Source: Kiritimatiellia bacterium
GTDB lineage: Bacteria; Verrucomicrobiota; Kiritimatiellia; PWTM01
Reading direction: 5' to 3'
NCBI GenBank assembly: GCA_026417735.1
Contig: JAOACR010000023.1
Coordinates: 62,001 to 126,000, forward strand
Length of the DNA: 64,000 nt
This document shows positions 1-64,000 of this stretch, one piece after another. Each line of letters starts with the position of its first letter. Positions within the stretch are counted from its first letter, which is position 1. A program made the position numbers and the translations under genes. The notes beneath the pieces were generated by a model, which saw only the letters and a list, made by a program, of their open reading frames with translations, did not search any database and was not told the origin of the DNA.

Positions 1-256
1 GAACGGTGCTCATCGTCGTGGGCGACGGAGCGGCCGGCACCGCCGGGTCCCGCAGCCCCGCCGCCACGCCGGCGGGTCACGAACAGTGGCCGCCGCTCCG
101 GCGACCCGCGCACACGTTCGCCAATGCCGCACCGGCCTCCCCGTTGTTTCCCCCAGACGGTCCACGCTTGCCGCACCCCTCGCCGCAGGGCGGGGCAGGG
201 GCCATGTCGTCCCGCAGCGCATCCGCGGCGGTGACACCGCGGGCCGGCCGAAACCT

Positions 257-3199
257 TCAGTGCGCACCCTCGAAGACATAGAGGAAGGTCGCCGCGGGGG
301 GCAACCCCCGGGCGTCAGCGCCGGTGGCGGCGTCGAGCACGAACGGGGAGCGCACGATCGAGGCAGGAAGCGCAATGGTTTCAATGCGGACCTGTTCGCG
401 GTCGAGGTTGTGCGCCGCGGGGTCGCCCGCCATGCGGAACAACCGTACTTGCCGCGCGCCCGTGAAGGGGAGCTCGAGAGCAACCGGCGTGAAACCGTCG
501 TCGCTCTCCAGCGGGTAACCGGCCACCTTGCGTGAAAGCACGAAGACACAAAGCCGGTCACCCCGTCGCGTCGCATAGCAGGCGGCCAGCGGAACGTCCC
601 GGGCCGCCGGCCGGCGCTGGAACTTCGGCAGGTCGATCGTCGGCACGCGGAGTGTTTCCACCTGCAACAGGTCACCGGTCGCCTCCCGATTGAACAGCGC
701 GAGCGTCATCCAGCACGGATGGGCGAGCGGCCCCACATGCCAGGCGGTGTGCGAAACCCAGTGGGTTCCGCCGTGGTGGAAGGTGAAAAAATTCTGCAGG
801 TCGAAGTCCTCGGTCGCGCGCGCAAGGAATGTATCGAGCGTGGCGGTCCCGCCGGCGAGGCTCTTCATCGTTTCCTCTTGGGCGCGCACCTCGGCGGCGC
901 TCATCGGGGGCTGATTGTTGAGGCCGCTCAGCGCGTAGCCCGGCCCCGCCTCGTACGTGCCGATCGCCAGCGGTGGACGGCCCGCCGCGACGAGCGCGTC
1001 ACGCTCCGCTCTGAGCTGCGCGGCGCGGGGAAGCGCGGACTGTCCCGGCTGCATCAACACCTGGAAAAGGCCTGCGCGGTTGCTCCCGGCCGGTCCTTCA
1101 CCCTCGTCCCATCCACCGAGGTAGCCGGCAATCGTCAGGTACTGCGAGCGGGGCGAGTGCTTTGCGGCCTGCGTGCCGTAGTTCTGACCGGCCCAACCGC
1201 CGAGAACAAACACAAATTTCCGGTCGAGACCGGCGCGTTCCCACCAAGGGCTGGCGCGCAGGCACTCGATCACATGCTCCTGGAAAAGGCCGTAGACCTC
1301 GCCACGGTTGTAGGTGTGGCCGGTGGCGCCGTCCTTCATCGCCTCGAAGACCCAAGGGCTGAACAGCCAGTTCCAGGTCTCGTTGCTGATCTCAAAGTAG
1401 ATACGGTCGAAGGCGTCGGACCAAGGTGCGGCGCGGCCCTGCGCGAACCGTTTGGCCGCCCAGGGTTTCTCCGCGGGCGTGTCACGCTCCGGGTCGTAGG
1501 GCGCAGCGATGTACTCGACGAATCCGAGCCATTCCTCGGGCGACATGTGCATCTCAACCTGAAGCCACGGCCGTACTCCGGCCTTCTCCATTGCCGCCAG
1601 CGTTTGGGGCAGCGTGTTCCCCCGCTCCACGCCACAGATCACACCCGCCGGATTGGTGAACTGCTCCATGTCATAAGTTGAGGCGCGCGTCTTGATGAAA
1701 GCGTGCGTCCGGAGCGCGCTGATGGCGGAGGCCTTCAGATCGGCATATTCGTAGGGCAGAAAGTCAAGAAATGGTGCCGCATCGGCGTAGACACGATAGT
1801 TGTCGATCCAGACGGTTCCCGGCCCCTCAAACGCCATTGAGGTCTGTCCCACCCCGCCGGCCCCCGTCCACAGCTCGGGCAGGCGGAACGTGCCGCGGAA
1901 CCGCTGCCATTCGCCGCCCAGTTCAAACACCAGCGGCTTCACCGAACGGGCATAGTGCCCTTTGAGAGAAAACACCGCTCGCGGTGTTGTCATCCCATGC
2001 TGTCGCGCCCAGAACTCCACCACGTAGGTGTACGCCGGATTGAGGACCGGATACCAACTTTGGCCCGTGCCGGCGTGGTTGTATTGCTCGAAGAGCGCTT
2101 TCGCGCCGGGCTGAAGCTCGATCCGTAGCGAGGTAGCGCCGCCGTCCGCGACCGGCGCGCCGGGCCTGTGGGGTTCGAGAACCCAGGTACGGCCCGGCTC
2201 CTCATCGGGATAGAACGGCACCCCGTCGGGCATCGCGAGCCGGTTCTCGTGCGAGCCCCATATGCGGTTGGAGAGGTGGCGATGGCGCGAAAACGTGGTG
2301 AAGGTCTTCTCAACCACAATCCAGTCGCCCCTACGGATGTACGCGTGCGGATCGGACGGCGTCCCGCCCGCGAGTTGGAGGAAGAAGCCACGATGCTGCT
2401 GGGGCGGGAGGTCCGAACGGTAGACGCGGTAGCCGGCGAGCGGCACGTCACCCGGCGGGGGCTGCCACGTCAGCCGCGCCGAGTCCGTCACCGGATCGTA
2501 GACCGCCCGCAGGTTGCGCGGCGCCGGTGGGGAGACGCCGCTGCCGCGGTCCGAGTTGAACTCGACCCGCACCAGGGAGGTCGCTTCTGCGGTGCGCTCG
2601 CGTTTGCCCGTGCGCTCCCGTACGACGTCTGCGGCCGCCGCGCACGGCGATTCACGGCCGGCGACATCGATCGCGGTCACCGTGAAATAGTACGGCACGC
2701 CGGGTCGGTTCCAGTCGTCGAAGCGGTGCACGAACTCCGGTGCGTTCGCCGCCACGAGCCGGTCTCGGCTGGTCCCCGACTCGAGCCATCCGCTGATTGC
2801 ACTGCCGCCCTCCGGCACGATGTCGCGCCGCACGATGTGCAGCCGGCCGCCGACGATGCGGTAGACGCGTACTGTGGCCCCGTCGTAAAAGCCCTCTCGC
2901 AGGGTATCGTGCGCGGTCGCGGCGGTGGCGTCGAGGATCACCCGGTCGGGCGCGTCAGCGGCGGCGAAGAGGCGCGTCCGGTACACCGCGGGCTCGAAGC
3001 TTGCGGTGACGAGCGCATTGCCGAACGGACCGATCGTCGCGGTGAAGGCTTCGACGCCGGCATTGGCGAGGTTCGTCGTGATGCGGAACACGGCCGGGGC
3101 ACGATAGCGCGCAGCGTCCGCCACCGGGCGCTCTCCGGCCTCGCTGGCGGCGGCCAGCAGAACCGCCGCAAGCGCCGGGCCCCGCCAGTCCGTCCTCAT
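257..3199 (-). CDS. Secreted clan GH-A-like glycoside hydrolase with fibronectin-III-type domains
   Basis: Predicted 980-residue exported polysaccharide-degrading enzyme of unknown substrate. Residues 1-22 form a signal peptide. Residues about 160-190 and 224-320 read as fibronectin-III-like domains (YYFTVTAIDVAGRES; PRNLRAVYDP then GYRVYRSD). A carbohydrate-binding-like beta region follows near 350-460, then a TIM-barrel-like region from about 480. Motif FEISNETWNW places an Asn-Glu pair at N606-E607, matching the acid/base pair of clan GH-A enzymes. The ATG at 3199 is chosen because the signal peptide begins there; the frame upstream only runs over atpK in another frame. It lies 11 nt after the atpK stop with a weak ribosome-binding site, so it may be the last gene of the ATPase operon. 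The exact GH family cannot be assigned by eye. Confidence 0.72.
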   Translation of the reverse strand: MRTDWRGPALAAVLLAAASEAGERPVADAARYRAPAVFRITTNLANAGVEAFTATIGPFGNALVTASFEPAVYRTRLFAAADAPDRVILDATAATAHDTLREGFYDGATVRVYRIVGGRLHIVRRDIVPEGGSAISGWLESGTSRDRLVAANAPEFVHRFDDWNRPGVPYYFTVTAIDVAGRESPCAAAADVVRERTGKRERTAEATSLVRVEFNSDRGSGVSPPAPRNLRAVYDPVTDSARLTWQPPPGDVPLAGYRVYRSDLPPQQHRGFFLQLAGGTPSDPHAYIRRGDWIVVEKTFTTFSRHRHLSNRIWGSHENRLAMPDGVPFYPDEEPGRTWVLEPHRPGAPVADGGATSLRIELQPGAKALFEQYNHAGTGQSWYPVLNPAYTYVVEFWARQHGMTTPRAVFSLKGHYARSVKPLVFELGGEWQRFRGTFRLPELWTGAGGVGQTSMAFEGPGTVWIDNYRVYADAAPFLDFLPYEYADLKASAISALRTHAFIKTRASTYDMEQFTNPAGVICGVERGNTLPQTLAAMEKAGVRPWLQVEMHMSPEEWLGFVEYIAAPYDPERDTPAEKPWAAKRFAQGRAAPWSDAFDRIYFEISNETWNWLFSPWVFEAMKDGATGHTYNRGEVYGLFQEHVIECLRASPWWERAGLDRKFVFVLGGWAGQNYGTQAAKHSPRSQYLTIAGYLGGWDEGEGPAGSNRAGLFQVLMQPGQSALPRAAQLRAERDALVAAGRPPLAIGTYEAGPGYALSGLNNQPPMSAAEVRAQEETMKSLAGGTATLDTFLARATEDFDLQNFFTFHHGGTHWVSHTAWHVGPLAHPCWMTLALFNREATGDLLQVETLRVPTIDLPKFQRRPAARDVPLAACYATRRGDRLCVFVLSRKVAGYPLESDDGFTPVALELPFTGARQVRLFRMAGDPAAHNLDREQVRIETIALPASIVRSPFVLDAATGADARGLPPAATFLYVFEGAH

Positions 3200-3210
3200 A
3201 TCGGCACGGC

Positions 3211-3681
3211 TCAGCCGGCGGCCGTTCTGAATACTGCGCCGACGAATACCAGCACAAAGAGCGCGATGGTTTCGATGATACCGAGCACCATCAGGTAGTT
3301 GCCGAAGCCCTTGCCCGTCTCCGCAAGCGCGTCGGAGGCGGCCGCCCCGGCGATGCCCTGCCACCAGGCGGAGGCGCCGATCGCCATCCCCCCGAAGAGG
3401 CCGGCGCCGAGCATGGCGCCCCAGTTCGCAAAACCCGCTGCGTTGCAGAGCGCGGTCATCTGGTTCATCAGAATCATGCCGTAGATCGTCTGCGACATCG
3501 GTGCGCCGGCGAACACCGTCAGGATGAACGGTGCAGCTTTGTTTTGAGCGAAGCACTTTTTCCAGGCGCCGATCGCGGCGGGGCCGGCGGCGCCGGTGCC
3601 CAGCGCCGAGCCGAGCGCCGAGAGCCCAAACGCGGCGGCCGCGCCCAGACGGCCCAGGGTGGCAACGGTGTCAGCGTCCAT
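3211..3681 (-). CDS. atpK: V-type ATP synthase subunit K (c-ring proteolipid)
   Basis: A 156-residue membrane proteolipid with two fused helical hairpins (four membrane segments), forming the rotor ring of a V/A-type ATPase. The ion-binding carboxylate is E137 in GIIETIALF of the fourth helix. S63-Q64 in APMSQTIYG and Q108 in WWQGIAG match, at nearly the same spacing, the Na+ ligands T64, Q65, Q110 and E139 of Enterococcus hirae NtpK, so Na+ coupling is predicted. The start at 3681 follows a strong AAGGAGA ribosome-binding site. It is downstream of atpI by 20 nt in the same operon. Family assignment is firm; the ion preference is inference. Confidence 0.95.
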   Translation of the reverse strand: MDADTVATLGRLGAAAAFGLSALGSALGTGAAGPAAIGAWKKCFAQNKAAPFILTVFAGAPMSQTIYGMILMNQMTALCNAAGFANWGAMLGAGLFGGMAIGASAWWQGIAGAAASDALAETGKGFGNYLMVLGIIETIALFVLVFVGAVFRTAAG

Positions 3682-3701
3682 GGTTGGATCTCCTTTCCGA
3701 G

Positions 3702-5462
3702 TCAGGTCTCCGGGTCCGCCGCCTCGTCCCGCACCCGGCAGAACGGGCGGTACGGCAGCCCTGTCCACTGCAGGCCGATGTGGCCCGAAAACTCCAGCGT
3801 GTTGAGTCGCACGCCGTGCACCATCACGCCCATCAGCGCGAGCGCAATGTTGAGCGCGTGCGCCAGCACCAGGAACAGCACGCCGAGCAGCGCGGTGCGC
3901 CATGAGCCCAGCATCGGCGCGAGCATCCGGTTCAGATTGTCCGCAACCGCAAAGGAGGCGGTGCCGACCGCGTAGAGCCGGATGTAGGACACCACGTCCA
4001 CAAAGTTGCTCACCACGTTCAGCGGCAGCATCACGTGATTGAACCACTCATTTTTCAGCTGGCGGAGTGGCGTCATGAACAGCACCACAAGCGCGAGCGA
4101 AACCGCAAAGACCGACAGCATCGCGCGCGGGAACGGCGCACCGAGCACCATCGTGTTGGCGAAGAAAAACATCGTCCACGTGATGCCGAGCCAACCGAGC
4201 TGTGCGAGGGACTGCGCACTGCGCCCAAGACGCACCATGTTCCAGAGGTGCGCGAGCGAGAGGTGCACCAGCGCAATACCGAAACACAGCCGTTTCACAT
4301 TTTCGCCGTCCGCCAGCCAGTCAACGCGCGGCAGCGTGGCCGGCTGGGCGCCGAACCAGGTGCCGGTCAGTGCACCCCATACCACGGTCGCGCCGCTCAT
4401 CGCCAGGAGCAGGCGGACGAGCTGGCGCGGCATCGCCGGCCGGCGCGCGCGAGCCCACAACGTCGCACCCAGGAACAGCAGCCCGTAGCCGGCATCGCCG
4501 ACGAGCATCGCAAAAAACAGGCCGAAGAAAATCAGAAAGGCGCCGCTGATGTCCGTCTCCTGATACCCCGGCAGGATGCCAATGAACCGCATCAGCGGCT
4601 CGATCGGCTTCGCCCAGCTCGGCAGACGCAGCAGCGTCGGCACGCGGTCGTCCGCGGAGGGCTCCTCGACCACCAGACCCCAACCGTGTCGTGCGGCCGA
4701 CGCGCGCAGCCGGTCGAGGCGCTCGACCGGGCAGTAGCCGCGCAGATACACGATCGAGGCGCCCGCGCTGCCCATGGCCGCCCTCGCTTCGGCCAAACGC
4801 CGGCGGTCTTCCGCCTCATTGGCCAGCGCTTCAACGGCGGGGCGCTCGGCCGCATACTGTTCCAGCCGCCCCGCCAATTCGCGGTCCTCCCGCTCCAGGT
4901 CGGCGATGCGCTGCTCGATCTGATCCAGCGACATTTCCGGCAGCCGCACCTCCCGTGCGTCGAGCTGCGGCGGTTCGCTCCGGCGAATGAGCGCCCAGTA
5001 TACTGCCGGCCCCTCACGGCCGACCTCGACCGCGACCACCTCCGGAGGCACCTCGGGCCGATCCTTTGCAGCGAGCTGGTAGAGCCGCAGATGCACCCCG
5101 CGAGCGGCGAGCTGACGGACCGCGGCCGGATCGAAGCGACCCAGCGGCCGGATGCGCTCCTGTTCGTGCCGCAGCGCATCGAGCTCGTCCGCGATCTCTT
5201 TGCGACGGTGCAGAATGTGCCAGACGTCGCGGACCACCTCGCCGGCCGGCCGGCCCGTCGGCGCGCTGCGGGCGACCCGCGGCAGCAGCTCGAGCGCGGC
5301 GCGCACATACTCGACCTCCTTGCGAGCGGTCTCGACGTCCTCCGATTCGATCGTGCGGACGGCCTCCAGGTGCAGCAGGCCGAGCTCGCGCAGATGCTCG
5401 AGCGCGTTCTCGCGATCGCGCTCGATCGCCAGCACCGTCACTTTGGACATCGGCACGATCAC
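3702..5462 (-). CDS. atpI: V-type ATP synthase subunit I (stator/a-subunit homologue)
   Basis: A 586-residue subunit with a soluble N-terminal half (about residues 1-300, partly coiled coil) and a membrane C-terminal half with about seven to eight helices. It holds the ion half-channels beside the K ring. The conserved channel arginine is R495 in SYIRLYAVG, the counterpart of the essential Arg of eukaryotic a-subunits. GTG at 5462 is preferred over ATG at 5450: the GGGAGGTGAT ribosome-binding site is about 9 nt before the GTG, and family members usually begin MIVxM. It lies 46 nt after atpD. Length fits bacterial subunit I proteins. Confidence 0.94.
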   Translation of the reverse strand: MIVPMSKVTVLAIERDRENALEHLRELGLLHLEAVRTIESEDVETARKEVEYVRAALELLPRVARSAPTGRPAGEVVRDVWHILHRRKEIADELDALRHEQERIRPLGRFDPAAVRQLAARGVHLRLYQLAAKDRPEVPPEVVAVEVGREGPAVYWALIRRSEPPQLDAREVRLPEMSLDQIEQRIADLEREDRELAGRLEQYAAERPAVEALANEAEDRRRLAEARAAMGSAGASIVYLRGYCPVERLDRLRASAARHGWGLVVEEPSADDRVPTLLRLPSWAKPIEPLMRFIGILPGYQETDISGAFLIFFGLFFAMLVGDAGYGLLFLGATLWARARRPAMPRQLVRLLLAMSGATVVWGALTGTWFGAQPATLPRVDWLADGENVKRLCFGIALVHLSLAHLWNMVRLGRSAQSLAQLGWLGITWTMFFFANTMVLGAPFPRAMLSVFAVSLALVVLFMTPLRQLKNEWFNHVMLPLNVVSNFVDVVSYIRLYAVGTASFAVADNLNRMLAPMLGSWRTALLGVLFLVLAHALNIALALMGVMVHGVRLNTLEFSGHIGLQWTGLPYRPFCRVRDEAADPET

Positions 5463-5508
5463 CGCGCAGGATCACCTCCCGGAACGGCACGTTGTGGGCG
5501 AGACGGGA

Positions 5509-6117
5509 TCATCCGGCAGCCGTCGCCTTTTCGCTGGACTTGCCCTTCGCGATCTTTGCGCGCGAGACCGCAGCGGTCATCTGATCGCCCAGGAAGATGC
5601 GGATCACCCGGATGTTCTCGCGAGTTTCCGGAATCTTCACCTTCTCGAAGAGGTTCACGCGCTGCGTCGTGGTGCGCAGTTCGTCCCGCAGCGCGCGAAG
5701 CTGAGCCTCCAACACCTCCCGCTCGACGCGGAGCCGGATCATCTCCTCCAGCGCCGCGCGACCGTCGTCCACCCAGGGTGGCGTGTTGAAAAGGTCCGGC
5801 ATTGTCCGGTCGAACTCCACCGCCTCGAGAATCGGAATCGTCACGCCGGCGATGTTGCCGACACCGGTGCGCACCCGGCGCAACCGCACCAGCGCGCCCA
5901 CATCGTAGGGCTCGGAGAACAGCCGCACCCAGCCGGCGAGGCGGGCGTCCAGCGCGGCCTCCCGGCGGTGGTATTCCTCCAGCTTCGCCTCAACGCCGCG
6001 CACCTCCATCTGCAGCTGCTGCTTTTTGAGCATCAGCGTCGGCAAATAGCGCTGGTAGCGTTTCAGCGCGTCGCGCTGCGCTTTGAGTTCGTTCTTCGTG
6101 TGTTTGATCTTCGCCAT
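5509..6117 (-). CDS. atpD: V-type ATP synthase subunit D (central stalk)
   Basis: A 202-residue, largely helical central-rotor subunit that links the A3B3 head to the K ring. The N-terminus (MAKIKHTKNELKAQRD, then LPTLMLKKQQLQMEV) is typical of V/A-type subunit D and predicts a long antiparallel coiled coil formed with the C-terminal helix. The Ala/Lys-rich tail (KIAKGKSSEKATA) is common in the family. It sits 28 nt after atpB and 46 nt before atpI. No subunit F or C gene is adjacent, as in spirochaete and chlamydial operons. Nothing looks broken. Confidence 0.95.
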   Translation of the reverse strand: MAKIKHTKNELKAQRDALKRYQRYLPTLMLKKQQLQMEVRGVEAKLEEYHRREAALDARLAGWVRLFSEPYDVGALVRLRRVRTGVGNIAGVTIPILEAVEFDRTMPDLFNTPPWVDDGRAALEEMIRLRVEREVLEAQLRALRDELRTTTQRVNLFEKVKIPETRENIRVIRIFLGDQMTAAVSRAKIAKGKSSEKATAAG

Positions 6118-6145
6118 CGTCCGAACCGCGGTGTTCGGCTGCTGT

Positions 6146-7459
6146 TCAGCCGGCCGCCGGCGCGGCTATCTTCGGCCAGAACTTTTCGATCAACTTGGTC
6201 GGGATCGCGGTCTCCTCCGGTTCGAAACACTCCGCAAGGATCCGCCAGCCCAGGTCCAGCGCCTGCTCGAGCGGGATGTTCACGCGCAGATCCATCATCC
6301 GCTCCTCGAACAGCCGTCCGTACTTCAGCAGCTTGCGGTCCCAGTCGCTCATCCGGAAGCCCATCGCCTGTTTCTCAAGCGTCTCTTTGAAGCCCGCATA
6401 AAGCTGGATCATCGTGTTCATGATGGTGCGGTGATCCTCGCGCGTGCGCGCGTTCACGAGCTGCTTCAGGCGCGAAAGCGATCCGAACGGCTCGATGCGA
6501 CCGTTGCGGAGGTAAAACTGACCCTCGGTGATATAGCCGGTGTTGTCCGGTACCGGGTGGGTGACGTCGTCGCCCGGCATCGTCGTGACCGCGAGAATCG
6601 TGATCGAGCCGGCCGTGTCGAAGTCCACCGCCTTTTCGTACCGGGCGGCGAGCTGGCTGTAGAGGTCGCCAGGGTAGCCGCGGTTGGACGGGATCTGCTC
6701 CATCGTGATCGCGATTTCCTTGAGCGCGTCGGAGAAGTTCGTCATGTCGGTCAGCAGCACCAGCACCCGCTTGTTCTGCAGCGCAAACTGCTCTGCGACC
6801 GCGAGGCAGACGTCCGGCACCAGCAGGCACTCGACGACGGGGTCCGCGGCGGTGTGGATGAACAGGATCGAGCGGGAGAGCGCGCCCTCCTGCTCGAGCG
6901 TGTCGCGAAAGAAGAGGTAGTCGTCGTGCTTCAGGCCCATGCCGCCCAGGATGATGAGGTCCACCTCCGCCTGCAGCGCGATGCGAGCGAGCAAGGGGTT
7001 GTAGGGTTCGCCCGCCACGGAGAAGATCGGCAGCTTCTGCGACTCGACCAACGTGTTGAACACGTCAATCATCGGGATGCCGGTGCGCACCATGTTGCGG
7101 GGAATGATGCGCTTGGCGGGATTCACCGACGGCCCGCCGATCTCGATCGGGTTTTCGTAGATCGCAGGACCCCCATCACGCGGCAGGCCGCTGCCGGTGA
7201 ACACGCGGCCGAGCAGCGACTGCGAGAACGGCACCCGCATCGTGTGACCGAGGAACCTCACCTGCGAGTCCGTCGCGACGCCGCGGCTGCCCGCAAACAC
7301 CTGTAGGTCCACCCTCCCTCCCTCGATCCGAATCACCTGCGCCAGCGACGTGCCGCGCCGCGAGGTCACCTGCGCCAGCTCCCGATAGCCGACGCCGGTC
7401 GCCTGGACCGTGATCACATTGCCCGCAATGCGTTCGATCCGGTGATAGACCCTATGCAT
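6146..7459 (-). CDS. atpB: V-type ATP synthase subunit B
   Basis: A 437-residue non-catalytic nucleotide-binding subunit of the A3B3 head. It has the N-terminal beta-barrel and the RecA-like core typical of B subunits, without a functional P-loop. Recognisable stretches include [31 protein letters not shown] and [13 protein letters not shown]. The ATG at 7459 overlaps the atpA stop by 8 nt, indicating translational coupling that would help keep A and B equimolar. Length is normal for bacterial V-type B subunits. Confidence 0.96.
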
Positions 7460-9185
7460 ACTCCGCGACCTCCGCGACCATCGCCTCGATGCGCCGTTCG
7501 ATTTCCGCGAACTCCAGCGCCGACATCTCCACCCGGTTCCAGTCCTTCACCGCCTGCGTGAGGCGCTGGAAGAACCGGCGCGCCGCGTCCTTCGTCTCAA
7601 ACTTCATGGCGGTGCGCAGAATGCGTGCGATCCGCTCGAACACGTACCGCTGGCGCGCGGGCGGCGTCGCGGCGTCCACCGGGTGATATGCATCCTGCTG
7701 CAGATACACCGCGTCGAAGAACTCCGCTTTCAGGTAGAGGATGAAGTCCTCGATCGAGGTGCCCTCCTCGCCGACGACCTTCATCATCTGGTTCACATCG
7801 TTGCCGCGCTGGAGCACGTCTCGCGCAATCGCGACCTGGTCGGCCGGCACCACGCCCTCGTACTTGCTCCACGACTCCAGGGGGTGAATCGCGGGGTACC
7901 GGCGCTGATCGGACCGCTCGCGTGAAAGGCCATGAAACGCGCCGACGACCTTCAGCGTGCTCTGCGTCACCGGTTCTTCAAAGTTGCCGCCCGCGGGGCT
8001 GACCGTGCCGCCGATCGTCACGGATCCGATCTGACCGTCGCGCAGCCGCACGATGCCAGCGCGCTCGTAGAACGCCGCGATCACACTCTCCAAGTAGGCG
8101 GGGAACGCCTCCTCGCCGGGGATCTCCTCGAGGCGGCCGGACATTTCCCGCAGCGCCTGCGCCCAACGAGAGGTCGAGTCGGCCAGCAGCAGAACGTTCA
8201 GCGCCATCTGCCGGTAGTACTCCGCGATCGTAATCGCGGTGTACACGGAGGCTTCGCGCGCGGCGACCGGCATCGAGCTGGTGTTGCAGATGATCAGCGT
8301 CCGCTCCATCAGACTGCGGCCGGTGCGCGGGTCGGTCAGCTCCGGAAACTCGCGCAGCGTCTCGACCACCTCGCCGGCCCGCTCGCCGCACGCGGCGACG
8401 ATCACGATGTCGACATCCGCATAGCGGCTGGTGAGCTGTTGCAGCACCGTCTTGCCGGCGCCGAACGGGCCCGGAATGCAGTAGGTGCCGCCGCGCGCGA
8501 CCGGGAAGAGCGTGTCAATGATCCGGATCTGCGTGGTGAGCGGCTCGGTGGGCCGCAGCCGTTCCGCGTAGGCGCGGATCGGAATCTTTACCGGCCAACG
8601 CTGCACCATCGTCACGGTCTCGACCGCGCCACTGCCGCTCCGAAGCCGCGCAATCGGCTGCTCGATCGTGTACTCGCCGGCGGGCGCGATCTCCTCGACG
8701 GTCCACTCCCCCCCCAGCGCGAACGGCACCATGATGCGGTGCCGGAAAATGCCCTCAGGGACCGTCCCGAGGGTATCGCCCGCTTCCACCGTGCGACCTG
8801 CCTCTACGACCGGCGTGAACGCCCAGCGGCGGTCGCGAGGCAGGGGGTCCAGATACGTGCCTCGCTGCAGAAAGAAACCGCACTTCTCCGCCAGCTTCGG
8901 CAGCGGGTTTTGCAGACCATCAAATACCTGCGTCAGCAGGCCGGGCCCCAGTTCCGCCGAGAGCAGCTCGCCGGTGAATTCGACCCGGTCCCCCTCCCGG
9001 AGGCCCGTCGTGTCCTCGAACACCTGCAGCTCCGCATAGTGTCCGCGAACGCGGATCACCTCCGACTTTAGCCGCAGGTCGCCGAGCCGGGCATAGGCGA
9101 CCTCGTTCTGAACCACCGGCTTCTCAAATTCGACAATCAGTAGGTTCCCGCTGACGCCAACGATTTTTCCGAGGTTCTCGCTCAT
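7452..9185 (-). CDS. atpA: V-type ATP synthase catalytic subunit A
   Basis: A 577-residue catalytic subunit that hydrolyses or makes ATP in the A3B3 head. The Walker A motif GPFGAGKTV lies near residues 239-247 with K245 as the P-loop lysine. The A-specific bulge domain precedes it. Downstream blocks [33 protein letters not shown] and [11 protein letters not shown] are characteristic of A subunits. The ATG at 9185 is 10 nt after the DUF2764 gene, with a GAGG ribosome-binding site just upstream. Its 3' end overlaps atpB. The direction of catalysis cannot be read from the sequence. Confidence 0.97.
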
Positions 9186-9195
9186 CGTGTCCGCC

Positions 9196-9732
9196 TCAAC
9201 GCTCCCCGGCCGTACCGCGGACCGCCCGCTCGACCCACTCCGAAAGACGTCGCCGGCCGGCGTCCGCGTCCATCCGGCTCCAGCGCTCCAGGATCCGCAG
9301 CTTCAACGCATAAGCCAGCACGCCCTCCAGATCGAACGGGCGGAACCGCGCCAGGTCCTCCGCCAGATGCCAGCGGCACCGGTCCAGCTCCAGCTCCCGC
9401 TCTAGCGGCGTCGGCCGGCCCATCGCGTCCATCACCGACCGCTCCAGCGCGACGTCCCAACCGGTGTGTTCGTGCAGGAAGGGACGCGCCTCGATCCCGG
9501 CCGCCGCCGCTCGCGCACGTGCGACCGCGTTGCGCAGCTGCGTGTCCCGCGCGCGCCACTCCGCAACGAACGGATGTTCCGAGGGGGCCCCCTCCAATAA
9601 CGCATCGAGCGTCGCCCTGTCGGCCGGCGTCAGCAGCCGCGCCGCCGCGGCACGAAACTGCTCCACCGACATCGGCGGCGGGGAGTTGAACACCAGCGCC
9701 GGCAGACTCGCCGCAAAGTATGCGTATTTCAC
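9196..9732 (-). CDS. DUF2764 family protein of the V-type ATPase operon
   Basis: A 178-residue protein starting MKYAYFAASLPALVF, typical of DUF2764 proteins. These lie between subunits E and A in chlamydial, spirochaete and Bacteroidota V-ATPase operons. It has no signal peptide and looks mostly helical. It overlaps the atpE stop by ATGA (9729-9732), so it is probably translated by coupling. Because no subunit C or F gene is found here, it may replace subunit C as a head-stalk connector. That function is inference from position only. Confidence 0.85.
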   Translation of the reverse strand: MKYAYFAASLPALVFNSPPPMSVEQFRAAAARLLTPADRATLDALLEGAPSEHPFVAEWRARDTQLRNAVARARAAAAGIEARPFLHEHTGWDVALERSVMDAMGRPTPLERELELDRCRWHLAEDLARFRPFDLEGVLAYALKLRILERWSRMDADAGRRRLSEWVERAVRGTAGER

Positions 9733-10391
9733 GCGCGGGCGCCTCCGCCGGTCGTCGACTCGGCGCTTTCGGCGGGCTCCTCTGCCGCGCGATGCACGAT
9801 CTCCGCCAAATGCGGCCGCAGAAAGCGGCTCAACGCCTCCGCGATCGCCGGTTTCGTAAAATCGTGATAGACATGCCCATCCTTCAGCGCGACGCGGAAT
9901 CCGCCCCGCAGACCGCTCTCCGCCCGGATCGTGATGCCCTGCACCAGCTTCTGGCGGTACTGGTCGGCAAAAAACGCGATGATCTGCTGCTGGTCCTGCT
10001 CGCTGATGAGGAACTCCACCCGGCTTTCCTCGCCCTGTCGTTGACAGTACGCCTGCGCGATCTTCAGCATCATCTGCTGCAGCGTTGCGATGTCCAACGC
10101 GCGGTCCACCGCGTCGCTGACAATGTCGTGCAGAATGTTCTCGATGCCCTGACCGACCGCGATCAGCAGATCTCGCGCGGCCTGCTCCAGTGTGCGTTTC
10201 GCACGTTCCGCAAACACCGCCGCATCGCGTTCGGCCTTCTCCAGGATCTCCCGTGCGCGTCGTTCCGCCTCGCGCACCTCCGCGGCCGCCTTCTCCCGCG
10301 CCTGCGCCAGAATCCGTGCCGCCTCGGCCTCCGCGCGTTCGATCGCGTCGGCGCGAATCCGTTCGATCAGATGTTGAAGTTCCTCGGCCAT
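9729..10391 (-). CDS. atpE: V-type ATP synthase subunit E (peripheral stalk)
   Basis: A 220-residue peripheral-stalk subunit. Residues about 1-95 form a charged coiled coil rich in Ala, Glu and Arg (ARILAQAREKAAAEVREA). The C-terminal half is the globular head that contacts the A3B3 cap. As the first gene of the operon it has a strong AAAGGAG ribosome-binding site before the ATG at 10391, and a promoter at 10437-10466 gives a leader of about 40 nt. The gene order E, DUF2764, A, B, D, I, K matches the Borrelia/Treponema/Chlamydia arrangement. Confidence 0.93.
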   Translation of the reverse strand: MAEELQHLIERIRADAIERAEAEAARILAQAREKAAAEVREAERRAREILEKAERDAAVFAERAKRTLEQAARDLLIAVGQGIENILHDIVSDAVDRALDIATLQQMMLKIAQAYCQRQGEESRVEFLISEQDQQQIIAFFADQYRQKLVQGITIRAESGLRGGFRVALKDGHVYHDFTKPAIAEALSRFLRPHLAEIVHRAAEEPAESAESTTGGGARA

Positions 10392-10436
10392 GAGCGGGCT
10401 CCTTTCGCCGGCGGTCGCCCGCCGAAAAGGTCCGTC

Positions 10437-10466
10437 AGTCTACGCCCTCCCCACCGCCGCTGACAA
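10437..10466 (-). promoter_or_regulatory. Predicted sigma70-type promoter of the V-type ATPase operon
   Basis: On the minus strand: -35 TTGTCA, an 18-bp spacer, then -10 TAGACT. The predicted transcript starts about 40 nt before the atpE ATG. The hexamers match the sigma70 consensus at 5/6 and 4/6 positions, read by eye. Confidence 0.6.
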
Positions 10467-10562
10467 GTCGCTACGACCCGCTCCAGACCGTGGCGCAAGC
10501 CGAGCCTTCCACGCCGATGTACGCGCACCGGATGCGCCCCCCGCCGGCGGCGCTCCGGACAC

Positions 10563-12815
10563 TCACCGCTGCGGAGCAGCTTCCCGTTCCGCCGGCGACC
10601 AGCTCTCCGGCATCCACGGCGGCAACTCCGCGACCCGTGCCCGAGCGGCCGCGGAGGTCGGCACACCCCACGCCTCAAACCACGGCCCCAGATTCCGGCC
10701 CACAGACCGGGAGAGGCGAACTAGCCACTGATCGCGACATTCTTCGTCCGTGCGGGGGCGTTCGGCGCGCGGCAGCGCCCGGTACTCGGCGAACACACGA
10801 CGGAATGGTTCCCAACCGAATGCGGCGCGCAGCTGCATGTACATGCCGAGGGCCAGAAAGGGCTCCCGCTTCCAGTCTTCGAAGCGCCGGCCGCCGGCGA
10901 CATACCGCTGCCACAACCGCCGCTGCGCCTGCGGAGTAATCTGGGGATGGCCGGTGAGGGGGGGACGACCGCACACGGTTTCCAGCACGTACAGGGTGAA
11001 GAGGTTGACCGTGACCTCGGCGGTGCCCTCGAAAGTCCAGTCGGGCTCCTGATGGTTGTGGCCAAGCTCGTGGAACAACCCCCACTGGCCCTGCAGGACC
11101 GCCGCCCGGCTGACCAGTACCTCGTACTGATCGGCATGCGTCATGATGGGGTAGCCAGAGTGCATGTAGCCGGCACTGATCTGAACATCTGGCACAATTC
11201 GCTCCGGCCGCGCGCGCTCGGCGGGGCGGCCGGCGAGCTCCGCGCAGGCGTCCAGCACGCGGTCCCAGCTCTCCATCAGTCCCTCAGGATCCTCAAGGCC
11301 GCGCAGCCGGTCGGAGGGTAGCGTCAGAATCACCCGCCGGCCGACCAGTTCGCCCCAGGGCGCCGGAGCCTGCCGCGAGCGTTGCCAGTCCTCCGGAGGG
11401 GTGATTCCGCGCCGGAACAACGGCGCCTCCACCGCACCGCTGACCCTCACCCGCAGCGCGTTCCTGGGCGCAGGCCCAGCGCGCTCGAGATAGAGTAACC
11501 CCCCGAACGGACTGGCCACTGTCACGAACGAATTCGTAAGCTGAATCGCGCACGAAATCTCCGGATATCGCCTCCATTCATCCAGCTGCCAAAGCCGGTC
11601 CGTGTGAGCGCCGATGCGGGCGGTGAGACGGGCCTCCTGTGCCTCCGCCTCAAGCTCGATGCGGACCGGTTCGCCCGGCGGCACATACAGGCCCGTCGAA
11701 ACCCATCCCTCCGGGCTGAGATCGAGCACGAGCTCCCGCCGGCTCCGGTCCGCCTCGGGCGGCACCGCGCCCGGGAACACGTCCACTCCGGGCAGCGCAC
11801 GAACATCATGCGGTCGCCGCGCACGTGCACCCCGCATCGCCCACGTGATGGCTGCCCGCCGAAGCCACTCCTCCCGCTGCGCCGGCCGTGCCGGCACGGG
11901 CGGATCCCACGAACACCGGCCCAGCTTTTCATCGAGCAGGGGCCGAAGCAACGTGTCGTCGTCAGGCAGCCAGCGAATGGCCGCGTTGAGAATCGCCGTG
12001 GCCTGTGGCAGCTGGGACCTCGCTGCGCCGGACTCCAGCGCGTTGAACGCGGCAAATGCGTGGGTCAGCGAAGCGCCCGCAGTTGGCGGATGGTCCACCG
12101 ACAGAGGGAACTCGCACGTTTCAGCCGTCCACAGAATACCCCACCGTGCACACAGGCGGTTGGCGGGATGTTCGCTCAGCCGCCGGCCGTCGCCGGTCCA
12201 CGACCAAGCGGTCTCCGCAATGATCAGCCCGCCGCCGCCCTCCACGTGGGCCGCCAGCTTTTCGATCGCTTCGATAGGGATCCGACGCCCGACCGCGATG
12301 ACCACCTCGGACGACACCGCGCCGGTCGGCTCCAGCGCAACGACTTCCCCTCCGCCCGCCTGCAGCACACGCTCCGCACCGCCCCATCCGACGGTGGCTA
12401 CCCGGAGTGGCCGGCTGTGCGCCGCCGCCCCAGCCACCCACCGCACCAACGCCATCAGCCAGCCGCTCGACCCGGGCGCCGCCGCCGCTCCCGGCAAAAA
12501 TCCATCGTGTGCCAGCGCAACGACGCGGCCGCGCCCCGCTTCCGCAACAGCTCCCATGGGTACCTCGACGCCGTCGCGCCGCCCGGTCAGCCACACGCGG
12601 CTGCGTGGTCCAAACACCACCAGTTCGCCCGGCACCGCGGAGCGCGGCCACTGCGGCGGGGGCGTGGGCAGTTCCTCCGCCGTGGCCGGGGCGGGAATCA
12701 CGGGCCGGGAGGCGGGCGTCGCGCGAACCCCTGTAGCGTCGCAGTGCACCGCTGCGGCGGTGAGGACGCACCGCCACGCCATCGCCGAGGAACTTCGGCA
12801 TGTTCGAGCGTGCAT
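10563..12815 (-). CDS. Secreted peptidase M60 (enhancin-like) zinc metallopeptidase
   Basis: A 750-residue predicted exported protease. The zinc motif HELGH gives H582, E583 and H586, and the downstream ligand Glu is E600 in FEGTAEVTVN, fitting the M60 pattern HExxH(8,24)E. Before it, STGLYVPPGEPVRIE to ASPFGGLLYLE (about residues 370-460) is the M60 beta-sandwich. The N-terminal 300 residues resemble the amidotransferase-like domain of TCAF proteins. The first 35 residues contain a weak export signal. M60 enzymes often cleave mucin-type glycoproteins, so a host or matrix glycoprotein substrate is plausible. ATG 12815 is preferred over GTG 12821; a -10-like TATTGT lies only 10 nt before it. 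It reads toward the ATPase operon in the same direction. Confidence 0.8.
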   Translation of the reverse strand: MHARTCRSSSAMAWRCVLTAAAVHCDATGVRATPASRPVIPAPATAEELPTPPPQWPRSAVPGELVVFGPRSRVWLTGRRDGVEVPMGAVAEAGRGRVVALAHDGFLPGAAAAPGSSGWLMALVRWVAGAAAHSRPLRVATVGWGGAERVLQAGGGEVVALEPTGAVSSEVVIAVGRRIPIEAIEKLAAHVEGGGGLIIAETAWSWTGDGRRLSEHPANRLCARWGILWTAETCEFPLSVDHPPTAGASLTHAFAAFNALESGAARSQLPQATAILNAAIRWLPDDDTLLRPLLDEKLGRCSWDPPVPARPAQREEWLRRAAITWAMRGARARRPHDVRALPGVDVFPGAVPPEADRSRRELVLDLSPEGWVSTGLYVPPGEPVRIELEAEAQEARLTARIGAHTDRLWQLDEWRRYPEISCAIQLTNSFVTVASPFGGLLYLERAGPAPRNALRVRVSGAVEAPLFRRGITPPEDWQRSRQAPAPWGELVGRRVILTLPSDRLRGLEDPEGLMESWDRVLDACAELAGRPAERARPERIVPDVQISAGYMHSGYPIMTHADQYEVLVSRAAVLQGQWGLFHELGHNHQEPDWTFEGTAEVTVNLFTLYVLETVCGRPPLTGHPQITPQAQRRLWQRYVAGGRRFEDWKREPFLALGMYMQLRAAFGWEPFRRVFAEYRALPRAERPRTDEECRDQWLVRLSRSVGRNLGPWFEAWGVPTSAAARARVAELPPWMPESWSPAEREAAPQR

Positions 12816-12889
12816 GAGCACAGAGACAATAGCACGCCCGCACTGAGATCGGGACCTCGCCGCTGCAGCGCCACCCCCCGACGATCACT

Positions 12890-14095
12890 GTGAGCCGTGG
12901 TCGCAACGCAGTTCGTTGCGCACGATCGCGCGATCGTCGGCGGGCGCCCTCCTCAGCGCTCTTGGCGACCACAAACACGGGCACTGGGAAGACGACGTCC
13001 ACGTCGGGTCCGTGCTGTCGGCCGAGCAGGCAGAGCGTCCAGCTCACCCTGCCGCGGGTCGCCGGTTGGCAAGAGGGAATCGCAAACATGACCGGTACAT
13101 GCACTGCGTCGCCCCCGACGGGCCGTCTTGCGGCTTCGACCCGTTGGAGCACCGACCAGCGGCGTTTCACCGAAGGCCACATCCCCACCTGGACCCGCTC
13201 GAAGCAGCCCAACTCCACATCCAGCTGCGCACAGGCAAGGCCGCAACGCGGCCGGATCACCACTCCCGCTAACCACCCTCCGACCACACCCGGCACCGTG
13301 CCAAGCTGAAAAACCGCGGCGCCATACCGCCGGTGCACCGCCCATTCTCGTAGCGTCCAGATGAGGAGCATTACCCCGATCAACGCGAATGTGCCGAGCA
13401 CCAGAGACCCCGCTCCCATCCGCGGCGCCCCGGCGGCCAGCATCACCGCCAGTCCGACTCCCACCACCGCATGCCACAGGGTGGCAAAACCCGTCCACAC
13501 CAGCACGATTGCGCGGTTGTCGGCTCGAACATGGCCCCCCGCCCAGTCCTCTCGCCATATCCAGGGCGCCTGGGGATGCGCCGAAGCCAAACAACTGAGC
13601 GGGTGGCCACCATCCCTCCGACGCTCATTGCAAGGCCAACACCACCGAAGAGCAACGCCAGTCCTCCCTGCAGCACGGCCAGCTCGAGCCGGGAACGGGG
13701 GGCCAGCACCGCGAGCCCGGGAGGGTTCGGAGAAACACGGACGCTCACCGGTTCCCCTTGCTCGTGCGCGCGGCGCAGCCATTCATAGGTGCGCCGACGC
13801 CAGCCATCGAGTCTGTCCGCCCCTGTGTGGGGATGCCAACCTGCTGTCTTTACATATTCGCGGCCGGCGAAGTGATAGCGATAAGTCGCCGTCACCTCCC
13901 AGAGGGTGAACTCTTCGCCGCGGTGCTCTCGCAGCGCCACCCTCGTATCCACGCCGTCGCATGCGGCCAGCTCCGCATCTCGGCGGCCTCGCGCATCTGC
14001 GCGGCGAGCCATCCCCCAAACACGCCGCCCGCACCGAGCACGGGCAGCCCCACCATCCTCAGCGCCAGCGGTCCGGCCGGCGAGCGTGGCCGCAT
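12890..14095 (-). pseudogene. DUF3592-family membrane protein, frameshifted at least twice
   Basis: Three consecutive reading frames together make one DUF3592-like protein. Frame 1 starts at 14095 with a hydrophobic helix (LRMVGLPVLGAGGVFGG) and reaches SWPHATAW. Frame 2 continues from about 13945 with ATYRYHFAGREY and PNPPGLAVL, then a second membrane helix. Frame 3 takes over near 13570 after a CCCC run and carries a third helix pair plus a soluble tail with HVPVMFAIPS and DVVFPVPVF, as expected for the family C-terminus. Each switch corresponds to one missing base. No in-frame stop occurs where the protein should end, so a third lesion near 12890 is likely and that end is approximate. Either a recent pseudogene or sequencing errors explain it. 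It is divergent from ldhA. Confidence 0.6.
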
Positions 14096-14158
14096 GACCG
14101 CATCATGCTCCGGCACCGCTGACCCCTCAACCAGGGATGAAAACCGCGGAATCGACAG

Positions 14159-14164
14159 TACAGT
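14159..14164 (+). promoter_or_regulatory. -10-like hexamer immediately before ldhA
   Basis: TACAGT ends only 7 nt before the ldhA ATG at 14172, and there is no ribosome-binding site between. If used, transcription would start at or next to the A of ATG, giving a leaderless mRNA. No convincing -35 was seen. Confidence 0.35.
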
Positions 14165-14171
14165 CACCGTA

Positions 14172-15227
14172 ATGACGAAAGTTGCGCCTATTCCGGTTGC
14201 GGTGTTCGACGCCAAACCGTACGACCGAGACTTTCTCGAGCCGGCGTTCCGACGGGCGGGGTTCGAGGGCCGCTGGCTGACGCCGCGGCTGGGACCCGAC
14301 ACTGTCCGGCTCGCCGAAGGATCACCCGCGGCCTGCGTATTTGTGCACGACGATGTCTCCGCACCGGTGGTCGAGGCGCTCGTGCGGCTGGGCGTGCGTA
14401 TCCTCGCGCTGCGTTGCGCTGGGTTCAATCACGTCGACCTGGTCGCCGCCGGTGGCCGCCTCACGGTGGTCCGTGTGCCCTCGTACTCGCCGCACGCGGT
14501 GGCGGAGCACGCGGTGGCACTACTGCTGGCGCTGAACCGCAAAGTGCACCGGGCATGGCTTCGCACCCGTGACAACAACTTCTCCATCCACGGCCTTCTC
14601 GGCTTCGACCTGTACGGGAAAACCGCGGGGCTGATCGGGCTGGGGCAGATCGGCCGGGTTATGGCGGGCATTCTGCGGGGATTCGGCATGCGCGTGCTTG
14701 GTCATGACCCGCATCCCGACACCGAGTGGGCCGCGCGCACCGGCGTGGAGCTGACGGATCTCGACCATCTCTATCGCGACTCCGACGTGATCTCTCTCCA
14801 CTGCCCCCTCACCCCCGAAACGCAGGGGTTGATCAACGCCGCGGCGATCGCGCGCATGAAGCGCGGCGTGATGCTCATCAACACCGGCCGCGGGCGCCTG
14901 ATCGACACCCGCGCACTGCTGGCGGGCCTCAAGAGCGGCCGGATCGGCGCCGCCGGCCTCGACGTCTACGAGGAAGAAGAGCGGTACTTTTTCGAGGACT
15001 TCTCCGCCTCGGGCATCGAGGACGACCTGCTGGCACGCCTCACCACCTTCCCAAACGTGCTGATCACCTCGCACCAGGCGTTCTTCACCCGCGAAGCAAT
15101 GAGTGCCATCGCGGAAACTACCGCGCGCAACCTGCGACAGTTCTTCGACGGCCGTCCGCCGGAGAACGAAATCTGTCACCGCTGCGCGCGGACTCCGGAG
15201 CCGTGCCCCCGGCTCCCCTCCGCCTGA
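14172..15227 (+). CDS. ldhA: D-lactate dehydrogenase (LdhA-like, NAD-dependent 2-hydroxyacid dehydrogenase)
   Basis: A 351-residue cytoplasmic enzyme predicted to reduce pyruvate to D-lactate with NADH, recycling NAD+ in fermentation. The Rossmann motif is GLIGLGQIGR, followed by VLGHDPHPD with the adenosine-ribose Asp. The catalytic Arg is in INTGRGRLIDT, the Glu in DVYEEEERYFFEDFS and the His in ITSHQAFFTREA. The last two blocks closely match E. coli LdhA rather than general phosphoglycerate dehydrogenases. ATG 14172 is chosen because typical family N-termini begin just there (VAVFDAKPYDRDF). It is divergent from the broken DUF3592 gene, and the next gene downstream is an MFS permease on the same strand. 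Confidence 0.92.
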   Translation: MTKVAPIPVAVFDAKPYDRDFLEPAFRRAGFEGRWLTPRLGPDTVRLAEGSPAACVFVHDDVSAPVVEALVRLGVRILALRCAGFNHVDLVAAGGRLTVVRVPSYSPHAVAEHAVALLLALNRKVHRAWLRTRDNNFSIHGLLGFDLYGKTAGLIGLGQIGRVMAGILRGFGMRVLGHDPHPDTEWAARTGVELTDLDHLYRDSDVISLHCPLTPETQGLINAAAIARMKRGVMLINTGRGRLIDTRALLAGLKSGRIGAAGLDVYEEEERYFFEDFSASGIEDDLLARLTTFPNVLITSHQAFFTREAMSAIAETTARNLRQFFDGRPPENEICHRCARTPEPCPRLPSA

Positions 15228-15324
15228 ACGCCCAGGCCTCCACGGCGCGGAGCGGCTCGACCGGCCCGGCCCAAGCGCGGTTCTCTGCACGACCCGCGGA
15301 GCTCGTCCCCTCACACCGGCGGGG

Positions 15325-15353
15325 TTGCAATGTGCTGCGGCTCCAGATAAGTA
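15325..15353 (+). promoter_or_regulatory. Possible promoter of the MFS permease gene
   Basis: TTGCAA (-35), a 17-bp spacer and TAAGTA (-10) lie about 60 nt before the ATG at 15415. The -35 is good and the -10 is moderate. Confidence 0.4.
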
Positions 15354-15414
15354 GTCCGTCAATGAAAGAAACAATCCGGACGCACACCGGATCCAGACGG
15401 AGGAGACAACCGCG

Positions 15415-16590
15415 ATGAACTGGCCGCTCTACACCAAACTCAGCCTGATGATGGGCCTGCAGTACGCGATCTGGGGTGCGTGGGCGCCGGTGCTGGCCGC
15501 TCGGCTTCTCGGACCGCTGAAGCTCAACGGCAAGCAAACCGGCTGGGTGTACGGCACGCTGCCGCTGGCCTGCATCGTCGCGCCGCTGCTCTCGGGTCAA
15601 CTCGCCGACCGCTATTTCAACAGCGAGCACATCCTGGTGGCGGCCCATCTGCTGGGAGCGCTGTTCATGTTTCTGGCCGCGCGCCAGGAGAGGTTTGCGC
15701 CGCTGCTGGGCGCGATGTTCGGGCATTCCTTCTGCTATGCGGCGACGCTGCCGCTGGTGAACGCGGTGATGTTTGCGCACGTGACGCCGCAGAGCGGCAT
15801 CAACGTCGGCCACGTTTTCATGTGGGCACCGATCGCGTGGGCGCTGGTCGGTTACGCGCTCAGCGCCTGGCGATTCCGCTTCAAGACCGGTGAACGCGGT
15901 GTGGACTGCATGTATCTGGCCGCCGGCCTCGCCGTCGTGATGGCGCTGGCCTGTCTGACGCTGCCCGCGACGCCGCCCGCGCGACAGGGTACAGCGCCGA
16001 TTCTGGACGCGATCGCGATGCTGAAGCAGCCGAACTTTCTCGTATTCGTGCTCGTCTCGATGGTGATGGCCGGTCTGATGCAGTTCTATTTCCTGGGCTC
16101 GGCCCCCTTCCTGCAGAGCATCGGCATCGGCAACCGCAGCGTCCCCGCAACGATGGCGATCGCGCAGGCCGTTCAGACGGTCGCGACGTTTCTGCTGCTC
16201 GGGCCGATGACGACAAAGCTCGGATTTAAAGCCACACTGATCGTCGGTGCGGTGTCATGGGCGATGCTGTACGGCGTCTATGCGTTTTCGACCTCAAGGC
16301 CGGTGGTGGTCGCCGCGCAGGCGCTCCACGGCGTCGCCTATGTCCTCTTCATCATCGCTGGCCAGATGCTGGCCAACACCATGGCGACCGAGGCGGTTCG
16401 CAGTTCGATGCAGGCGCTCATCTTTGCCGCGACCACGGGGGTTGGACTGTTTCTCGGTACCCAGCTGGCCGGCGCGGTGATGGACCGCTACGGAGGGGAA
16501 GGCGGGTTCAACTGGTCGAAGATCTTCGCGGTGCCGTTTGCGATCGCAGTGATCAGCATCGTGATCTTCGCGGCCGCATTCCAGGCCTGA
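15415..16590 (+). CDS. MFS transporter of the nucleoside:H+ symporter-like family
   Basis: A 391-residue inner-membrane carrier with about 12 predicted helices. The N-terminus (YTKLSLMMGLQYAIWGAWAPVLAARL) and the loop SGQLADRYFNSEHILVAAH resemble NupG/XapB-type nucleoside permeases, a family common in Planctomycetes-Verrucomicrobia genomes. The substrate may be a nucleoside or a sugar; the sequence alone does not decide. The ATG at 15415 follows GGAGGAGACAACCGCG, a clear ribosome-binding site. The gene is not flanked by nucleoside-catabolism genes, so its role is open. Confidence 0.8.
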   Translation: MNWPLYTKLSLMMGLQYAIWGAWAPVLAARLLGPLKLNGKQTGWVYGTLPLACIVAPLLSGQLADRYFNSEHILVAAHLLGALFMFLAARQERFAPLLGAMFGHSFCYAATLPLVNAVMFAHVTPQSGINVGHVFMWAPIAWALVGYALSAWRFRFKTGERGVDCMYLAAGLAVVMALACLTLPATPPARQGTAPILDAIAMLKQPNFLVFVLVSMVMAGLMQFYFLGSAPFLQSIGIGNRSVPATMAIAQAVQTVATFLLLGPMTTKLGFKATLIVGAVSWAMLYGVYAFSTSRPVVVAAQALHGVAYVLFIIAGQMLANTMATEAVRSSMQALIFAATTGVGLFLGTQLAGAVMDRYGGEGGFNWSKIFAVPFAIAVISIVIFAAAFQA

Positions 16591-17146
16591 GGCGCGTAGG
16601 CAGATCTGAACGCGGCTGGACCACACGACGGGGTCGGACGACCGCGAGGAAGGGTAGTTCTGCTGCAGCTCCTCCCCTAGCCAGAACTGCGTTCGCTCTC
16701 ACCGACCGGGGCATGGCAACTAGCAGGGAAGCGCGACGACACCGGTGGTGCAAACTCTGCGCTGCACGTCTCCGCCGCCCAACCGGCCGCGAAGATCCGT
16801 CCCGCTTGCCAGCAAGTGGTTCACCTGGACCGGCCCCCAGCGGCCCTCCTTTCCGCCAGGCCAACCGGTGCAACGAGTCCCGGCAGATGCCCGAACTCTC
16901 TGGGGTGCCTGCCCTACCTACGAAGCACCTCTTCTCTGCGACGGCGTGGAATGGTGACAAAGGCCTCGTCATCGGGGGGCCCGTACACGGCGCGTGCGCG
17001 AAACATACCCTCGCGGTCGGCCCCAGGATCGTGCGGCCAATCCGAGCCGCCGGTCCCGCACGGCGCGCCCTACCGGCGCTTCGCTTGACAGCCCCCCGGC
17101 AGCGCGGCAGTGTCCCGGCCGGTCACTACGACCGTGGAGCCCCGAC
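16591..17146. other. 556-bp intergenic gap between the MFS gene and pheT
   Basis: No open frame here looks like a protein and no tRNA fold was found. A loose inverted repeat AGTTCTG/CAGAACT (16655-16689) lies after the MFS stop. TTGACA at 17085-17090 is a perfect -35 hexamer about 57 nt before pheT, but no good -10 follows at the right distance. Otherwise nothing is seen. Confidence 0.5.
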
Positions 17147-19564
17147 ATGCGCGTGCCGCTGGAGTGGTTGAGAGAACTGGTGGAGTTTGAGGACTCTCCC
17201 GAGGGTCTGGCCGAACGTCTGACGTTCAGCGGCATCGAAGTCGAGGGGATCGAGCGGGTCGGCGCGGATCTTTCGGGCGTGATCGTCGCCGAGGTGAGGT
17301 CCGTCGAGCAGCATCCCCATGCGGACCGTCTGACCGTGTGTCGCGTGTGGGACGGCACCTCGGAGCGGACAGTCGTCTGCGGGGCACCCAACGTGCGTCC
17401 CGGCGGGCGGTACGCGCTTGCCACGCCAGGCGCCAAGCTGCCCAACGGTCTGACGCTCCGCGTCGCGAAGATCCGGGGGGTCGAATCGCACGGCATGCTG
17501 TGCGCGGAGGACGAACTCGGATTGTCCGCGGACCATACCGGTCTGTTGGAGCTTCCGCCGGACAGCGCACCCGGTAAGCCGCTGGTGGAGATTCTCGGCG
17601 GACCGGACGTGGTGCTCGACCTCGAAATCACGCCAAACCGACCGGACTGTCTGAGTCTGCTCGGCGTGGCGCGGGAGGTGGCGGCGCTGTACCGGCGCCC
17701 GCTGCGGGTGCCGACCGTCGAGTTTTCCGAGGCCGACGAGGCGCAAATCGGCGAAGCATTCAGAGTGGAGGTGCGCGCGCCGGACCTCTGTCCCCGCTAC
17801 ACCGCGCGCTGGATCCGCGGCCTGACGATCGGCCCCTCGCCCCGATGGATGCAGACCCGCCTCTCCCGTGCCGGCATCCGGCCGATCAACAACGTGGTCG
17901 ACATCACCAACTACGTGCTGCTGGAGCTGGGACAGCCACTGCACGCGTTTGATGCGGCGCAGATTCAGGGGCGACTGATCCAGGTCCGCCGCGCCATGCG
18001 GGGGGAAACACTGCGCACGCTGGACGCCCAGACGCGCGAGCTGGACGAATCGATGCTCGTGATCGCGGACGCGGCCGGTCCGGTCGCGCTCGCGGGGGTG
18101 ATGGGCGGTGACCGCAGCGCGATCGCGGCAGAGACCCGCGAGATACTGCTGGAGAGCGCGTCCTTTTCGCCGCCGTCCATCCGGACGACCTCGCGGCGGC
18201 TGGGTCTGACGACGGAATCCTCCTACCGGTTTGCCCGCGGTGTGGACCCGGAGCTTGCCGACGTGGCCAGCCGTCGCGCCTGTGCGCTGCTGGTGCGGCT
18301 GGCCGGCGGCCGCGTTGCCCGCGGCGCGGTGGACCACTACCCCCAGCCGGTTCAGCCTCGCCGTATCGAACTGCGGATGAAACGTCTGCGCGGTCTGCTC
18401 GGCATCTCGGCGGCGCCGGAGACGGTCGCGGAAACGCTGAGCGCGCTGGGACTCGAAGTGCAGGTCGAAAGGGACGAGCGCCTGGTCGCGCAAATCCCGA
18501 GCTTCCGCAGCGACCTGCGGATCGAGGCGGATCTGGTTGAAGAATTTGCCCGGCTGCACGGGCTGGAGCACATCCCTGCCGCCATGCCCTCCGCGCGAGT
18601 GGTGCCCGAGGCGGACGACCGGCCCGCGCGTGCCACTTCGGAGGTGCGCGAGGTGTTTCGCGCACTCGGCCTGTTCGAGGTGATGAACTACAGCCTCACC
18701 GCCGAGCGCCTGCTCGATCGGTTCGGTCTGGACGATCCATCGATCCGGGTGCGTCTGCCAAATCCGATCAGCATCGATCAGGCGGTACTGCGAACGTCGC
18801 TGCTGCCGCAGATGGTGGAAACGCTCGGCCGCAACCGTACCCGCCAAGTGCCCGACGCGGCGCTGGTGGAATTTGGACGAGTCTTTGCGCGGCGCTCAGA
18901 CGGTACCGTTGCGGAGGAGGACCGGCTGGCGGTGGGGCTGATGGGCTCCGCAGGGCGAGGGCCGCTGGCGCGTCGTCCGCCGCCAGGGGAACTCGAAACG
19001 TTCCGATGGCTGAAAGGCATTCTGGAAGCGGCGGCTGCCGCGCTCCGAGCCCCCCCGCCGGCGTTCTCGCCGGCTCCGGCCGAGGCATTTGAGGCGGGTC
19101 TCGGCTTCGAAGTCCGGTTCGGGCCGGCTGCGGAGGCGGTCGGACGTGCCGGCATTGTGCGCCGATCGCTCACCACGGATTGGAAGATTTACGAGCCTGT
19201 CGCGGTTGCAGAACTGAAGCTGCAATCGTTGACGGTGGGGCTGACCTCGATTCCCTTGCCGGTCCCGCCCCCGCAGTTCCCGTGCACGGTGCGGGATCTC
19301 GCACTCCTTGTGCCGCGCGAAGTCCGTCACGAGCAGGTGCTCGACGTGATGCGTCGCGCGGCACCGCCACTGCTCGAACGCATCGAACTCTTTGATGTGT
19401 TTGAGGGCGCCGCGCTGCCGCCAGGCACCAAGAGCATGGCCTATTCCTTGACCTGGCGCGCGACCGATCGTACGATCACCGATGACGAGGTGCAGCGCGC
19501 GCACATGGCGGTCGCTGAGGCGGTGGTGCGCGAGCTGGGCGCGCGGATCCGCGCCAGCTGCTGA
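17147..19564 (+). CDS. pheT: Phenylalanyl-tRNA synthetase beta subunit
   Basis: An 805-residue beta chain of the alpha2-beta2 enzyme that charges tRNA-Phe. Domains in order: N-terminal region; tRNA-binding OB fold at about 39-150 (VGADLSGVIVAEVRSVEQHPHADRL); B3/B4 editing domain at about 210-370; B5 DNA-binding-like fold at about 400-470; catalytic-like core; and a C-terminal FDX-ACB anticodon-binding domain from about 710 (FPCTVRDLALLVPREV). Length is normal. ATG 17147 gives the standard start MRVPLEWLRELV. No pheS lies immediately upstream, which is unusual because pheST is normally an operon; the alpha subunit must be encoded outside this window. Confidence 0.95.
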   Translation: MRVPLEWLRELVEFEDSPEGLAERLTFSGIEVEGIERVGADLSGVIVAEVRSVEQHPHADRLTVCRVWDGTSERTVVCGAPNVRPGGRYALATPGAKLPNGLTLRVAKIRGVESHGMLCAEDELGLSADHTGLLELPPDSAPGKPLVEILGGPDVVLDLEITPNRPDCLSLLGVAREVAALYRRPLRVPTVEFSEADEAQIGEAFRVEVRAPDLCPRYTARWIRGLTIGPSPRWMQTRLSRAGIRPINNVVDITNYVLLELGQPLHAFDAAQIQGRLIQVRRAMRGETLRTLDAQTRELDESMLVIADAAGPVALAGVMGGDRSAIAAETREILLESASFSPPSIRTTSRRLGLTTESSYRFARGVDPELADVASRRACALLVRLAGGRVARGAVDHYPQPVQPRRIELRMKRLRGLLGISAAPETVAETLSALGLEVQVERDERLVAQIPSFRSDLRIEADLVEEFARLHGLEHIPAAMPSARVVPEADDRPARATSEVREVFRALGLFEVMNYSLTAERLLDRFGLDDPSIRVRLPNPISIDQAVLRTSLLPQMVETLGRNRTRQVPDAALVEFGRVFARRSDGTVAEEDRLAVGLMGSAGRGPLARRPPPGELETFRWLKGILEAAAAALRAPPPAFSPAPAEAFEAGLGFEVRFGPAAEAVGRAGIVRRSLTTDWKIYEPVAVAELKLQSLTVGLTSIPLPVPPPQFPCTVRDLALLVPREVRHEQVLDVMRRAAPPLLERIELFDVFEGAALPPGTKSMAYSLTWRATDRTITDDEVQRAHMAVAEAVVRELGARIRASC

Positions 19565-19605
19565 GGGCGCCCCGTCGGACGCTGTGAACAGGGCGGAGTA
19601 CGAGG

Positions 19606-19811
19606 TCCATGGTTTCCGCGGCATGGATTGAACAGCTGCTCCGGTGGGCCCTCGGGTGGGCCGAGCCGGAGCGGGGCCTTCCGCAAAGCCTGCCGTTGGG
19701 GATGGGAACGCTGCCGTCTCATTCTCGTGCGGCTGGTGGCGAAGGCCGGCCCGACGCGGAACGGGCATTTGGAGTTGAACTGAGCCGACCACCCGGCAGA
19801 TGGGTGGCGGC
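19606..19811. other. Run of stable hairpins between pheT and rarA (candidate structured RNA)
   Basis: Several inverted repeats follow each other. TCCATG/CATGGA is at 19606-19627. A 12-bp hairpin at 19638-19672 has outer stem GCTCCGG/CCGGAGC, inner stem GGCCC/GGGCC and loop TCGGGT. A 10-bp hairpin at 19784-19811 has stem GCCG(A)CCACCC/GGGTGGCGGC. No credible protein is encoded, and the gap 19565-20064 is unusually long for this compact region. The element could be a small RNA, the pheT terminator region or an unrecognised regulatory leader. Size and GC content alone can create such stems, so confidence is limited. Confidence 0.35.
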
Positions 19812-19849
19812 TGGGCCTCACGGGGCCGTTGTTCTTTGCCATCGTTGAA

Positions 19850-19864
19850 CGGGGAAATTCCCCG
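19850..19864. repeat. Perfect 15-bp palindrome upstream of rarA
   Basis: CGGGGAAATTCCCCG is a perfect 7+1+7 palindrome about 200 nt before rarA. A second palindrome, GTTCGCGAAC, follows at about 19885-19894. They could be operators for rarA; no known regulator motif is recognised. Confidence 0.35.
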
Positions 19865-20064
19865 AGAGCTCTGTACCCTGCCTTGTTCGCGAACGGGTCT
19901 CGCGCTCTGACCCAGTACTAAACTGTAAGGGAGCCGAGTTCGGCCGGCGCCCTCCGCCCCTCGTCGGGCACGAGGAACCCGGCCGACGACGCACCCACCT
20001 CGATGATCGAGGTTCAGAGACACGACCCCTACGGCACGGCGGGGTACTTTGCTTTTGGTGTGAC

Positions 20065-21405
20065 ATGCGCATGACGGACTTATTCGAGACCGCAAACGCC
20101 GAGAGGGGAGCGGCCGCCCGTCCCCTCGCCACCCGGCTGAGGCCGCGCACGCTCGACGACGTGGTCGGCCAGGAGCACATCCTCGGCCCGGGCCGGCTGT
20201 TGCGCCGCGCGATCGAGGCCGACCGTCTCGGCAGCGTGATCCTCTACGGCCCGCCCGGCTGTGGCAAAACATCGCTCGCCGAGGTGATCGCGAATGTCAC
20301 CCGGCGCCGTTTCGAACGGGGCAGCGGGGTGCTCTCCACGGTGCCGCAGCTCCGCGAGCTGCTCGACACCGCGCGCCGTCGCGCCCGCCATGGCGAACGC
20401 ACAATCCTCTTCCTGGACGAAATCCACCGGTTCAACAAAGCGCAGCAGGACGTGTTGCTGCCGTATGTGGAGGACGGCAGCATCACGCTGATCGGTGCGA
20501 CCACCCACAACCCGTTCTTCTTCATCAACGGACCCCTGGTCTCCCGCTCGCAGATTTTTGAGCTGCATGCGCTGACGCCGGAAGCGATCACCATGCTGTT
20601 GCGGCGCGCGTTGACTCATCCCGACGGCCTCGCCGCGACCGGTGCGATCGTGGACGACGACGCGATCGAGCACCTCGCCCGTACCTGCGAGGGGGACGCG
20701 CGCCGTGCGTTGAATGCGCTCGAGATCGCGGTGCTCACCACTCCTCCCGGCCCCGACGGCCGGATCCGGGTGACCCGCGCAATCGCGGAGGACTCGATCC
20801 AGAAAAAAGCGGTGGTGTACGACGCCGACGAGGACGGCCACTACGACACCATCTCCGCGTTCATCAAAAGCGTACGCGGCTCCGATCCGCACGCGGCGGT
20901 GTACTGGCTGGCGAAGATGCTCTATGCGGGCGAGGATCCGCGCTTTATCGCACGCCGGTTGGTGATCCTCGCCGCCGAAGATATCGGCAATGCGGACCCT
21001 CATGGCCTGGTGCTCGCCGCCGCGGCCGCGCAGGCGTGTGAGCTGGTCGGAATGCCCGAAGCCCGGATCGTGCTCGCGCAGGCAACGACCTACCTGGCCA
21101 CCGCACCGAAGAGCAACGCGGCCTATCTCGCGGTCGAAGAGGCACTCGACGACGTCAAACACGGAATCGTCCTGCCCGTGCCGCCCCATCTGCGCGATGC
21201 GCACTACCGCGGCGCCGCCCAGCTCGGTCACACGGGCTATCAGTACGCCCACGACGGCCCCGATCACTTCGTTGACCAGGAATACATACCGACTGACAAG
21301 GTGTACTACCGACCCACCGACCAGGGCTACGAGGCGACGATCCGCCGCCGGCTTGAGTCGTGGGAGGCCCGGAGGAGCCGGCCACGAACGCCACCGCCAT
21401 CCTGA
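20065..21405 (+). CDS. rarA: Replication-associated recombination protein A (RarA/MgsA) AAA+ ATPase
   Basis: A 446-residue clamp-loader-like ATPase acting at stalled replication forks. The Walker A motif is GPPGCGKTS (residues 62-70). Walker B is LFLDEIHRF with D118-E119, and sensor 1 is GATTHNP. The C-terminal region (KSNAAYLAVEEALDDVK, then HYRGAAQLGHTGYQYAHD) is the typical tetramerisation domain. ATG 20065 gives MRMTDLFE; ATG at 20071 is an alternative. The ribosome-binding site is weak. Its 3' end overlaps the next gene by 46 nt, opening a long same-strand chain that runs to nadK. Confidence 0.95.
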   Translation: MRMTDLFETANAERGAAARPLATRLRPRTLDDVVGQEHILGPGRLLRRAIEADRLGSVILYGPPGCGKTSLAEVIANVTRRRFERGSGVLSTVPQLRELLDTARRRARHGERTILFLDEIHRFNKAQQDVLLPYVEDGSITLIGATTHNPFFFINGPLVSRSQIFELHALTPEAITMLLRRALTHPDGLAATGAIVDDDAIEHLARTCEGDARRALNALEIAVLTTPPGPDGRIRVTRAIAEDSIQKKAVVYDADEDGHYDTISAFIKSVRGSDPHAAVYWLAKMLYAGEDPRFIARRLVILAAEDIGNADPHGLVLAAAAAQACELVGMPEARIVLAQATTYLATAPKSNAAYLAVEEALDDVKHGIVLPVPPHLRDAHYRGAAQLGHTGYQYAHDGPDHFVDQEYIPTDKVYYRPTDQGYEATIRRRLESWEARRSRPRTPPPS

Positions 21406-22004
21406 GCTGCAAGCGCGTGCTGCGAGAGCTCGCGCGAACGCGGGCGCCGCTGCCGCCGGATGTGCGCCAGCGGGCGGCCGGTGCGATCGCACGACGCCTG
21501 CAGCGCCTGCCCGTGCTCCGTGAAGCGCGCACGATCGGGGCGTTCCTGGCGCTTCATGACGAACCCCCGGTGCTCGACGCGCTGCGCCGCCGCTCGCCCG
21601 ACCGCACATGGGCGGTGCCCGCGTGGGATCCGGTCCGGCGCCGATACCGCTTTGCGCGCTGTCCGGAACGGGACGGCCGCTGGACGCGCGGTCCGGACGG
21701 CGTGCCACAGCCCGATCCGCCCCGCTGGATCTCAGCCGACCGGCTTGATGTGGTGTTGGTGCCGGGTCTGGCGTTTGATACCGACGGGCGCCGGCTCGGC
21801 CGCGGCGGCGGCCACTACGACCGTCTGCTGGCGCGCTGCCGCTGCCCGGCAATCGGTGTGGCGTACGATGCGGCGATCGTTTCCCGCGTTCCTGTGCACA
21901 CCCACGACCGCGCAGTCGAATGGCTCGTCACCGAGCGGCGCCTGCTGCGATGCCCGGGCGCGCAGGAGCGCCGCTCGCGCCGTCGGAGCACTGGCTGCCG
22001 ATGA
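21360..22004 (+). CDS. ygfA: 5-formyltetrahydrofolate cyclo-ligase
   Basis: A 214-residue cytoplasmic enzyme that converts 5-formyl-THF to 5,10-methenyl-THF using ATP, returning folate to one-carbon metabolism. The signature GRGGGHYDRLL, preceded by DVVLVPGLAFDTDGRRL, is diagnostic of the family. The N-terminal KRVLRE block is the substrate/ATP-binding basic segment. GTG 21360 is used because no ATG precedes that block, although the true start could be up to 15 codons further in. It overlaps rarA at its 5' end and shares ATGA with rny at its 3' end. Confidence 0.88.
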   Translation: MGGPEEPATNATAILSCKRVLRELARTRAPLPPDVRQRAAGAIARRLQRLPVLREARTIGAFLALHDEPPVLDALRRRSPDRTWAVPAWDPVRRRYRFARCPERDGRWTRGPDGVPQPDPPRWISADRLDVVLVPGLAFDTDGRRLGRGGGHYDRLLARCRCPAIGVAYDAAIVSRVPVHTHDRAVEWLVTERRLLRCPGAQERRSRRRSTGCR

Positions 22005-23569
22005 GCTGGGCACAGTTCACCTCCTGGCTTGTGCCGCTGTTCGTCGTGCTGCTTGGCATGCTCGCCGGCTATGTGCTGCACGCGCTGCTGCTGCGCGCAC
22101 AGCTCGCACGGGAGGTGCGCGATGCCCGGCAAGAGGTCGAAAAGGCCCGCCGGGAGGCCGACCTGCTGCTGCGCGACGCCCAGCTGCGCGCGCGGGAGGA
22201 GGTGGTCCGTGCGCTGGAGGCCTTTGAGCGCGAGCACGCGGATCGCCGCCGGCATCTGACCATCGCGGAAGAGCGACTCGCCGCGCAACAGACCGACCTG
22301 GACCGCCGCGCCCGCATGCTCGAACAGCGCGCGGAGCTGCTCGACCGGCGCGAGGCTGCGCTCGAAGAACGCGCCCGCCAGCTGGAGGCTGAGCGGTTGC
22401 GGCTCGCAGAGCTGCGCGCAGAGGGCGACCGCCGACTCGCAGACATCGCGCGAATGTCGCGCGAGGAAGCACGTCAAAACCTGCTGCTCTCGCTCGAGCG
22501 CGAGCTCGAGGCCGAGCGCGCCGAGACGATCCGCCGGCATCTCGAACTCACCGGTCGCACCATCGAAGCGCGCGCCCGTGACCTGCTCACCCAGGCGATC
22601 GAGCGCTACGCGGCCGACCAGGTCAGTCAGATCACCACCACAACCATCACCCTTCCCGACGAGGAGATGAAGGGCCGCATCATCGGCCGCGAGGGCCGCA
22701 ACATCCGCTCGCTCGAAATGGAGACCGGCTGCACGTTCATCATCGACGAGGCGCCGCGCACGATCGTGATCTCCACGTTCGATCCGGTGCGCCGCGAGAC
22801 CGCCCGGCGCATCGTCGAAGAACTCGTCGCGGACGGTCGCATCCATCCCGCCCGCATCGAGGAGGTCGCCGCGAAGGTCCGTGCGGAGGTCGCCGAGATG
22901 ATCCGTCGCGCCGGCGAGGCCGCCTTGGAGGAGCTGCAGATCACCGGCGTGCACCCCGATCTCATCCCATTGCTCGGCACGCTGCACTTTCGGACCAGCT
23001 ACTCCCAGAACGTGCTCCGTCACTCGGTCGAAATGGCGCACCTGATGGGAATGCTCGCGGCTGAGCTCGGCCTCGATGCGGCGCTCGCGCGGCGCGTCGG
23101 TTTGTTCCACGACATCGGCAAGGCGCTGAGCCACAAGGTGGAGGGACCCCACGCCACCATCGGCGCGGAGCTGCTGCGCGCCCACGGCGAACCAACCGAA
23201 GTTTGGGAGGCGGTCGCCGCCCATCACCACGACGCGCCGACCACCCGCACCTACGCGGCGCTCGCGGCCGCCGCCGACGCGATCACCGCCGCCCGCCCCG
23301 GCGCCCGGGCCGAGGCCACCGACGCGTTTCTGCGACGCATGGCCCGACTCGAGGAAATCGCCGGCAGTCTGGCCGGTGTGCGCCAGTGTTACGCGGTCTA
23401 TGCCGGCCGCGAGATCCGGGTGTTCGTCCACCCCGACCAGATCAGCGACGACGGCGCGCTGATTCTGGCTCGCGACGTCGCCCGCCGCATTCGCTCGGAG
23501 GTGCCTGTGGTCGGCCAGTTGAAAATCACCGTGATCCGCGAAACCCGCTGTGTCGAATATGTCCACTGA
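22001..23569 (+). CDS. rny: Ribonuclease Y
   Basis: A 522-residue membrane-anchored endoribonuclease that starts mRNA decay. Order: a transmembrane helix (residues about 8-30), a long charged coiled coil (about 30-200), a KH RNA-binding domain with GRIIGREGRNIR (225-236), and an HD domain with H370-D371 in LFHDIGKA. The C-terminal end VIRETRCVEYVH matches the family closely. ATG 22001 overlaps the preceding stop (ATGA) and gives the standard length near 520; the in-frame upstream start at 21920 would add a non-hydrophobic tail. YmdB, known to act with RNase Y in Bacillus, follows directly. Confidence 0.96.
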   Translation: MSWAQFTSWLVPLFVVLLGMLAGYVLHALLLRAQLAREVRDARQEVEKARREADLLLRDAQLRAREEVVRALEAFEREHADRRRHLTIAEERLAAQQTDLDRRARMLEQRAELLDRREAALEERARQLEAERLRLAELRAEGDRRLADIARMSREEARQNLLLSLERELEAERAETIRRHLELTGRTIEARARDLLTQAIERYAADQVSQITTTTITLPDEEMKGRIIGREGRNIRSLEMETGCTFIIDEAPRTIVISTFDPVRRETARRIVEELVADGRIHPARIEEVAAKVRAEVAEMIRRAGEAALEELQITGVHPDLIPLLGTLHFRTSYSQNVLRHSVEMAHLMGMLAAELGLDAALARRVGLFHDIGKALSHKVEGPHATIGAELLRAHGEPTEVWEAVAAHHHDAPTTRTYAALAAAADAITAARPGARAEATDAFLRRMARLEEIAGSLAGVRQCYAVYAGREIRVFVHPDQISDDGALILARDVARRIRSEVPVVGQLKITVIRETRCVEYVH

Positions 23570-23590
23570 CCTGCCGCCGGAACCGTGCCG

Positions 23591-24388
23591 ATGCGCATCC
23601 TGATGATTGGTGACATCGTCGGCGCGCCAGGCCGGCGCGCGGTCCGAGAACTGCTGCCGCGTCTGCGCGAGGCGTGGCGACCCGATGCAGTCATCGCGAA
23701 TGCCGAAAACGCCGCGGGTGGGCAGGGTCTGACGCCCCCTCTCGCGGAAGAGCTCCTTCGTGCCGGTCTCGACGCGATCACCCTCGGTGACCACGTCTGG
23801 GACCAGAAAGCTCTCGAGCCATGGCTCGATCGCGAGCCGCGCGTCGTCCGCCCCGCAAATCTCCCCCCCGCCTGCCCCGGCCGCGGACTCACGACACTCT
23901 CGACCCCGGCCGGCCCGCTGACCATCATCAGCCTGCTCGGCCGAGTGTTCATGACGCCGATTGCGGACTGTCCCTTCCGCGTCGCCGATCAGCTGCTCCG
24001 CAGCCTGCCGCCCAACGCCGGGCCGGTGCTGGTCGATATCCACGCGGAAGCCACCTCGGAGAAGGCCGCGCTCGGCTGGCATCTCGACGGCCGCGTCGCG
24101 CTCGTCGCCGGCACCCACACTCACGTGCAGACCGCCGACGAACGCTTGCTGCCCGGCGGCACCGCGTTCATATCCGATCTCGGCATGACCGGCCCCGCCG
24201 ACTCGATCATCGGGCGGGACATCGCCTCGGTTCTCGAGAAGTTCCTCACCGGCATGCCTCGCCGCTTCAAGATCGCCCGCGGCCGAACCCGGCTGGACGG
24301 CGTTGTGGTGGAGATCGCCCCCACCGGCCGGGCCGAGCAGATCCGTCGCGTTCAGGAGTGGTTGGATGTGCCCGCCGAACCCGAATGA
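23591..24388 (+). CDS. ymdB: YmdB-family metallophosphoesterase (TIGR00282)
   Basis: A 265-residue calcineurin-like phosphoesterase of the YmdB family; the Bacillus homologue hydrolyses 2',3'-cyclic AMP. Metal-ligand motifs are visible: ILMIGDIVG at the start, NAENAAGG, LGDHVWD, and a His pair in AGTHTHVQT. ATG 23591 (MRILMIGDIVG) is preferred over GTG 23585 because family members begin there. The order rny-ymdB is conserved in many bacteria. Its last 23 nt overlap the start of xseA. Length equals the usual 260-265 residues. Confidence 0.94.
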   Translation: MRILMIGDIVGAPGRRAVRELLPRLREAWRPDAVIANAENAAGGQGLTPPLAEELLRAGLDAITLGDHVWDQKALEPWLDREPRVVRPANLPPACPGRGLTTLSTPAGPLTIISLLGRVFMTPIADCPFRVADQLLRSLPPNAGPVLVDIHAEATSEKAALGWHLDGRVALVAGTHTHVQTADERLLPGGTAFISDLGMTGPADSIIGRDIASVLEKFLTGMPRRFKIARGRTRLDGVVVEIAPTGRAEQIRRVQEWLDVPAEPE

Positions 24389-25712
24389 CGAGGCCGCCGC
24401 CCCGCAGTTCGAGCGACCGCCCGACGCCGAGGCCGCCCTTCCCCGCGTGTACCGCGTCGCTGAGCTTGCCGCGTTGATCACGCGCGCGATCGGAGAGCGC
24501 TTCCCTGAGCCGGTGCTCGTCGAAGGCGAGATCTCCAATTTGCGGCGGCAGCCCTCCGGTCACCTGTATTTTTCGCTGAACGATCCTTCCGGCCTCGCGA
24601 AGATTGACGCGGTCTGGTTCGCTCGCCGACAGACTCCAATCGCCGCCCGCCTCGCCGATGGCCAGCAGGTGAGGGTGCGCGGCGATGTGGGCACCTACGA
24701 ACCGTCCAGCCGCTATCAGATCCGCGTTCACGAAGTGACGCCTGCCGGCCGCGGTGCCCTGTGGGAGGCGTTCGAACGGCTGAAAGAGCGCCTCGCGGCG
24801 GAGGGGCTGTTCGCCGCCGAGCGCAAGCGGCCGCTGCCGCGGCTGCCCCGCGCGATCGGTGTCGTCACCTCCCCCGCGGGAGCGGCGCTGCGCGACATTC
24901 TGAATGTGATCGGTCGGCGCTTTCCAAACATGCGGATCGTGGTCAGTCCCTGCCGTGTGCAGGGCGAGGGCGCAGCGGCCGAGATCGCCTCGGCAATTGA
25001 CCGGATCGGCCAGTGGCCGGGAGTGGAGGTCGTGATCGTCGCACGAGGGGGCGGCAGCATGGAGGACCTGTGGGCATTCAACGAGGAACCGGTTGTGCGC
25101 GCGATCGCGCGTTGCCCCGTGCCGGTCATCACCGGTATCGGCCATGAGACCGACTTCACGCTGGCCGACTTCGCCGCGGACCTGCGCGCCCCCACCCCCT
25201 CGGCCGCCGCGGAGCGCGCGGTGGAGCCCCGCAAAGATCTCGCTGACCGCATCGCCCAGCTCAGTCACCGCCTGCGTCGCGCCGCCGCCCACTCCCTCGT
25301 CAGCGGCCGCACCCAGCTGCGCGAACTCCAGAGCACCTATGCGATCGCAGCCCGGCGCCGCATCGCGCGACTCCGCCAGCAGCTCGACGAGACACACGCC
25401 CGGCTTCGGCAGTCGCTGGGCGGGCGCGCCGCACGCCTGCGCGCTGCCCTCGCGGCGATACCGGTCACCCGCCTCGAGCGGGCGCTGCGCCGCGTGATCG
25501 AACAGCGGCGCGAGCACTGCCGCCATCTCGACGCCCGCCGTCGCTCGCTCGACCCTGCGGCGGTGCTGCGCCGCGGCTACTCCATCACCCGCCATGCGGA
25601 CGGCCGCCTCGTCACCGCCGACGACTTGCCTGCTCCCGGTGACCGGCTGCGCACGCAGACCGCCGTCGCTGAGATTGACTCCGACGTGCAGAAGGTGAGG
25701 ATGAACCGCTGA
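24366..25712 (+). CDS. xseA: Exodeoxyribonuclease VII large subunit
   Basis: A 448-residue catalytic subunit of the ATP-independent single-strand exonuclease VII. An OB fold at about residues 22-115 (EGEISNLRRQPSGHLYFSLND) is followed by the catalytic domain with ARGGGSMEDLWAFNEE and GIGHETDFTLADFAADLRAPTPSAAAE. A long coiled coil runs from about 255 to 390 and would bind the XseB subunits. ATG 24366 overlaps ymdB by 23 nt. The adjacent xseB supports the assignment. No inserted or missing domain is seen. Confidence 0.96.
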   Translation: MCPPNPNDEAAAPQFERPPDAEAALPRVYRVAELAALITRAIGERFPEPVLVEGEISNLRRQPSGHLYFSLNDPSGLAKIDAVWFARRQTPIAARLADGQQVRVRGDVGTYEPSSRYQIRVHEVTPAGRGALWEAFERLKERLAAEGLFAAERKRPLPRLPRAIGVVTSPAGAALRDILNVIGRRFPNMRIVVSPCRVQGEGAAAEIASAIDRIGQWPGVEVVIVARGGGSMEDLWAFNEEPVVRAIARCPVPVITGIGHETDFTLADFAADLRAPTPSAAAERAVEPRKDLADRIAQLSHRLRRAAAHSLVSGRTQLRELQSTYAIAARRRIARLRQQLDETHARLRQSLGGRAARLRAALAAIPVTRLERALRRVIEQRREHCRHLDARRRSLDPAAVLRRGYSITRHADGRLVTADDLPAPGDRLRTQTAVAEIDSDVQKVRMNR

Positions 25713-25741
25713 GGAGGGCGCTCGGCGCCCGGGAGCCAACG

Positions 25742-26011
25742 ATGCCGTCAAACCAACCGATCGAGGATCTTCCCTTCGAGGACGCGCTGGCGCGGCTGGA
25801 AGCGATCGTCACGCGCATGGAGTCCGGCCAGACCCGCCTCGACGACATGATGCGCGACTTCGAGGAGGGCGCGGAGCTGGTCCGGTACTGCAACCGCCGG
25901 CTCGACGAAATCGAGCGCCGGCTCGAGATTCTGCTGCAGCGCAACGGCCAGGATGTTGCGGAGCCGTTCGCGCCGGAGGAGGGCGCCGGCGAGCCGCCCG
26001 CGGCCGGTTGA
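25742..26011 (+). CDS. xseB: Exodeoxyribonuclease VII small subunit
   Basis: An 89-residue helical-hairpin subunit that assembles in several copies on XseA. The motif LPFEDALARLEAIVTRMESGQ followed by MRDFEEGAELVRYCNRRLDEIERR is typical. The acidic Pro/Gly-rich tail is variable in the family. A small hairpin (GGGCGC-TCG-GCGCCC) lies in the 29-nt spacer after xseA, just before a GGGAG ribosome-binding site, and might modulate the ratio of the two subunits. Confidence 0.95.
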   Translation: MPSNQPIEDLPFEDALARLEAIVTRMESGQTRLDDMMRDFEEGAELVRYCNRRLDEIERRLEILLQRNGQDVAEPFAPEEGAGEPPAAG

Positions 26012-26061
26012 ACGCACGCCCCCGCTCCGCGGTCGAAGAACACAATGGGGGAGAGAAGACA

Positions 26062-27123
26062 ATGAGGCGGTGGCTCCAGCTTGTGGTGATGGTGGGCGCG
26101 CTGGCAGCGCGCACGTGGGCGGCAGGGCCCGGCCTGGCGAAACAGCTCAGCCGCGAGATCGCCGACACCGTCGCGAAGGTGATGCCGTCGGTCGTGGTGG
26201 TCCGCACCGAGGCGACCCGCTATCTGCGCGCCTACGATCTGTTCTTTGGCCGGCGGCTGATGATTCCGCAGATCCTCTCGGGGCAGGGGTCCGGGATGAT
26301 CATTGACCGCGAAGGACATGTGCTGACCAGCCGACATGTCGTCGCGGGGGCAGAGGACATCACCGTGGTGCTCAATGACCAGACGGAGCTCAACGCGAAG
26401 ATTGTCGGCATGGACGCCACCACCGATCTCGCGCTGCTGAAGGTGGAGCCGCCGCCGGGCCGCGGGCTGACGCCGATCGAGTTTGGCGATTCCGACGCGC
26501 TGCGCGTGGGGGAGATCGTGATCGCGATCGGTTCGCCCTTCAGCCTCGCCGGCAGCGTGACGATGGGCGTCGTCAGTCAGAAAGGGCGAACGGTGGGAGT
26601 GTTGCCGTTCGAGGACTTCATTCAGACCGACGCGCCGATCAATCCCGGCAACAGCGGGGGCCCCCTGGTCGATCTCGACGGCCGCATGGTGGGCGTGAAC
26701 GCGGTGATCCAGACCAGCGGCGCCTCGCAAGGCAACATTGGAATCGGGTTCGCGGTGCCGGTGAACCTTGCGCGACGGGTCGCGGAGTCGCTGCGCCGGA
26801 CCGGGCGCTTCGAGCGGCCCTGGCTCGGCATCGCATGGGACGAGATCGAGACGCCGCCGGAGCCCGGCCAGCCGCGGGGGCTTCGGGTGGCAGCGGTCTT
26901 TCGCAACACGCCCGCCGCGCGCGCCGGGCTGCGCCCGGGCGACGTGATCCTGCGCATCGCGGGTCAGCCCGTTGCCTCCTCCCACGACCTGCTGCGCGCG
27001 CTGTTGAGCCAGCCGGTCGGCACACCGCTGGAGCTGGAAGTGCGGCGCGGCCGCCACACGCTGCGGGTGGCGGTGACCACCGCCCGGATGCCGGACCAGC
27101 TCACCGATGACGACCTCGAATGA
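26062..27123 (+). CDS. HtrA/DegP-type serine protease with one PDZ domain
   Basis: A 353-residue exported or membrane-anchored trypsin-like protease for envelope protein quality control. The signal segment is residues 1-21 (LQLVVMVGALAARTWA). The catalytic triad is H92 (TSRHVVAG), D122 (TTDLALLKVE) and S198 (GNSGGPL). A single PDZ domain follows at about 255-345 (LRVAAVFRNTPAARAGLRPGD), as in DegS-like proteins rather than two-PDZ DegP. ATG 26062 follows a GGGGGAGAGA ribosome-binding site and opens with the signal peptide. Its stop lies inside tlyA (17-nt overlap), so it is embedded in a housekeeping operon. Confidence 0.92.
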   Translation: MRRWLQLVVMVGALAARTWAAGPGLAKQLSREIADTVAKVMPSVVVVRTEATRYLRAYDLFFGRRLMIPQILSGQGSGMIIDREGHVLTSRHVVAGAEDITVVLNDQTELNAKIVGMDATTDLALLKVEPPPGRGLTPIEFGDSDALRVGEIVIAIGSPFSLAGSVTMGVVSQKGRTVGVLPFEDFIQTDAPINPGNSGGPLVDLDGRMVGVNAVIQTSGASQGNIGIGFAVPVNLARRVAESLRRTGRFERPWLGIAWDEIETPPEPGQPRGLRVAAVFRNTPAARAGLRPGDVILRIAGQPVASSHDLLRALLSQPVGTPLELEVRRGRHTLRVAVTTARMPDQLTDDDLE

Positions 27124-27868
27124 GGGCGACGCCGCTCGCCGGCCCCGCCTCGACCTCGAACTGGTGCGCCGGGGCCTCGCCGAAAGTCGCGCGCTCGCGC
27201 AGAGGTTGATTCTGGCGGGGCGCGTGCGCGTAGACGGCCAGATCGAGCGGCGGGCTGCGCGCGCGGTTTTTCCGCAGACCCCTATCGAACTGGTGGAACC
27301 GCCACGTTTCGTCAGCCGCGGCGGAGAGAAGCTGGACGCCGCATTCGACGCGTTCGGGCTCGACGTCCGCGACCGCGTAGCGCTCGACATCGGCGCCTCG
27401 ACCGGCGGTTTTACCGATTGCCTGCTGCGGCGCGGCGCGCGGCGCGTTTACGCGGTGGACGTCGGCCGCGGTCAGTTGCACTGGTCGCTGCGGCGGGACC
27501 CGCGCGTGGTGCCGATGGAGGGCGTGAACGCTCGCCATTTGACGCCGGCGGATGTGCCGGAGCGTGCCGGTTTCGCGGCGGTGGACGTCTCGTTCATTTC
27601 CCTGCGACTGGTGCTGCCGTCTCTGCCACCGCTGCTGGAGCCGGGCTCGTACATCGTCACGCTGATCAAGCCCCAGTTCGAGGCCGGCCGCCGTGACGTG
27701 GGCCGGGGCGGCGTCGTCCGCGACGAACAGATCCGCATGCGCGTCGTGGACGAGCTGCGCGAGTTCGGTGTACACTCGCTCGGCCTCGAATGGATCGGCG
27801 TCGTGCGCTCCCCGTTGCGGGGGCCGGCCGGCAATGTGGAGTTTCTGGCCGCCTGGAAACGACCGTGA
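27107..27868 (+). CDS. tlyA: TlyA-family rRNA 2'-O-methyltransferase with S4 domain
   Basis: A 253-residue protein. An N-terminal S4 RNA-binding domain at about residues 14-70 (RLDLELVRRGLAESRALAQRL) is followed by an FtsJ-like methyltransferase with the SAM motif ALDIGASTGGFTDCLL and AVDVSFISLRLVLP. TlyA enzymes 2'-O-methylate cytidines of 16S and/or 23S rRNA; haemolysin naming in older annotation is misleading. The ATG at 27107 overlaps the protease gene, and the stop shares GTGA with nadK. The tlyA-nadK order is common in many bacteria. Confidence 0.94.
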   Translation: MTTSNEGDAARRPRLDLELVRRGLAESRALAQRLILAGRVRVDGQIERRAARAVFPQTPIELVEPPRFVSRGGEKLDAAFDAFGLDVRDRVALDIGASTGGFTDCLLRRGARRVYAVDVGRGQLHWSLRRDPRVVPMEGVNARHLTPADVPERAGFAAVDVSFISLRLVLPSLPPLLEPGSYIVTLIKPQFEAGRRDVGRGGVVRDEQIRMRVVDELREFGVHSLGLEWIGVVRSPLRGPAGNVEFLAAWKRP

Positions 27869-28725
27869 ACCGCATCGGCATCACCGCGAACACCGGCAAA
27901 CCGGCGGTGGACAGTGCGATCGCGACGGTCACACGATTTGCCCGCGCAGCCGGCTGGACGCTGATCGCGTGCGACGAAACCGCAGAGCTCTGTGCGGAGA
28001 TCCGGCGCGTCTGTGCGGATCGCTTCGCCGACGGCCTCGACGCGATGATCGCGATGGGCGGGGACGGCACAATGTTGCGCGCCGCGCGGCAGCTGTGCGG
28101 CCGAGACGTGCCGCTGCTGGGGGTGAACCTGGGCAGCCTGGGGTTTCTCGCCAGCGTCCCGCTGGATCGTCTCGACGAGGCGCTGCGTCGGCTCGCGGAA
28201 GGATCGTGCGTGGTCTCCCGCCGCAGTCAGCTGTCCGCGACAGTGGTTCGGGAGGGCGTTGAAGCGGGCACCTACTGCGCACTGAACGACGTGGTGCTCG
28301 GCTGGGGTGACACCTCGCGCATTGTCACACTGGAGCTCCGGATGAACGGCCGCACGGTGGGCGTCTTCACCTGCGACGGCCTGATCGTGTCCACTCCCAC
28401 CGGCAGCACCGGGCACTCGCTTTCCGCCGGCGGTCCGATTCTCCATCCCGAGGCGGCGGTGTTCGTCGTCAATCCCATCTGCCCGCACACCCTGAGCCAC
28501 CGGCCCATGGTCGTTCCGGACACGCAGCACATTGAGGTCGTCTCACGGCGATCCAGCAAGGAGCTGATCGTTGCGGTTGACGGCCAGGATCACCACCGAA
28601 TCGCGGAGGGTGACCGGGTCGAGATCCGCAAGGCCCCCCACACACTCCGCTTTCTGCACCTGCCGGGCGACGATTACTTCGACCTTCTGCGCCAGAAGCT
28701 GCACTGGCGCGGCTCCGCCGTCTGA
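27865..28725 (+). CDS. nadK: NAD kinase
   Basis: A 286-residue cytoplasmic enzyme that phosphorylates NAD+ to NADP+ with ATP or polyphosphate. The signature GGDGT is at residues 65-69, and LLGVNLGSLGFLA and TPTGSTGHSLSAGGPI are the substrate-binding blocks. GTG 27865 overlaps the tlyA stop as GTGA and gives the expected N-terminus. It is the last gene of the rarA-nadK chain and supplies NADP(H) for the transhydrogenase encoded just downstream, although that operon has a separate promoter. Confidence 0.95.
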   Translation: MNRIGITANTGKPAVDSAIATVTRFARAAGWTLIACDETAELCAEIRRVCADRFADGLDAMIAMGGDGTMLRAARQLCGRDVPLLGVNLGSLGFLASVPLDRLDEALRRLAEGSCVVSRRSQLSATVVREGVEAGTYCALNDVVLGWGDTSRIVTLELRMNGRTVGVFTCDGLIVSTPTGSTGHSLSAGGPILHPEAAVFVVNPICPHTLSHRPMVVPDTQHIEVVSRRSSKELIVAVDGQDHHRIAEGDRVEIRKAPHTLRFLHLPGDDYFDLLRQKLHWRGSAV

Positions 28726-28771
28726 GCTCGCGACGGCGTGGCCAGCCCGTGCCGTTGCGGGCGCGGCCCAG

Positions 28772-28799
28772 TTGACTTTGCGGGATCGGTTCGTAGAGT
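28772..28799 (+). promoter_or_regulatory. Predicted sigma70-type promoter of the pnt operon
   Basis: TTGACT (-35, 5/6 match), a 16-bp spacer and TAGAGT (-10) lie 63 nt before the pntAA ATG. This is one of the clearest promoters in the window and separates pnt from the upstream nadK operon. Confidence 0.6.
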
Positions 28800-28862
28800 G
28801 ATGCGTTCCTTTTTGCGCCGCGCGGAGGTCGTGCGGCGGTCGTCGGGTCTGGGGGCGACAGC

Positions 28863-29996
28863 ATGAAGGTGTTCTGTCCACGGGAAACGCGTCCCGGCGA
28901 GACGCGGGTGCCCGTCACGCCGGCCTCGGCGGAACGGCTGGTTCGGCTCGGTGTGGAGGTCGCCGTGGAAGCGGGCCTGGGTGCAACGATCGGTGCGGCC
29001 GACGCCGACTACACCGCGCGGGGCGTGCAGATCCTCTCCCGGGAGGAGGGGCTGGCCACCGCCGACTGGGTCTTCCGGCTCCGCCCGCCGCCACCGGAAG
29101 AAGCCGCTGCCGCAAGACCCGACTCGTTCCACATCGGCTTTCTCGAACCGTTCACGAACCGGCCTCTGATCGAGGCCTTCGCGAGATCCGGTGCGACCGC
29201 GCTTTCGGTGGAGCTGATTCCCCGCACAACGATCGCGCAGAAAATGGATGCGCTCAGCTCCCAGGCGAATCTCGCCGGCTACGTTGCGGTGATTCTCGCC
29301 GCGGAGCGCCTGCCGAAGATTCTACCGATGATGATGACGCCGGCCGGTACGATCGCGCCGGCGCGCGTGCTGGTGATCGGCGCGGGCGTCGCGGGACTGC
29401 AGGCGATCGCGACCGCGCGGCGGCTCGGGGCACGCGTCGAAGCCTACGACACCCGACCGGTCGTGAAAGAGCAGGTGCAGTCACTCGGCGCGAAGTTTGT
29501 GGACATTGATGTCGGCGAGACCGGGCAGACAAAAGACGGCTACGCGAAGCAGCTCACCGAAGAACAGCTGGCGCGCCAGCGGGCGGCGCTCGCACGGCAC
29601 TGCGCGGAGGCGGACGTGGTGATCACCACCGCGCAGGTGTTTGGACGCCGCGCGCCACGGATCATCACCGCGGAGATGCTCAACGGCATGCGGCCAGGCA
29701 GCGTGGTGGTGGATCTGGCGGTGGAGACCGGCGGCAACGTCGAAGGGGTCGAACCGGACCGCGAAATCGACCGCAACGGCGTTCGCATTCTCGGACTGTC
29801 GAATCTGCCGGGACGTGTGCCGGTCGCCGCCAGTCAAATGTACGCGGCAAACCTCGCAAACTTCCTCGAGCATTTCTGGGACCGAAACGCGAAGACATTC
29901 CGATGGTCGGACGAGGACGAGATCCTGAAGGGCATGACGGTGACGCGGGGCGGCCGCGTGGTGCATGCGGCGGTTCGCGAGTCGCTCGGGCTGTAG
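28863..29996 (+). CDS. pntAA: NAD(P) transhydrogenase alpha subunit, part 1 (NAD-binding domain I)
   Basis: A 377-residue soluble NAD(H)-binding component of the proton-translocating transhydrogenase, which uses the ion gradient to make NADPH from NADH. The alanine-dehydrogenase-like fold shows VFCPRETRPGETRVPVTP at the start, SSQANLAGY, the dinucleotide motif GAGVAGLQAIATARRLGA followed by EAYDTRP, and VKEQVQSLGAKFVD. The three-gene split with pntAB and pntB resembles Rhodospirillum rubrum rather than the two-gene E. coli form. The ATG at 28863 fits the family start. Confidence 0.96.
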   Translation: MKVFCPRETRPGETRVPVTPASAERLVRLGVEVAVEAGLGATIGAADADYTARGVQILSREEGLATADWVFRLRPPPPEEAAAARPDSFHIGFLEPFTNRPLIEAFARSGATALSVELIPRTTIAQKMDALSSQANLAGYVAVILAAERLPKILPMMMTPAGTIAPARVLVIGAGVAGLQAIATARRLGARVEAYDTRPVVKEQVQSLGAKFVDIDVGETGQTKDGYAKQLTEEQLARQRAALARHCAEADVVITTAQVFGRRAPRIITAEMLNGMRPGSVVVDLAVETGGNVEGVEPDREIDRNGVRILGLSNLPGRVPVAASQMYAANLANFLEHFWDRNAKTFRWSDEDEILKGMTVTRGGRVVHAAVRESLGL

Positions 29997-30008
29997 CGGA
30001 GGTGTGCG

Positions 30009-30299
30009 ATGTTGGGCCTGCTGTTTTTCGTGTTTGTGCTGGCCGTGTTCCTCGGCCTTGAGCTGATCTCAAAGGTGCCGTCGCAGCTGCACACGCCGTT
30101 GATGAGCGGTTCGAACGCGATTTCCGGAATCACGATCGTGGGCGCGCTGGTCGCGGCGGGGCAGCCGCAGGGGGGGCCGCTGGTGACGGTGCTGGGCACG
30201 ATCGCGGTGGCAGCCGCGATGATCAACGTCGTCGGCGGTTATCTGGTGACGGACCGGATGCTCGCGATGTTCAAGCACAAGGAGGGAGGCGGAAAGTAA
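30009..30299 (+). CDS. pntAB: NAD(P) transhydrogenase alpha subunit, part 2 (membrane)
   Basis: A 96-residue membrane subunit with three helices (FFVFVLAVFLGLELIS, then SGITIVGALVAAG, then GTIAVAAAMINVVGGYLV), the domain II portion of the alpha chain. The sequence VPSQLHTPLMSGSNAISG is highly characteristic. It lies 12 nt after pntAA and 2 nt before pntB, with a GGAGG ribosome-binding site before each. Length matches other split PntAB proteins. Confidence 0.96.
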   Translation: MLGLLFFVFVLAVFLGLELISKVPSQLHTPLMSGSNAISGITIVGALVAAGQPQGGPLVTVLGTIAVAAAMINVVGGYLVTDRMLAMFKHKEGGGK

Positions 30300-30301
30300 C
30301 C

Positions 30302-31738
30302 ATGTTCGCCCCGGACCACCCGCTGATCACCGCGTTGTACATCGTCGCCTCCGGGCTGTTCATCATCGGCCTGAAAATGCTGAACCGCGCGGCGACCGCG
30401 CGCCGCGGCAACCTGATCTCCGGCGTCGGCATGCTGACGGCGATCGTCGCGACCTGCTTGCTGGCCGGCATGCGTTTCGAGTGGATCCTGTTGGGAGCGG
30501 TCGTCGGCTCGGCGATCGGCGCGGTGGCCGCCTACGCGGTGAAGATGACCGCGATGCCCGAAATGGTGGGACTGTTCAACGGGTTCGGCGGCCTCGCGAG
30601 CATGCTGGTGGCGTGGGCCGAGTATCACAAGTGGCGGCAGGAGGGATGGACGGCCTACCACCAGTTGCTCGGCCCTGGGGCGCCAGACAGCCCGGTGTTC
30701 ACCGCGGCGGCGATCGCGTTCACCGCCCTCGTCGGCGCGGTGACGTTTTCCGGCAGTGTCGTCGCGTTTCTGAAGCTGGCGGAGTGGATCACCGGCCGCC
30801 CGATTCTCTTCCGCGGCCAGCGGCTCGCGAATGGCGCGATCGTACTGGTCGTGCTCGCGGCCGCGGGGCTGGTCGTGGCACGGCCCGAGGCACCGTGGGC
30901 GTACGGCGCCTTTGCGGCGGTGATGGTCGTCGGTCTGTTGCTGGGCGTCACTTCGGTGATTCCGATCGGCGGAGCGGACATGCCGGTGGTAATCTCGCTC
31001 TTGAACAGCTACTCGGGTGTCGCGGCGGCGGCCGCCGGGTTCATCATCCTGAACAACGGGTTGATCGTCGCCGGTTCGCTGGTGGGCGCCAGCGGCCTGA
31101 TCCTCACCAACATCATGTGCAAGGCGATGAATCGCTCGCTGGGCAACGTGCTGTTCAGCGGATTCGGCGCGGTGGAGACGGCCGCCGATGCCTCGGCCGC
31201 GCAGGGTGAAGTGAAGCCCATCAGCGTAGAGGACGCGTACTACATCCTCGAGGCGGCTCGCTCGGTGGTTTTTGTACCGGGATACGGAATGGCGGTTGCG
31301 CAGGCGCAGCATGTTGTGCGCGAGCTCGGGCAGCTCCTCGAGAAAAACGGCGCGGAGGTGAAGTACTGCATTCATCCGGTCGCGGGCCGAATGCCCGGCC
31401 ACATGAACGTGCTGCTGGCGGAGGCGAACGTGCCGTACGAACAGCTCGTCGAGCCCGGCGACGTGAACCCGACGATCGACAACGTGGACGTCGCAATCGT
31501 GATCGGTGCCAACGACGTGGTGAATCCCGCCGCGCGCGAGGACCCAAAGAGCCCGTTGTGGGGGATGCCGATCATCAACGTGGACCAGGCGCGGACCTGC
31601 ATCGTGTTGAAACGCTCGATGCGGCCAGGGTTTGCGGGCGTGGAGAACCCGCTGTTTTTCAAGCCCAACACCCGCATGCTGTTCGGAGACGCGAAAGCCT
31701 CGGTCTCCGCGCTCGTCGCGGAGTTCAAGTCCGAATAG
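30302..31738 (+). CDS. pntB: NAD(P) transhydrogenase beta subunit
   Basis: A 478-residue subunit with a membrane domain of about nine helices (residues about 1-280) and a C-terminal NADP(H)-binding domain III. Domain III motifs are VPGYGMAVAQAQHVV, HPVAGRMPGHMNVLLAEANVPY (read in parts) and GANDVVNPAA. The membrane part contains the family block MPEMVGLFNGFGGLASMLV. No truncation is apparent. With pntAA and pntAB it completes the enzyme, so the operon is self-sufficient for NADPH supply driven by proton motive force. Confidence 0.96.
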   Translation: MFAPDHPLITALYIVASGLFIIGLKMLNRAATARRGNLISGVGMLTAIVATCLLAGMRFEWILLGAVVGSAIGAVAAYAVKMTAMPEMVGLFNGFGGLASMLVAWAEYHKWRQEGWTAYHQLLGPGAPDSPVFTAAAIAFTALVGAVTFSGSVVAFLKLAEWITGRPILFRGQRLANGAIVLVVLAAAGLVVARPEAPWAYGAFAAVMVVGLLLGVTSVIPIGGADMPVVISLLNSYSGVAAAAAGFIILNNGLIVAGSLVGASGLILTNIMCKAMNRSLGNVLFSGFGAVETAADASAAQGEVKPISVEDAYYILEAARSVVFVPGYGMAVAQAQHVVRELGQLLEKNGAEVKYCIHPVAGRMPGHMNVLLAEANVPYEQLVEPGDVNPTIDNVDVAIVIGANDVVNPAAREDPKSPLWGMPIINVDQARTCIVLKRSMRPGFAGVENPLFFKPNTRMLFGDAKASVSALVAEFKSE

Positions 31739-31842
31739 CACGCCCCCCGCGATCCCGTCCCTCGCGACCAGCTCCGATTCCGGGCGGTCCCTCGCACCCG
31801 CGAACGACGCCGTCATGCGGAGGAAGGTGCTGGGCTCGCTCG

Positions 31843-31871
31843 TTGCCCCTCCGACGTCGCACGGCTACATT
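31843..31871 (+). promoter_or_regulatory. Predicted promoter of the first GH78-like gene
   Basis: TTGCCC (-35), a 17-bp spacer and TACATT (-10) lie 25 nt before the ATG at 31897, giving a leader of about 18 nt that contains the GGAGG ribosome-binding site. Confidence 0.5.
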
Positions 31872-31896
31872 CTTCTCCGCAGCATGGAGGTTCGCG

Positions 31897-34449
31897 ATGA
31901 AGGTCCTCACGCGCGCGGTCGGCCTGCTCGTCACGCTCGTTCTTGCCACCGGCATACCCCCGTGGCGGACGTCCGCCAGTGATCCGCCCAACGTCACGGC
32001 GGCGGTGCGGCGCATCTTTCTGCCCGTACGCGCCCACGACGGGAACGCCGGCGTGATCCCCGTCGAGCCCATCGATTCCGCAGCCTGGATCTGGCACCCC
32101 GCATATGCCGGTGTGCCGGAACCGGGACGTAGCAACGTACCCGATTCGCTGACGCGGGTTTGGGGAGGCCGGCTGGCTTACTTCGACTCGGGCTGGCGCG
32201 GTCCGGTGTTTCTCCGCTTCCGCCGCGAATTCATCGGTCGAGAGGCGCCACTGCGGATCCACGTCAGTGCGGACGAACGTTTCGAACTTTTCCTCGACGG
32301 CATCCGCATCGCGCGCGGCCCGGATCGTTCCACCGTAGACGCGTGGACATTCAAAACCTACGAAATCCACATCGGGCCGGGCCCGCATCGGCTGGACGCG
32401 CTCTGCTGGAGCCTTGGCCCGCTCTCGCCGATCGCTCAACTGACCTGGCGCGGCGGGTTCATTCTGAAGGCGGATGACCCGTATGACGCCGAGCTGACCA
32501 CCGGCAAGGCGGCCTGGCAGGTCGAGCAGCTCGAAGGGCTCCGCGTAGAGCCACCGGCAATGCGGGAGATTTTCGGAGTTGGGGGCGAGCTGACGGCGGA
32601 GGGATGCGGGCCACAGTGGAAGCAGGGCGCCGCAGTGCCGGCGGTGGTGGTGCGCGAACCGGTGCGCAACGCCCCCTATGGGATCTGGACGGCCGGCTGG
32701 CGGCTTCGGCCGTCCACACTGCCGGACATGCTCGACCGCCGCGTGCAAACGGGACGGATCGTCGCGATCGCCCGGACCGGCGATGTGCAGCGAGTGTGGT
32801 CCGCCGAGGACGGCCGCGACGCCGAGCTGGGGGCATGGCAGAAACTCATCGAGGGGCGAAGCGAACTGACGGTGCCTCCGCGGACCGACCTGCAGGTGCT
32901 GTGGGACCTCGACGACTACTACTGCGCCCACCCGGTGCTCGAGGTGGCCGGCGGAAAAGACGCGGAAATCCGCTGGAGTTGGGCGGAGTCGCTCTATCTG
33001 CCGGGCGGCCGCGCGAAGGGGCACCGCGACGAGTTCTCCGGCAAAGTGTTTCGGGGAATGACGGACACCTTCCGGCCGGACGGCGGCACTTCGCGCTGGT
33101 TTTCCACCCACTGGTGGCGAGCGGGACGGTGGTGTCGGCTGACCGTCCGGACGGCCGACGAACCATTGACCCTCCGAACCCTGGCGTTGGACGAGACCCG
33201 ATATCCGCTGGAGATGGACGGCTCGTTCGAGTGCGACGATCCCGAGATCGCCGGCATCGTTCGGCTCTCGGTGCGCGGCATGCAGATGTGCTCGCACGAG
33301 ACGTTCATGGACTGCCCCTACTACGAGCAACTGATGTATGTGGGCGACTCACGGCTCGAAATGTTGACGACCTACGCGATGACGCGCGACGACCGCCTTG
33401 TGCGCCGCGGCATTGAGCTGTTCGACCGTTCCCGCGCGAACGGCGGCTTCGTGAACGAGCGCTTCCCGGCCCACGAACCGCAGATGTCCACGACCTTTTC
33501 GATGATCTGGACGCTGATGCTCCGCGATCACGCGTGGTGGCGCAACGACCCCGACTGGGTCCGCGCGCGCGCAACGGGCATGCGGGCGATGCTCGAGCTG
33601 TTCGAACACTACCGCAATGCGGACGGCCTGCTCGCCAATCTGCCCGGTTGGTCCTTCATGGACTGGGTGCCCACATGGAAGGTCGGCATCGCGCCGGACG
33701 GGAGGTTCGGCGTCTCCTCGCTGAACAACCTGCTCTATGTGTTAGCGCTGCGCGCCGCGGCCGAGGTGGAGACCGCGCTCGGCGAGCCGGCACTTGCCGC
33801 CCGCTGGACGGCCCGGGCCGACGCGACCGCGGCCGCCATCCGCCGCGCGTTCTGGAACGAATCGCGTGGACTGCTCGCCGATAACCTCGCGCACACAGAG
33901 TTCAGCGAGCACGCGCAGTGTCTTGCGCTCCTTGCGGACGTGCTGCCGCCTGCTGAGGCCCGGCGCGCGTTCGACGGTCTGCTGCGCGATCCGAATCTCA
34001 GTCGCACGACGATCTATTTCAGCTTCTACCTGCTCGAGACCTGGTGGAAGATGGGACGAGGCGATCTGATCGTGCCTCGCCTCGACTTCTGGAAGGAGCT
34101 GCTGCGGCAGGGACTGCGCACGCCGGTGGAAATGCCGGGCGACACACGTTCCGATTGCCATGCCTGGGGCAGTCATCCGTTGTTCCACCTCTTCGCCAGC
34201 GTCGCCGGCATCCGGCCCGCTGAGCCGTGGTTCCGATCGGTCCGGGTTGCGCCGCAGCCTGGTCCGTGGCGCTCGATCCGCGCGAAGTTGCCGCACCCGA
34301 CGGGCTGGGTATCGGTTGCGCTGCGCTTCGAGCGGGACACCTGTGAGGCGGAGATCGAACTGCCGCCCGCGACCCCCGGCGTGCTGGTTTGGGGCGGGCA
34401 GCAGACGCCGTTGCGCGGCGGTCGGAACCGCGTGACGGCGACGCGGTGA
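31897..34449 (+). CDS. Secreted GH78-like alpha-L-rhamnosidase family protein (first copy)
   Basis: An 850-residue exported enzyme likely removing L-rhamnose from glycans. The signal peptide spans residues 1-28 (AVGLLVTLVLATGIPP). An N-terminal beta-sandwich contains WIWHPAYAG. The (alpha/alpha)6 catalytic domain begins near 450 with D472-CPYYE, where E477 sits at the position of the GH78 general acid and is followed by GDSR. Trp-rich blocks follow (LPGWSFMDWVPTW; HAWGSHPLFHLF), then a C-terminal beta-sandwich. ATG 31897 follows GGAGG and starts the signal peptide. The gene stands alone between pntB and argS, without adjacent sulfatase or transporter genes. Substrate prediction is from the family only. 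Confidence 0.82.
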   Translation: MKVLTRAVGLLVTLVLATGIPPWRTSASDPPNVTAAVRRIFLPVRAHDGNAGVIPVEPIDSAAWIWHPAYAGVPEPGRSNVPDSLTRVWGGRLAYFDSGWRGPVFLRFRREFIGREAPLRIHVSADERFELFLDGIRIARGPDRSTVDAWTFKTYEIHIGPGPHRLDALCWSLGPLSPIAQLTWRGGFILKADDPYDAELTTGKAAWQVEQLEGLRVEPPAMREIFGVGGELTAEGCGPQWKQGAAVPAVVVREPVRNAPYGIWTAGWRLRPSTLPDMLDRRVQTGRIVAIARTGDVQRVWSAEDGRDAELGAWQKLIEGRSELTVPPRTDLQVLWDLDDYYCAHPVLEVAGGKDAEIRWSWAESLYLPGGRAKGHRDEFSGKVFRGMTDTFRPDGGTSRWFSTHWWRAGRWCRLTVRTADEPLTLRTLALDETRYPLEMDGSFECDDPEIAGIVRLSVRGMQMCSHETFMDCPYYEQLMYVGDSRLEMLTTYAMTRDDRLVRRGIELFDRSRANGGFVNERFPAHEPQMSTTFSMIWTLMLRDHAWWRNDPDWVRARATGMRAMLELFEHYRNADGLLANLPGWSFMDWVPTWKVGIAPDGRFGVSSLNNLLYVLALRAAAEVETALGEPALAARWTARADATAAAIRRAFWNESRGLLADNLAHTEFSEHAQCLALLADVLPPAEARRAFDGLLRDPNLSRTTIYFSFYLLETWWKMGRGDLIVPRLDFWKELLRQGLRTPVEMPGDTRSDCHAWGSHPLFHLFASVAGIRPAEPWFRSVRVAPQPGPWRSIRAKLPHPTGWVSVALRFERDTCEAEIELPPATPGVLVWGGQQTPLRGGRNRVTATR

Positions 34450-34469
34450 GCGTAGCGCACGTCCGGCTG

Positions 34470-34498
34470 TTGCGCACGGACGCGCGGCTGCCTATCAT
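34470..34498 (+). promoter_or_regulatory. Predicted promoter of argS
   Basis: TTGCGC (-35), a 17-bp spacer and TATCAT (-10, 4/6 match) lie 31 nt before the argS ATG. The context CCTATCATCC is identical to that of the promoter at 47111-47138. Confidence 0.55.
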
Positions 34499-34529
34499 CC
34501 CGCGGTTTCCCGGAGGAACCCCGCCCGAC

Positions 34530-36257
34530 ATGAGCGAAGGGATGTTGTTTCGTGACGCGCTGAGCGAATGGCTCACGGCAGCGTTCCGACAGGCGGTGCC
34601 GGATGCGCCCGACGGCCCACCGCTGGCGGTCGTCGCGACGGCACGGCCAGAGTTCGGCGACTACCAGTGCAACGCGGCGATGTCGCTGGCACGCGAACTG
34701 CGGCGCCCCCCACGCGACCTCGCTCTGGCGATTCGCGACGCGGCCGGCTCGCATCCGCTGGTGCGCTCGCTCGAGGTGGCCGGACCCGGGTTTCTCAACA
34801 TTACGCTCGACGACGGCGCGCTCTCCGCCCGTGTCGCAGAAATCGCGAGTGACCCTCGCCTCGGAACGCCGGAACCAGGCCGCGGCCGGACGATCGTGAT
34901 GGACTATTCCAGCCCGAACGTCGCCAAGCCGATGCACATCGGGCACATCCGCTCGACCGTGATCGGGAATGCACTTGACCGCATGCACCGGTTCCTCGGC
35001 TACCACGTCATCGCGGACAACCACCTCGGCGACTGGGGCACCCAGTTTGGACTGCTGTTGCTCGGTTTCCGGGAGTACGCGGACCCCACCGCCTACGAGA
35101 GCACTCCGATCGACGAGCTCGAGCGGGTGTACGTGCGCAGTTACGAGCGGTCCCGCGAGGATCCCGTCTGGCTGGATGCGGCCCGCGCCGAGCTGGTGAA
35201 GCTGCAGCAGGGCGATCCCGCCTGTCGGGAACTGTGGCGATCCTTCGTCGACCACAGCCTGCGCGAGTTCGATCGCATCTACCGACGGCTCGACATCCGT
35301 TTCGATCTGGTCCGAGGTGAAAGCTGGTACAACGACCGGCTCCCCGACGTGATCCGCCGCCTCGAAGCGCGCGGGCTGGTGCGCGAAAGCGACGGAGCGC
35401 TGATCGTGGATCTCTCGGACGAGGGACTGCCGGTGTGCATCGTCCGCAAGCGCGACGGCGCCTACAACTACGCGACCACCGACCTGGCGACCGTGCTGGC
35501 GCGTGAGGAGGAATTTCACCCCGATGCGGTGATCTACGTTACCGACGAGCGCCAGCAGCTCCACTTCCGGCAGATCTTTGCGATCGCCCGAAAGCTCGGC
35601 GTCACCACGCGTCTCGAGCACGTGTGGTTCGGCCTGATGCGCCTGCCGGAGGGAACGTTCTCCACGCGGCAGGGCAACGTGATCAAACTGGAGCGCTTGC
35701 TCGACGAGGCCGAGGAGCGTGCGCTGTCGCTCGTTCGGGAGAACAGCCCCGACATGCCTCCGGATCGGCAGCGCGAGGTCGCGCGCGCCGTCGGCATCGG
35801 GGCGGTGAAATATGCGGACCTGAGCCAGAACCCCCAGAGCCTCGTCACCTTCACCTGGGACAAGGCGCTCGCAATGGACGGCAACTCCGCCCCGTACCTG
35901 CAGTATGCCTGTGCCCGCATTTCCAGCGTATTGGACAAGTACGCCGAACGGCATGATCGCGCGGCACTCGACCGCGCACCGGTGATGTTCACGGATCCAA
36001 TCGAGCGGCGTCTCGCCACGCTGATTGTGAGGTTCGGCGAGGTGGTGATCGACGCCGCGTCGGCATGCCGCCCCAACCTTCTGGCTGACCACCTCTACGA
36101 GCTGGCACAGACCTACAGCCGCTTCTACCAGACGTTGCCGTTCCTACGCGCTCCAGAGGGCGTGCGGGAGAGCCGCGTGAAGATCGGCGTCGCGGTCGCC
36201 GGCGCGCTTCGGACCGGCTTAAATCTGCTCGGCATCGAAACACCCTCCCGCATCTGA
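34530..36257 (+). CDS. argS: Arginyl-tRNA synthetase
   Basis: A 575-residue class I synthetase that charges tRNA-Arg. The N-terminal additional domain is residues about 1-115. The HIGH motif HIGH is at 136-139 (NVAKPMHIGHIRST). The KMSKS counterpart is FSTRQGNVIKL, the usual non-canonical form in ArgS. The C-terminal DALR anticodon-binding domain ends with the family tail (RVKIGVAVAGALRTGLNLLGIE). The ATG at 34530 is preceded by GGAGG at 12-nt spacing. The N-terminal domain is typical and no editing domain is expected. It has its own promoter and converges on the LamG gene. Confidence 0.97.
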   Translation: MSEGMLFRDALSEWLTAAFRQAVPDAPDGPPLAVVATARPEFGDYQCNAAMSLARELRRPPRDLALAIRDAAGSHPLVRSLEVAGPGFLNITLDDGALSARVAEIASDPRLGTPEPGRGRTIVMDYSSPNVAKPMHIGHIRSTVIGNALDRMHRFLGYHVIADNHLGDWGTQFGLLLLGFREYADPTAYESTPIDELERVYVRSYERSREDPVWLDAARAELVKLQQGDPACRELWRSFVDHSLREFDRIYRRLDIRFDLVRGESWYNDRLPDVIRRLEARGLVRESDGALIVDLSDEGLPVCIVRKRDGAYNYATTDLATVLAREEEFHPDAVIYVTDERQQLHFRQIFAIARKLGVTTRLEHVWFGLMRLPEGTFSTRQGNVIKLERLLDEAEERALSLVRENSPDMPPDRQREVARAVGIGAVKYADLSQNPQSLVTFTWDKALAMDGNSAPYLQYACARISSVLDKYAERHDRAALDRAPVMFTDPIERRLATLIVRFGEVVIDAASACRPNLLADHLYELAQTYSRFYQTLPFLRAPEGVRESRVKIGVAVAGALRTGLNLLGIETPSRI

Positions 36258-36340
36258 TCAGCTCGGCAGGCCCCCCTCTCCCGCCCGCAGCGGGGCGCCA
36301 CACGAAACGGCGGAAGCGGCAATGGGAGAGTGAGTCCCCC

Positions 36341-37189
36341 TCAGAGGTCCGCCTCGCACTCGGCCATCTTCCGCTCGTAAAAGTCCCGCATCAAAAGGCC
36401 CCGATCGTAAAGTTCCTGAATTTCCCGGATTCTCTGCTGAACCTGAGCACGTGTGAACCGGCTTTTCACCGCGGCGCGGCTGGCCTCGATCTCGGCCGCG
36501 GAGAGCGCCCGATCATAGATCCTCAACTCATCCATCACGCCGTTCCAGGAACGGTTGGTCTCCGCCGCGCCGGGAGCAGAACGGTTCATCCCGAAAATCC
36601 AAGGAGGCGGTGTCGCTGGGAGCGGAGCACCCCACTCGACCGAGTTCGTCTGCGCCACCGCGTCAATCCACGCCCGAACCCTCTGACCATCGGCGACCAG
36701 CGCGAAGTGATGCCAGCGCTTGTCGTCCACCGAAACGTCTCCGATCGCCTCCGCGCCGCCGACGCGCCAGCGCAGCCGCCCATGTCGGTTGGAGTCCGCT
36801 GGATCGGCAATCACCTGGACGACCAGTCCGGTCGTCGCGTCGCGTTCCAGCAGCGTGCGCGGAGCGTCGCCGACCCGCACGATGCGGAACCACATCGTCA
36901 AGCTCCATTGGGGACCGGAAACGATCGGATTGCTGACCGCAAGGAACGAGCCGGTGTCCAGAAACTCACAGGCGCCGTTCACACGGCCGATCGAGGTCCA
37001 GCGCACCTCGACCGCGCGCGCGCGAAACTTGTTCGTGGTGGTGTCGTAGGTCCAACCGCCCCCATCCGCGCTGTCCAGCGGCATGTACAGCACCAGGCCG
37101 TTCGTCGGCGGTGACTCCTGCGCGACCACCGAGCCTACGAGCGCGAGGCTCAATGCCCATGCGTGACGCCAGCCACGGTTTGCGTTCAT
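36341..37189 (-). CDS. Exported LamG/concanavalin-like protein with SHOCT-like C-terminus
   Basis: A 282-residue protein with a signal peptide (WRHAWALSLALVGSVVAQ), then a LamG-type jelly-roll at about residues 30-235. Jelly-roll features are LVLYMPLDSADGGGW, WSLTMWFRIV, WHHFALVADGQRVRAWID and MDELRIYDRALSAAEI. Residues about 243-280 (RIREIQELYDRGLLMRDFY, then RKMAECEADL) resemble a SHOCT domain, a short helical oligomerisation module usually found on small bacterial proteins. This combination is unusual for an exported LamG protein. It may bind glycans or form surface assemblies; no enzyme motif is visible. ATG 37189 begins the signal peptide. It is divergent from the TonB receptor gene. Confidence 0.75.
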   Translation of the reverse strand: MNANRGWRHAWALSLALVGSVVAQESPPTNGLVLYMPLDSADGGGWTYDTTTNKFRARAVEVRWTSIGRVNGACEFLDTGSFLAVSNPIVSGPQWSLTMWFRIVRVGDAPRTLLERDATTGLVVQVIADPADSNRHGRLRWRVGGAEAIGDVSVDDKRWHHFALVADGQRVRAWIDAVAQTNSVEWGAPLPATPPPWIFGMNRSAPGAAETNRSWNGVMDELRIYDRALSAAEIEASRAAVKSRFTRAQVQQRIREIQELYDRGLLMRDFYERKMAECEADL

Positions 37190-37212
37190 CGCCTTGGTTC
37201 CCCGTGGCGCCC

Positions 37213-37242
37213 ACTCTACCACCGGCCGCCAGCCGACACCAA
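37213..37242 (-). promoter_or_regulatory. Predicted promoter of the LamG-SHOCT gene
   Basis: On the minus strand: TTGGTG (-35), an 18-bp spacer and TAGAGT (-10), 23 nt before the ATG at 37189. Confidence 0.45.
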
Positions 37243-37347
37243 GCGGGACATCCCATGAAGCACGGTGCACCGCCGCTGTCCAATCCGGCTCCAGGTATGG
37301 AAGAAGTGGCAGGTTGCGCGGTCCCGCGCATCCCTTGGAGGTCAAAC

Positions 37348-39465
37348 ATGGCGACGCGGCAGACGAGGACGAACCATGGGTGGTCAGCCGTGGTGCTGGC
37401 CAGTGTGATCGGCGGCTGGGCGCAGACCGCAACGGAACGGGCGGTCCCCGGCATCGAGGTGACCGCGACGAGGACGCCGGCAGAACTGGTGGCCACACCT
37501 GCCAGCGTGGTGCGGTTGGACGCAAACGCGCTGACCTTCGAGCGCGGCGCGCGGTCCCTGCCCGAAGCAATGGCGGCGGTCCCATCGGTTCTGCCGCAGC
37601 GCACCGCGAACGGTCAGGGATCACCGTTTCTGCGCGGCTTCACCGGTTTCCGCACGCTGTTGCTGGTGGACGGAATCCGGTTGAACCACGCCGCGATGCG
37701 CGAGGGGCCGAACCAGTACTGGGCGACGGTGGACATGCTCTCGCTGCGCTCGATCGAAGCGGTGCTGGGGCCGGGCTCTGTGCTGTACGGCAGCGACGCG
37801 ATCGGTGGCACCGTGCAGGCGTTCACCCCCGATCCGCCTGACGCCGCCGGCACCATGAATGGCCGGCTCCTCTACCGCGCCGCGTCGGCCGAGCGCTCGC
37901 AAATGGCGCGCGCCGAAGCCGCCGCCCGACCGGACGAGACCGTCGGGTTTCACGTCGGGCTCTCATTGAAAGATATCGGCGACATCGAGGGCGGGCGCTC
38001 GGTGGGTCGCCAACCCCACACCGGCTATGACGAGTGGGCGGCGGATGGAAAACTTGTACTGCGGCTCAGCGATCAGGCGGATCTCACCGTGGGACATCAG
38101 AGCGTCCGTCAGGACGACGTCTGGCGGACCCACCGAACCATCTACGGCATCACGTGGAAGGGCCTTCAGCGTGGCACCGACCAGTATCTTTTTTACGATC
38201 AGGCGCGGGACCTGACCTGGGCACGGCTCTCCTTGCGCGATGTGGCACCCGCGCTGACCCGCTTGACCGCCACTGTCTATCGTCAGTGGCACGGCGAGGA
38301 CGAATACCGCATGAAGGAGGACGGCGCACGCACGCGTCAAGGCTTCGACGTCGTCGGCTGGGGTGGCGGGCTGCAGCTCGAAACGGAAACGGACGCCTTC
38401 CGGTGGGTCTATGGCGTGGACGTCTCGCGCGACTTGGTGGACACCTACAGCCACAAGCTGGCCGCGGACGGCTCGGTGAAGTCACGATCGATTCAGGGAC
38501 CGATCGCGGATGACGCGACCTACGATCTCTTCGGCGTCTACGTGCAGCCAGTGCTGGGCGGCGAGAAGGCCGGCTGGATGGTCGTGCCCGGTGCGCGCTA
38601 CTCCCACGTGCGGCTGGAGGCCGAGCGGGTCGCCCACCCGCTCACCGGCGAGCGCTTCGAAATGGAGCACGACTGGAACTCGCTGATCGGATCGGTCCAC
38701 GGTTCGCTTTCGTTCGACGACGACCGCCGGGGATGGCTTTTTGCGGGCGTCGCGCAGGGGTTCCGCGCGCCAAACCTGTCGGACATGAGCCGCTTTGACA
38801 TCGCACGCAGCGGCGAACAGGAGGTACCGGTGGAGAACCTCGACCCCGAGCGCTATGTGTCGGCCGAAATCGGGGCCCGCTGGCACGACGACCGGCTGCG
38901 CGGGCAGGTGGTCGCATATCGCACATGGATGGACGCGATGATTGTCCGCGCGCCGACCGGCCGGGTGGTCGGAGACGGACTTCTGGAGGTCACCAAGAAA
39001 AACGCCGGCGATGGCTGGATCCATGGGGTCGAAGCGATCGGCGAATGGGAGTTTGTGGAGGACTGGTCAGTACGCGCGCTGGGCGCGTGGATGGACGGCG
39101 AAGTGGAGTCGTACCCGACCTCCGAACCCCGGCAGGTTCGTGAACCGGTCAGCCGGTTGTTGCCGCCGACCGGAGAACTGGCGTTACGGTATGGCCCCGG
39201 CCGCTGGTGGGTCGAGGCGGCGGTCCGCGGATCCGCGAAAGCTGATCAGCTTGCCGCGTCTGACCGTCGCGACACGCAACGCATTCCGCCGGGCGGCACC
39301 CCCGCCTGGCTTGTCGGCAGTGTGCGTGCGGGTGCCACCCTCTGGCGCGACGTTCGAGCCGCGGTGGGCGTTGAGAACATTACCGACGAGGACTATCGAA
39401 TTCACGGTTCCGGCGTCAATGAGCCGGGCCGGAACTTCGTGCTCACGCTCGACGCCCGCTTCTGA
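37348..39465 (+). CDS. TonB-dependent outer-membrane receptor
   Basis: A 705-residue outer-membrane transporter that uses TonB energy to import a ligand such as a siderophore, cobalamin or sugar. A signal segment covers residues 1-28. The TonB box/plug begins near 35 (GIEVTATRTPAELVATPASV); plug motifs include FLRGFTGFRTLLLVDGIRLN and SIEAVLGPGSVLYGSDAIGGTV. The remainder is a beta-barrel ending in a C-terminal Phe (NFVLTLDARF), the Bam signal. ATG 37348 is chosen because GGAGGT lies about 7 nt upstream; the longer frame from 37111 lacks a signal peptide. No ExbBD, TonB or ABC genes are nearby, so the ligand is unknown. Confidence 0.9.
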   Translation: MATRQTRTNHGWSAVVLASVIGGWAQTATERAVPGIEVTATRTPAELVATPASVVRLDANALTFERGARSLPEAMAAVPSVLPQRTANGQGSPFLRGFTGFRTLLLVDGIRLNHAAMREGPNQYWATVDMLSLRSIEAVLGPGSVLYGSDAIGGTVQAFTPDPPDAAGTMNGRLLYRAASAERSQMARAEAAARPDETVGFHVGLSLKDIGDIEGGRSVGRQPHTGYDEWAADGKLVLRLSDQADLTVGHQSVRQDDVWRTHRTIYGITWKGLQRGTDQYLFYDQARDLTWARLSLRDVAPALTRLTATVYRQWHGEDEYRMKEDGARTRQGFDVVGWGGGLQLETETDAFRWVYGVDVSRDLVDTYSHKLAADGSVKSRSIQGPIADDATYDLFGVYVQPVLGGEKAGWMVVPGARYSHVRLEAERVAHPLTGERFEMEHDWNSLIGSVHGSLSFDDDRRGWLFAGVAQGFRAPNLSDMSRFDIARSGEQEVPVENLDPERYVSAEIGARWHDDRLRGQVVAYRTWMDAMIVRAPTGRVVGDGLLEVTKKNAGDGWIHGVEAIGEWEFVEDWSVRALGAWMDGEVESYPTSEPRQVREPVSRLLPPTGELALRYGPGRWWVEAAVRGSAKADQLAASDRRDTQRIPPGGTPAWLVGSVRAGATLWRDVRAAVGVENITDEDYRIHGSGVNEPGRNFVLTLDARF

Positions 39466-39851
39466 GCCTCGCCGCGGCCCGCCTGTCGCGGGCCGATACC
39501 GTTTCGACGTCCCGGCCACCGGCTCACCTCCCGCCGCTGGCCGGGACGCCCCCAATCCACGCCGGCCTGGCCTGGTGATGCCGGCGCCTACAGTCCGTGC
39601 AATACGCTTGGTGGGGTCGTAGCGGCGGCGACAAAATGTGGCCCATCTTGCCCGCCGCGCAAAGTACTCCCCCGGGTTGCTCGTTGACGAGCGTACCGGC
39701 GTGGGCTCCGCGGGGACCCAACGACTCATGGGATGAGGGAGAAGAGAACTCCCGCGTGCCTTCCACGGCGGCCCACCACAGCCGCGGGGGCCAACACTGC
39801 GGGGCGACCGCTGGCCTTTTAGCGTGCGCGAAGCGGCCGCGAGCAGGCCCC
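39466..39851. other. 386-bp convergent gap with two strong hairpins
   Basis: An 8-bp hairpin CGGCCCGC-CTGTC-GCGGGCCG lies at 39475-39495, 10 nt after the TonB receptor stop, and fits a terminator without a T-run. A perfect 11-bp inverted repeat, CGTCCCGGCCA at 39508-39518 and TGGCCGGGACG at 39538-39548, follows with a 19-nt loop. The rest, up to the glnS stop, holds no supported gene on either strand. Confidence 0.5.
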
Positions 39852-41510
39852 TCAGCCCGCAGTTGCTGCGACGGGTGAATCTTTCAGCGTCACCGTTTGG
39901 TTGAACACCGGCGCCTCGGGTCGAAAGTCGCGTTCGTCCGCGCAGAAGTACCCGATGCGCTCAAACTGCAGCGTGTCACCCGGCCGGGCATCGCGCACAG
40001 CGGGTTCCGCCACGCCCTGAACCACCCGCAACGAGTCCGGATTGAGATATGCGCGGAAATCCTCGTCCTCCGGAATGGTGCTCAAGTCCGCAATGCGGAA
40101 CAGGCGCCCGTACAGCCGGACCTCGATCGGTACGGCATCCTCGGCGGAGACCCAATGGATGGTGCTCTTCACCTTCATTCGCTCGCTCATTGGCGCCCAC
40201 CGTCCGCGCAGCGCAACCACGCAACCCTCCGCATCGCGCTCCACGCCCGTGCAGGTCACATAGCCCGCACCGCGCAGCCGGACGGCGCGGCCCGGTGCGA
40301 GTCGGAAAAAATCGCTCGGCGGCGTCTCATGAAAGTCATCGCGTTCGATCCAGAGTTCCCGCCCGAAACGGATCTCGCGCTCTCCCGTCGCCGGCTGCTC
40401 GGGATTGTTCGGCGCTCTCGCCAGGTGATGTTCGCCAGCCGGGATGTTTTCGAGCACCAGTTTCAGCGGATTCAGCACCGCCATTCGGCGCACCGCGGTG
40501 CGGTTCAGCACCTCCCGCACGCAGTGCTCCAGCAGCGCGATGTCGGTGAGGCTTTCATACTTGGTGATGCCGATGAGATCGCAAAAATTGCGAATCGCCT
40601 CCGGCGGATAACCGCGGCGCCGCATCCCGCACAGCGTCGGCATACGGGGATCGTCCCAGCCCGAGACCAGACCGTCACGGACCAGCTCCAGCAGCTTGCG
40701 CTTGCTCATCACCGTGTGCGAAAGGTTCAGACGCGCGAACTCGTACTGCCTCGGCGGCGGGTCGAAACCGAGGGTCTGCACCACCCAGTCGTACAGCGGC
40801 CGGTGCACCTCGAACTCGAGCGTGCACAACGAGTGCGTGACCCCCTCGAACGCGTCCTCGAGCGGATGCGCAAAATCATAGGTGGGATAAATCACCCAGC
40901 GGTCGCCAGTGCGGTAGTGCGGAACCCGCAGAATGCGGTACAGCACCGGGTCGCGCATGTGCAGGTTCGGCGAAGCCATGTCAATTTTCGCGCGCAGGCA
41001 GAGCGAGCCGTCCGGAAACTCGCCGGCGCGCATCCGCTCGAACAGGTCGAGGCTCTCCTCAATCGGACGATTTCGGTAGGGGCTTTCCCGACCGGGTGCG
41101 GTCGGCACGCCACGGTACTCTTTCCACTCCTCCTGCGAGAGCGCGCACACGTACGCTTTGCCCATCCGAATCAGACGCACCGCGCATTCGTACATCCGGT
41201 CGAAATAGTCGGCCGCGTAGTAGAAGTGCTCGCCCCAGTCGAAGCCGAGCCATCGAATGTCGCGCTGAATCGCCTCGACGTACTCCATCGACTCCTTCGT
41301 GGGGTTGGTGTCGTCCATCCGCAGATGGCATCGCCCGCCGAACTCGCGGGCCATACCGAAATCCAGACAGATCGCCTTCGCATGGCCGATGTGCAGGTAG
41401 CCGTTCGGTTCTGGCGGAAACCGCGTCACGACCCGCCCGCCATACCGGCCCGCGGCGACGTCGGCCGCGATGATCTCGCGAATGAAATGCGTCGGTGACG
41501 AGGTGTTCAT
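39852..41510 (-). CDS. glnS: Glutaminyl-tRNA synthetase
   Basis: A 552-residue class I synthetase charging tRNA-Gln directly, so the Gln route need not rely on the GatCAB transamidation pathway. HIGH is at residues 40-43 in PNGYLHIGHAKA, and the KMSKS-like VMSKR is at 267-271. Length and motif positions match E. coli GlnS (554 residues). The C-terminal anticodon-binding beta-barrels are intact (FRAYLNPDSLRVV, then FNQTVTLKDS). ATG 41510 is preferred; GTG 41522 would add four residues. Direct GlnS is found in gamma-proteobacteria and a scattered set of other phyla including PVC members, suggesting ancient transfer. Confidence 0.95.
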   Translation of the reverse strand: MNTSSPTHFIREIIAADVAAGRYGGRVVTRFPPEPNGYLHIGHAKAICLDFGMAREFGGRCHLRMDDTNPTKESMEYVEAIQRDIRWLGFDWGEHFYYAADYFDRMYECAVRLIRMGKAYVCALSQEEWKEYRGVPTAPGRESPYRNRPIEESLDLFERMRAGEFPDGSLCLRAKIDMASPNLHMRDPVLYRILRVPHYRTGDRWVIYPTYDFAHPLEDAFEGVTHSLCTLEFEVHRPLYDWVVQTLGFDPPPRQYEFARLNLSHTVMSKRKLLELVRDGLVSGWDDPRMPTLCGMRRRGYPPEAIRNFCDLIGITKYESLTDIALLEHCVREVLNRTAVRRMAVLNPLKLVLENIPAGEHHLARAPNNPEQPATGEREIRFGRELWIERDDFHETPPSDFFRLAPGRAVRLRGAGYVTCTGVERDAEGCVVALRGRWAPMSERMKVKSTIHWVSAEDAVPIEVRLYGRLFRIADLSTIPEDEDFRAYLNPDSLRVVQGVAEPAVRDARPGDTLQFERIGYFCADERDFRPEAPVFNQTVTLKDSPVAATAG

Positions 41511-41582
41511 GGAATGGCCCACAGCATAGGCCGGCGTGCCCGGCCGCGCAACGGCAGCGGCTCGGGGGCGGAGCTCCCTGGC

Positions 41583-42095
41583 TCACCGCGCTGCACACTG
41601 ACGCAGCGCCTCGTAGAGTGCCGCCGCGACCGCGGTGGCCAAGTTCAGCGAACGAACGCGATCCGGCCGCAGCGGAATTGCCAGCACCCGGTCGGGCCAT
41701 CGCTGAAGCCACTCCTCCGGCAGCCCGACCGACTCGCTGCCAAACACGAGCGCGTCGCCCGGGAGAAACTCCGCCTCGAAATACGAACGCGCGCCCGCGG
41801 TGCTAAACAGATGGAACCGCGCCGGCGCCGCCGCCAGCCACTCGTCGGCCGTGCGGTGCCGGTACAACTCCACCGCGTCCCAGTAGTCGAGGCCGGCGCG
41901 CCGCAGAGCGCGGTCGGTGAGCCGAAACCCGAGTGGTTCGACCAGATGCAACGGCGTGCCGGTCGCGGCACACAGCCGCGCAATCGCACCGGTGTTCGGC
42001 GGAATCTCCGGGTGCACCAGCACCACCCGCAGAGGGGGCTCGGGCCACCGAAACGCCACCCGCACGACCCGGCGGTGGCACCGCACCTCCGTCAT
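41583..42095 (-). CDS. trmL: tRNA (cytidine/uridine-34-2'-O)-methyltransferase TrmL
   Basis: A 170-residue SPOUT methyltransferase for the wobble position of certain tRNA-Leu species. Family blocks are VLVHPEIPPNTGAIARLCAA, VFGSESVGLPEEW and IPLRPDRVRSLNLATAVAAA, forming the trefoil-knot SAM site. The ATG at 42095 shares ATGA with the fkbM-like gene; it gives about 20 residues before the usual start, so GTG further in is possible. The glnS start lies 72 nt downstream on the same strand, so the three genes probably form one operon. Confidence 0.93.
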   Translation of the reverse strand: MTEVRCHRRVVRVAFRWPEPPLRVVLVHPEIPPNTGAIARLCAATGTPLHLVEPLGFRLTDRALRRAGLDYWDAVELYRHRTADEWLAAAPARFHLFSTAGARSYFEAEFLPGDALVFGSESVGLPEEWLQRWPDRVLAIPLRPDRVRSLNLATAVAAALYEALRQCAAR

Positions 42096-42907
42096 CCGCC
42101 GCCCGCCTCGCGCCCGCCTCGCGCGATCACCACGGAGGTTTCGGGATCCGGCCGAACCTCCAGCTCCGCATAACCGGCCGCTGCGAGCGCCTCGCGGATC
42201 TCCGGCAACGTCGACCGGCCGTCCACCACGTGCGACTCGACGATCACCATCGGACGGAACCGCTCGAGCGTTGCCCTTGCTCCCCGCAGCGCGGGTCCCT
42301 CGCCGCCCTCGATGTCCATCTTGATCAAATCCACTCGCTGCAGCCCCAGCCGCCGAACTTCCGCATCAATCGTCGTCACTGCCACCCGGACGCGCCGATA
42401 GTGGTCCGGCCGCCTCGCCACATAGTTGGTGCGGCAGAAGGAGGACGTGTACCCACCGCCAGCGAGAAACTCGAGTTCACCCTCCCGGTCCCATGCGCCC
42501 CGCGGCACCACCACCACGTTCTCGACCGCATTCAGCTCAACGTTCCGGCGCAGCACCGCGAGGTTCGTGTCGTCAGGTTCAAACACCACCACCTGGCCGG
42601 CGCTGCCGACGCGCCGGGCCAGCCAACAGGCGACCGCGCCGATGTTCGCGCCCACATCGAGCGCGACCGCGCCGGGCGGCACATCCTCCCGTTCGAAATC
42701 GTTCACCAGCGGAGCGGGATCAAACTCGCGCACGCTGTGGACCTCGATTCCGTCGCGCGTGCGAACCACAAAACGACCGTCGATCCAGCGGCAGTCCACA
42801 AGTCGGCTGCGGTACATCCACCGGTACGCTAGCGCCGATAGCCGCGCGCGGAACGGCCCCTCCGGCAAGCATGCGTGAACTGCCCGCGCGAGGTTCTTCC
42901 AGTTCAT
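42092..42907 (-). CDS. FkbM-family SAM-dependent methyltransferase
   Basis: A 271-residue protein with the FkbM core: SAM motif AVALDVGANIGAVACWLAR, VVVFEPDDTNLAVLRRNV and DLIKMDIEGGEGPALRGA. FkbM enzymes O-methylate sugars or small molecules and are common in glycan and exopolysaccharide modification. The N-terminal 65 residues have no membrane segment. ATG 42907 is preferred (MNWKNLARAVHACLP). A promoter ends only 9 nt before it, implying a nearly leaderless mRNA; an in-frame ATG 14 codons upstream lies inside that promoter. The stop overlaps trmL by ATGA. The methylated substrate is unknown. Confidence 0.82.
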   Translation of the reverse strand: MNWKNLARAVHACLPEGPFRARLSALAYRWMYRSRLVDCRWIDGRFVVRTRDGIEVHSVREFDPAPLVNDFEREDVPPGAVALDVGANIGAVACWLARRVGSAGQVVVFEPDDTNLAVLRRNVELNAVENVVVVPRGAWDREGELEFLAGGGYTSSFCRTNYVARRPDHYRRVRVAVTTIDAEVRRLGLQRVDLIKMDIEGGEGPALRGARATLERFRPMVIVESHVVDGRSTLPEIREALAAAGYAELEVRPDPETSVVIARGGREAGGG

Positions 42908-42916
42908 GCGCTGGCG

Positions 42917-42946
42917 AGTGTAGGAGGCACGGGGCCTCCCCGACAA
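42917..42946 (-). promoter_or_regulatory. Predicted promoter of the fkbM-trmL(-glnS) operon
   Basis: On the minus strand: TTGTCG (-35), an 18-bp spacer and TACACT (-10). The -10 ends 9 nt before the ATG, so the start site would lie about 2-3 nt before translation begins. Confidence 0.5.
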
Positions 42947-43239
42947 CATGAACTGGTGCCGGCTGTTTCGGCCAGCGCCATCCGTTCCAGCGCCCAACCA
43001 CACTACCTGCGCTCCGGCACAGCAGCGCCCCGCCTGCGGTGTGTGCCGCGGCCGGACCGCACCCAACGCCCGTTCCTCCTGCCCACCCGCCCGGCCAGCG
43101 GAGACCGATCCCTCGCGGGCGCGCGCAGCCATCCTCCCCGCCGAACGATGCTGGACCTCGGGCTCGGCGTCGGTCGCAATAACCGCTGAGGTGTGGCCGT
43201 CTTTTTCTGATGGGACCCCACGAGCAGGAGATGGCGGCT
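42947..43239. other. Remainder of the divergent gap between the FkbM and beta-lactamase-fold genes
   Basis: The whole divergent gap (42908-43239) is 332 bp. Apart from the fkbM promoter and a short T-run at 43202-43206, no gene, repeat or clear promoter for the rightward gene is seen. Confidence 0.5.
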
Positions 43240-44469
43240 ATGAATCCGCCCGCGTGGCGCAAAACCGGGTTGGCGCTGATGGTCGCTCTTCGAGCCGCGA
43301 GTGCGCCGAACCACCCTGGGAGTCCCCCGCTGCTGCCGGCCTCTAACGCGATGGCTCGTGCTGCAGAGTACTCCGCGAAGCACGGAGGACGCGCGTTTCT
43401 CGTCCAGGTGGAGGGCCGCATACTCTACGAGCGCTACGACGGTGGCTGGAATGCGGAACTTCCCCACCCTCTCGCGTCGGGCACCAAGTCGTTCGCCGGC
43501 GTGCTGGCGATGCTCGCTGTTCAGGACGGGCTGTTGAAGCTGGACGAGCCGGCGGCCACGGTGCTCCCCGAGTGGCGAGACGATGCGCGAAAGTCGAAGA
43601 TTACGATCCGCCAGCTGTTGCAGCTCTGCTCCGGCCTGCCGGCCGGTGATCGCGAGCTCAGCGGCCCCCGGAGCGGTTCGCGACTGTTCGGCTGGGCGGC
43701 CAGCAATCGTGTGGCGCGTCTGGGTCTGAACGGCGCCGTCGAGCCCGAAAACGTGGGCATCGCCGCGCTGAACCTCCCGTTGGCGCATGAGCCGGGGACG
43801 GCGTTCGAGTACGGGCCGAGTCACTTCCACGTGTTCGTACTCCTGTTGCAACGCCGGCTGCAGGCGTCGGACCGGCCGGAGCGGAATGTGCTGCAGTACC
43901 TTCACCGCCGTCTGTTGGAGCCCCTTGGAATCCCGAACGCACGGATCGCCCGCGATCGGGCGGGCAATCCCAATCTGGCCGGCGGCATGATGTTGACCGC
44001 GCGCGAGTGGGCAAGGTTCGGCCAGTTCGTCGCGGACCGCGGCGCACTCCGCCGGCCCGATGGTTCGCTGGAACCATGGCTGCGGCCGGAACTGCTGGCG
44101 GAATGTTTCCAGCCGAGCCCGGCGAATCCCCATTACGGGCTGACGTGGTGGCTTCCGGGCGGTGAGGGGCCGGACGCCGCTGCGGATACCGGCCTCCGTA
44201 CCGTGCGCCGACGGATGCTGGACCTCGCGGTTGCCCGGCCAGTGACCGACAACGCCGGCCGGCCGGTCTCCATCTGGATGGCGGCAGGACTCGGCAAACA
44301 GCGTCTCTACGTGCTGCCGGATCGGGGATGGGTCGTGGTGCGATTTGGGGACGGATCGCGCGAGAGCGTCGCATTCTCCGACGCGGAGCTGATCCAGCGG
44401 TTGCTGGAGACGGAGGCGAGCGCCGCAGCGCCGGCCGTAGCCGCCCCGTTAGCGCCCGCCGGCAGATGA
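43240..44469 (+). CDS. Exported beta-lactamase-fold serine hydrolase (class C-like)
   Basis: A 409-residue predicted periplasmic serine hydrolase. The signal segment is residues 1-22 (TGLALMVALRAASA). The nucleophile motif SxxK is S80-GT-K83 (LASGTKSFAGVL), and the Y-x-N position is Y192-G-P with EYGPSHFHVF, so the usual Asn is replaced. LQLCSGLPAGD matches the HTSGL block. Such proteins may be peptidases, esterases or beta-lactamases, and resistance should not be assumed. ATG 43240 is preferred over 43210 and 43231 because AGGAGA lies 9 nt upstream and the signal peptide starts there. It ends 38 nt before the convergent ilvD stop. Confidence 0.8.
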   Translation: MNPPAWRKTGLALMVALRAASAPNHPGSPPLLPASNAMARAAEYSAKHGGRAFLVQVEGRILYERYDGGWNAELPHPLASGTKSFAGVLAMLAVQDGLLKLDEPAATVLPEWRDDARKSKITIRQLLQLCSGLPAGDRELSGPRSGSRLFGWAASNRVARLGLNGAVEPENVGIAALNLPLAHEPGTAFEYGPSHFHVFVLLLQRRLQASDRPERNVLQYLHRRLLEPLGIPNARIARDRAGNPNLAGGMMLTAREWARFGQFVADRGALRRPDGSLEPWLRPELLAECFQPSPANPHYGLTWWLPGGEGPDAAADTGLRTVRRRMLDLAVARPVTDNAGRPVSIWMAAGLGKQRLYVLPDRGWVVVRFGDGSRESVAFSDAELIQRLLETEASAAAPAVAAPLAPAGR

Positions 44470-44507
44470 GTCGCGGGGCGGCCACAGTGATGCAGCCGCG
44501 CCGGGGA

Positions 44508-46175
44508 CTACTCGAGGATCGCGCCGCGGCTGGCGTTCGTCGCATGCGCGGCGTAGCGCGCCAGCCAGCCAGTGGTGAACCGGGGCGGAGGCGGCGACCA
44601 CTCGCGACGACGCGCGGCCAGCTCTGAGTCCGAAATCCTCACAGAAAGCCGCCGCGCGGGGATGTCCAGCTCGATCAGGTCACCGTCGCGCAGCAGCGCG
44701 ATCGGCCCGCCCTCCGCCGCCTCCGGCGACACGTGGCCGACGCACGCGCCGCGGGTGCCTCCGCTGAATCGTCCATCGGTGATCAGCGCGACCTTATCGC
44801 CCAGGCCACGCCCCATCAGGTAGCTGGTGGGGGCGAGCATTTCCTGCATACCGGGTCCACCCTTCGGCCCCTCATAGCGGATGACCACCACATCGCCCGG
44901 CTTCACGCGCCCGCGGAGGATGCCCTCGCAGGCGGCCTCCTGGGAGTCGAAGATCACCGCCGGTCCACAGTGGACCAGCACCCGCGGATCCACGCCGGCG
45001 GTTTTCACCACCGCACCGTCCGGCGCAAGATTCCCCCGCAGAATGAACAGCCCGCCTTCGCGACTGTAAGCGCGCTCCAGCGGCCGGATCACCTCGGGAT
45101 CGCGGATCACGGCTGCGGCGATGGTCCGCCCCAGCGTTCGACCAGTGACGGTCCTCGCCTCCAGATGAAGCAGACCTTCGATTCGGGCGACTTCCCGCAG
45201 GATCGCCGACACGCCGCCGGCGCGGTCCACATCCTCGATGTGATAGGTGGAGGAGGGAGAGACCTTGCAGATGTTGGGCGTACGTTTCGAAAGCTCGTTG
45301 ATGCGGTCGAGGTCATAGCTGACGCCCGCCTCGTGCGCGATCGCCAGCGTATGCAGCACGGTGTTGGTGCTGCCGCCCATCGCCATGTCGAGCACAAACG
45401 CGTTGTCAATCGCGTCGCGCGTGACGATGTCGCGCGGCCGCGGCCCGCCGTTCAGCGCCAGCCGCACAGCGAGCCGGCCCGCCGCCCGCCACAGCCGTCG
45501 CCGCGCCGGATCGGTCGCCAGCACCGTCCCGTTGCCCGGCAGCGCCAGCCCGATCGCTTCCAACAGGCAGTTCATCGAGTTCGCGGTGAACATCCCTGAA
45601 CAGGAGCCGGGGCCCGGGCATGCGGAACACTCCAACTGGCGCAGCTCCTCCTCGGTGATCCGACCTGCCGCGAGCGCTCCAACACCCTCAAACACGCCGA
45701 TCAGGTCGGTGATGCGCCCGTCCGGCATTCGCCCCGCCGCCATCGGTCCACCACTGACGAAGACGGTTGGGATGTTCGCCCGCAGCGCGCCCATGATCAT
45801 GCCGGGGATGATCTTGTCGCAGTTGGGAACGCAGACCATCGCGTCAAAACAATGCGCGGCCACCATCGTCTCAACACTGTCGGCGATGAGCTCCCGGCTG
45901 GGTAGCGAGTACTTCATGCCGCCATGGCCCATCGCCAGACCGTCACAGATGCCGATGGTGTTGAACTCAAACGGCGTGCCGCCCGCACGTTCAATGGCGC
46001 GCTTGATCAGCTGGCCGACCTTGTTCAGGTGCACGTGGCCCGGAATCACGTCTGTGTACGCATTGCACACCGCGATGAACGGCCGCCGGATCGCCTCGTC
46101 ATCGAGGCCGGTCGCCCGCAGCAAGCTGCGGTGCGGTGCGCGCTCAGCCCCCTGCTTGATCGTATCGCTGCGCAT
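44508..46175 (-). CDS. ilvD: Dihydroxy-acid dehydratase
   Basis: A 555-residue Fe-S dehydratase of valine, leucine and isoleucine synthesis, converting 2,3-dihydroxy-acids to 2-oxoacids. Conserved cluster cysteines are C119 ([10 protein letters not shown]) and C192 ([15 protein letters not shown]). [19 protein letters not shown] and [10 protein letters not shown] are diagnostic. The first region reads IPGHVHL as in E. coli IlvD, not TPC as in [2Fe-2S] forms. ATG 46175 is preceded by GGGGAGTGG; the longer frame upstream has no family similarity. No other ilv or leu genes are adjacent. Confidence 0.95.
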
Positions 46176-46233
46176 GCTCCACTCCCCACGGTCGTGCGGA
46201 CGGCTGCTGCCCGCCAAACTCAAAGGAGGCTTC

Positions 46234-46261
46234 AGTCTACCCCTGCCGACCCCGCTGAGAA
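46234..46261 (-). promoter_or_regulatory. Possible promoter of ilvD
   Basis: On the minus strand: TTCTCA (-35), a 16-bp spacer and TAGACT (-10), giving a leader of about 50 nt. The -10 context GTAGACTGA is identical to that of the ATPase operon promoter. No leader-peptide attenuator is evident. Confidence 0.45.
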
Positions 46262-46300
46262 AAGGCTCTTTGTCCCGTCGCTGACACCGCACAACCGCCT

Positions 46301-46972
46301 TCACGCTGCTCCACGATGCGATGTGCGCCTCGCAATTCGCAGCACCGCGAGTCCGGCGGCGGGCAGCACCAACGCCAGCAGCACCGCCCAACGCAGGCCG
46401 AGCGGTTCGGCGCTCTGCGCCCCCGCCCAGCCGTAAACCAGACACAGGGGAAGCGTCCCGGCGGTGGACAGCCGGATGAAACGGCCCGGTGGCATGCCGG
46501 CCAGGCCCGCGGCGCAGCTGATCAGCTCTGTGAGCATCGGCACGCTGCGGCTGAGCACGATCGCCCACGCACCGTACTCGTTCACCACCCGCTCGGCGAA
46601 CTCTGCGTCCGCTCCCGCGGTGCGCCGGAACCAGGCGCGGCCGAAACGACGGCATGCGGTGTAACCGACGATGGCAGCTGCCATGGCACCGGCAAACGAA
46701 ACTGTCGCGCCGAGCAACGGACCCAGCAGCGCGCCGGCCAGCGTCATCAGCACACTGGATGGCGTGGGCAGCACTAGATCCGCCGCGAGCAACCCGGCGA
46801 TCGCGAGCGCCGCTGCGAGGCGGCCTCCGGACGAATTGCGAATTGCCTCAATCGCAGTGCGAACCCGCGCCCCGTCCATCCACCCGCCCGCAGACGCCCC
46901 CAGCGCCAGCAGCACCATCACGCTGACCGCCGCAAACAGCACAAGCAGGAGACGTTTCATCGGTTCCGCCAT
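46301..46972 (-). CDS. TVP38/TMEM64 (DedA superfamily) membrane protein
   Basis: A 223-residue inner-membrane protein with about six hydrophobic segments, starting at residues 5-22 ([20 protein letters not shown]). The SNARE-associated/DedA core contains [21 protein letters not shown] and the re-entrant segment near [19 protein letters not shown]. Relatives flip polyprenyl phosphates or phospholipids, or affect membrane potential. ATG 46972 is used; ATG 46960 is possible. It lies upstream of ilvD on the same strand and divergent from a GH78-like gene. The transported lipid is unknown. Confidence 0.82.
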
Positions 46973-47110
46973 CCCTTGTCCGCCAACGGCACCGCGAAGT
47001 TCGGCCGGGGGGACGGACTCCGGTGCGTTCCACTCTCCAGGATCGTCGGGCGCCGCGCAAACCGCCGCACCACAGGCGCCCATGGCGGCCGTCCGACATG
47101 GCCACGGTTC

Positions 47111-47138
47111 TTGTCCTCCGAAGAAACCGTCCTATCAT
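47111..47138 (+). promoter_or_regulatory. Predicted promoter of the second GH78-like gene
   Basis: TTGTCC (-35), a 16-bp spacer and TATCAT (-10) lie 68 nt before the ATG at 47207. The -10 context CCTATCATCC is shared with the argS promoter. Confidence 0.55.
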
Positions 47139-47206
47139 CCGAATGCTCGGCCGCTGTGGCGACGGTGCCGCAGACCGCAACAGACGCTGGGGGAGGCATG
47201 GCAGCG

Positions 47207-49657
47207 ATGAAGCATCGCAACGGATGGATCGTGGCGCTGGTGTTTGGCGGGTTGCGCACAGCCATGGCCGCACGGCCCGCAGAGTTCCGGCAGGCCGAGC
47301 CGGTCTGGCTGGCCGGCACCGAGCGAGAGATGAACGTGCTGGCCGGCTTCCGCGCGGTGATCGTTTCGCCTTCGGCGGACGGCGCGACGTTGCGCGCCAC
47401 GGGTTCCACCTTCTACCGGGTGACCGTGAACGGGGAGTTCGTCGGCCACGGCCCCGCCCGCGCCGGCCACGGCTGGTTCCGCGTGGACGAATGGCCGCTC
47501 GATGCCTGCCTGCGGCCCGGCACCAACGTCGTCGCGATCGAGGTGGCCGGCTACAACATCAACAGTTTTGCCTACCTCGACCAGCCGTCGTTTTTGCAGG
47601 CGGAAATCGTCGCTGGCGACCGCGTGCTGGCGGCGACGGGCGCAGAGGATGCAACGAGAACGTTCACCGCAATGCGTCTCGACGCGCGCCTGCAACGGGT
47701 GCCGCGGTACAGCTATCAGCGCGGGTTCATGGAGGTCTGGCGGTTGACGCCGGGGTGGGACCTGTGGCGAAGGGACCCCGCGGCGCCATGGTCGCCCGCA
47801 CCCCTCGCGCGCCAGCCGGGCGGACGTTCTCTGCCACGCGGGGTGCCACTGCCGGAGTGCGGCGTCGTGCGCCCCGCCCCGATCGTCATCGCCGGTACAC
47901 TTGTGCGGCGACCGGTCTCCCGGCCCTGGAAGGATCGCTCGCTCACCATCATTGGCCCGAACTTCAAGGGGTTTGCAGAACCTGAGCTCGAGACGTGCCC
48001 GCCAGTTGAATACCAGCACTACGCGGACGGCGGCTCGACCACGGTGACCCATGCTGCTGGATCGGCGCGGCTTTCCGCAATGGAGTACCGGGTGCTCGAC
48101 TTTCGCACAAACCTCACCGGGTTCATCGGCGTGCGCCTGCGATGCCAAGCGTCCTCCCGGGTGATGCTCTCGTTTGATGAGCTACTCCCGGAACGCGGAC
48201 CGGTGAACTGGCGGCGACTGTCCTGCGCAAGTCTGGTGGACCTGCGGCTGGAACCGGGCGAATACACCTTCGAGACGATCGAGCCCTACACGCTGCGCGC
48301 GTTGCAGCTGGCAGCCCTCGAGGGCGCAGAAGTGGAGCTGCTGGACGCGTGGCTGCGCGAGTTCGCTACCTCCGGCACCGAACTGGCGCGCGTTCGCGCT
48401 TCCGATCCGGCGGTCGAGCAGGTGTTCGAAGCGGGCCGTCAGACGTTTCGCCAGAACGCCGTGGACATTTTCATGGACTGTCCCTCTCGTGAGCGGGCGG
48501 GCTGGCTGTGCGATAGCTTTTTCACCGCACGCACTGCGATGGACCTGCAGGGGAACGCGCGAATCGAACGGGCGTTTCTCGAAAATTTCGCGCTGCCGGA
48601 CGCCTTCCCGCGCCTGCCGGAGGGCATGCTGCCGATGTGCTATCCCTCCGACCACTACAACGGAGAGTTCATACCCAACTGGGCGATGTGGTTCGTGCTG
48701 CAGCTTCGCGAATATCTTCAACGCACCGGAGATCGTGAGCTGGTCGAGCGATTGCGGCCACGCGTGCTGCGGCTGGTGGAGTACTTTCAGCGACTGCGCA
48801 ATGCCGACGGCCTGCTCGAAAAGCTGCCCAGCTGGGTGTTTGTGGAGTGGTCGATGGCGAACAAGTTCGTGCAGGACGTGAACTACCCCTCCAACATGCT
48901 CTATGCGGAGATGCTCGACGCGATCGCCGAGCTCTACGGGCAGCCGCAGCTCGCCCGTGAGGCCGCGGGCGTGCGGGAGGCGATTCGGCGCCAGTCGTGG
49001 GACGGAGAATTTTTTGTGGACAACGCGGTTCGCCGGCCCGACGGTACGCTCGAGGTCACACGGAACCGGACGGAAACCTGTCAGTATTATGCGTTCTACT
49101 TCCGAGTGGCGACGCCGGCGACGCACCCGCAATTGTGGGACCGTCTTGTCCGCGACTTTGGCCCGCAGCGTAAGGGAACAGGGCGGTGGCCCGAAATTCA
49201 CCCGTCAAACCAGCTCATCGGGAACGTGATGAGATTCGAGCTGCTGTCCCGCGAAGGCCTGACTCGCCGCCTGTTCGAAGAGGCCGTGCCGTATCACCGC
49301 CGCATGGCAGAGCTGACCGGTACGCTGTGGGAATTCGACGGCCCGCAGGCCAGCTGCAACCACGGGTTCGCCTCGCATGGGGGGGTGCGGCTGCTGTACC
49401 GCGACGTGCTCGGTCTTTGGAACGTGAGCCACACGCACCGTGAAGTGATCCTCCGGATACCCGACGTGCCGCTGGAGTGGTGCGAAGGGACAATGCCAAC
49501 GCCGGACGGGCCGATTGAGCTGCGATGGCACCGCGCGGGGGAGGGTGTGCGGATCGAACGGCTGGTGTTGCCAAAGGGTTGGCGTCACCGGTTGGACGAT
49601 CGCGCGGGAGGCGTCGTGCGTGTGGTGGAGGCGCCATCGCACGCTTCCGGAATCTAG
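47207..49657 (+). CDS. Secreted GH78-like alpha-L-rhamnosidase family protein (second copy)
   Basis: An 816-residue exported six-hairpin glycosidase. The signal peptide covers residues 1-21 (WIVALVFGGLRTAMA). N-terminal beta-sandwich domains (FYRVTVNGEFVGHGPAR; VVAIEVAGYNINSFAY) resemble the GH78 D/N domains. The catalytic (alpha/alpha)6 region has D424-CPSRE, with E429 at the general-acid position, followed by CDSFFTART. Identity with the other GH78-like gene appears low, so they likely act on different substrates. ATG 47207 is chosen because GGGGGAGG sits at proper spacing; ATG 47198 is too close to it. The substrate is not provable from sequence. Confidence 0.8.
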   Translation: MKHRNGWIVALVFGGLRTAMAARPAEFRQAEPVWLAGTEREMNVLAGFRAVIVSPSADGATLRATGSTFYRVTVNGEFVGHGPARAGHGWFRVDEWPLDACLRPGTNVVAIEVAGYNINSFAYLDQPSFLQAEIVAGDRVLAATGAEDATRTFTAMRLDARLQRVPRYSYQRGFMEVWRLTPGWDLWRRDPAAPWSPAPLARQPGGRSLPRGVPLPECGVVRPAPIVIAGTLVRRPVSRPWKDRSLTIIGPNFKGFAEPELETCPPVEYQHYADGGSTTVTHAAGSARLSAMEYRVLDFRTNLTGFIGVRLRCQASSRVMLSFDELLPERGPVNWRRLSCASLVDLRLEPGEYTFETIEPYTLRALQLAALEGAEVELLDAWLREFATSGTELARVRASDPAVEQVFEAGRQTFRQNAVDIFMDCPSRERAGWLCDSFFTARTAMDLQGNARIERAFLENFALPDAFPRLPEGMLPMCYPSDHYNGEFIPNWAMWFVLQLREYLQRTGDRELVERLRPRVLRLVEYFQRLRNADGLLEKLPSWVFVEWSMANKFVQDVNYPSNMLYAEMLDAIAELYGQPQLAREAAGVREAIRRQSWDGEFFVDNAVRRPDGTLEVTRNRTETCQYYAFYFRVATPATHPQLWDRLVRDFGPQRKGTGRWPEIHPSNQLIGNVMRFELLSREGLTRRLFEEAVPYHRRMAELTGTLWEFDGPQASCNHGFASHGGVRLLYRDVLGLWNVSHTHREVILRIPDVPLEWCEGTMPTPDGPIELRWHRAGEGVRIERLVLPKGWRHRLDDRAGGVVRVVEAPSHASGI

Positions 49658-50072
49658 AACGCCTGCAGGCTTCTCGTTGCGACCGCCCGTGGCCGAGTGG
49701 GCCTCCGCCACACCTCGAACCGTTCAACTTCTCCGGCAGACGGTTATGGAAAGACCACGGGCGGCCAAAGCCACACTTCTGCCGCGGCTACGAGGAGGGG
49801 CGGCTCGCGCCGGTGGCGTCGCGCGCGGCCCTTTCACTGTCCCTTTAGCACCCCTTTCTGTCCGTACGGCGTCCGTTGCGTACCGGCCGGTGTCGCCCCC
49901 GATCTTCCCAACGCCATCGCCAGGGAAATCCGGCGCGTTCCTGTCTTCCAAGCCTTGCAAACATCTGGTCTAGGGGCCTCCAAAGCTTGGGCTGTGCGCC
50001 ATTCCCCTCAGCAGGCGTTTGCCGCCACCTTCTCTGTCCCGCCCGTCGCCGCTCACCAATCTTTCTTTCGCC
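49658..50072. other. 415-bp convergent gap holding a paired palindrome
   Basis: The gap lies between two converging stops. No open frame, tRNA or T-tailed terminator is seen. Its one notable element is the palindrome pair at 49946-49991. The sequence just before the DUF1573 stop is pyrimidine-rich. Confidence 0.5.
49946..49991. repeat. Pair of TTCCAA-N3-TTGGAA palindromes, centres 32 bp apart
   Basis: The first copy TTCCAAGCCTTGCAA (49946-49960, one mismatch) is centred at 49953. The second TCCAAAGCTTGGG (49979-49991) is centred at 49985. The core CCAA-N3-TTGG is kept apart from one base, and spacing between centres is 32 bp, about three helical turns. The same pair and spacing recur at 60599-60643. 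This suggests a cooperative protein-binding element or a dispersed intergenic repeat. Confidence 0.6.
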
Positions 50073-51095
50073 TCAGCGGTCTGAGATGACGCGCAACTTG
50101 AGCTTCAGCGGCCCATCGGCGGGCGGCCGCGTGTGGATTTCAACGTCGTGGCCATCCCACTCGGGCGTGCTGGGCAGATCGTCCAGCCGCAGCTGAATCG
50201 CGCCGTCGGCCAGCCGGCGCGCCTGCCATCGAAGCGGACGGCCGGCGAGCTGGACCCGCTCGACCTCCAGCGCCGCCGCGCCACCGCCCGACAGAAGAAC
50301 GAACTGACTTCCTCGCGAGCCGGCCTCCACGCGCAGCTCGGTTGGCAGCAGCATCAGCGGCTGGCGAACCACCACGCTGCAGCCAACCACGATCTGGCCG
50401 ATGTCCGGCCGGTCGGTGCTGAGGATCAGCCGCTCCGTCAGCCAACCGGCGGAGGGATACGGCGGAACGGCGGCGACCTCGATCTGCCACACGCCGGGGC
50501 CCTCCGGCCGTACCGCCGCCCGCAGCCACTGCGCGCTCACCTCGGCGGAGATCAGTCGTCCGGTAGGCGGATCAAACGAAAGGCGCAACGACTGTGTGGC
50601 CGAGCGATCCGGCGAGAGGTCCCCGAACATCACGCCCGTCGGCGTTAGCGCCCAGGGGGAGAGGATCTCCGCGACGATGGGTATTTTCACGGAGGGGTTG
50701 CGGGGATCGTTCGTCCGCAGCACAACTTCCCGGTAGAACTTGCCACGACGCCCCAACAGGTTCAGCCGCACGATCATCTCGGTCGCCGCGCCCACGGGAA
50801 CGAGGTCATGCTCCACTCGAACCTCCGCACACCCACAGCCGGAGTCGATTCCCTCGATCCGGAGCGGTTCATCGCCGGCGTTGCGAATCCGCAGCCGTCG
50901 GACCAGCTCGGGGTCCTGCGCGCGGACGCGACCGAAGTCGAGCGCAGGGGGGTTCACCTGCACGGCGGGGACGGCGCGCGCGGCGGCCGGCAGCACGGCC
51001 GGAATCAGGACCAGCGCGAGCCAGCGGCCCCCCCAGCTCTTCCATCTGCGCGCGCCCCGGCCCCCGACGGGCCACTCCAACGTCTGCCGCCGCAT
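50073..51095 (-). CDS. Exported DUF1573-domain protein
   Basis: A 340-residue protein with a basic N-terminus, then a signal segment at about residues 23-40 (LALVLIPAVLPAAARAV). A DUF1573 Ig-like domain at about 45-140 carries ALDFGRVRAQDPELVRRLRI (read in parts), the hallmark SGCGCAEV and VVLRTNDPRNPSVKIP. The C-terminal half holds further beta-sandwich repeats of the same kind. DUF1573 proteins are abundant in PVC and Bacteroidota envelopes, but their function is not established. It follows glgX by 133 nt on the same strand. Confidence 0.85.
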   Translation of the reverse strand: MRRQTLEWPVGGRGARRWKSWGGRWLALVLIPAVLPAAARAVPAVQVNPPALDFGRVRAQDPELVRRLRIRNAGDEPLRIEGIDSGCGCAEVRVEHDLVPVGAATEMIVRLNLLGRRGKFYREVVLRTNDPRNPSVKIPIVAEILSPWALTPTGVMFGDLSPDRSATQSLRLSFDPPTGRLISAEVSAQWLRAAVRPEGPGVWQIEVAAVPPYPSAGWLTERLILSTDRPDIGQIVVGCSVVVRQPLMLLPTELRVEAGSRGSQFVLLSGGGAAALEVERVQLAGRPLRWQARRLADGAIQLRLDDLPSTPEWDGHDVEIHTRPPADGPLKLKLRVISDR

Positions 51096-51228
51096 CGCAC
51101 ATGCTCCCTGTCATTCCGAGGTTCGGGCACCCCATCCCGCCGACGATCGCCGCGGCCCCCGGAGCGACTCGTCGGCGAGCTCGTCCGCCACAGCATGGAG
51201 CAAGTGGCCGCCGTCCCGCGATCCGCGA

Positions 51229-53283
51229 TCACGAGGCTTCCATCACCGCGAGCGCCGGCCCCTCGAGCCGGAGCCGCTGCGTGCCATCTGCCGAAAGCAC
51301 CCGTGGGGGCTCGGCCTCCGTCGTCCAGAGGGCCGGCCGCCACGCGCCGGGCGGAAGGCGGAACTCGACCGGCTGGCCGCCACCGTTGATCAGCACGAGC
51401 AGATCCGGCTCGGGCGTCGGCGCGCCCGTGCAGCGCGGGTCGCCACTGAGGCGATACATCAGCGCGATGCCTCTCGCCCAGTCCGGCGCGCCACCATCCG
51501 GCCCGAACCACTCCACGTCCGGCGGCGAGCCGTCCGTGCCCGTTCCCGTGAGAAACCGCGAACGCCGGAGGCTGCGGTGGCGTCGGCGCAGCGCGATCAG
51601 ATCGCGGACCCACTGCAGAAATGCGGCGTTGCGCTCGGCCAGCGTCCAGTCGAACCAGGAGATCTCATTGTCCTGCGCGTACGCGTTGTTGTTGCCGCGC
51701 TGCGTGCGCCCGAACTCGTCACCGCCCAGCAGCAGCGGCACGCCCTGCGCAAGCAACAGCGAGGCGAGAAGATTCTTTTGCTGGCGGGTTCGGAGCGACT
51801 CGATTCGCGGATCGTCGCTCGGCCCTTCCACACCGCAGTTGAAGGAGTGGTTGTGCGGCTCTCCGTCACGTCCGCCCTCGGCGTTCGCCTCGTTATGGGG
51901 GCGGGCGTAGCGCACCACGTCGGCGAGCGTGAACCCGTCGTGGCAGGTGACGTAGTTCACGCTCGTCAGCGGTCCGCGCGGTCGGCCGCTGTAGAGGTCG
52001 GAGCTGCCGGCCAGTCGGGTCGCCAACACGCCCAGAAGACCGCGATCACCCCGCCAGAAACGGCGGACGTCATCGCGGAAGCGACCATTCCACTCCAGCC
52101 AGTCGCGACCCGGAAACGCGCCGACTTGGTAGAGCCCGCCGACGTCCCACGGCTCCGCGACGAGCTTCACGTCGCGGAGGTCCGGCTCAGCGGCGATGCG
52201 AGCCAGCAGCGGCGGGGCGTCCAGTGGGCGGCCATCGGGGCCCCGCGTCAGCGCGGCGGCCAGATCGAAGCGAAATCCGTCCACGTGGAACTCGCGCACC
52301 CAGCGGCGGAGGCAATCCACAATGATGTCGGCGACCACCGGCTCGTTCGCGTTGACGGTGTTTCCGCAACCGGTGAAGTCGGCGAACTCCTCGGTACCGG
52401 GTTTGCGCAGGTAATAGAGCTCGCGGTCCAGCGCCTTGAACGAATACATCGGGCCACCGGCGCCGTCCTCGCCGGTGTGGTTGAAGACGACGTCGAGCCA
52501 CACCTCGAGGCCGGCGGCGTGGAGCGCGCGGACCAGGTCGCGGAACTCGTCGACCGACGCTGCCGGTCGGGGGTTGGCCGCATAGCGGGAGTTCGGTGCG
52601 AACCAGGCAATCGGGTTGTAGCCCCACAGGTTGCGGAGGTGGCGACGCGGACCGTGTTCGATCCACAACTCCATCTCGTCGAACTCGTGCAGCGGAAGCA
52701 GTTCCACCGCGGTGATGCCGAGACGAGCGAGGTACGGGATGCGTTCCGCGAACGCGGCGTAGGTGCCCGGCGCAGCGACGCCCGCAGAGGGATGAGCGGT
52801 GAAGGAGCGAAGATGAACCTCGTAGATGATCGTGTCGGTCAGCGGGGTGCGGGGCGGGCGGTCACCGCGCCAGTCGTAGCGCGAGTCGTCCACGACCACA
52901 CACTTGGGGAACGCGGCACCTCGCTCGGGCCAGTGGCCCGGCGTGAGGCCACGTGTCTCGCCCCAGCGCCGCGAGGTCGCGACCGCGGAAGCACACGGGT
53001 CGAGCACCCATCGGCGCGCGTCCCAGTCCGATGCCTCGATGCGCCAAGCATACAGCGCCCCGTGGCCGACGCCGGGCAGGCGCAGTTGCCACAGGTCGCC
53101 CTGCCGGTGCGTGGTGGGCAACAGCGCAAACTCGCCGGCGGGCTCCGCCGCGTCGGGTGAGTCGAACAACATGAGCCAGGCGCGCCGAGCGCGCGCACAG
53201 CGGAGCACAAAGGTGGTGGCGCCATCGTCTACCGTCGCTCCGCAGCGGCGACCCTCCCACGGCATTCGTTCGCGGTCGCGCAT
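51229..53283 (-). CDS. glgX: Glycogen debranching enzyme GlgX (GH13 isoamylase type)
   Basis: A 684-residue alpha-1,6-glucosidase acting on phosphorylase-limit glycogen. An N-terminal CBM48 domain spans about residues 10-110. The GH13 barrel follows, with nucleophile D340 (GFRFDLAAAL), acid/base E377 (VAEPWDVGG) and D449 (TCHDGFT). GDEFGRTQRGNNNAYAQDNEIS (read in parts) is the GlgX/TreX block. The C-terminal beta domain is complete. ATG 53283 begins 41 nt after the smc stop on the same strand, so smc and glgX may be co-transcribed. It implies glycogen storage, although glgA, glgB and glgP are not in this window. Confidence 0.94.
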   Translation of the reverse strand: MRDRERMPWEGRRCGATVDDGATTFVLRCARARRAWLMLFDSPDAAEPAGEFALLPTTHRQGDLWQLRLPGVGHGALYAWRIEASDWDARRWVLDPCASAVATSRRWGETRGLTPGHWPERGAAFPKCVVVDDSRYDWRGDRPPRTPLTDTIIYEVHLRSFTAHPSAGVAAPGTYAAFAERIPYLARLGITAVELLPLHEFDEMELWIEHGPRRHLRNLWGYNPIAWFAPNSRYAANPRPAASVDEFRDLVRALHAAGLEVWLDVVFNHTGEDGAGGPMYSFKALDRELYYLRKPGTEEFADFTGCGNTVNANEPVVADIIVDCLRRWVREFHVDGFRFDLAAALTRGPDGRPLDAPPLLARIAAEPDLRDVKLVAEPWDVGGLYQVGAFPGRDWLEWNGRFRDDVRRFWRGDRGLLGVLATRLAGSSDLYSGRPRGPLTSVNYVTCHDGFTLADVVRYARPHNEANAEGGRDGEPHNHSFNCGVEGPSDDPRIESLRTRQQKNLLASLLLAQGVPLLLGGDEFGRTQRGNNNAYAQDNEISWFDWTLAERNAAFLQWVRDLIALRRRHRSLRRSRFLTGTGTDGSPPDVEWFGPDGGAPDWARGIALMYRLSGDPRCTGAPTPEPDLLVLINGGGQPVEFRLPPGAWRPALWTTEAEPPRVLSADGTQRLRLEGPALAVMEAS

Positions 53284-53324
53284 GAGCGGTCAGCGCCGGC
53301 GGATCGCGCGCATCGCGACGCCGC

Positions 53325-56300
53325 TCACGCGGGCGTCGCCGCCGGCCGCGTCACGGAATCCGCGTCCGTCAGCGGACGGTCCCCGTCCCGAAACTTAACC
53401 GACACCACTTTCGAGACGCCCCGTTCCTGCATCGTGATGCCGTAGAGCACATCCGCGGCGGCGATCGTCTGCCGGTTGTGCGTGATCACAATGAACTGCG
53501 ACTGCGGCGTGAACTCCCGCACGATCGCGAGAAACCGCCCGATGTTGGACTCGTCGAGCGGCGCGTCGAGCTCGTCCAGCACGCAGAAGGGGCTCGGTTT
53601 GATCGCGTAGAGCGCAAAGAGCAGCGCCACCGCGGTCAGCGCCCGCTCGCCACCGGAAAGCAGCGAGACGGACTGATGCTTCTTGCCCGGCGGCCGCGCG
53701 ATGATTTCGATGCCGGACTCGAGCACGTCCGTTTCGTCCACCAGCACCAGTTTTGCGGTGCCGCCGCCAAACAGCCGCGCGAACATCTCATCGAATTTTT
53801 CGTTCACCCGCGCGAACGTTTCACGAAACATTTCGGTGGAGGTCTGATTGATGCGACGAATCAAATCCATCAGCTGTTGACGCGAGCGCACCAGGTCCTC
53901 CTGCTGCGCCGACTGGAACTGATAGCGGCGTTCGAGCTCCTCGCACTCCTCGATCGCCACGAGGTTCACCGGCCCCATCGAGTCGAGCCGGGCGCGGAGC
54001 TCGGCGACGTGCGCCTCGATCGCGTCCAGATCGTCGGGCGAGGGCGCACCGTCGGCGGGGGCCGGCGCCGACGCCGCCGCGACCTCCTCCGGCGTGGCAT
54101 GGTGATCGGCCGTCGCGCGTTCGAGCACTGCCTGGCGGCGCAGACGCAGCTCTGCGATCTGCACCTCCGCTGTGGAGCACTCGCGACGCACCGCGTCCAG
54201 GTCGTCGCGACGCAGCCGAAGCTCCTGCTCGAGAGTCTGCAGCGCGGCTGCTTCCCGGTCGCGCTCGGCCCGCAGCTCGCTGGCGCGCGCGAGGTGAACG
54301 GCCTCTTCCGCCTCCAGCGGGTTCAGCGCATCGCGCGCGGCCGCTGCCGCGCGAACCGACTCCTCAAGGCGCTGGCGATAGAGATGCAGATCCTCGGTCC
54401 GCTGGCGGATCAGCGCGCCGATCTCGCTGGCGCGCAGTTCGATCGCCTCACGGCGCTGTGCGGCGGCTTCGCATTCTCGCCGGCGGTCCGCCGCCGCAAT
54501 CCTCGCGTCGGTCTCCGCGCGGGAGAGCTCCGCGCGGCGTTGCTCCATCGACCGGAGGTCCTCCCCCAGCTCGGCCACGCGCCGGCGGACCTCCGTCTGG
54601 CGTTCACGAAGCTCCTCGAGCGTTCGGAGCAGCCGCTCGCGTTCCGCGGCAGCCACGCCGTCCTCGCCGGAGGCCGCCTCCAGCTCCATCGCGACGGTGT
54701 CCGCGCGGCGGCGGCTCTCCTGCTCTTGACGCGCGAGAATCGCACCCTCCCCCTCCGTCATTGCGAGCGCGACACGAGCGACGTCGAGCTGGCGCCGTGC
54801 CTCCGCGGTCTCGACCTCCAGCGCCCGGAGCGCCCCCTGCACCGATTCGATCTCCGCCGCCAGCCCTCGGGCGGCGGCCTCCGCCGCGGCGTGATCGCGC
54901 TCGATCTCCTCGATGCGGCGCCGCAGCGCAATCGGGTTCGACGGTGCGCCTTCTCCGATCCACTCGTATCGGCCCAGGCCGGCGGCGATCCGCCCGCCAC
55001 GGGTCACCCACATCACACCGGGAGGCGGCTCCGCGGCCTCCGGAAACTCGTCCACCAGATACACCCCGCGCAACAACCGTTCCGCGAGCGCCCGCGCCTC
55101 CTCCGCGCAGCGGACTCGGGCGGCGAGCGGCACGCCCCCGCTCGGGGTCGGCAGCGCCACAGGCACCTCATCGGAAAACAGCGCGACCAGGCGCGCGCTC
55201 GCCGCGCTCCGCTGCTCGAGCCCGCGCAGCAGTTCCCTGGCGGCGGCCGGCGAGCGGACAATCACGGCGTCCGCCCATGCGCGCAGCGCGGCCTCGAGCG
55301 CGAGTCGGTCCTCCGGTGCCGCATCGAACATCTGCGCGAGCGGTCCAATCAACTCGCCGGCGGCGACGGGGATCTGGCCGTCGAGGATCGCGCGGGCGCC
55401 CTCCGCGAACGTCTCGCGGTGCGCCTGCTGGCGGCGAAGCACATCGAGCCGCGCCGCGAGCTCCGCGGCGCGCAGACGGGCGGCGTCCGTCTCGCGGTGC
55501 AGCGCGGTGGCGCGGTCCTCCAGCTCGCGCCGGCGCTCGGCGAGCTGCGCGAAGCGCGCTTCCGCCGCGCGGACCTCGGCGCGCTGCGCGTCCGCGCGGG
55601 CGGTCCAATCCGCGCGCAGGCGCTCCGCGGCAGTGAGCGCCTGCCGCAGCTGCGCGTGTTCGACGCGCAACCGCTCACGGCGCAGCGCGATACCCTTTTC
55701 TCGCGCGTCGAGGTCGGCGAGCTGGTTGGATGCCTGGGCGAGGCGGTGGTCGAGATCGAGCAGCTCCGCGCGCAGCGCGTGGAGCTGCTGCGAGCTCGCC
55801 TCGAGCTGCGCCTCGGCCTCGCGCAGACGGGCGGTGCGTTCGGCGAGGTCACGTTCCGCGGCGTCGCGACGGCGCTCGAGTTCCGCGTGCGAGGCGGCGG
55901 CCTCCGCGCGCGCGTTCGCGAGCTCGACCGCACGGGCACGCGCCTCGTCGAGCTCGCGCTGGTGGGTGTCCATCAGCCGGCGGTATTCATCGCAGCGCTG
56001 CTCGTGGTGCGCGAGCGCATCCGCGGTGCGGTGGCGTTCCGCGCGCGCCTGCGCGGCCAGCTCGCGCGCCGCGTCGATCGCGCGGTCGGTTTCCTCGAGT
56101 CGCGCGCGACCCTCCTCCAGCCGTCGCTCCGCGTCGGCGAGCGCGGCGGCGATCGCGCCCTGCCGCTCGAGCAGCGCGGCGCGGCGGGTCTCGGCGTCGC
56201 GCAGATCGCGCTCGAGCGTCTCAAGTCGGCGTCGCGCCAGGAAGAGGTCCCATGCGCGCAGCTCCTGCCGCAGCGCCTGATAGCGGCGGGCCTTTCCGGC

Positions 56301-56924
56301 CTGACGCTGCAACGAAATGATGCGGCTGCGCACCTCGCGGAGGATGTCGCCGAGCCGCTGCAGATTCATCTCTGTCTGTTCGAGCTTGCGCAGCGCATCG
56401 CGCCGGTCGGCCTTGAACCGGCTGATGCCGCTGGCTTCCTCGAACACCTCCCGACGGTCCTCGGGACGAGAGCTGAGAATCAGGTCAATGCGGCCCTGCT
56501 CCATCAGCGAGTAGGAGTTGGTGCCGATGCCGGTGTCCATGAAGAGGCGCTGGATGTCCTTCAGCCGGCAGGGCGTGCGGTTCAGCAGGTACTCGCCCTC
56601 GCCGGAGCGGTACACGCGGCGCGTGATCGTCACCTCGTGGTACTCGGTGCCGAGCACCGGCTCGCACCCGCACAGCGTCAGGCTCACCTCCGCCATGCCC
56701 ATCGGCTTGCGCGCCTCGGTGCCGGCAAAGATGAAGTCGGTCATGCCGGCGCCACGCAGCGCCTTTGCGCTCTGTTCGCCGAGCACCCACCGGATCGCGT
56801 CGGAAATGTTGCTCTTGCCACAGCCGTTCGGTCCGACGATCGCGGTGATGCCGGGCTCAAATTCCAGCGTGGTGCGATCGGCGAAGCTTTTGAAGCCCGC
56901 CAGTTCCAGCCGTTTCAGGTACAA
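53325..56924 (-). CDS. smc: Chromosome segregation protein SMC, TTG start
   Basis: A 1199-residue condensin ATPase for chromosome compaction. Walker A GPNGCGKSN is at residues 31-39, and the ABC signature LSGGERALTAVALLFA with Walker B FCVLDELDAPLDESN is at the C-terminus. Two long coiled coils flank a hinge at about 500-690, rich in Ala, Glu and Arg. The start is TTG at 56924 (MYLKRLELAGFKSFAD): GGAGAG lies about 7 nt upstream, and no ATG or GTG exists in frame until 57029, which would add a non-homologous tail overlapping the promoter. ScpA/ScpB partners are not in the window. The antisense frame is long only because of codon bias. Confidence 0.96.
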   Translation of the reverse strand: MYLKRLELAGFKSFADRTTLEFEPGITAIVGPNGCGKSNISDAIRWVLGEQSAKALRGAGMTDFIFAGTEARKPMGMAEVSLTLCGCEPVLGTEYHEVTITRRVYRSGEGEYLLNRTPCRLKDIQRLFMDTGIGTNSYSLMEQGRIDLILSSRPEDRREVFEEASGISRFKADRRDALRKLEQTEMNLQRLGDILREVRSRIISLQRQAGKARRYQALRQELRAWDLFLARRRLETLERDLRDAETRRAALLERQGAIAAALADAERRLEEGRARLEETDRAIDAARELAAQARAERHRTADALAHHEQRCDEYRRLMDTHQRELDEARARAVELANARAEAAASHAELERRRDAAERDLAERTARLREAEAQLEASSQQLHALRAELLDLDHRLAQASNQLADLDAREKGIALRRERLRVEHAQLRQALTAAERLRADWTARADAQRAEVRAAEARFAQLAERRRELEDRATALHRETDAARLRAAELAARLDVLRRQQAHRETFAEGARAILDGQIPVAAGELIGPLAQMFDAAPEDRLALEAALRAWADAVIVRSPAAARELLRGLEQRSAASARLVALFSDEVPVALPTPSGGVPLAARVRCAEEARALAERLLRGVYLVDEFPEAAEPPPGVMWVTRGGRIAAGLGRYEWIGEGAPSNPIALRRRIEEIERDHAAAEAAARGLAAEIESVQGALRALEVETAEARRQLDVARVALAMTEGEGAILARQEQESRRRADTVAMELEAASGEDGVAAAERERLLRTLEELRERQTEVRRRVAELGEDLRSMEQRRAELSRAETDARIAAADRRRECEAAAQRREAIELRASEIGALIRQRTEDLHLYRQRLEESVRAAAAARDALNPLEAEEAVHLARASELRAERDREAAALQTLEQELRLRRDDLDAVRRECSTAEVQIAELRLRRQAVLERATADHHATPEEVAAASAPAPADGAPSPDDLDAIEAHVAELRARLDSMGPVNLVAIEECEELERRYQFQSAQQEDLVRSRQQLMDLIRRINQTSTEMFRETFARVNEKFDEMFARLFGGGTAKLVLVDETDVLESGIEIIARPPGKKHQSVSLLSGGERALTAVALLFALYAIKPSPFCVLDELDAPLDESNIGRFLAIVREFTPQSQFIVITHNRQTIAAADVLYGITMQERGVSKVVSVKFRDGDRPLTDADSVTRPAATPA

Positions 56925-56957
56925 GGATCGCTCTCCATCCGGATGGCGGCGACCGCG

Positions 56958-56986
56958 TTGCGGCGCGCCAGAGCGTTCGCTACAGT
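56958..56986 (+). promoter_or_regulatory. Predicted promoter of the GT2 gene
   Basis: TTGCGG (-35), a 17-bp spacer and TACAGT (-10), 81 nt before the ATG at 57068. It lies 14 bp from the divergent smc promoter. Confidence 0.5.
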
Positions 56987-56999
56987 CCGCACGCGCGCC

Positions 57000-57029
57000 A
57001 CGATACCACGCGGCGCACGGCGCGTGCAA
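57000..57029 (-). promoter_or_regulatory. Predicted promoter of smc
   Basis: On the minus strand: TTGCAC (-35), an 18-bp spacer and TATCGT (-10), giving a leader of about 70 nt. It lies back to back with the GT2 promoter, so RNA polymerase binding at the two may compete. Confidence 0.5.
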
Positions 57030-57067
57030 ACGGCCGGCCGCCGCGGCGGCACGCGCCGGTGCAGAAC

Positions 57068-57838
57068 ATGGATGTTCGGCTGTCCATTGTCGTGCCCGCC
57101 CGCAACGAGGAGCGGCGTCTCGGCCGGATGCTGGATGCGTACCTGCCGTTTTTTCGGGACCGCTACGGTGATGCGGTGGAGTTCATCATTGTGGTGAATG
57201 GCTCCACCGATCGCACCGCGGAGCTCGCCCGCCGCTATGCGGCCCAGTGGCCGCTGGTGCGTGTGATCGAGGAGCCGCGGCCGATCGGGAAGGGCGGCGC
57301 GGTGATGGTGGGGTTCCGCGCCGCGCGCGGCGAGCGCATCGGGTTCGTCGACGCGGACGGCGCGACCCCCCCCGAGGCGTTCGAAGACCTGCTGCACCAC
57401 TTTGACGGCGCGGGCGCGGTGATCGCGAACCGCTGGGATCCACGTTCGGACATCCTCCGCCAGCCCTGGACGCGGCGGCTCGCCTCGCGGGTGTTCAACG
57501 CAATGGTTCGCCTGCTGTTCGGTCTGCACACCACCGACACCCAGTGCGGCGCGAAGGTGCTCACTCGGCGGGCGGTCGAAGACGTGCTGCCGCATCTGGG
57601 CATCACGCAATGGGCCTTCGACGTGGACCTGCTCTTCCAGCTGCGGCGGCACGGCCATCGCATCGTGGAGGTGCCGACGGTCTGGCGAGATGTGGGCGGT
57701 TCGCACGTGCGGGTGGGCAAAACGGGTCTGGAGATGTTCATCGCGGTGGTGCGACTGCGGCTGATCTACTCGCCGTTCCGCTGGATCGTGCGGGTATATG
57801 ACCACACGCTCGGGCGGGTGATCCGCCACCGCGTGTGA
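57068..57838 (+). CDS. Family 2 glycosyltransferase, dolichyl/undecaprenyl-phosphate glucosyltransferase-like
   Basis: A 256-residue GT-A enzyme. The N-terminus LSIVVPARNEERRLGRML, VVNGSTDRT and the metal-binding VDADGATPP are typical. The middle block NAMVRLLFGLHTTDTQCGAKV, then QWAFDVDLLF, matches the DPG-synthase-like subfamily that moves glucose or a similar sugar onto a polyprenyl phosphate. There is no C-terminal membrane anchor. ATG 57068 is preferred over GTG 57059. The next two genes are EboF/EboD-like; a shared polyprenyl-linked pathway is possible but unproven. Confidence 0.85.
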   Translation: MDVRLSIVVPARNEERRLGRMLDAYLPFFRDRYGDAVEFIIVVNGSTDRTAELARRYAAQWPLVRVIEEPRPIGKGGAVMVGFRAARGERIGFVDADGATPPEAFEDLLHHFDGAGAVIANRWDPRSDILRQPWTRRLASRVFNAMVRLLFGLHTTDTQCGAKVLTRRAVEDVLPHLGITQWAFDVDLLFQLRRHGHRIVEVPTVWRDVGGSHVRVGKTGLEMFIAVVRLRLIYSPFRWIVRVYDHTLGRVIRHRV

Positions 57839-57855
57839 GCCGCCGCGCCGGGGGC

Positions 57856-57884
57856 GTGAATCTCGCCGATGGATCGTGTAGGCT
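57856..57884 (+). promoter_or_regulatory. Possible promoter of the EboF/EboD-like pair
   Basis: GTGAAT (-35, weak), a 17-bp spacer and TAGGCT (-10), 33 nt before the ATG at 57918. Confidence 0.35.
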
Positions 57885-57917
57885 CCGACCGGGCAGGTCG
57901 CGGCGCAGAACGCTCGT

Positions 57918-59231
57918 ATGATCCAACATCGTCTCGTGATCGTGGACATGGCCGGGCTGGGCTGGGACCTAGTCCGATCCGCGCCTGAGCTCGCCGCACG
58001 CTACGGGCTGACGTTTCGGCCGCTCGAAACGGTGTTCCCGGCGCTGACCTGCCCGGTGCAGGCGTCGTTTCGCACCGCTGCGCATCCGTGTTTTCACGGC
58101 ATCACCGCGAATGGCTTCTACGCGCGGCGGCTCGCGCGGGCGTTTTTTTGGGAACAGTCCGCCGCGCTCGTGTACGGCCGGCGCATTTGGACTCGCTACC
58201 GCGCGGCAGGACGGCGGGTCGGCCTGCTGTTCTGGCAGCACAGTCTCGGAGAAGAAGCGGACGTGGTGCTCTCGCCGCGCCCGGTGCACCGACACCACGG
58301 CGGTCTGATCCCGGACTGCCACTCCGTTCCGGAAGATCTATATGCGCGATTGCGCTCGGAGCTCGGCCGGCCGTTTCCGCTGCACCACTACTGGGGCCCG
58401 CGCGCGTCGCTGGAGTCCAGCCGCTGGATCGCGGACGCCAGCTGTGCGCTGATGGAAAACGAGGAGCTGGCGCCGGACCTTTTGCTGGTCTACCTGCCGC
58501 ACCTCGACTACGACCTGCAGCGCTTTGGCCCGGATACTCCCGAGGCGCGCATGGCGCTGGAGAAGGCGCTGGCGCTGGTCGGTCAAATCTGGAGCAGAGC
58601 GCGCGAGGTGGACGCGGACGTGTTGCTGTTTGGCGATTATGCGATCGCCCCCGTCACCGGTGCGCCGATCTACCTCTCGCGCGAATTCCGCCGCCACGGC
58701 TTGTTTCGAACGCGCCGCGTGAAGGGCCGGCTCTACCCGGATATGTTCGATAGCCGCGCGATCGCGCTGGCAGACCACGAAATCGCGCTGGTCTACGCGC
58801 GCAGCGATGAGGACGCGCGGGCCGCCCGCCGCCTGCTGGACGAACTGGACGGCGTCGGGCTGGTGCTCGACCCCGCAGCGCAGCGCGAGCTGTGCATGGA
58901 CGAGCCGCTCGGGCCGGATCTGGTGGCGGTCGCCGAGCCCGGGCGCTGGTTCGCGTACCCCTGGTGGGACCAGCCGCGCGAGGCGCCGGACTTCGCCGCC
59001 CACGTGGACATCCACGCGAAACCCGGCTACGACCCCTGCGAGCTGCTGCCCGGCCGTTGGCCGGGACGCATCTCGATGGAGCCCGAGCAAATCCGCGGCA
59101 CCCACGGCCGTGCCGGCCGGGAGCGGATGGTCGCATGGGCCGCGAGCTTCGAGGTGCCCGGTCCGCCGCGCGACCTCCTCGACCTCGCCCGGGCGGTGGA
59201 GACGCTGCTCGGTAGCCGCCCCCCCGAATGA
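57918..59231 (+). CDS. Alkaline-phosphatase-superfamily nucleotide pyrophosphatase-like protein (EboF-like)
   Basis: A 437-residue type I phosphodiesterase fold. D10 (VIVDMAGLG), T44 as likely nucleophile (PALTCPVQASF), LPHLDYDLQRFGPD near 193-206 and H366 (VDIHAKPGYDP) fit the family found in ebo gene clusters. The usual Asp-His metal pair near the middle reads D240-Y241 (LLFGDYAIAPV), so one metal ligand appears replaced. No signal peptide is seen. In cyanobacteria and Pseudomonas, ebo clusters support the export of secondary-metabolite precursors. It is followed 40 nt later by an EboD-like gene, which strengthens the call. A stand-alone phosphodiesterase role remains possible. Confidence 0.72.
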   Translation: MIQHRLVIVDMAGLGWDLVRSAPELAARYGLTFRPLETVFPALTCPVQASFRTAAHPCFHGITANGFYARRLARAFFWEQSAALVYGRRIWTRYRAAGRRVGLLFWQHSLGEEADVVLSPRPVHRHHGGLIPDCHSVPEDLYARLRSELGRPFPLHHYWGPRASLESSRWIADASCALMENEELAPDLLLVYLPHLDYDLQRFGPDTPEARMALEKALALVGQIWSRAREVDADVLLFGDYAIAPVTGAPIYLSREFRRHGLFRTRRVKGRLYPDMFDSRAIALADHEIALVYARSDEDARAARRLLDELDGVGLVLDPAAQRELCMDEPLGPDLVAVAEPGRWFAYPWWDQPREAPDFAAHVDIHAKPGYDPCELLPGRWPGRISMEPEQIRGTHGRAGRERMVAWAASFEVPGPPRDLLDLARAVETLLGSRPPE

Positions 59232-59271
59232 GTGCGTCCAATCTCTTACCGCAAGCGGAAGATGAACTGCC

Positions 59272-60510
59272 GTGAGAACCGGTGGTGATCGCAACCCAAC
59301 GGCTGCCCCGCGGGGCCGCCGAGCCGAGAGGGAGCGACGGCTGAACCAGCGAATCGTGGTCCGCTTCGACTACCCCGTCTGGTTCACCCGCGGCGTTTTC
59401 CGCCCGGGCCACCACCGGCTCCTCGAGGCGATCACGCACAGGGAACCCGATCGCCGTCACCGCGTGGCGGTGTTTGTGGACTCCGGCGTCGCCGCGGCCT
59501 GGCCCGCGCTGACGCAACAGATCAGCGCCTGGGCCGAGCGGCACTCGGCGGCGGTGCGGCTTGTCGCACCCCCCCGCGTCGTTCCCGGCGGCGAGACGAT
59601 CAAGTGCGACCTTGGCATGATCCAGGACCTGCTGCATTTGATCGCGCGCAGCGGCCTGTGTCGCCACTCGTTCGTGATCGCAGTGGGCGGTGGAGCAGTG
59701 CTTGACGCGGTCGGCTTCTGCGCATCGCTGGTGCACCGGGGTCTGCGCATGATCCGGCTACCCACCACCGTGCTGGCACAGAACGACGCGGGCGTCGGCG
59801 TGAAAACCGGCATCAACACCGATGGCGGCAAGAACACCGCCGGCACGTTCGCGCCACCGTACGCGGTCATCAACGATCTCGATTTCTTGCGTACGCTGCC
59901 CGACGAGCACTGGATCGGCGGCACCGCCGAAGCGTTCAAGGTCGCGATCCTGAAAGACCGGGCGTTCTTCGAGTATCTGGAGGCGAACGCGGCGGCGATT
60001 CCGCGCCGCGACGAAACGGTGATGGAGCGACTGATCGTCCGCTGCGCAGAGCTTCATCTGGAGCACATTCGCACCGGCGAAGATCCCTTTGAGACCGGCG
60101 CGGCGCGTCCACTCGATTTCGGCCACTGGGCGGCGCACCAGCTGGAGACGCTGAGCGGATACCGCGTCAGTCACGGTCAGGCGGTGGCCACTGGGATCGC
60201 GCTCGACACGCTGTACGCGGCACGGCAGGGATGGATCGCTGCCGCCGATGCAGACCGCGTAGTCGCCGCGCTGCAGCGCGCGGGTTTTCCGCTTTGGCAC
60301 GCGGAACTATCCCAACGGCGCGCGGACGGCCGTCTTGCGCTGCTCGACGGCCTGGAGACGTTCCGCGAGCATGTGGGGGGCAATCTGTGCTTGACGTTCC
60401 CCAACGGCCTCGGCGCGCGCCGAGAAACCGGGAACGTCGACCCCGCACGGATCGCCGACTGCCTCGAGGAACTCCGGCGCCGCACCACCGCCGCCCCGCG
60501 GCCCGTGTGA
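59272..60510 (+). CDS. 3-dehydroquinate-synthase-family protein (EboD-like)
   Basis: A 412-residue sugar-phosphate cyclase-fold enzyme. The NAD-binding block VGGGAVLDAVG (residues 138-148), LPTTVLAQNDAGVGVKTGIN with K178, and Zn ligands E220 (GTAEAFKVA), H285 (DFGHWAAHQLE) and H301 (SHGQAVATG) are all present, so it should be catalytically competent. It diverges from ordinary AroB in VKTGINTDGGKNTAGTFAPP and resembles the EboD type. The start is GTG 59272, 40 nt after the EboF-like stop. An aroB role in the shikimate pathway is the main alternative; the neighbour argues against it. Confidence 0.75.
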   Translation: MRTGGDRNPTAAPRGRRAERERRLNQRIVVRFDYPVWFTRGVFRPGHHRLLEAITHREPDRRHRVAVFVDSGVAAAWPALTQQISAWAERHSAAVRLVAPPRVVPGGETIKCDLGMIQDLLHLIARSGLCRHSFVIAVGGGAVLDAVGFCASLVHRGLRMIRLPTTVLAQNDAGVGVKTGINTDGGKNTAGTFAPPYAVINDLDFLRTLPDEHWIGGTAEAFKVAILKDRAFFEYLEANAAAIPRRDETVMERLIVRCAELHLEHIRTGEDPFETGAARPLDFGHWAAHQLETLSGYRVSHGQAVATGIALDTLYAARQGWIAAADADRVVAALQRAGFPLWHAELSQRRADGRLALLDGLETFREHVGGNLCLTFPNGLGARRETGNVDPARIADCLEELRRRTTAAPRPV

Positions 60511-60598
60511 GCGGGGGCGGCCGAACGGCTCTTCCCGAGCGGCACATCGTCGGAGAGGGACCGGGTCGCGGGTCGGCCCCCCGCGCGAGACGTTGAGG

Positions 60599-60643
60599 TT
60601 CAAGCCTTGGAAGCCCGGTCGGCCAAGTCGTCCAAGGCTTGGA
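60599..60643. repeat. Pair of TTCCAA-N3-TTGGAA palindromes, centres 32 bp apart
   Basis: The first copy TTCAAGCCTTGGAA (60599-60612) has core CAA-GCC-TTGG centred at 60605. The second TCCAAGGCTTGGA (60631-60643) is a perfect 6+1+6 palindrome centred at 60637. Centre spacing is 32 bp, equal to the pair at 49946-49991. It lies between two converging stops. It ends 14 nt before the stop of the next gene, so it cannot be that gene's promoter. Confidence 0.62.
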
Positions 60644-60657
60644 GAGGAACGGTGTGA

Positions 60658-63600
60658 TCAGGGAGAAAGCTCGACGTGCCGTTCGGCGGTGCGGTTGGAG
60701 GCCAGCTCGCGGACCCGGACTGTCCAGCGGCCCGGCGTATCGTTCGGCGCCGTCTCCAGCTGCAGATCGAGTACCCCGTCGCGCGCACCGTACCAGCCGG
60801 TTCCTTCCGCTTCGCGCCCCTCCGCATCGAGCACGTCTACGCGCAGCGGCACAACTGCCGCCAGCGGCTGACCATCTGCATCCACCACCCGCACGCGGAA
60901 GGGGGCGCGTTCGCCGCGGCGGACGATCGCCGGACCCTCGAGCGTGACCGCGGCGATCGGCCGATCGGTGACCATCACGATTCTGCCCCCGGCGGCCTCC
61001 AGGTTCACCGAAAAACGCAGCTCACCGTCGGTGCGTGTCAGCGGCACTTCCGCGTGGGCGAGCAGGTCGTACGCGCGGCCGTCGTTTCGGCGGAGGCGAA
61101 CCTCGGCGGAGTCGGGCCGGCCATTTTCCATCACAAGACCATGACGACCGACATAGTCGCCGAACGCGCGGCGGTCGTTGACCAGGAAGATGTAGTCCGT
61201 CGTGCGGTGTCGGCGCAGACGCGGGATCACCGTAGGGGAGGTGGTGAAGAGGCGGCGCCGGTAGCGGTCGCCGAGCTCGCGGAGCAGGTGTTCGCCAAGG
61301 CGGATCAGCGCGGCCTGGTCCGTGTCGGCGCGGCCGCTACGTTCGAGGATAGGCAGCCGGATATCCGGCGTGATGCCCGGCGCAAGGCGCTCATCGCCCA
61401 CCACGATGCCACCGCGGCGCTGAAAGGCGACGATGCGGGCGGCGACGCCCGTGGTCAGCACGTCGCAATCTGGCAGCAGCAGCAGCCGGTAGCGGTCCAG
61501 GCCATCGCGGAGCACGGTTTCATCGTAGAGGATGTCCGCCTCGATGTGGGCCCACGTCATCGCGTGCCAGAGATCGGCGGCCCAGCCGCGTCCCCATCCG
61601 TACGTGCCGCGGCCCGCGTACCACATCTGCGCGGCAAAGCTTTCCAGCAGCGCGGCATCCCGCGGCGCGTCGCCAATCTCGAGCAGCGCAGGACCGAGCG
61701 GCTCAACGACCCCGCGGAGCAGCTCTCGCAGCGCGGTCTGGGTGCCCGGATGAGTGTGCCGGTAGGCCCCCCGCTCCTCGGTCGGCACGATCGCCTGCCA
61801 GCCGTGGTACATGATGCCGGCGACCGGCCGCGCGATCTTGCACCAGAACGCAATGCGGAGATGGTCAGGGGAGATGGTGAGGAACTTCGCGTCGGGATCG
61901 GTGTCTTCCCACGGCGAGAGCGCCGCCGCGCGCGCAAGGTCAGCGGTGTTCGCGGGCGCCGTCTGCGAGCGGTACCAGAACGCCTGCGTCATTTTCATCA
62001 CGCGCGTCGGACGCGGTGCGCCGGCGGCCATCGCCAGGAGCTCGTCGGCGGCCAGGCCGATGCGGATCGGATCGGGGTTGGAGTAGGTCCAGTGCGAGAG
62101 CACGTCCACGTCGCCGCCGCTCCCCCACACGCTCGCGACTCGGACGGCGGGATCGTGGAACGTCCAGAAGCCCGCTCGCACGCCGCCCTCGCGCAGGCCG
62201 CGCGCGACCGCGGTGTTCAGCGCGTTCCAGCCATCGCCGTGCTTCCACCACCAGCGGAGAAAGGCGAGCGTCGGCTCCTCGTCCGGAACCAGGCGCAGGG
62301 GCGGAAAGCCCGGCACCTGATCCCATCGGCGGCCGCTTTTCGTGTGGTTGGTCGGAACCGTGAGAAAACCGGCCTGGCGCGCGGCCTCCCGATCGTGCGG
62401 GTGATAACAGATCGTCGCGGCGTCGCGCACCTCGCTGTGCAGCAGCGCCCCCTCGAAGGCGGGGCAGTCGCCCCACGCGCGCGCGACGGCCCGGCCGACG
62501 CGCCGGCAATAGTCGGCCATGCCGGGGGCGGCGGCACAGACATTGGGCCGATTGGTGAGCGGTCGGCCGGCGGGATCCACGCGCACACGTGACGGATCGT
62601 CCTTCCATACCGAGCCGGGCGAGAGCGACGCGATCAGGCGGAAGTCGTCCGCGAGCGCGACATCGAGCATGTGTCGCGTCAGCGCAACGCGCGCGGGCGC
62701 GACGGGCGGAGCATCGTCAGGGGCCGCCCAGAGCGCCTTTGCATCCAACGGGATGCCAAGACAGTGTGTAAAGCCGAGGTCCCGAAGGCGGGGCAGCTCC
62801 TTCAACACGTTCTCCGGCGAGTAGATCCCCCACATCACCACCGGCATCCGCGGCGGCCGGCGTGGAACGATCCGTACGACGAGATTCGTCTCCGCGAGTG
62901 TCGGTGCCGAATCGGCCAACCGCGCGCGCGCCGTTATCGGGTATGCGTCCGGCCGCCAGTTGGTGGGAACCGGGACCGGCACCGTCCGAACGCCGCCGGG
63001 TTCCAGCGCGGCCACGTCCACCGACACGTTTGAATCAAACGCACGCACCTCCACGCGAATCGAACGCACCACGACGAGCCCCCAGTTCGTCAGCGCCAGG
63101 CGCACCATTGCGTTGCTTTCCCCGCGCACGAAGACCCGGCGCTCGCCCGGCAGCGTCCCCAGGCCAAGACCGGTGATCTCGGGCAGCCCGTGAGCCAGCC
63201 GGACCTGCGCAATTCGTCCGGGAAAAGCGTAGTAGTCACTTCCGAGCCGGTCACCGATCGCCAGAGGGCGGTCGTTAGGGGCAACTCCGCCGCGCTCCGG
63301 ATATGTTTGGCGACCTGCCGGCGAACCGTCTACAAAGAACCAGCCGGTACCGCGCCCATCGTACGCAAACAGGATCTGCCGCCACCGGCCCGCCGCCAGT
63401 TCCACCGGTTCGGAAGTCCAAGACTGTGTCTCCCTACCGAACCCCAGCCGTGCGATCAGCCGTCGAGCACCGGTTCGCTCCGGCGCGGAGATCACCAACT
63501 GGTAACCCGTGTGCGTCGCGTACTTTTTATCCAGCAAAAACACTTCGCCGACGTTCGTCACGCCAGGGGCGGGAGAGATCCACGCCGCGATAGCGAATGG

Positions 63601-63915
63601 GCCCGGCGGCGAGAGCACGGGATCCGCCGGAGCCAATGCACCTCCCGGAGTGGAGCGATCCGGCGGACCACGGCGGGGCACGAGACAGCAGCCCAGCTGC
63701 TCGTCGTTGACGATCTCCCCCCCTCGCAGGGAAAGCCGTAGGCCGTGCGGTCCCTCGTCTGCGAGCGGATCCTCCGCCCGCACCAGCCAACCGGCGACCG
63801 GCGACGCACCCGTGAGGTCGATCGGTGCCGTCGCCAAGACCGGGACAGCCCTAGTGGTGCACGCGAGCCAGAGCATCGCAGCATGCACAACAAAGGGGTA
63901 CCGGTCGCGGTTCAT
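60658..63915 (-). CDS. Large secreted glycosidase-like protein (LamG, GH42-like barrel, amidotransferase-like domain)
   Basis: A 1085-residue exported protein. The signal peptide is residues about 1-23 (FVVHAAMLWLACTTRAV). A LamG-like domain at about 100-240 (FAIAAWISPAPG; WRQILFAYDGRGTGWFFVDG) is followed by a beta-sandwich and a TIM-barrel-like region at about 360-720 (VVMWGIYSPENVLKELPRL). A possible catalytic Glu lies in LLHSEVRDAATICY. Residues about 750-880 (DRYRLLLLPDCDVLTTGVAA, then FQRRGGIVVGDE) resemble the GH42 trimerisation/amidotransferase-like domain, and Ig-like domains end the chain. ATG 63915 follows GGTGGGAG. The family is not certain. Confidence 0.65.
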   Translation of the reverse strand: MNRDRYPFVVHAAMLWLACTTRAVPVLATAPIDLTGASPVAGWLVRAEDPLADEGPHGLRLSLRGGEIVNDEQLGCCLVPRRGPPDRSTPGGALAPADPVLSPPGPFAIAAWISPAPGVTNVGEVFLLDKKYATHTGYQLVISAPERTGARRLIARLGFGRETQSWTSEPVELAAGRWRQILFAYDGRGTGWFFVDGSPAGRQTYPERGGVAPNDRPLAIGDRLGSDYYAFPGRIAQVRLAHGLPEITGLGLGTLPGERRVFVRGESNAMVRLALTNWGLVVVRSIRVEVRAFDSNVSVDVAALEPGGVRTVPVPVPTNWRPDAYPITARARLADSAPTLAETNLVVRIVPRRPPRMPVVMWGIYSPENVLKELPRLRDLGFTHCLGIPLDAKALWAAPDDAPPVAPARVALTRHMLDVALADDFRLIASLSPGSVWKDDPSRVRVDPAGRPLTNRPNVCAAAPGMADYCRRVGRAVARAWGDCPAFEGALLHSEVRDAATICYHPHDREAARQAGFLTVPTNHTKSGRRWDQVPGFPPLRLVPDEEPTLAFLRWWWKHGDGWNALNTAVARGLREGGVRAGFWTFHDPAVRVASVWGSGGDVDVLSHWTYSNPDPIRIGLAADELLAMAAGAPRPTRVMKMTQAFWYRSQTAPANTADLARAAALSPWEDTDPDAKFLTISPDHLRIAFWCKIARPVAGIMYHGWQAIVPTEERGAYRHTHPGTQTALRELLRGVVEPLGPALLEIGDAPRDAALLESFAAQMWYAGRGTYGWGRGWAADLWHAMTWAHIEADILYDETVLRDGLDRYRLLLLPDCDVLTTGVAARIVAFQRRGGIVVGDERLAPGITPDIRLPILERSGRADTDQAALIRLGEHLLRELGDRYRRRLFTTSPTVIPRLRRHRTTDYIFLVNDRRAFGDYVGRHGLVMENGRPDSAEVRLRRNDGRAYDLLAHAEVPLTRTDGELRFSVNLEAAGGRIVMVTDRPIAAVTLEGPAIVRRGERAPFRVRVVDADGQPLAAVVPLRVDVLDAEGREAEGTGWYGARDGVLDLQLETAPNDTPGRWTVRVRELASNRTAERHVELSP

Positions 63916-63930
63916 CGTCGATCTCCCACC

Positions 63931-64000
63931 TCAGCGCAGCTGTTCCTCGTGCAGCAGGTCGGCCAGCGGACGACGAGGGGGGGAGACCGGCTCCTCCGCT
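63931..64000 (-). CDS. C-terminal end of a gene extending past the right edge
   Basis: On the minus strand a frame open to the window edge ends with PRRPLADLLHEEQLR and a TGA at 63931, 15 nt before the next ATG. The short spacing suggests a gene upstream in the same operon. Only 22 codons are visible, so no function can be assigned. Confidence 0.4.
   Translation of the reverse strand, partial: AEEPVSPPRRPLADLLHEEQLR

Follow-up and report, generated by a model that had tools for sequence, protein, structure and literature searches.

The stretch of DNA analysed here (the window) comprises 64,000 nucleotides, positions 62001-126000 of contig C23 in a draft assembly of 3.09 Mb in 24 contigs. Genes were predicted with a home-made codon-model caller written for the present analysis. 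Two pairs of short palindromes, A and B, were located in the window together with the following features.

47207..49657, + strand: gene flanking pair A, encoding an alpha-L-rhamnosidase-like glycoside hydrolase (PF17389)
49658..50072, no strand: convergent intergenic gap with pair A, from the gene calls of the present analysis
49947..49959, no strand: pair A, palindrome 1, TCCAAGCCTTGCA, one mismatch to TCCAA-NSN-TTGGA
49960..49978, no strand: pair A spacer, 19 bp, of fixed length and free sequence; orthologous spacers diverge
49979..49991, no strand: pair A, palindrome 2, TCCAAAGCTTGGG, with an exact CCAA-N3-TTGG core
50073..51095, - strand: gene flanking pair A, encoding a DUF1573 protein
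59356..60510, + strand: gene flanking pair B, encoding a protein of the 3-dehydroquinate synthase family (PF01761)
60511..60657, no strand: convergent intergenic gap with pair B, from the gene calls of the present analysis
60599..60611, no strand: pair B, palindrome 1, TTCAAGCCTTGGA, one mismatch
60631..60643, no strand: pair B, palindrome 2, TCCAAGGCTTGGA, exact
60658..63915, - strand: gene flanking pair B, encoding a large secreted-looking protein with an MG2 match below the cut-off only

Pair A spans 49948-49990 with centres at 49953 and 49985, and pair B spans 60600-60642 with centres at 60605 and 60637. The 32-bp spacing given for pair A in the preliminary description, and its recurrence at the second pair, are thus confirmed, and the gene calls place both pairs between converging genes, as had been stated. 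Pair A had been described as two CCAA-N3-TTGG palindromes; in both pairs an exact match is limited to one member, the exact cores being CCAAAGCTTGG (49980-49990) in pair A and CCAAGGCTTGG (60632-60642) in pair B; the other member carries one mismatch (CCAAGCCTTGC at 49948 and TCAAGCCTTGG at 60600, respectively). The longer form TTCCAA-N3-TTGGAA was an overstatement, since none of the four palindromes matches it exactly. The first palindrome of pair A is taken as bona fide because its partner sits at exactly 32 bp.

By itself the window would be weak evidence. It contains two exact copies of CCAA-N3-TTGG against 0.38 expected, a number reached by 4 of 100 shuffles, and the word is thus just mildly unusual there. 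No Rfam match was found within 45000-64000.

Spacing and placement of the pairs in the genome

At genome scale, unlike in the window alone, the pairing and its exact spacing are decisive. The whole genome contains 125 exact words (CCAANNNTTGG) versus 29 for the reversed control, and 32 pairs of exact words spaced by 32 bp; when as many as two mismatches are allowed, 79 pairs have this spacing, versus 0 for the reversed-pattern control. Spacing and context statistics were obtained from a 1.6-Mb sample of the genome that includes the window. In this sample a partner with at most two mismatches lies at 32 bp from 54 of the 66 exact words, and no two exact words are paired at any other spacing up to 130 bp. 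The 12 unpaired exact words are at chance level (composition controls: GGTT-N3-AACC 14, CAAC-N3-GTTG 15), and therefore the pair is the unit in this genome. Nine other spacings yielded no pairs with 0-1 total mismatch, compared with 34 at 32 bp, which identifies pairs A and B, with one mismatch each, as genuine members. The scan for motif excess and non-random spacing, which the preliminary description had set as a refutation test, therefore strongly upheld its idea. The part of its interpretation that is supported is an element scattered through the genome and particular to the lineage, laid out as a site for a dimeric or tetrameric DNA-binding protein on one helix face would be; the nucleoid or looping function suggested there is plausible.

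The consensus is TCCAA-NSN-TTGGA, and in most other lineages TTCCAA-NSN-TTGGAA. At the centre of N3, C or G is found in 62 of 66 cases in the window's genome, and in 127 of 129 and 298 of 305 elsewhere. Each palindrome has AT-rich flanks, whereas the middle of the spacer is rich in GC, a pattern expected of bent DNA. At 120 loci from other Kiritimatiellia-type records the spacings were 32 (175 cases), 31 (19) and 33 bp (7), followed by 63-64 and 94-95 bp, and arrays of three or more sites have a step of 31.4-32.1 bp. Among two-mismatch partners 9 are asymmetric, 2 symmetric and complementary, and 2 symmetric and non-complementary. The sequence is thus fixed beyond mere base pairing, with uncompensated mismatches, which argues that DNA rather than RNA is read. 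The hairpin of the bare 15-mer is weak (-3.3 kcal/mol) and TTTT occurs within 20 nt at 1 of 68 edges. An RNA hairpin was rejected on the uncompensated mismatches, the weak hairpins and the absence of T tracts; the features look like a double-stranded DNA site for symmetric dimers on one helical face.

The position of the pairs relative to genes was assessed for 46 candidates with up to three mismatches in the 1.6 Mb. Intergenic DNA, about 10% of the sequence, holds 34 of them, 10 in convergent, 9 in divergent and 15 in tandem gaps. These shares are close to those of the intergenic bases (38.5, 37.4 and 86.8 kb, respectively), and therefore the convergent setting of pairs A and B is no rule; the association with convergent gaps suggested earlier is not general, the more so as coding sequence holds the other 12 candidates, two exact ones being conserved there in a sister species. 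Within tandem and convergent gaps the median distance after the stop codon is 20-27 bp in the window's genome and in the CAIVKH records of a motif-dense relative. In the latter the median is 20 bp, 69% of sites lie within 30 bp after a stop versus 42% expected, and divergent gaps also carry sites.

The intergenic enrichment and the closeness of tandem and convergent sites to stop codons are what a bidirectional terminator, roadblock or insulator at gene ends would produce. This reading is improbable, as divergent gaps, which have no gene ends, hold pairs at similar density and conserved pairs lie within genes; proximity to stops may merely reflect promoter avoidance. The T tract and strong hairpin of an intrinsic terminator are likewise absent. 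A search for a GC-rich hairpin with a T tract identified no intrinsic terminator, and there was no terminator-like match at pair A.

No function common to the flanking genes was seen by inspection. This observation, together with the convergent and intragenic sites, makes it very unlikely that the pairs are operators of a regulon, either enhancer pairs of NtrC type or sites of an autoregulated LacI-family factor, even though three-turn spacing is known for some regulators and a LacI-family gene (C9:138679-139698) is preceded by one pair at a distance of 289 bp. No sigma-54 promoter-like match was found in the window.

Along the chromosome, none of 33 inter-pair intervals in the window's genome is shorter than 10 kb (7.9 expected, P ~1e-4), and the same is true of 23 intervals in the sister species G001 (5.9 expected, P ~6e-4, with contig sizes of G001 approximated). 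Intervals below 10 kb are common in FR_21 (G299), and therefore mutual avoidance of pairs is not class-wide. Such regular spacing of about 80 sites recalls nucleoid-occlusion or macrodomain sites of the Noc, SlmA or MatP type, which would show a chromosomal gradient or a terminus-free zone. The 154-kb stretch C3:108285-262574 contains no good pair and spans a GC-skew switch near 140 kb, as this reading would have it, but it also holds parB (at 200775), so that it may represent either origin or terminus, and on the second contig of FR_21 the largest listed gap is not located at a skew switch. Exclusion from the terminus is thus suggestive in the window's genome and is not seen in FR_21, and we consider sites of this type a poor prospect. 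A Noc-type ParB paralogue was also sought and rejected: with few exceptions there is one HTH_ParB match per genome, the same with or without the motif.

Distribution and conservation within the class

The exact 32-bp pair was found in 26 of 289 genomes surveyed in the phylum, all 26 belonging to the class of the window's genome, while the control gave 0 throughout. Among the matches listed, pair-bearing loci are titled Kiritimatiellae or Kiritimatiellia, Verrucomicrobia, Lentisphaerae or uncultured; from the titles of these records we infer that the class to which the word is confined is Kiritimatiellia. The single 15-mer peaks at 1,339 copies in one genome (G013) versus 0-1 for the control, and its counts differ sharply even within genera: 1177, 1132, 640, 334, 4 and 3 in genus g35, and 110 and 1 in genus g28. 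The format also depends on the family, with pairs in that of the window (f1), arrays in f15 and single sites in f23. In the open-access papers searched, neither the motif strings nor such a repeat of Kiritimatiellia was found.

Two f15 genomes, G022 and G035, have arrays with a 31/32-bp step at many contig ends, and those of G022 have similar spacers, as if they had been duplicated and were breaking the assembly. The exact TCCAA-N3-TTGGA pair at 32 bp is also present in two IMG/VR viral contigs (L249:90-134 and L250:7670-7714), inside an ORF of 2,549 codons in L250 and just before a very long ORF in L249; these may be phages of Kiritimatiellia.

Selection was evaluated by comparison with G001, which belongs to the same genus and whose first 15 exact pairs were sought in the window's genome. 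About 8-9 of them were assessable, and 5 occupy shared positions, three non-coding and two intragenic. At the three non-coding ones the half-sites match at 59 of 60 positions, an agreement that stems partly from the choice of cases, as shared pairs were picked by the presence of a pair in both genomes. The N3 matches at 7 of 18 positions and the spacer at 25 of 57, together 32 of 75, and the difference between half-sites and other positions is highly significant (Fisher P ~1e-13), while the 32-bp spacing is unchanged. It is very improbable that an unrelated pair would occupy an identical position, and how far neutral sites have drifted can be read from the spacer. At the sequence level the comparison thus shows that selection holds the half-site word at shared positions. 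The conserved half-sites and spacing, set against scrambled N3 and spacer bases, indicate that DNA is recognised by its sequence, on one face of the helix. In G001 the counterpart of the gap with pair B contains no pair; conversely, a pair of G001 lies in the counterpart of window positions 57839-57917, a gap without a pair in the window's genome. Given this incomplete sharing and the absence of pair B, single sites are dispensable.

These data also bear on mobile palindromes of the REP/BIME type spread by a RAYT transposase. The dispersed extragenic palindromes, the similar spacers of the G022 arrays and a gene for a Y1-transposase-like (RAYT-type) protein about 370 bp from a three-site array (L047, in G036) would suit such an origin, but the spacers are unrelated between loci and diverged at orthologous sites, conserved genes contain sites, and no Y1_Tnp (PF01797) was found in the window's genome, G001-G003, G005, G022 or G035, whereas many Y1_Tnp matches occur in motif-free genomes. 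The absence of Y1_Tnp from the genomes named largely refutes the REP/RAYT candidate, which is extremely unlikely. G036 itself has at least 67 Y1_Tnp matches, far above its relatives. Direct tests went against the readings as terminator, REP element, regulon operator and Noc site, the last of these by the ParB count.

The strongest rival to a binding site is a word resembling the uptake sequences USS and DUS, in which fragments with the word would be taken up and recombined in preference to others, and molecular drive would let the word accumulate with no local function. It would explain the thousand-fold excess, the extreme patchiness within genera (1132 versus 3 in g35, 110 versus 1 in g28) and the intragenic copies (20 of 30 sampled sites in G238, a genome with single sites); over-representation in both coding and non-coding DNA, typical of such words, is found here. 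The avoidance of close neighbours in the window's genome and G001 has also been reported for USS (PMC1939737), and the window's genome encodes a ComEC-type Competence-domain protein, a ComF-like protein, a secretin and a T2SSE ATPase. However, USS and DUS are not palindromic (PMC1939737), whereas TCCAA-NSN-TTGGA is exactly palindromic and has a fixed two-site geometry, and a density of one pair per ~39 kb is too low for ordinary fragments to be taken up efficiently. An uptake-like word is therefore considered rather unlikely, though it is the main alternative.

A predicted chromosomal binding site

With moderate confidence, based on the sequence comparisons above, the pair is predicted to be the site of a dimeric, DNA-bending protein acting chromosome-wide. 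The element would consist of TCCAA-NSN-TTGGA, 19 bp and a second TCCAA-NSN-TTGGA, with centres 32 bp, or about three helical turns, apart. Two dimers of a sequence-specific protein would dock on one helix face, with cooperative binding, and would probably bend or wrap the DNA; the working unit would be the pair in the window's family and 31/32-bp arrays or single sites in other families of Kiritimatiellia. The scatter of sites regardless of operon function makes a chromosome-organising (nucleoid) factor the most likely role, rather than a local regulator or one-gene switch. It is tentatively proposed that the motif belongs to a chromosome-organising system, in which a putative dimeric protein reads obligate three-turn pairs placed about every 30-40 kb in the genus, in genes and gaps alike, and which may more than once have been acquired, enlarged beyond 1,000 sites, changed in format or lost in the class. 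Copy numbers that begin near 80 and exceed 1,000 per genome are odd for one conserved nucleoid role.

No candidate binder tracking the motif emerged from the proteins compared: full-length Lrp/AsnC and ParB proteins number about one per genome, whether the motif is abundant or missing, and a shortlist of HTH proteins, compiled by a rough pattern from the genome sample, offered no clear candidate. As an extra PF01037 copy, a stand-alone RAM-domain protein without HTH was observed in several pair- or array-bearing genomes (G001, G087, G095 and G178 among others) and not in motif-free ones; the window's genome has its own copy at L071:14107-14380, - strand (C9, ~454.2 kb), with an in-frame TAG.

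Address words such as uptake sequences, HIP1, matS and SlmA sites have each led to a cellular system. The present motif is restricted to one little-studied class, the geometry of its two sites is unusually rigid, and its copy number differs between sister species, from 0 to above 1,000. This class specificity, geometry and copy variation, together with selection, put the reader protein within reach of comparative genomics or pull-down, and the motif makes it testable why some genomes fill with one short word.

Comparison with known systems

Noc, SlmA and MatP act at tens of dispersed palindromic sites, which are single and not in fixed pairs; that of MatP, matS, is a 5+3+5 palindrome. The present word shares the 5+3+5 form of matS and differs from all three systems in its fixed pairs, with no ParB paralogue. 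REP/BIME elements are repeated extragenic palindromes, likewise occurring in pairs; unlike them, the motif has no RAYT and no copied flanks, includes intragenic members and has half-sites selected at orthologous positions.

HIP1 and the alternate HIPs of cyanobacteria are, similarly, highly iterated palindromes that are patchy between related species, but they are continuous, 8 bp long and linked to a methyltransferase (PMC4390886), whereas the present motif is gapped, 13-15 bp long and paired at a fixed 32 bp. With USS and DUS it has in common an abundant short word in and between genes, even spacing and restriction to a family (PMC1939737, PMC7811141), and AT-rich flanks are shared with USS (PMC1939737, PMC7811141); those words lack both the palindrome and the paired unit.

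The closest described architecture is that of the Lrp family. Ss-LrpB of Sulfolobus recognises a 15-bp palindromic word, TTGCAAAATTTGCAA, its dimers occupying regular sites on one face with centres two or three turns apart and wrapping the DNA; many sites lie off promoters, some of them within genes, and 37 ChIP peaks were recorded (PMC4046817, PMC2995911). Membership in this family is not claimed, because the occurrence of the class-wide Lrp does not follow that of the motif: a full-length Lrp/AsnC protein (PF01037) with HTH is present in nearly all 52 genomes regardless of the motif. Around the lrp genes in L296-L305, up to a distance of about 1.5 kb, no exact site was found. The present motif does have the palindromes of dimer size, two or three turns apart, that characterise Lrp arrays (PMC2995911). 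In contrast to the 37 ChIP peaks of Ss-LrpB, 80 to more than 1,300 words are counted here, but like the Ss-LrpB arrays these are 15-bp palindromes in regular three-turn phase, at non-promoter and intragenic sites.
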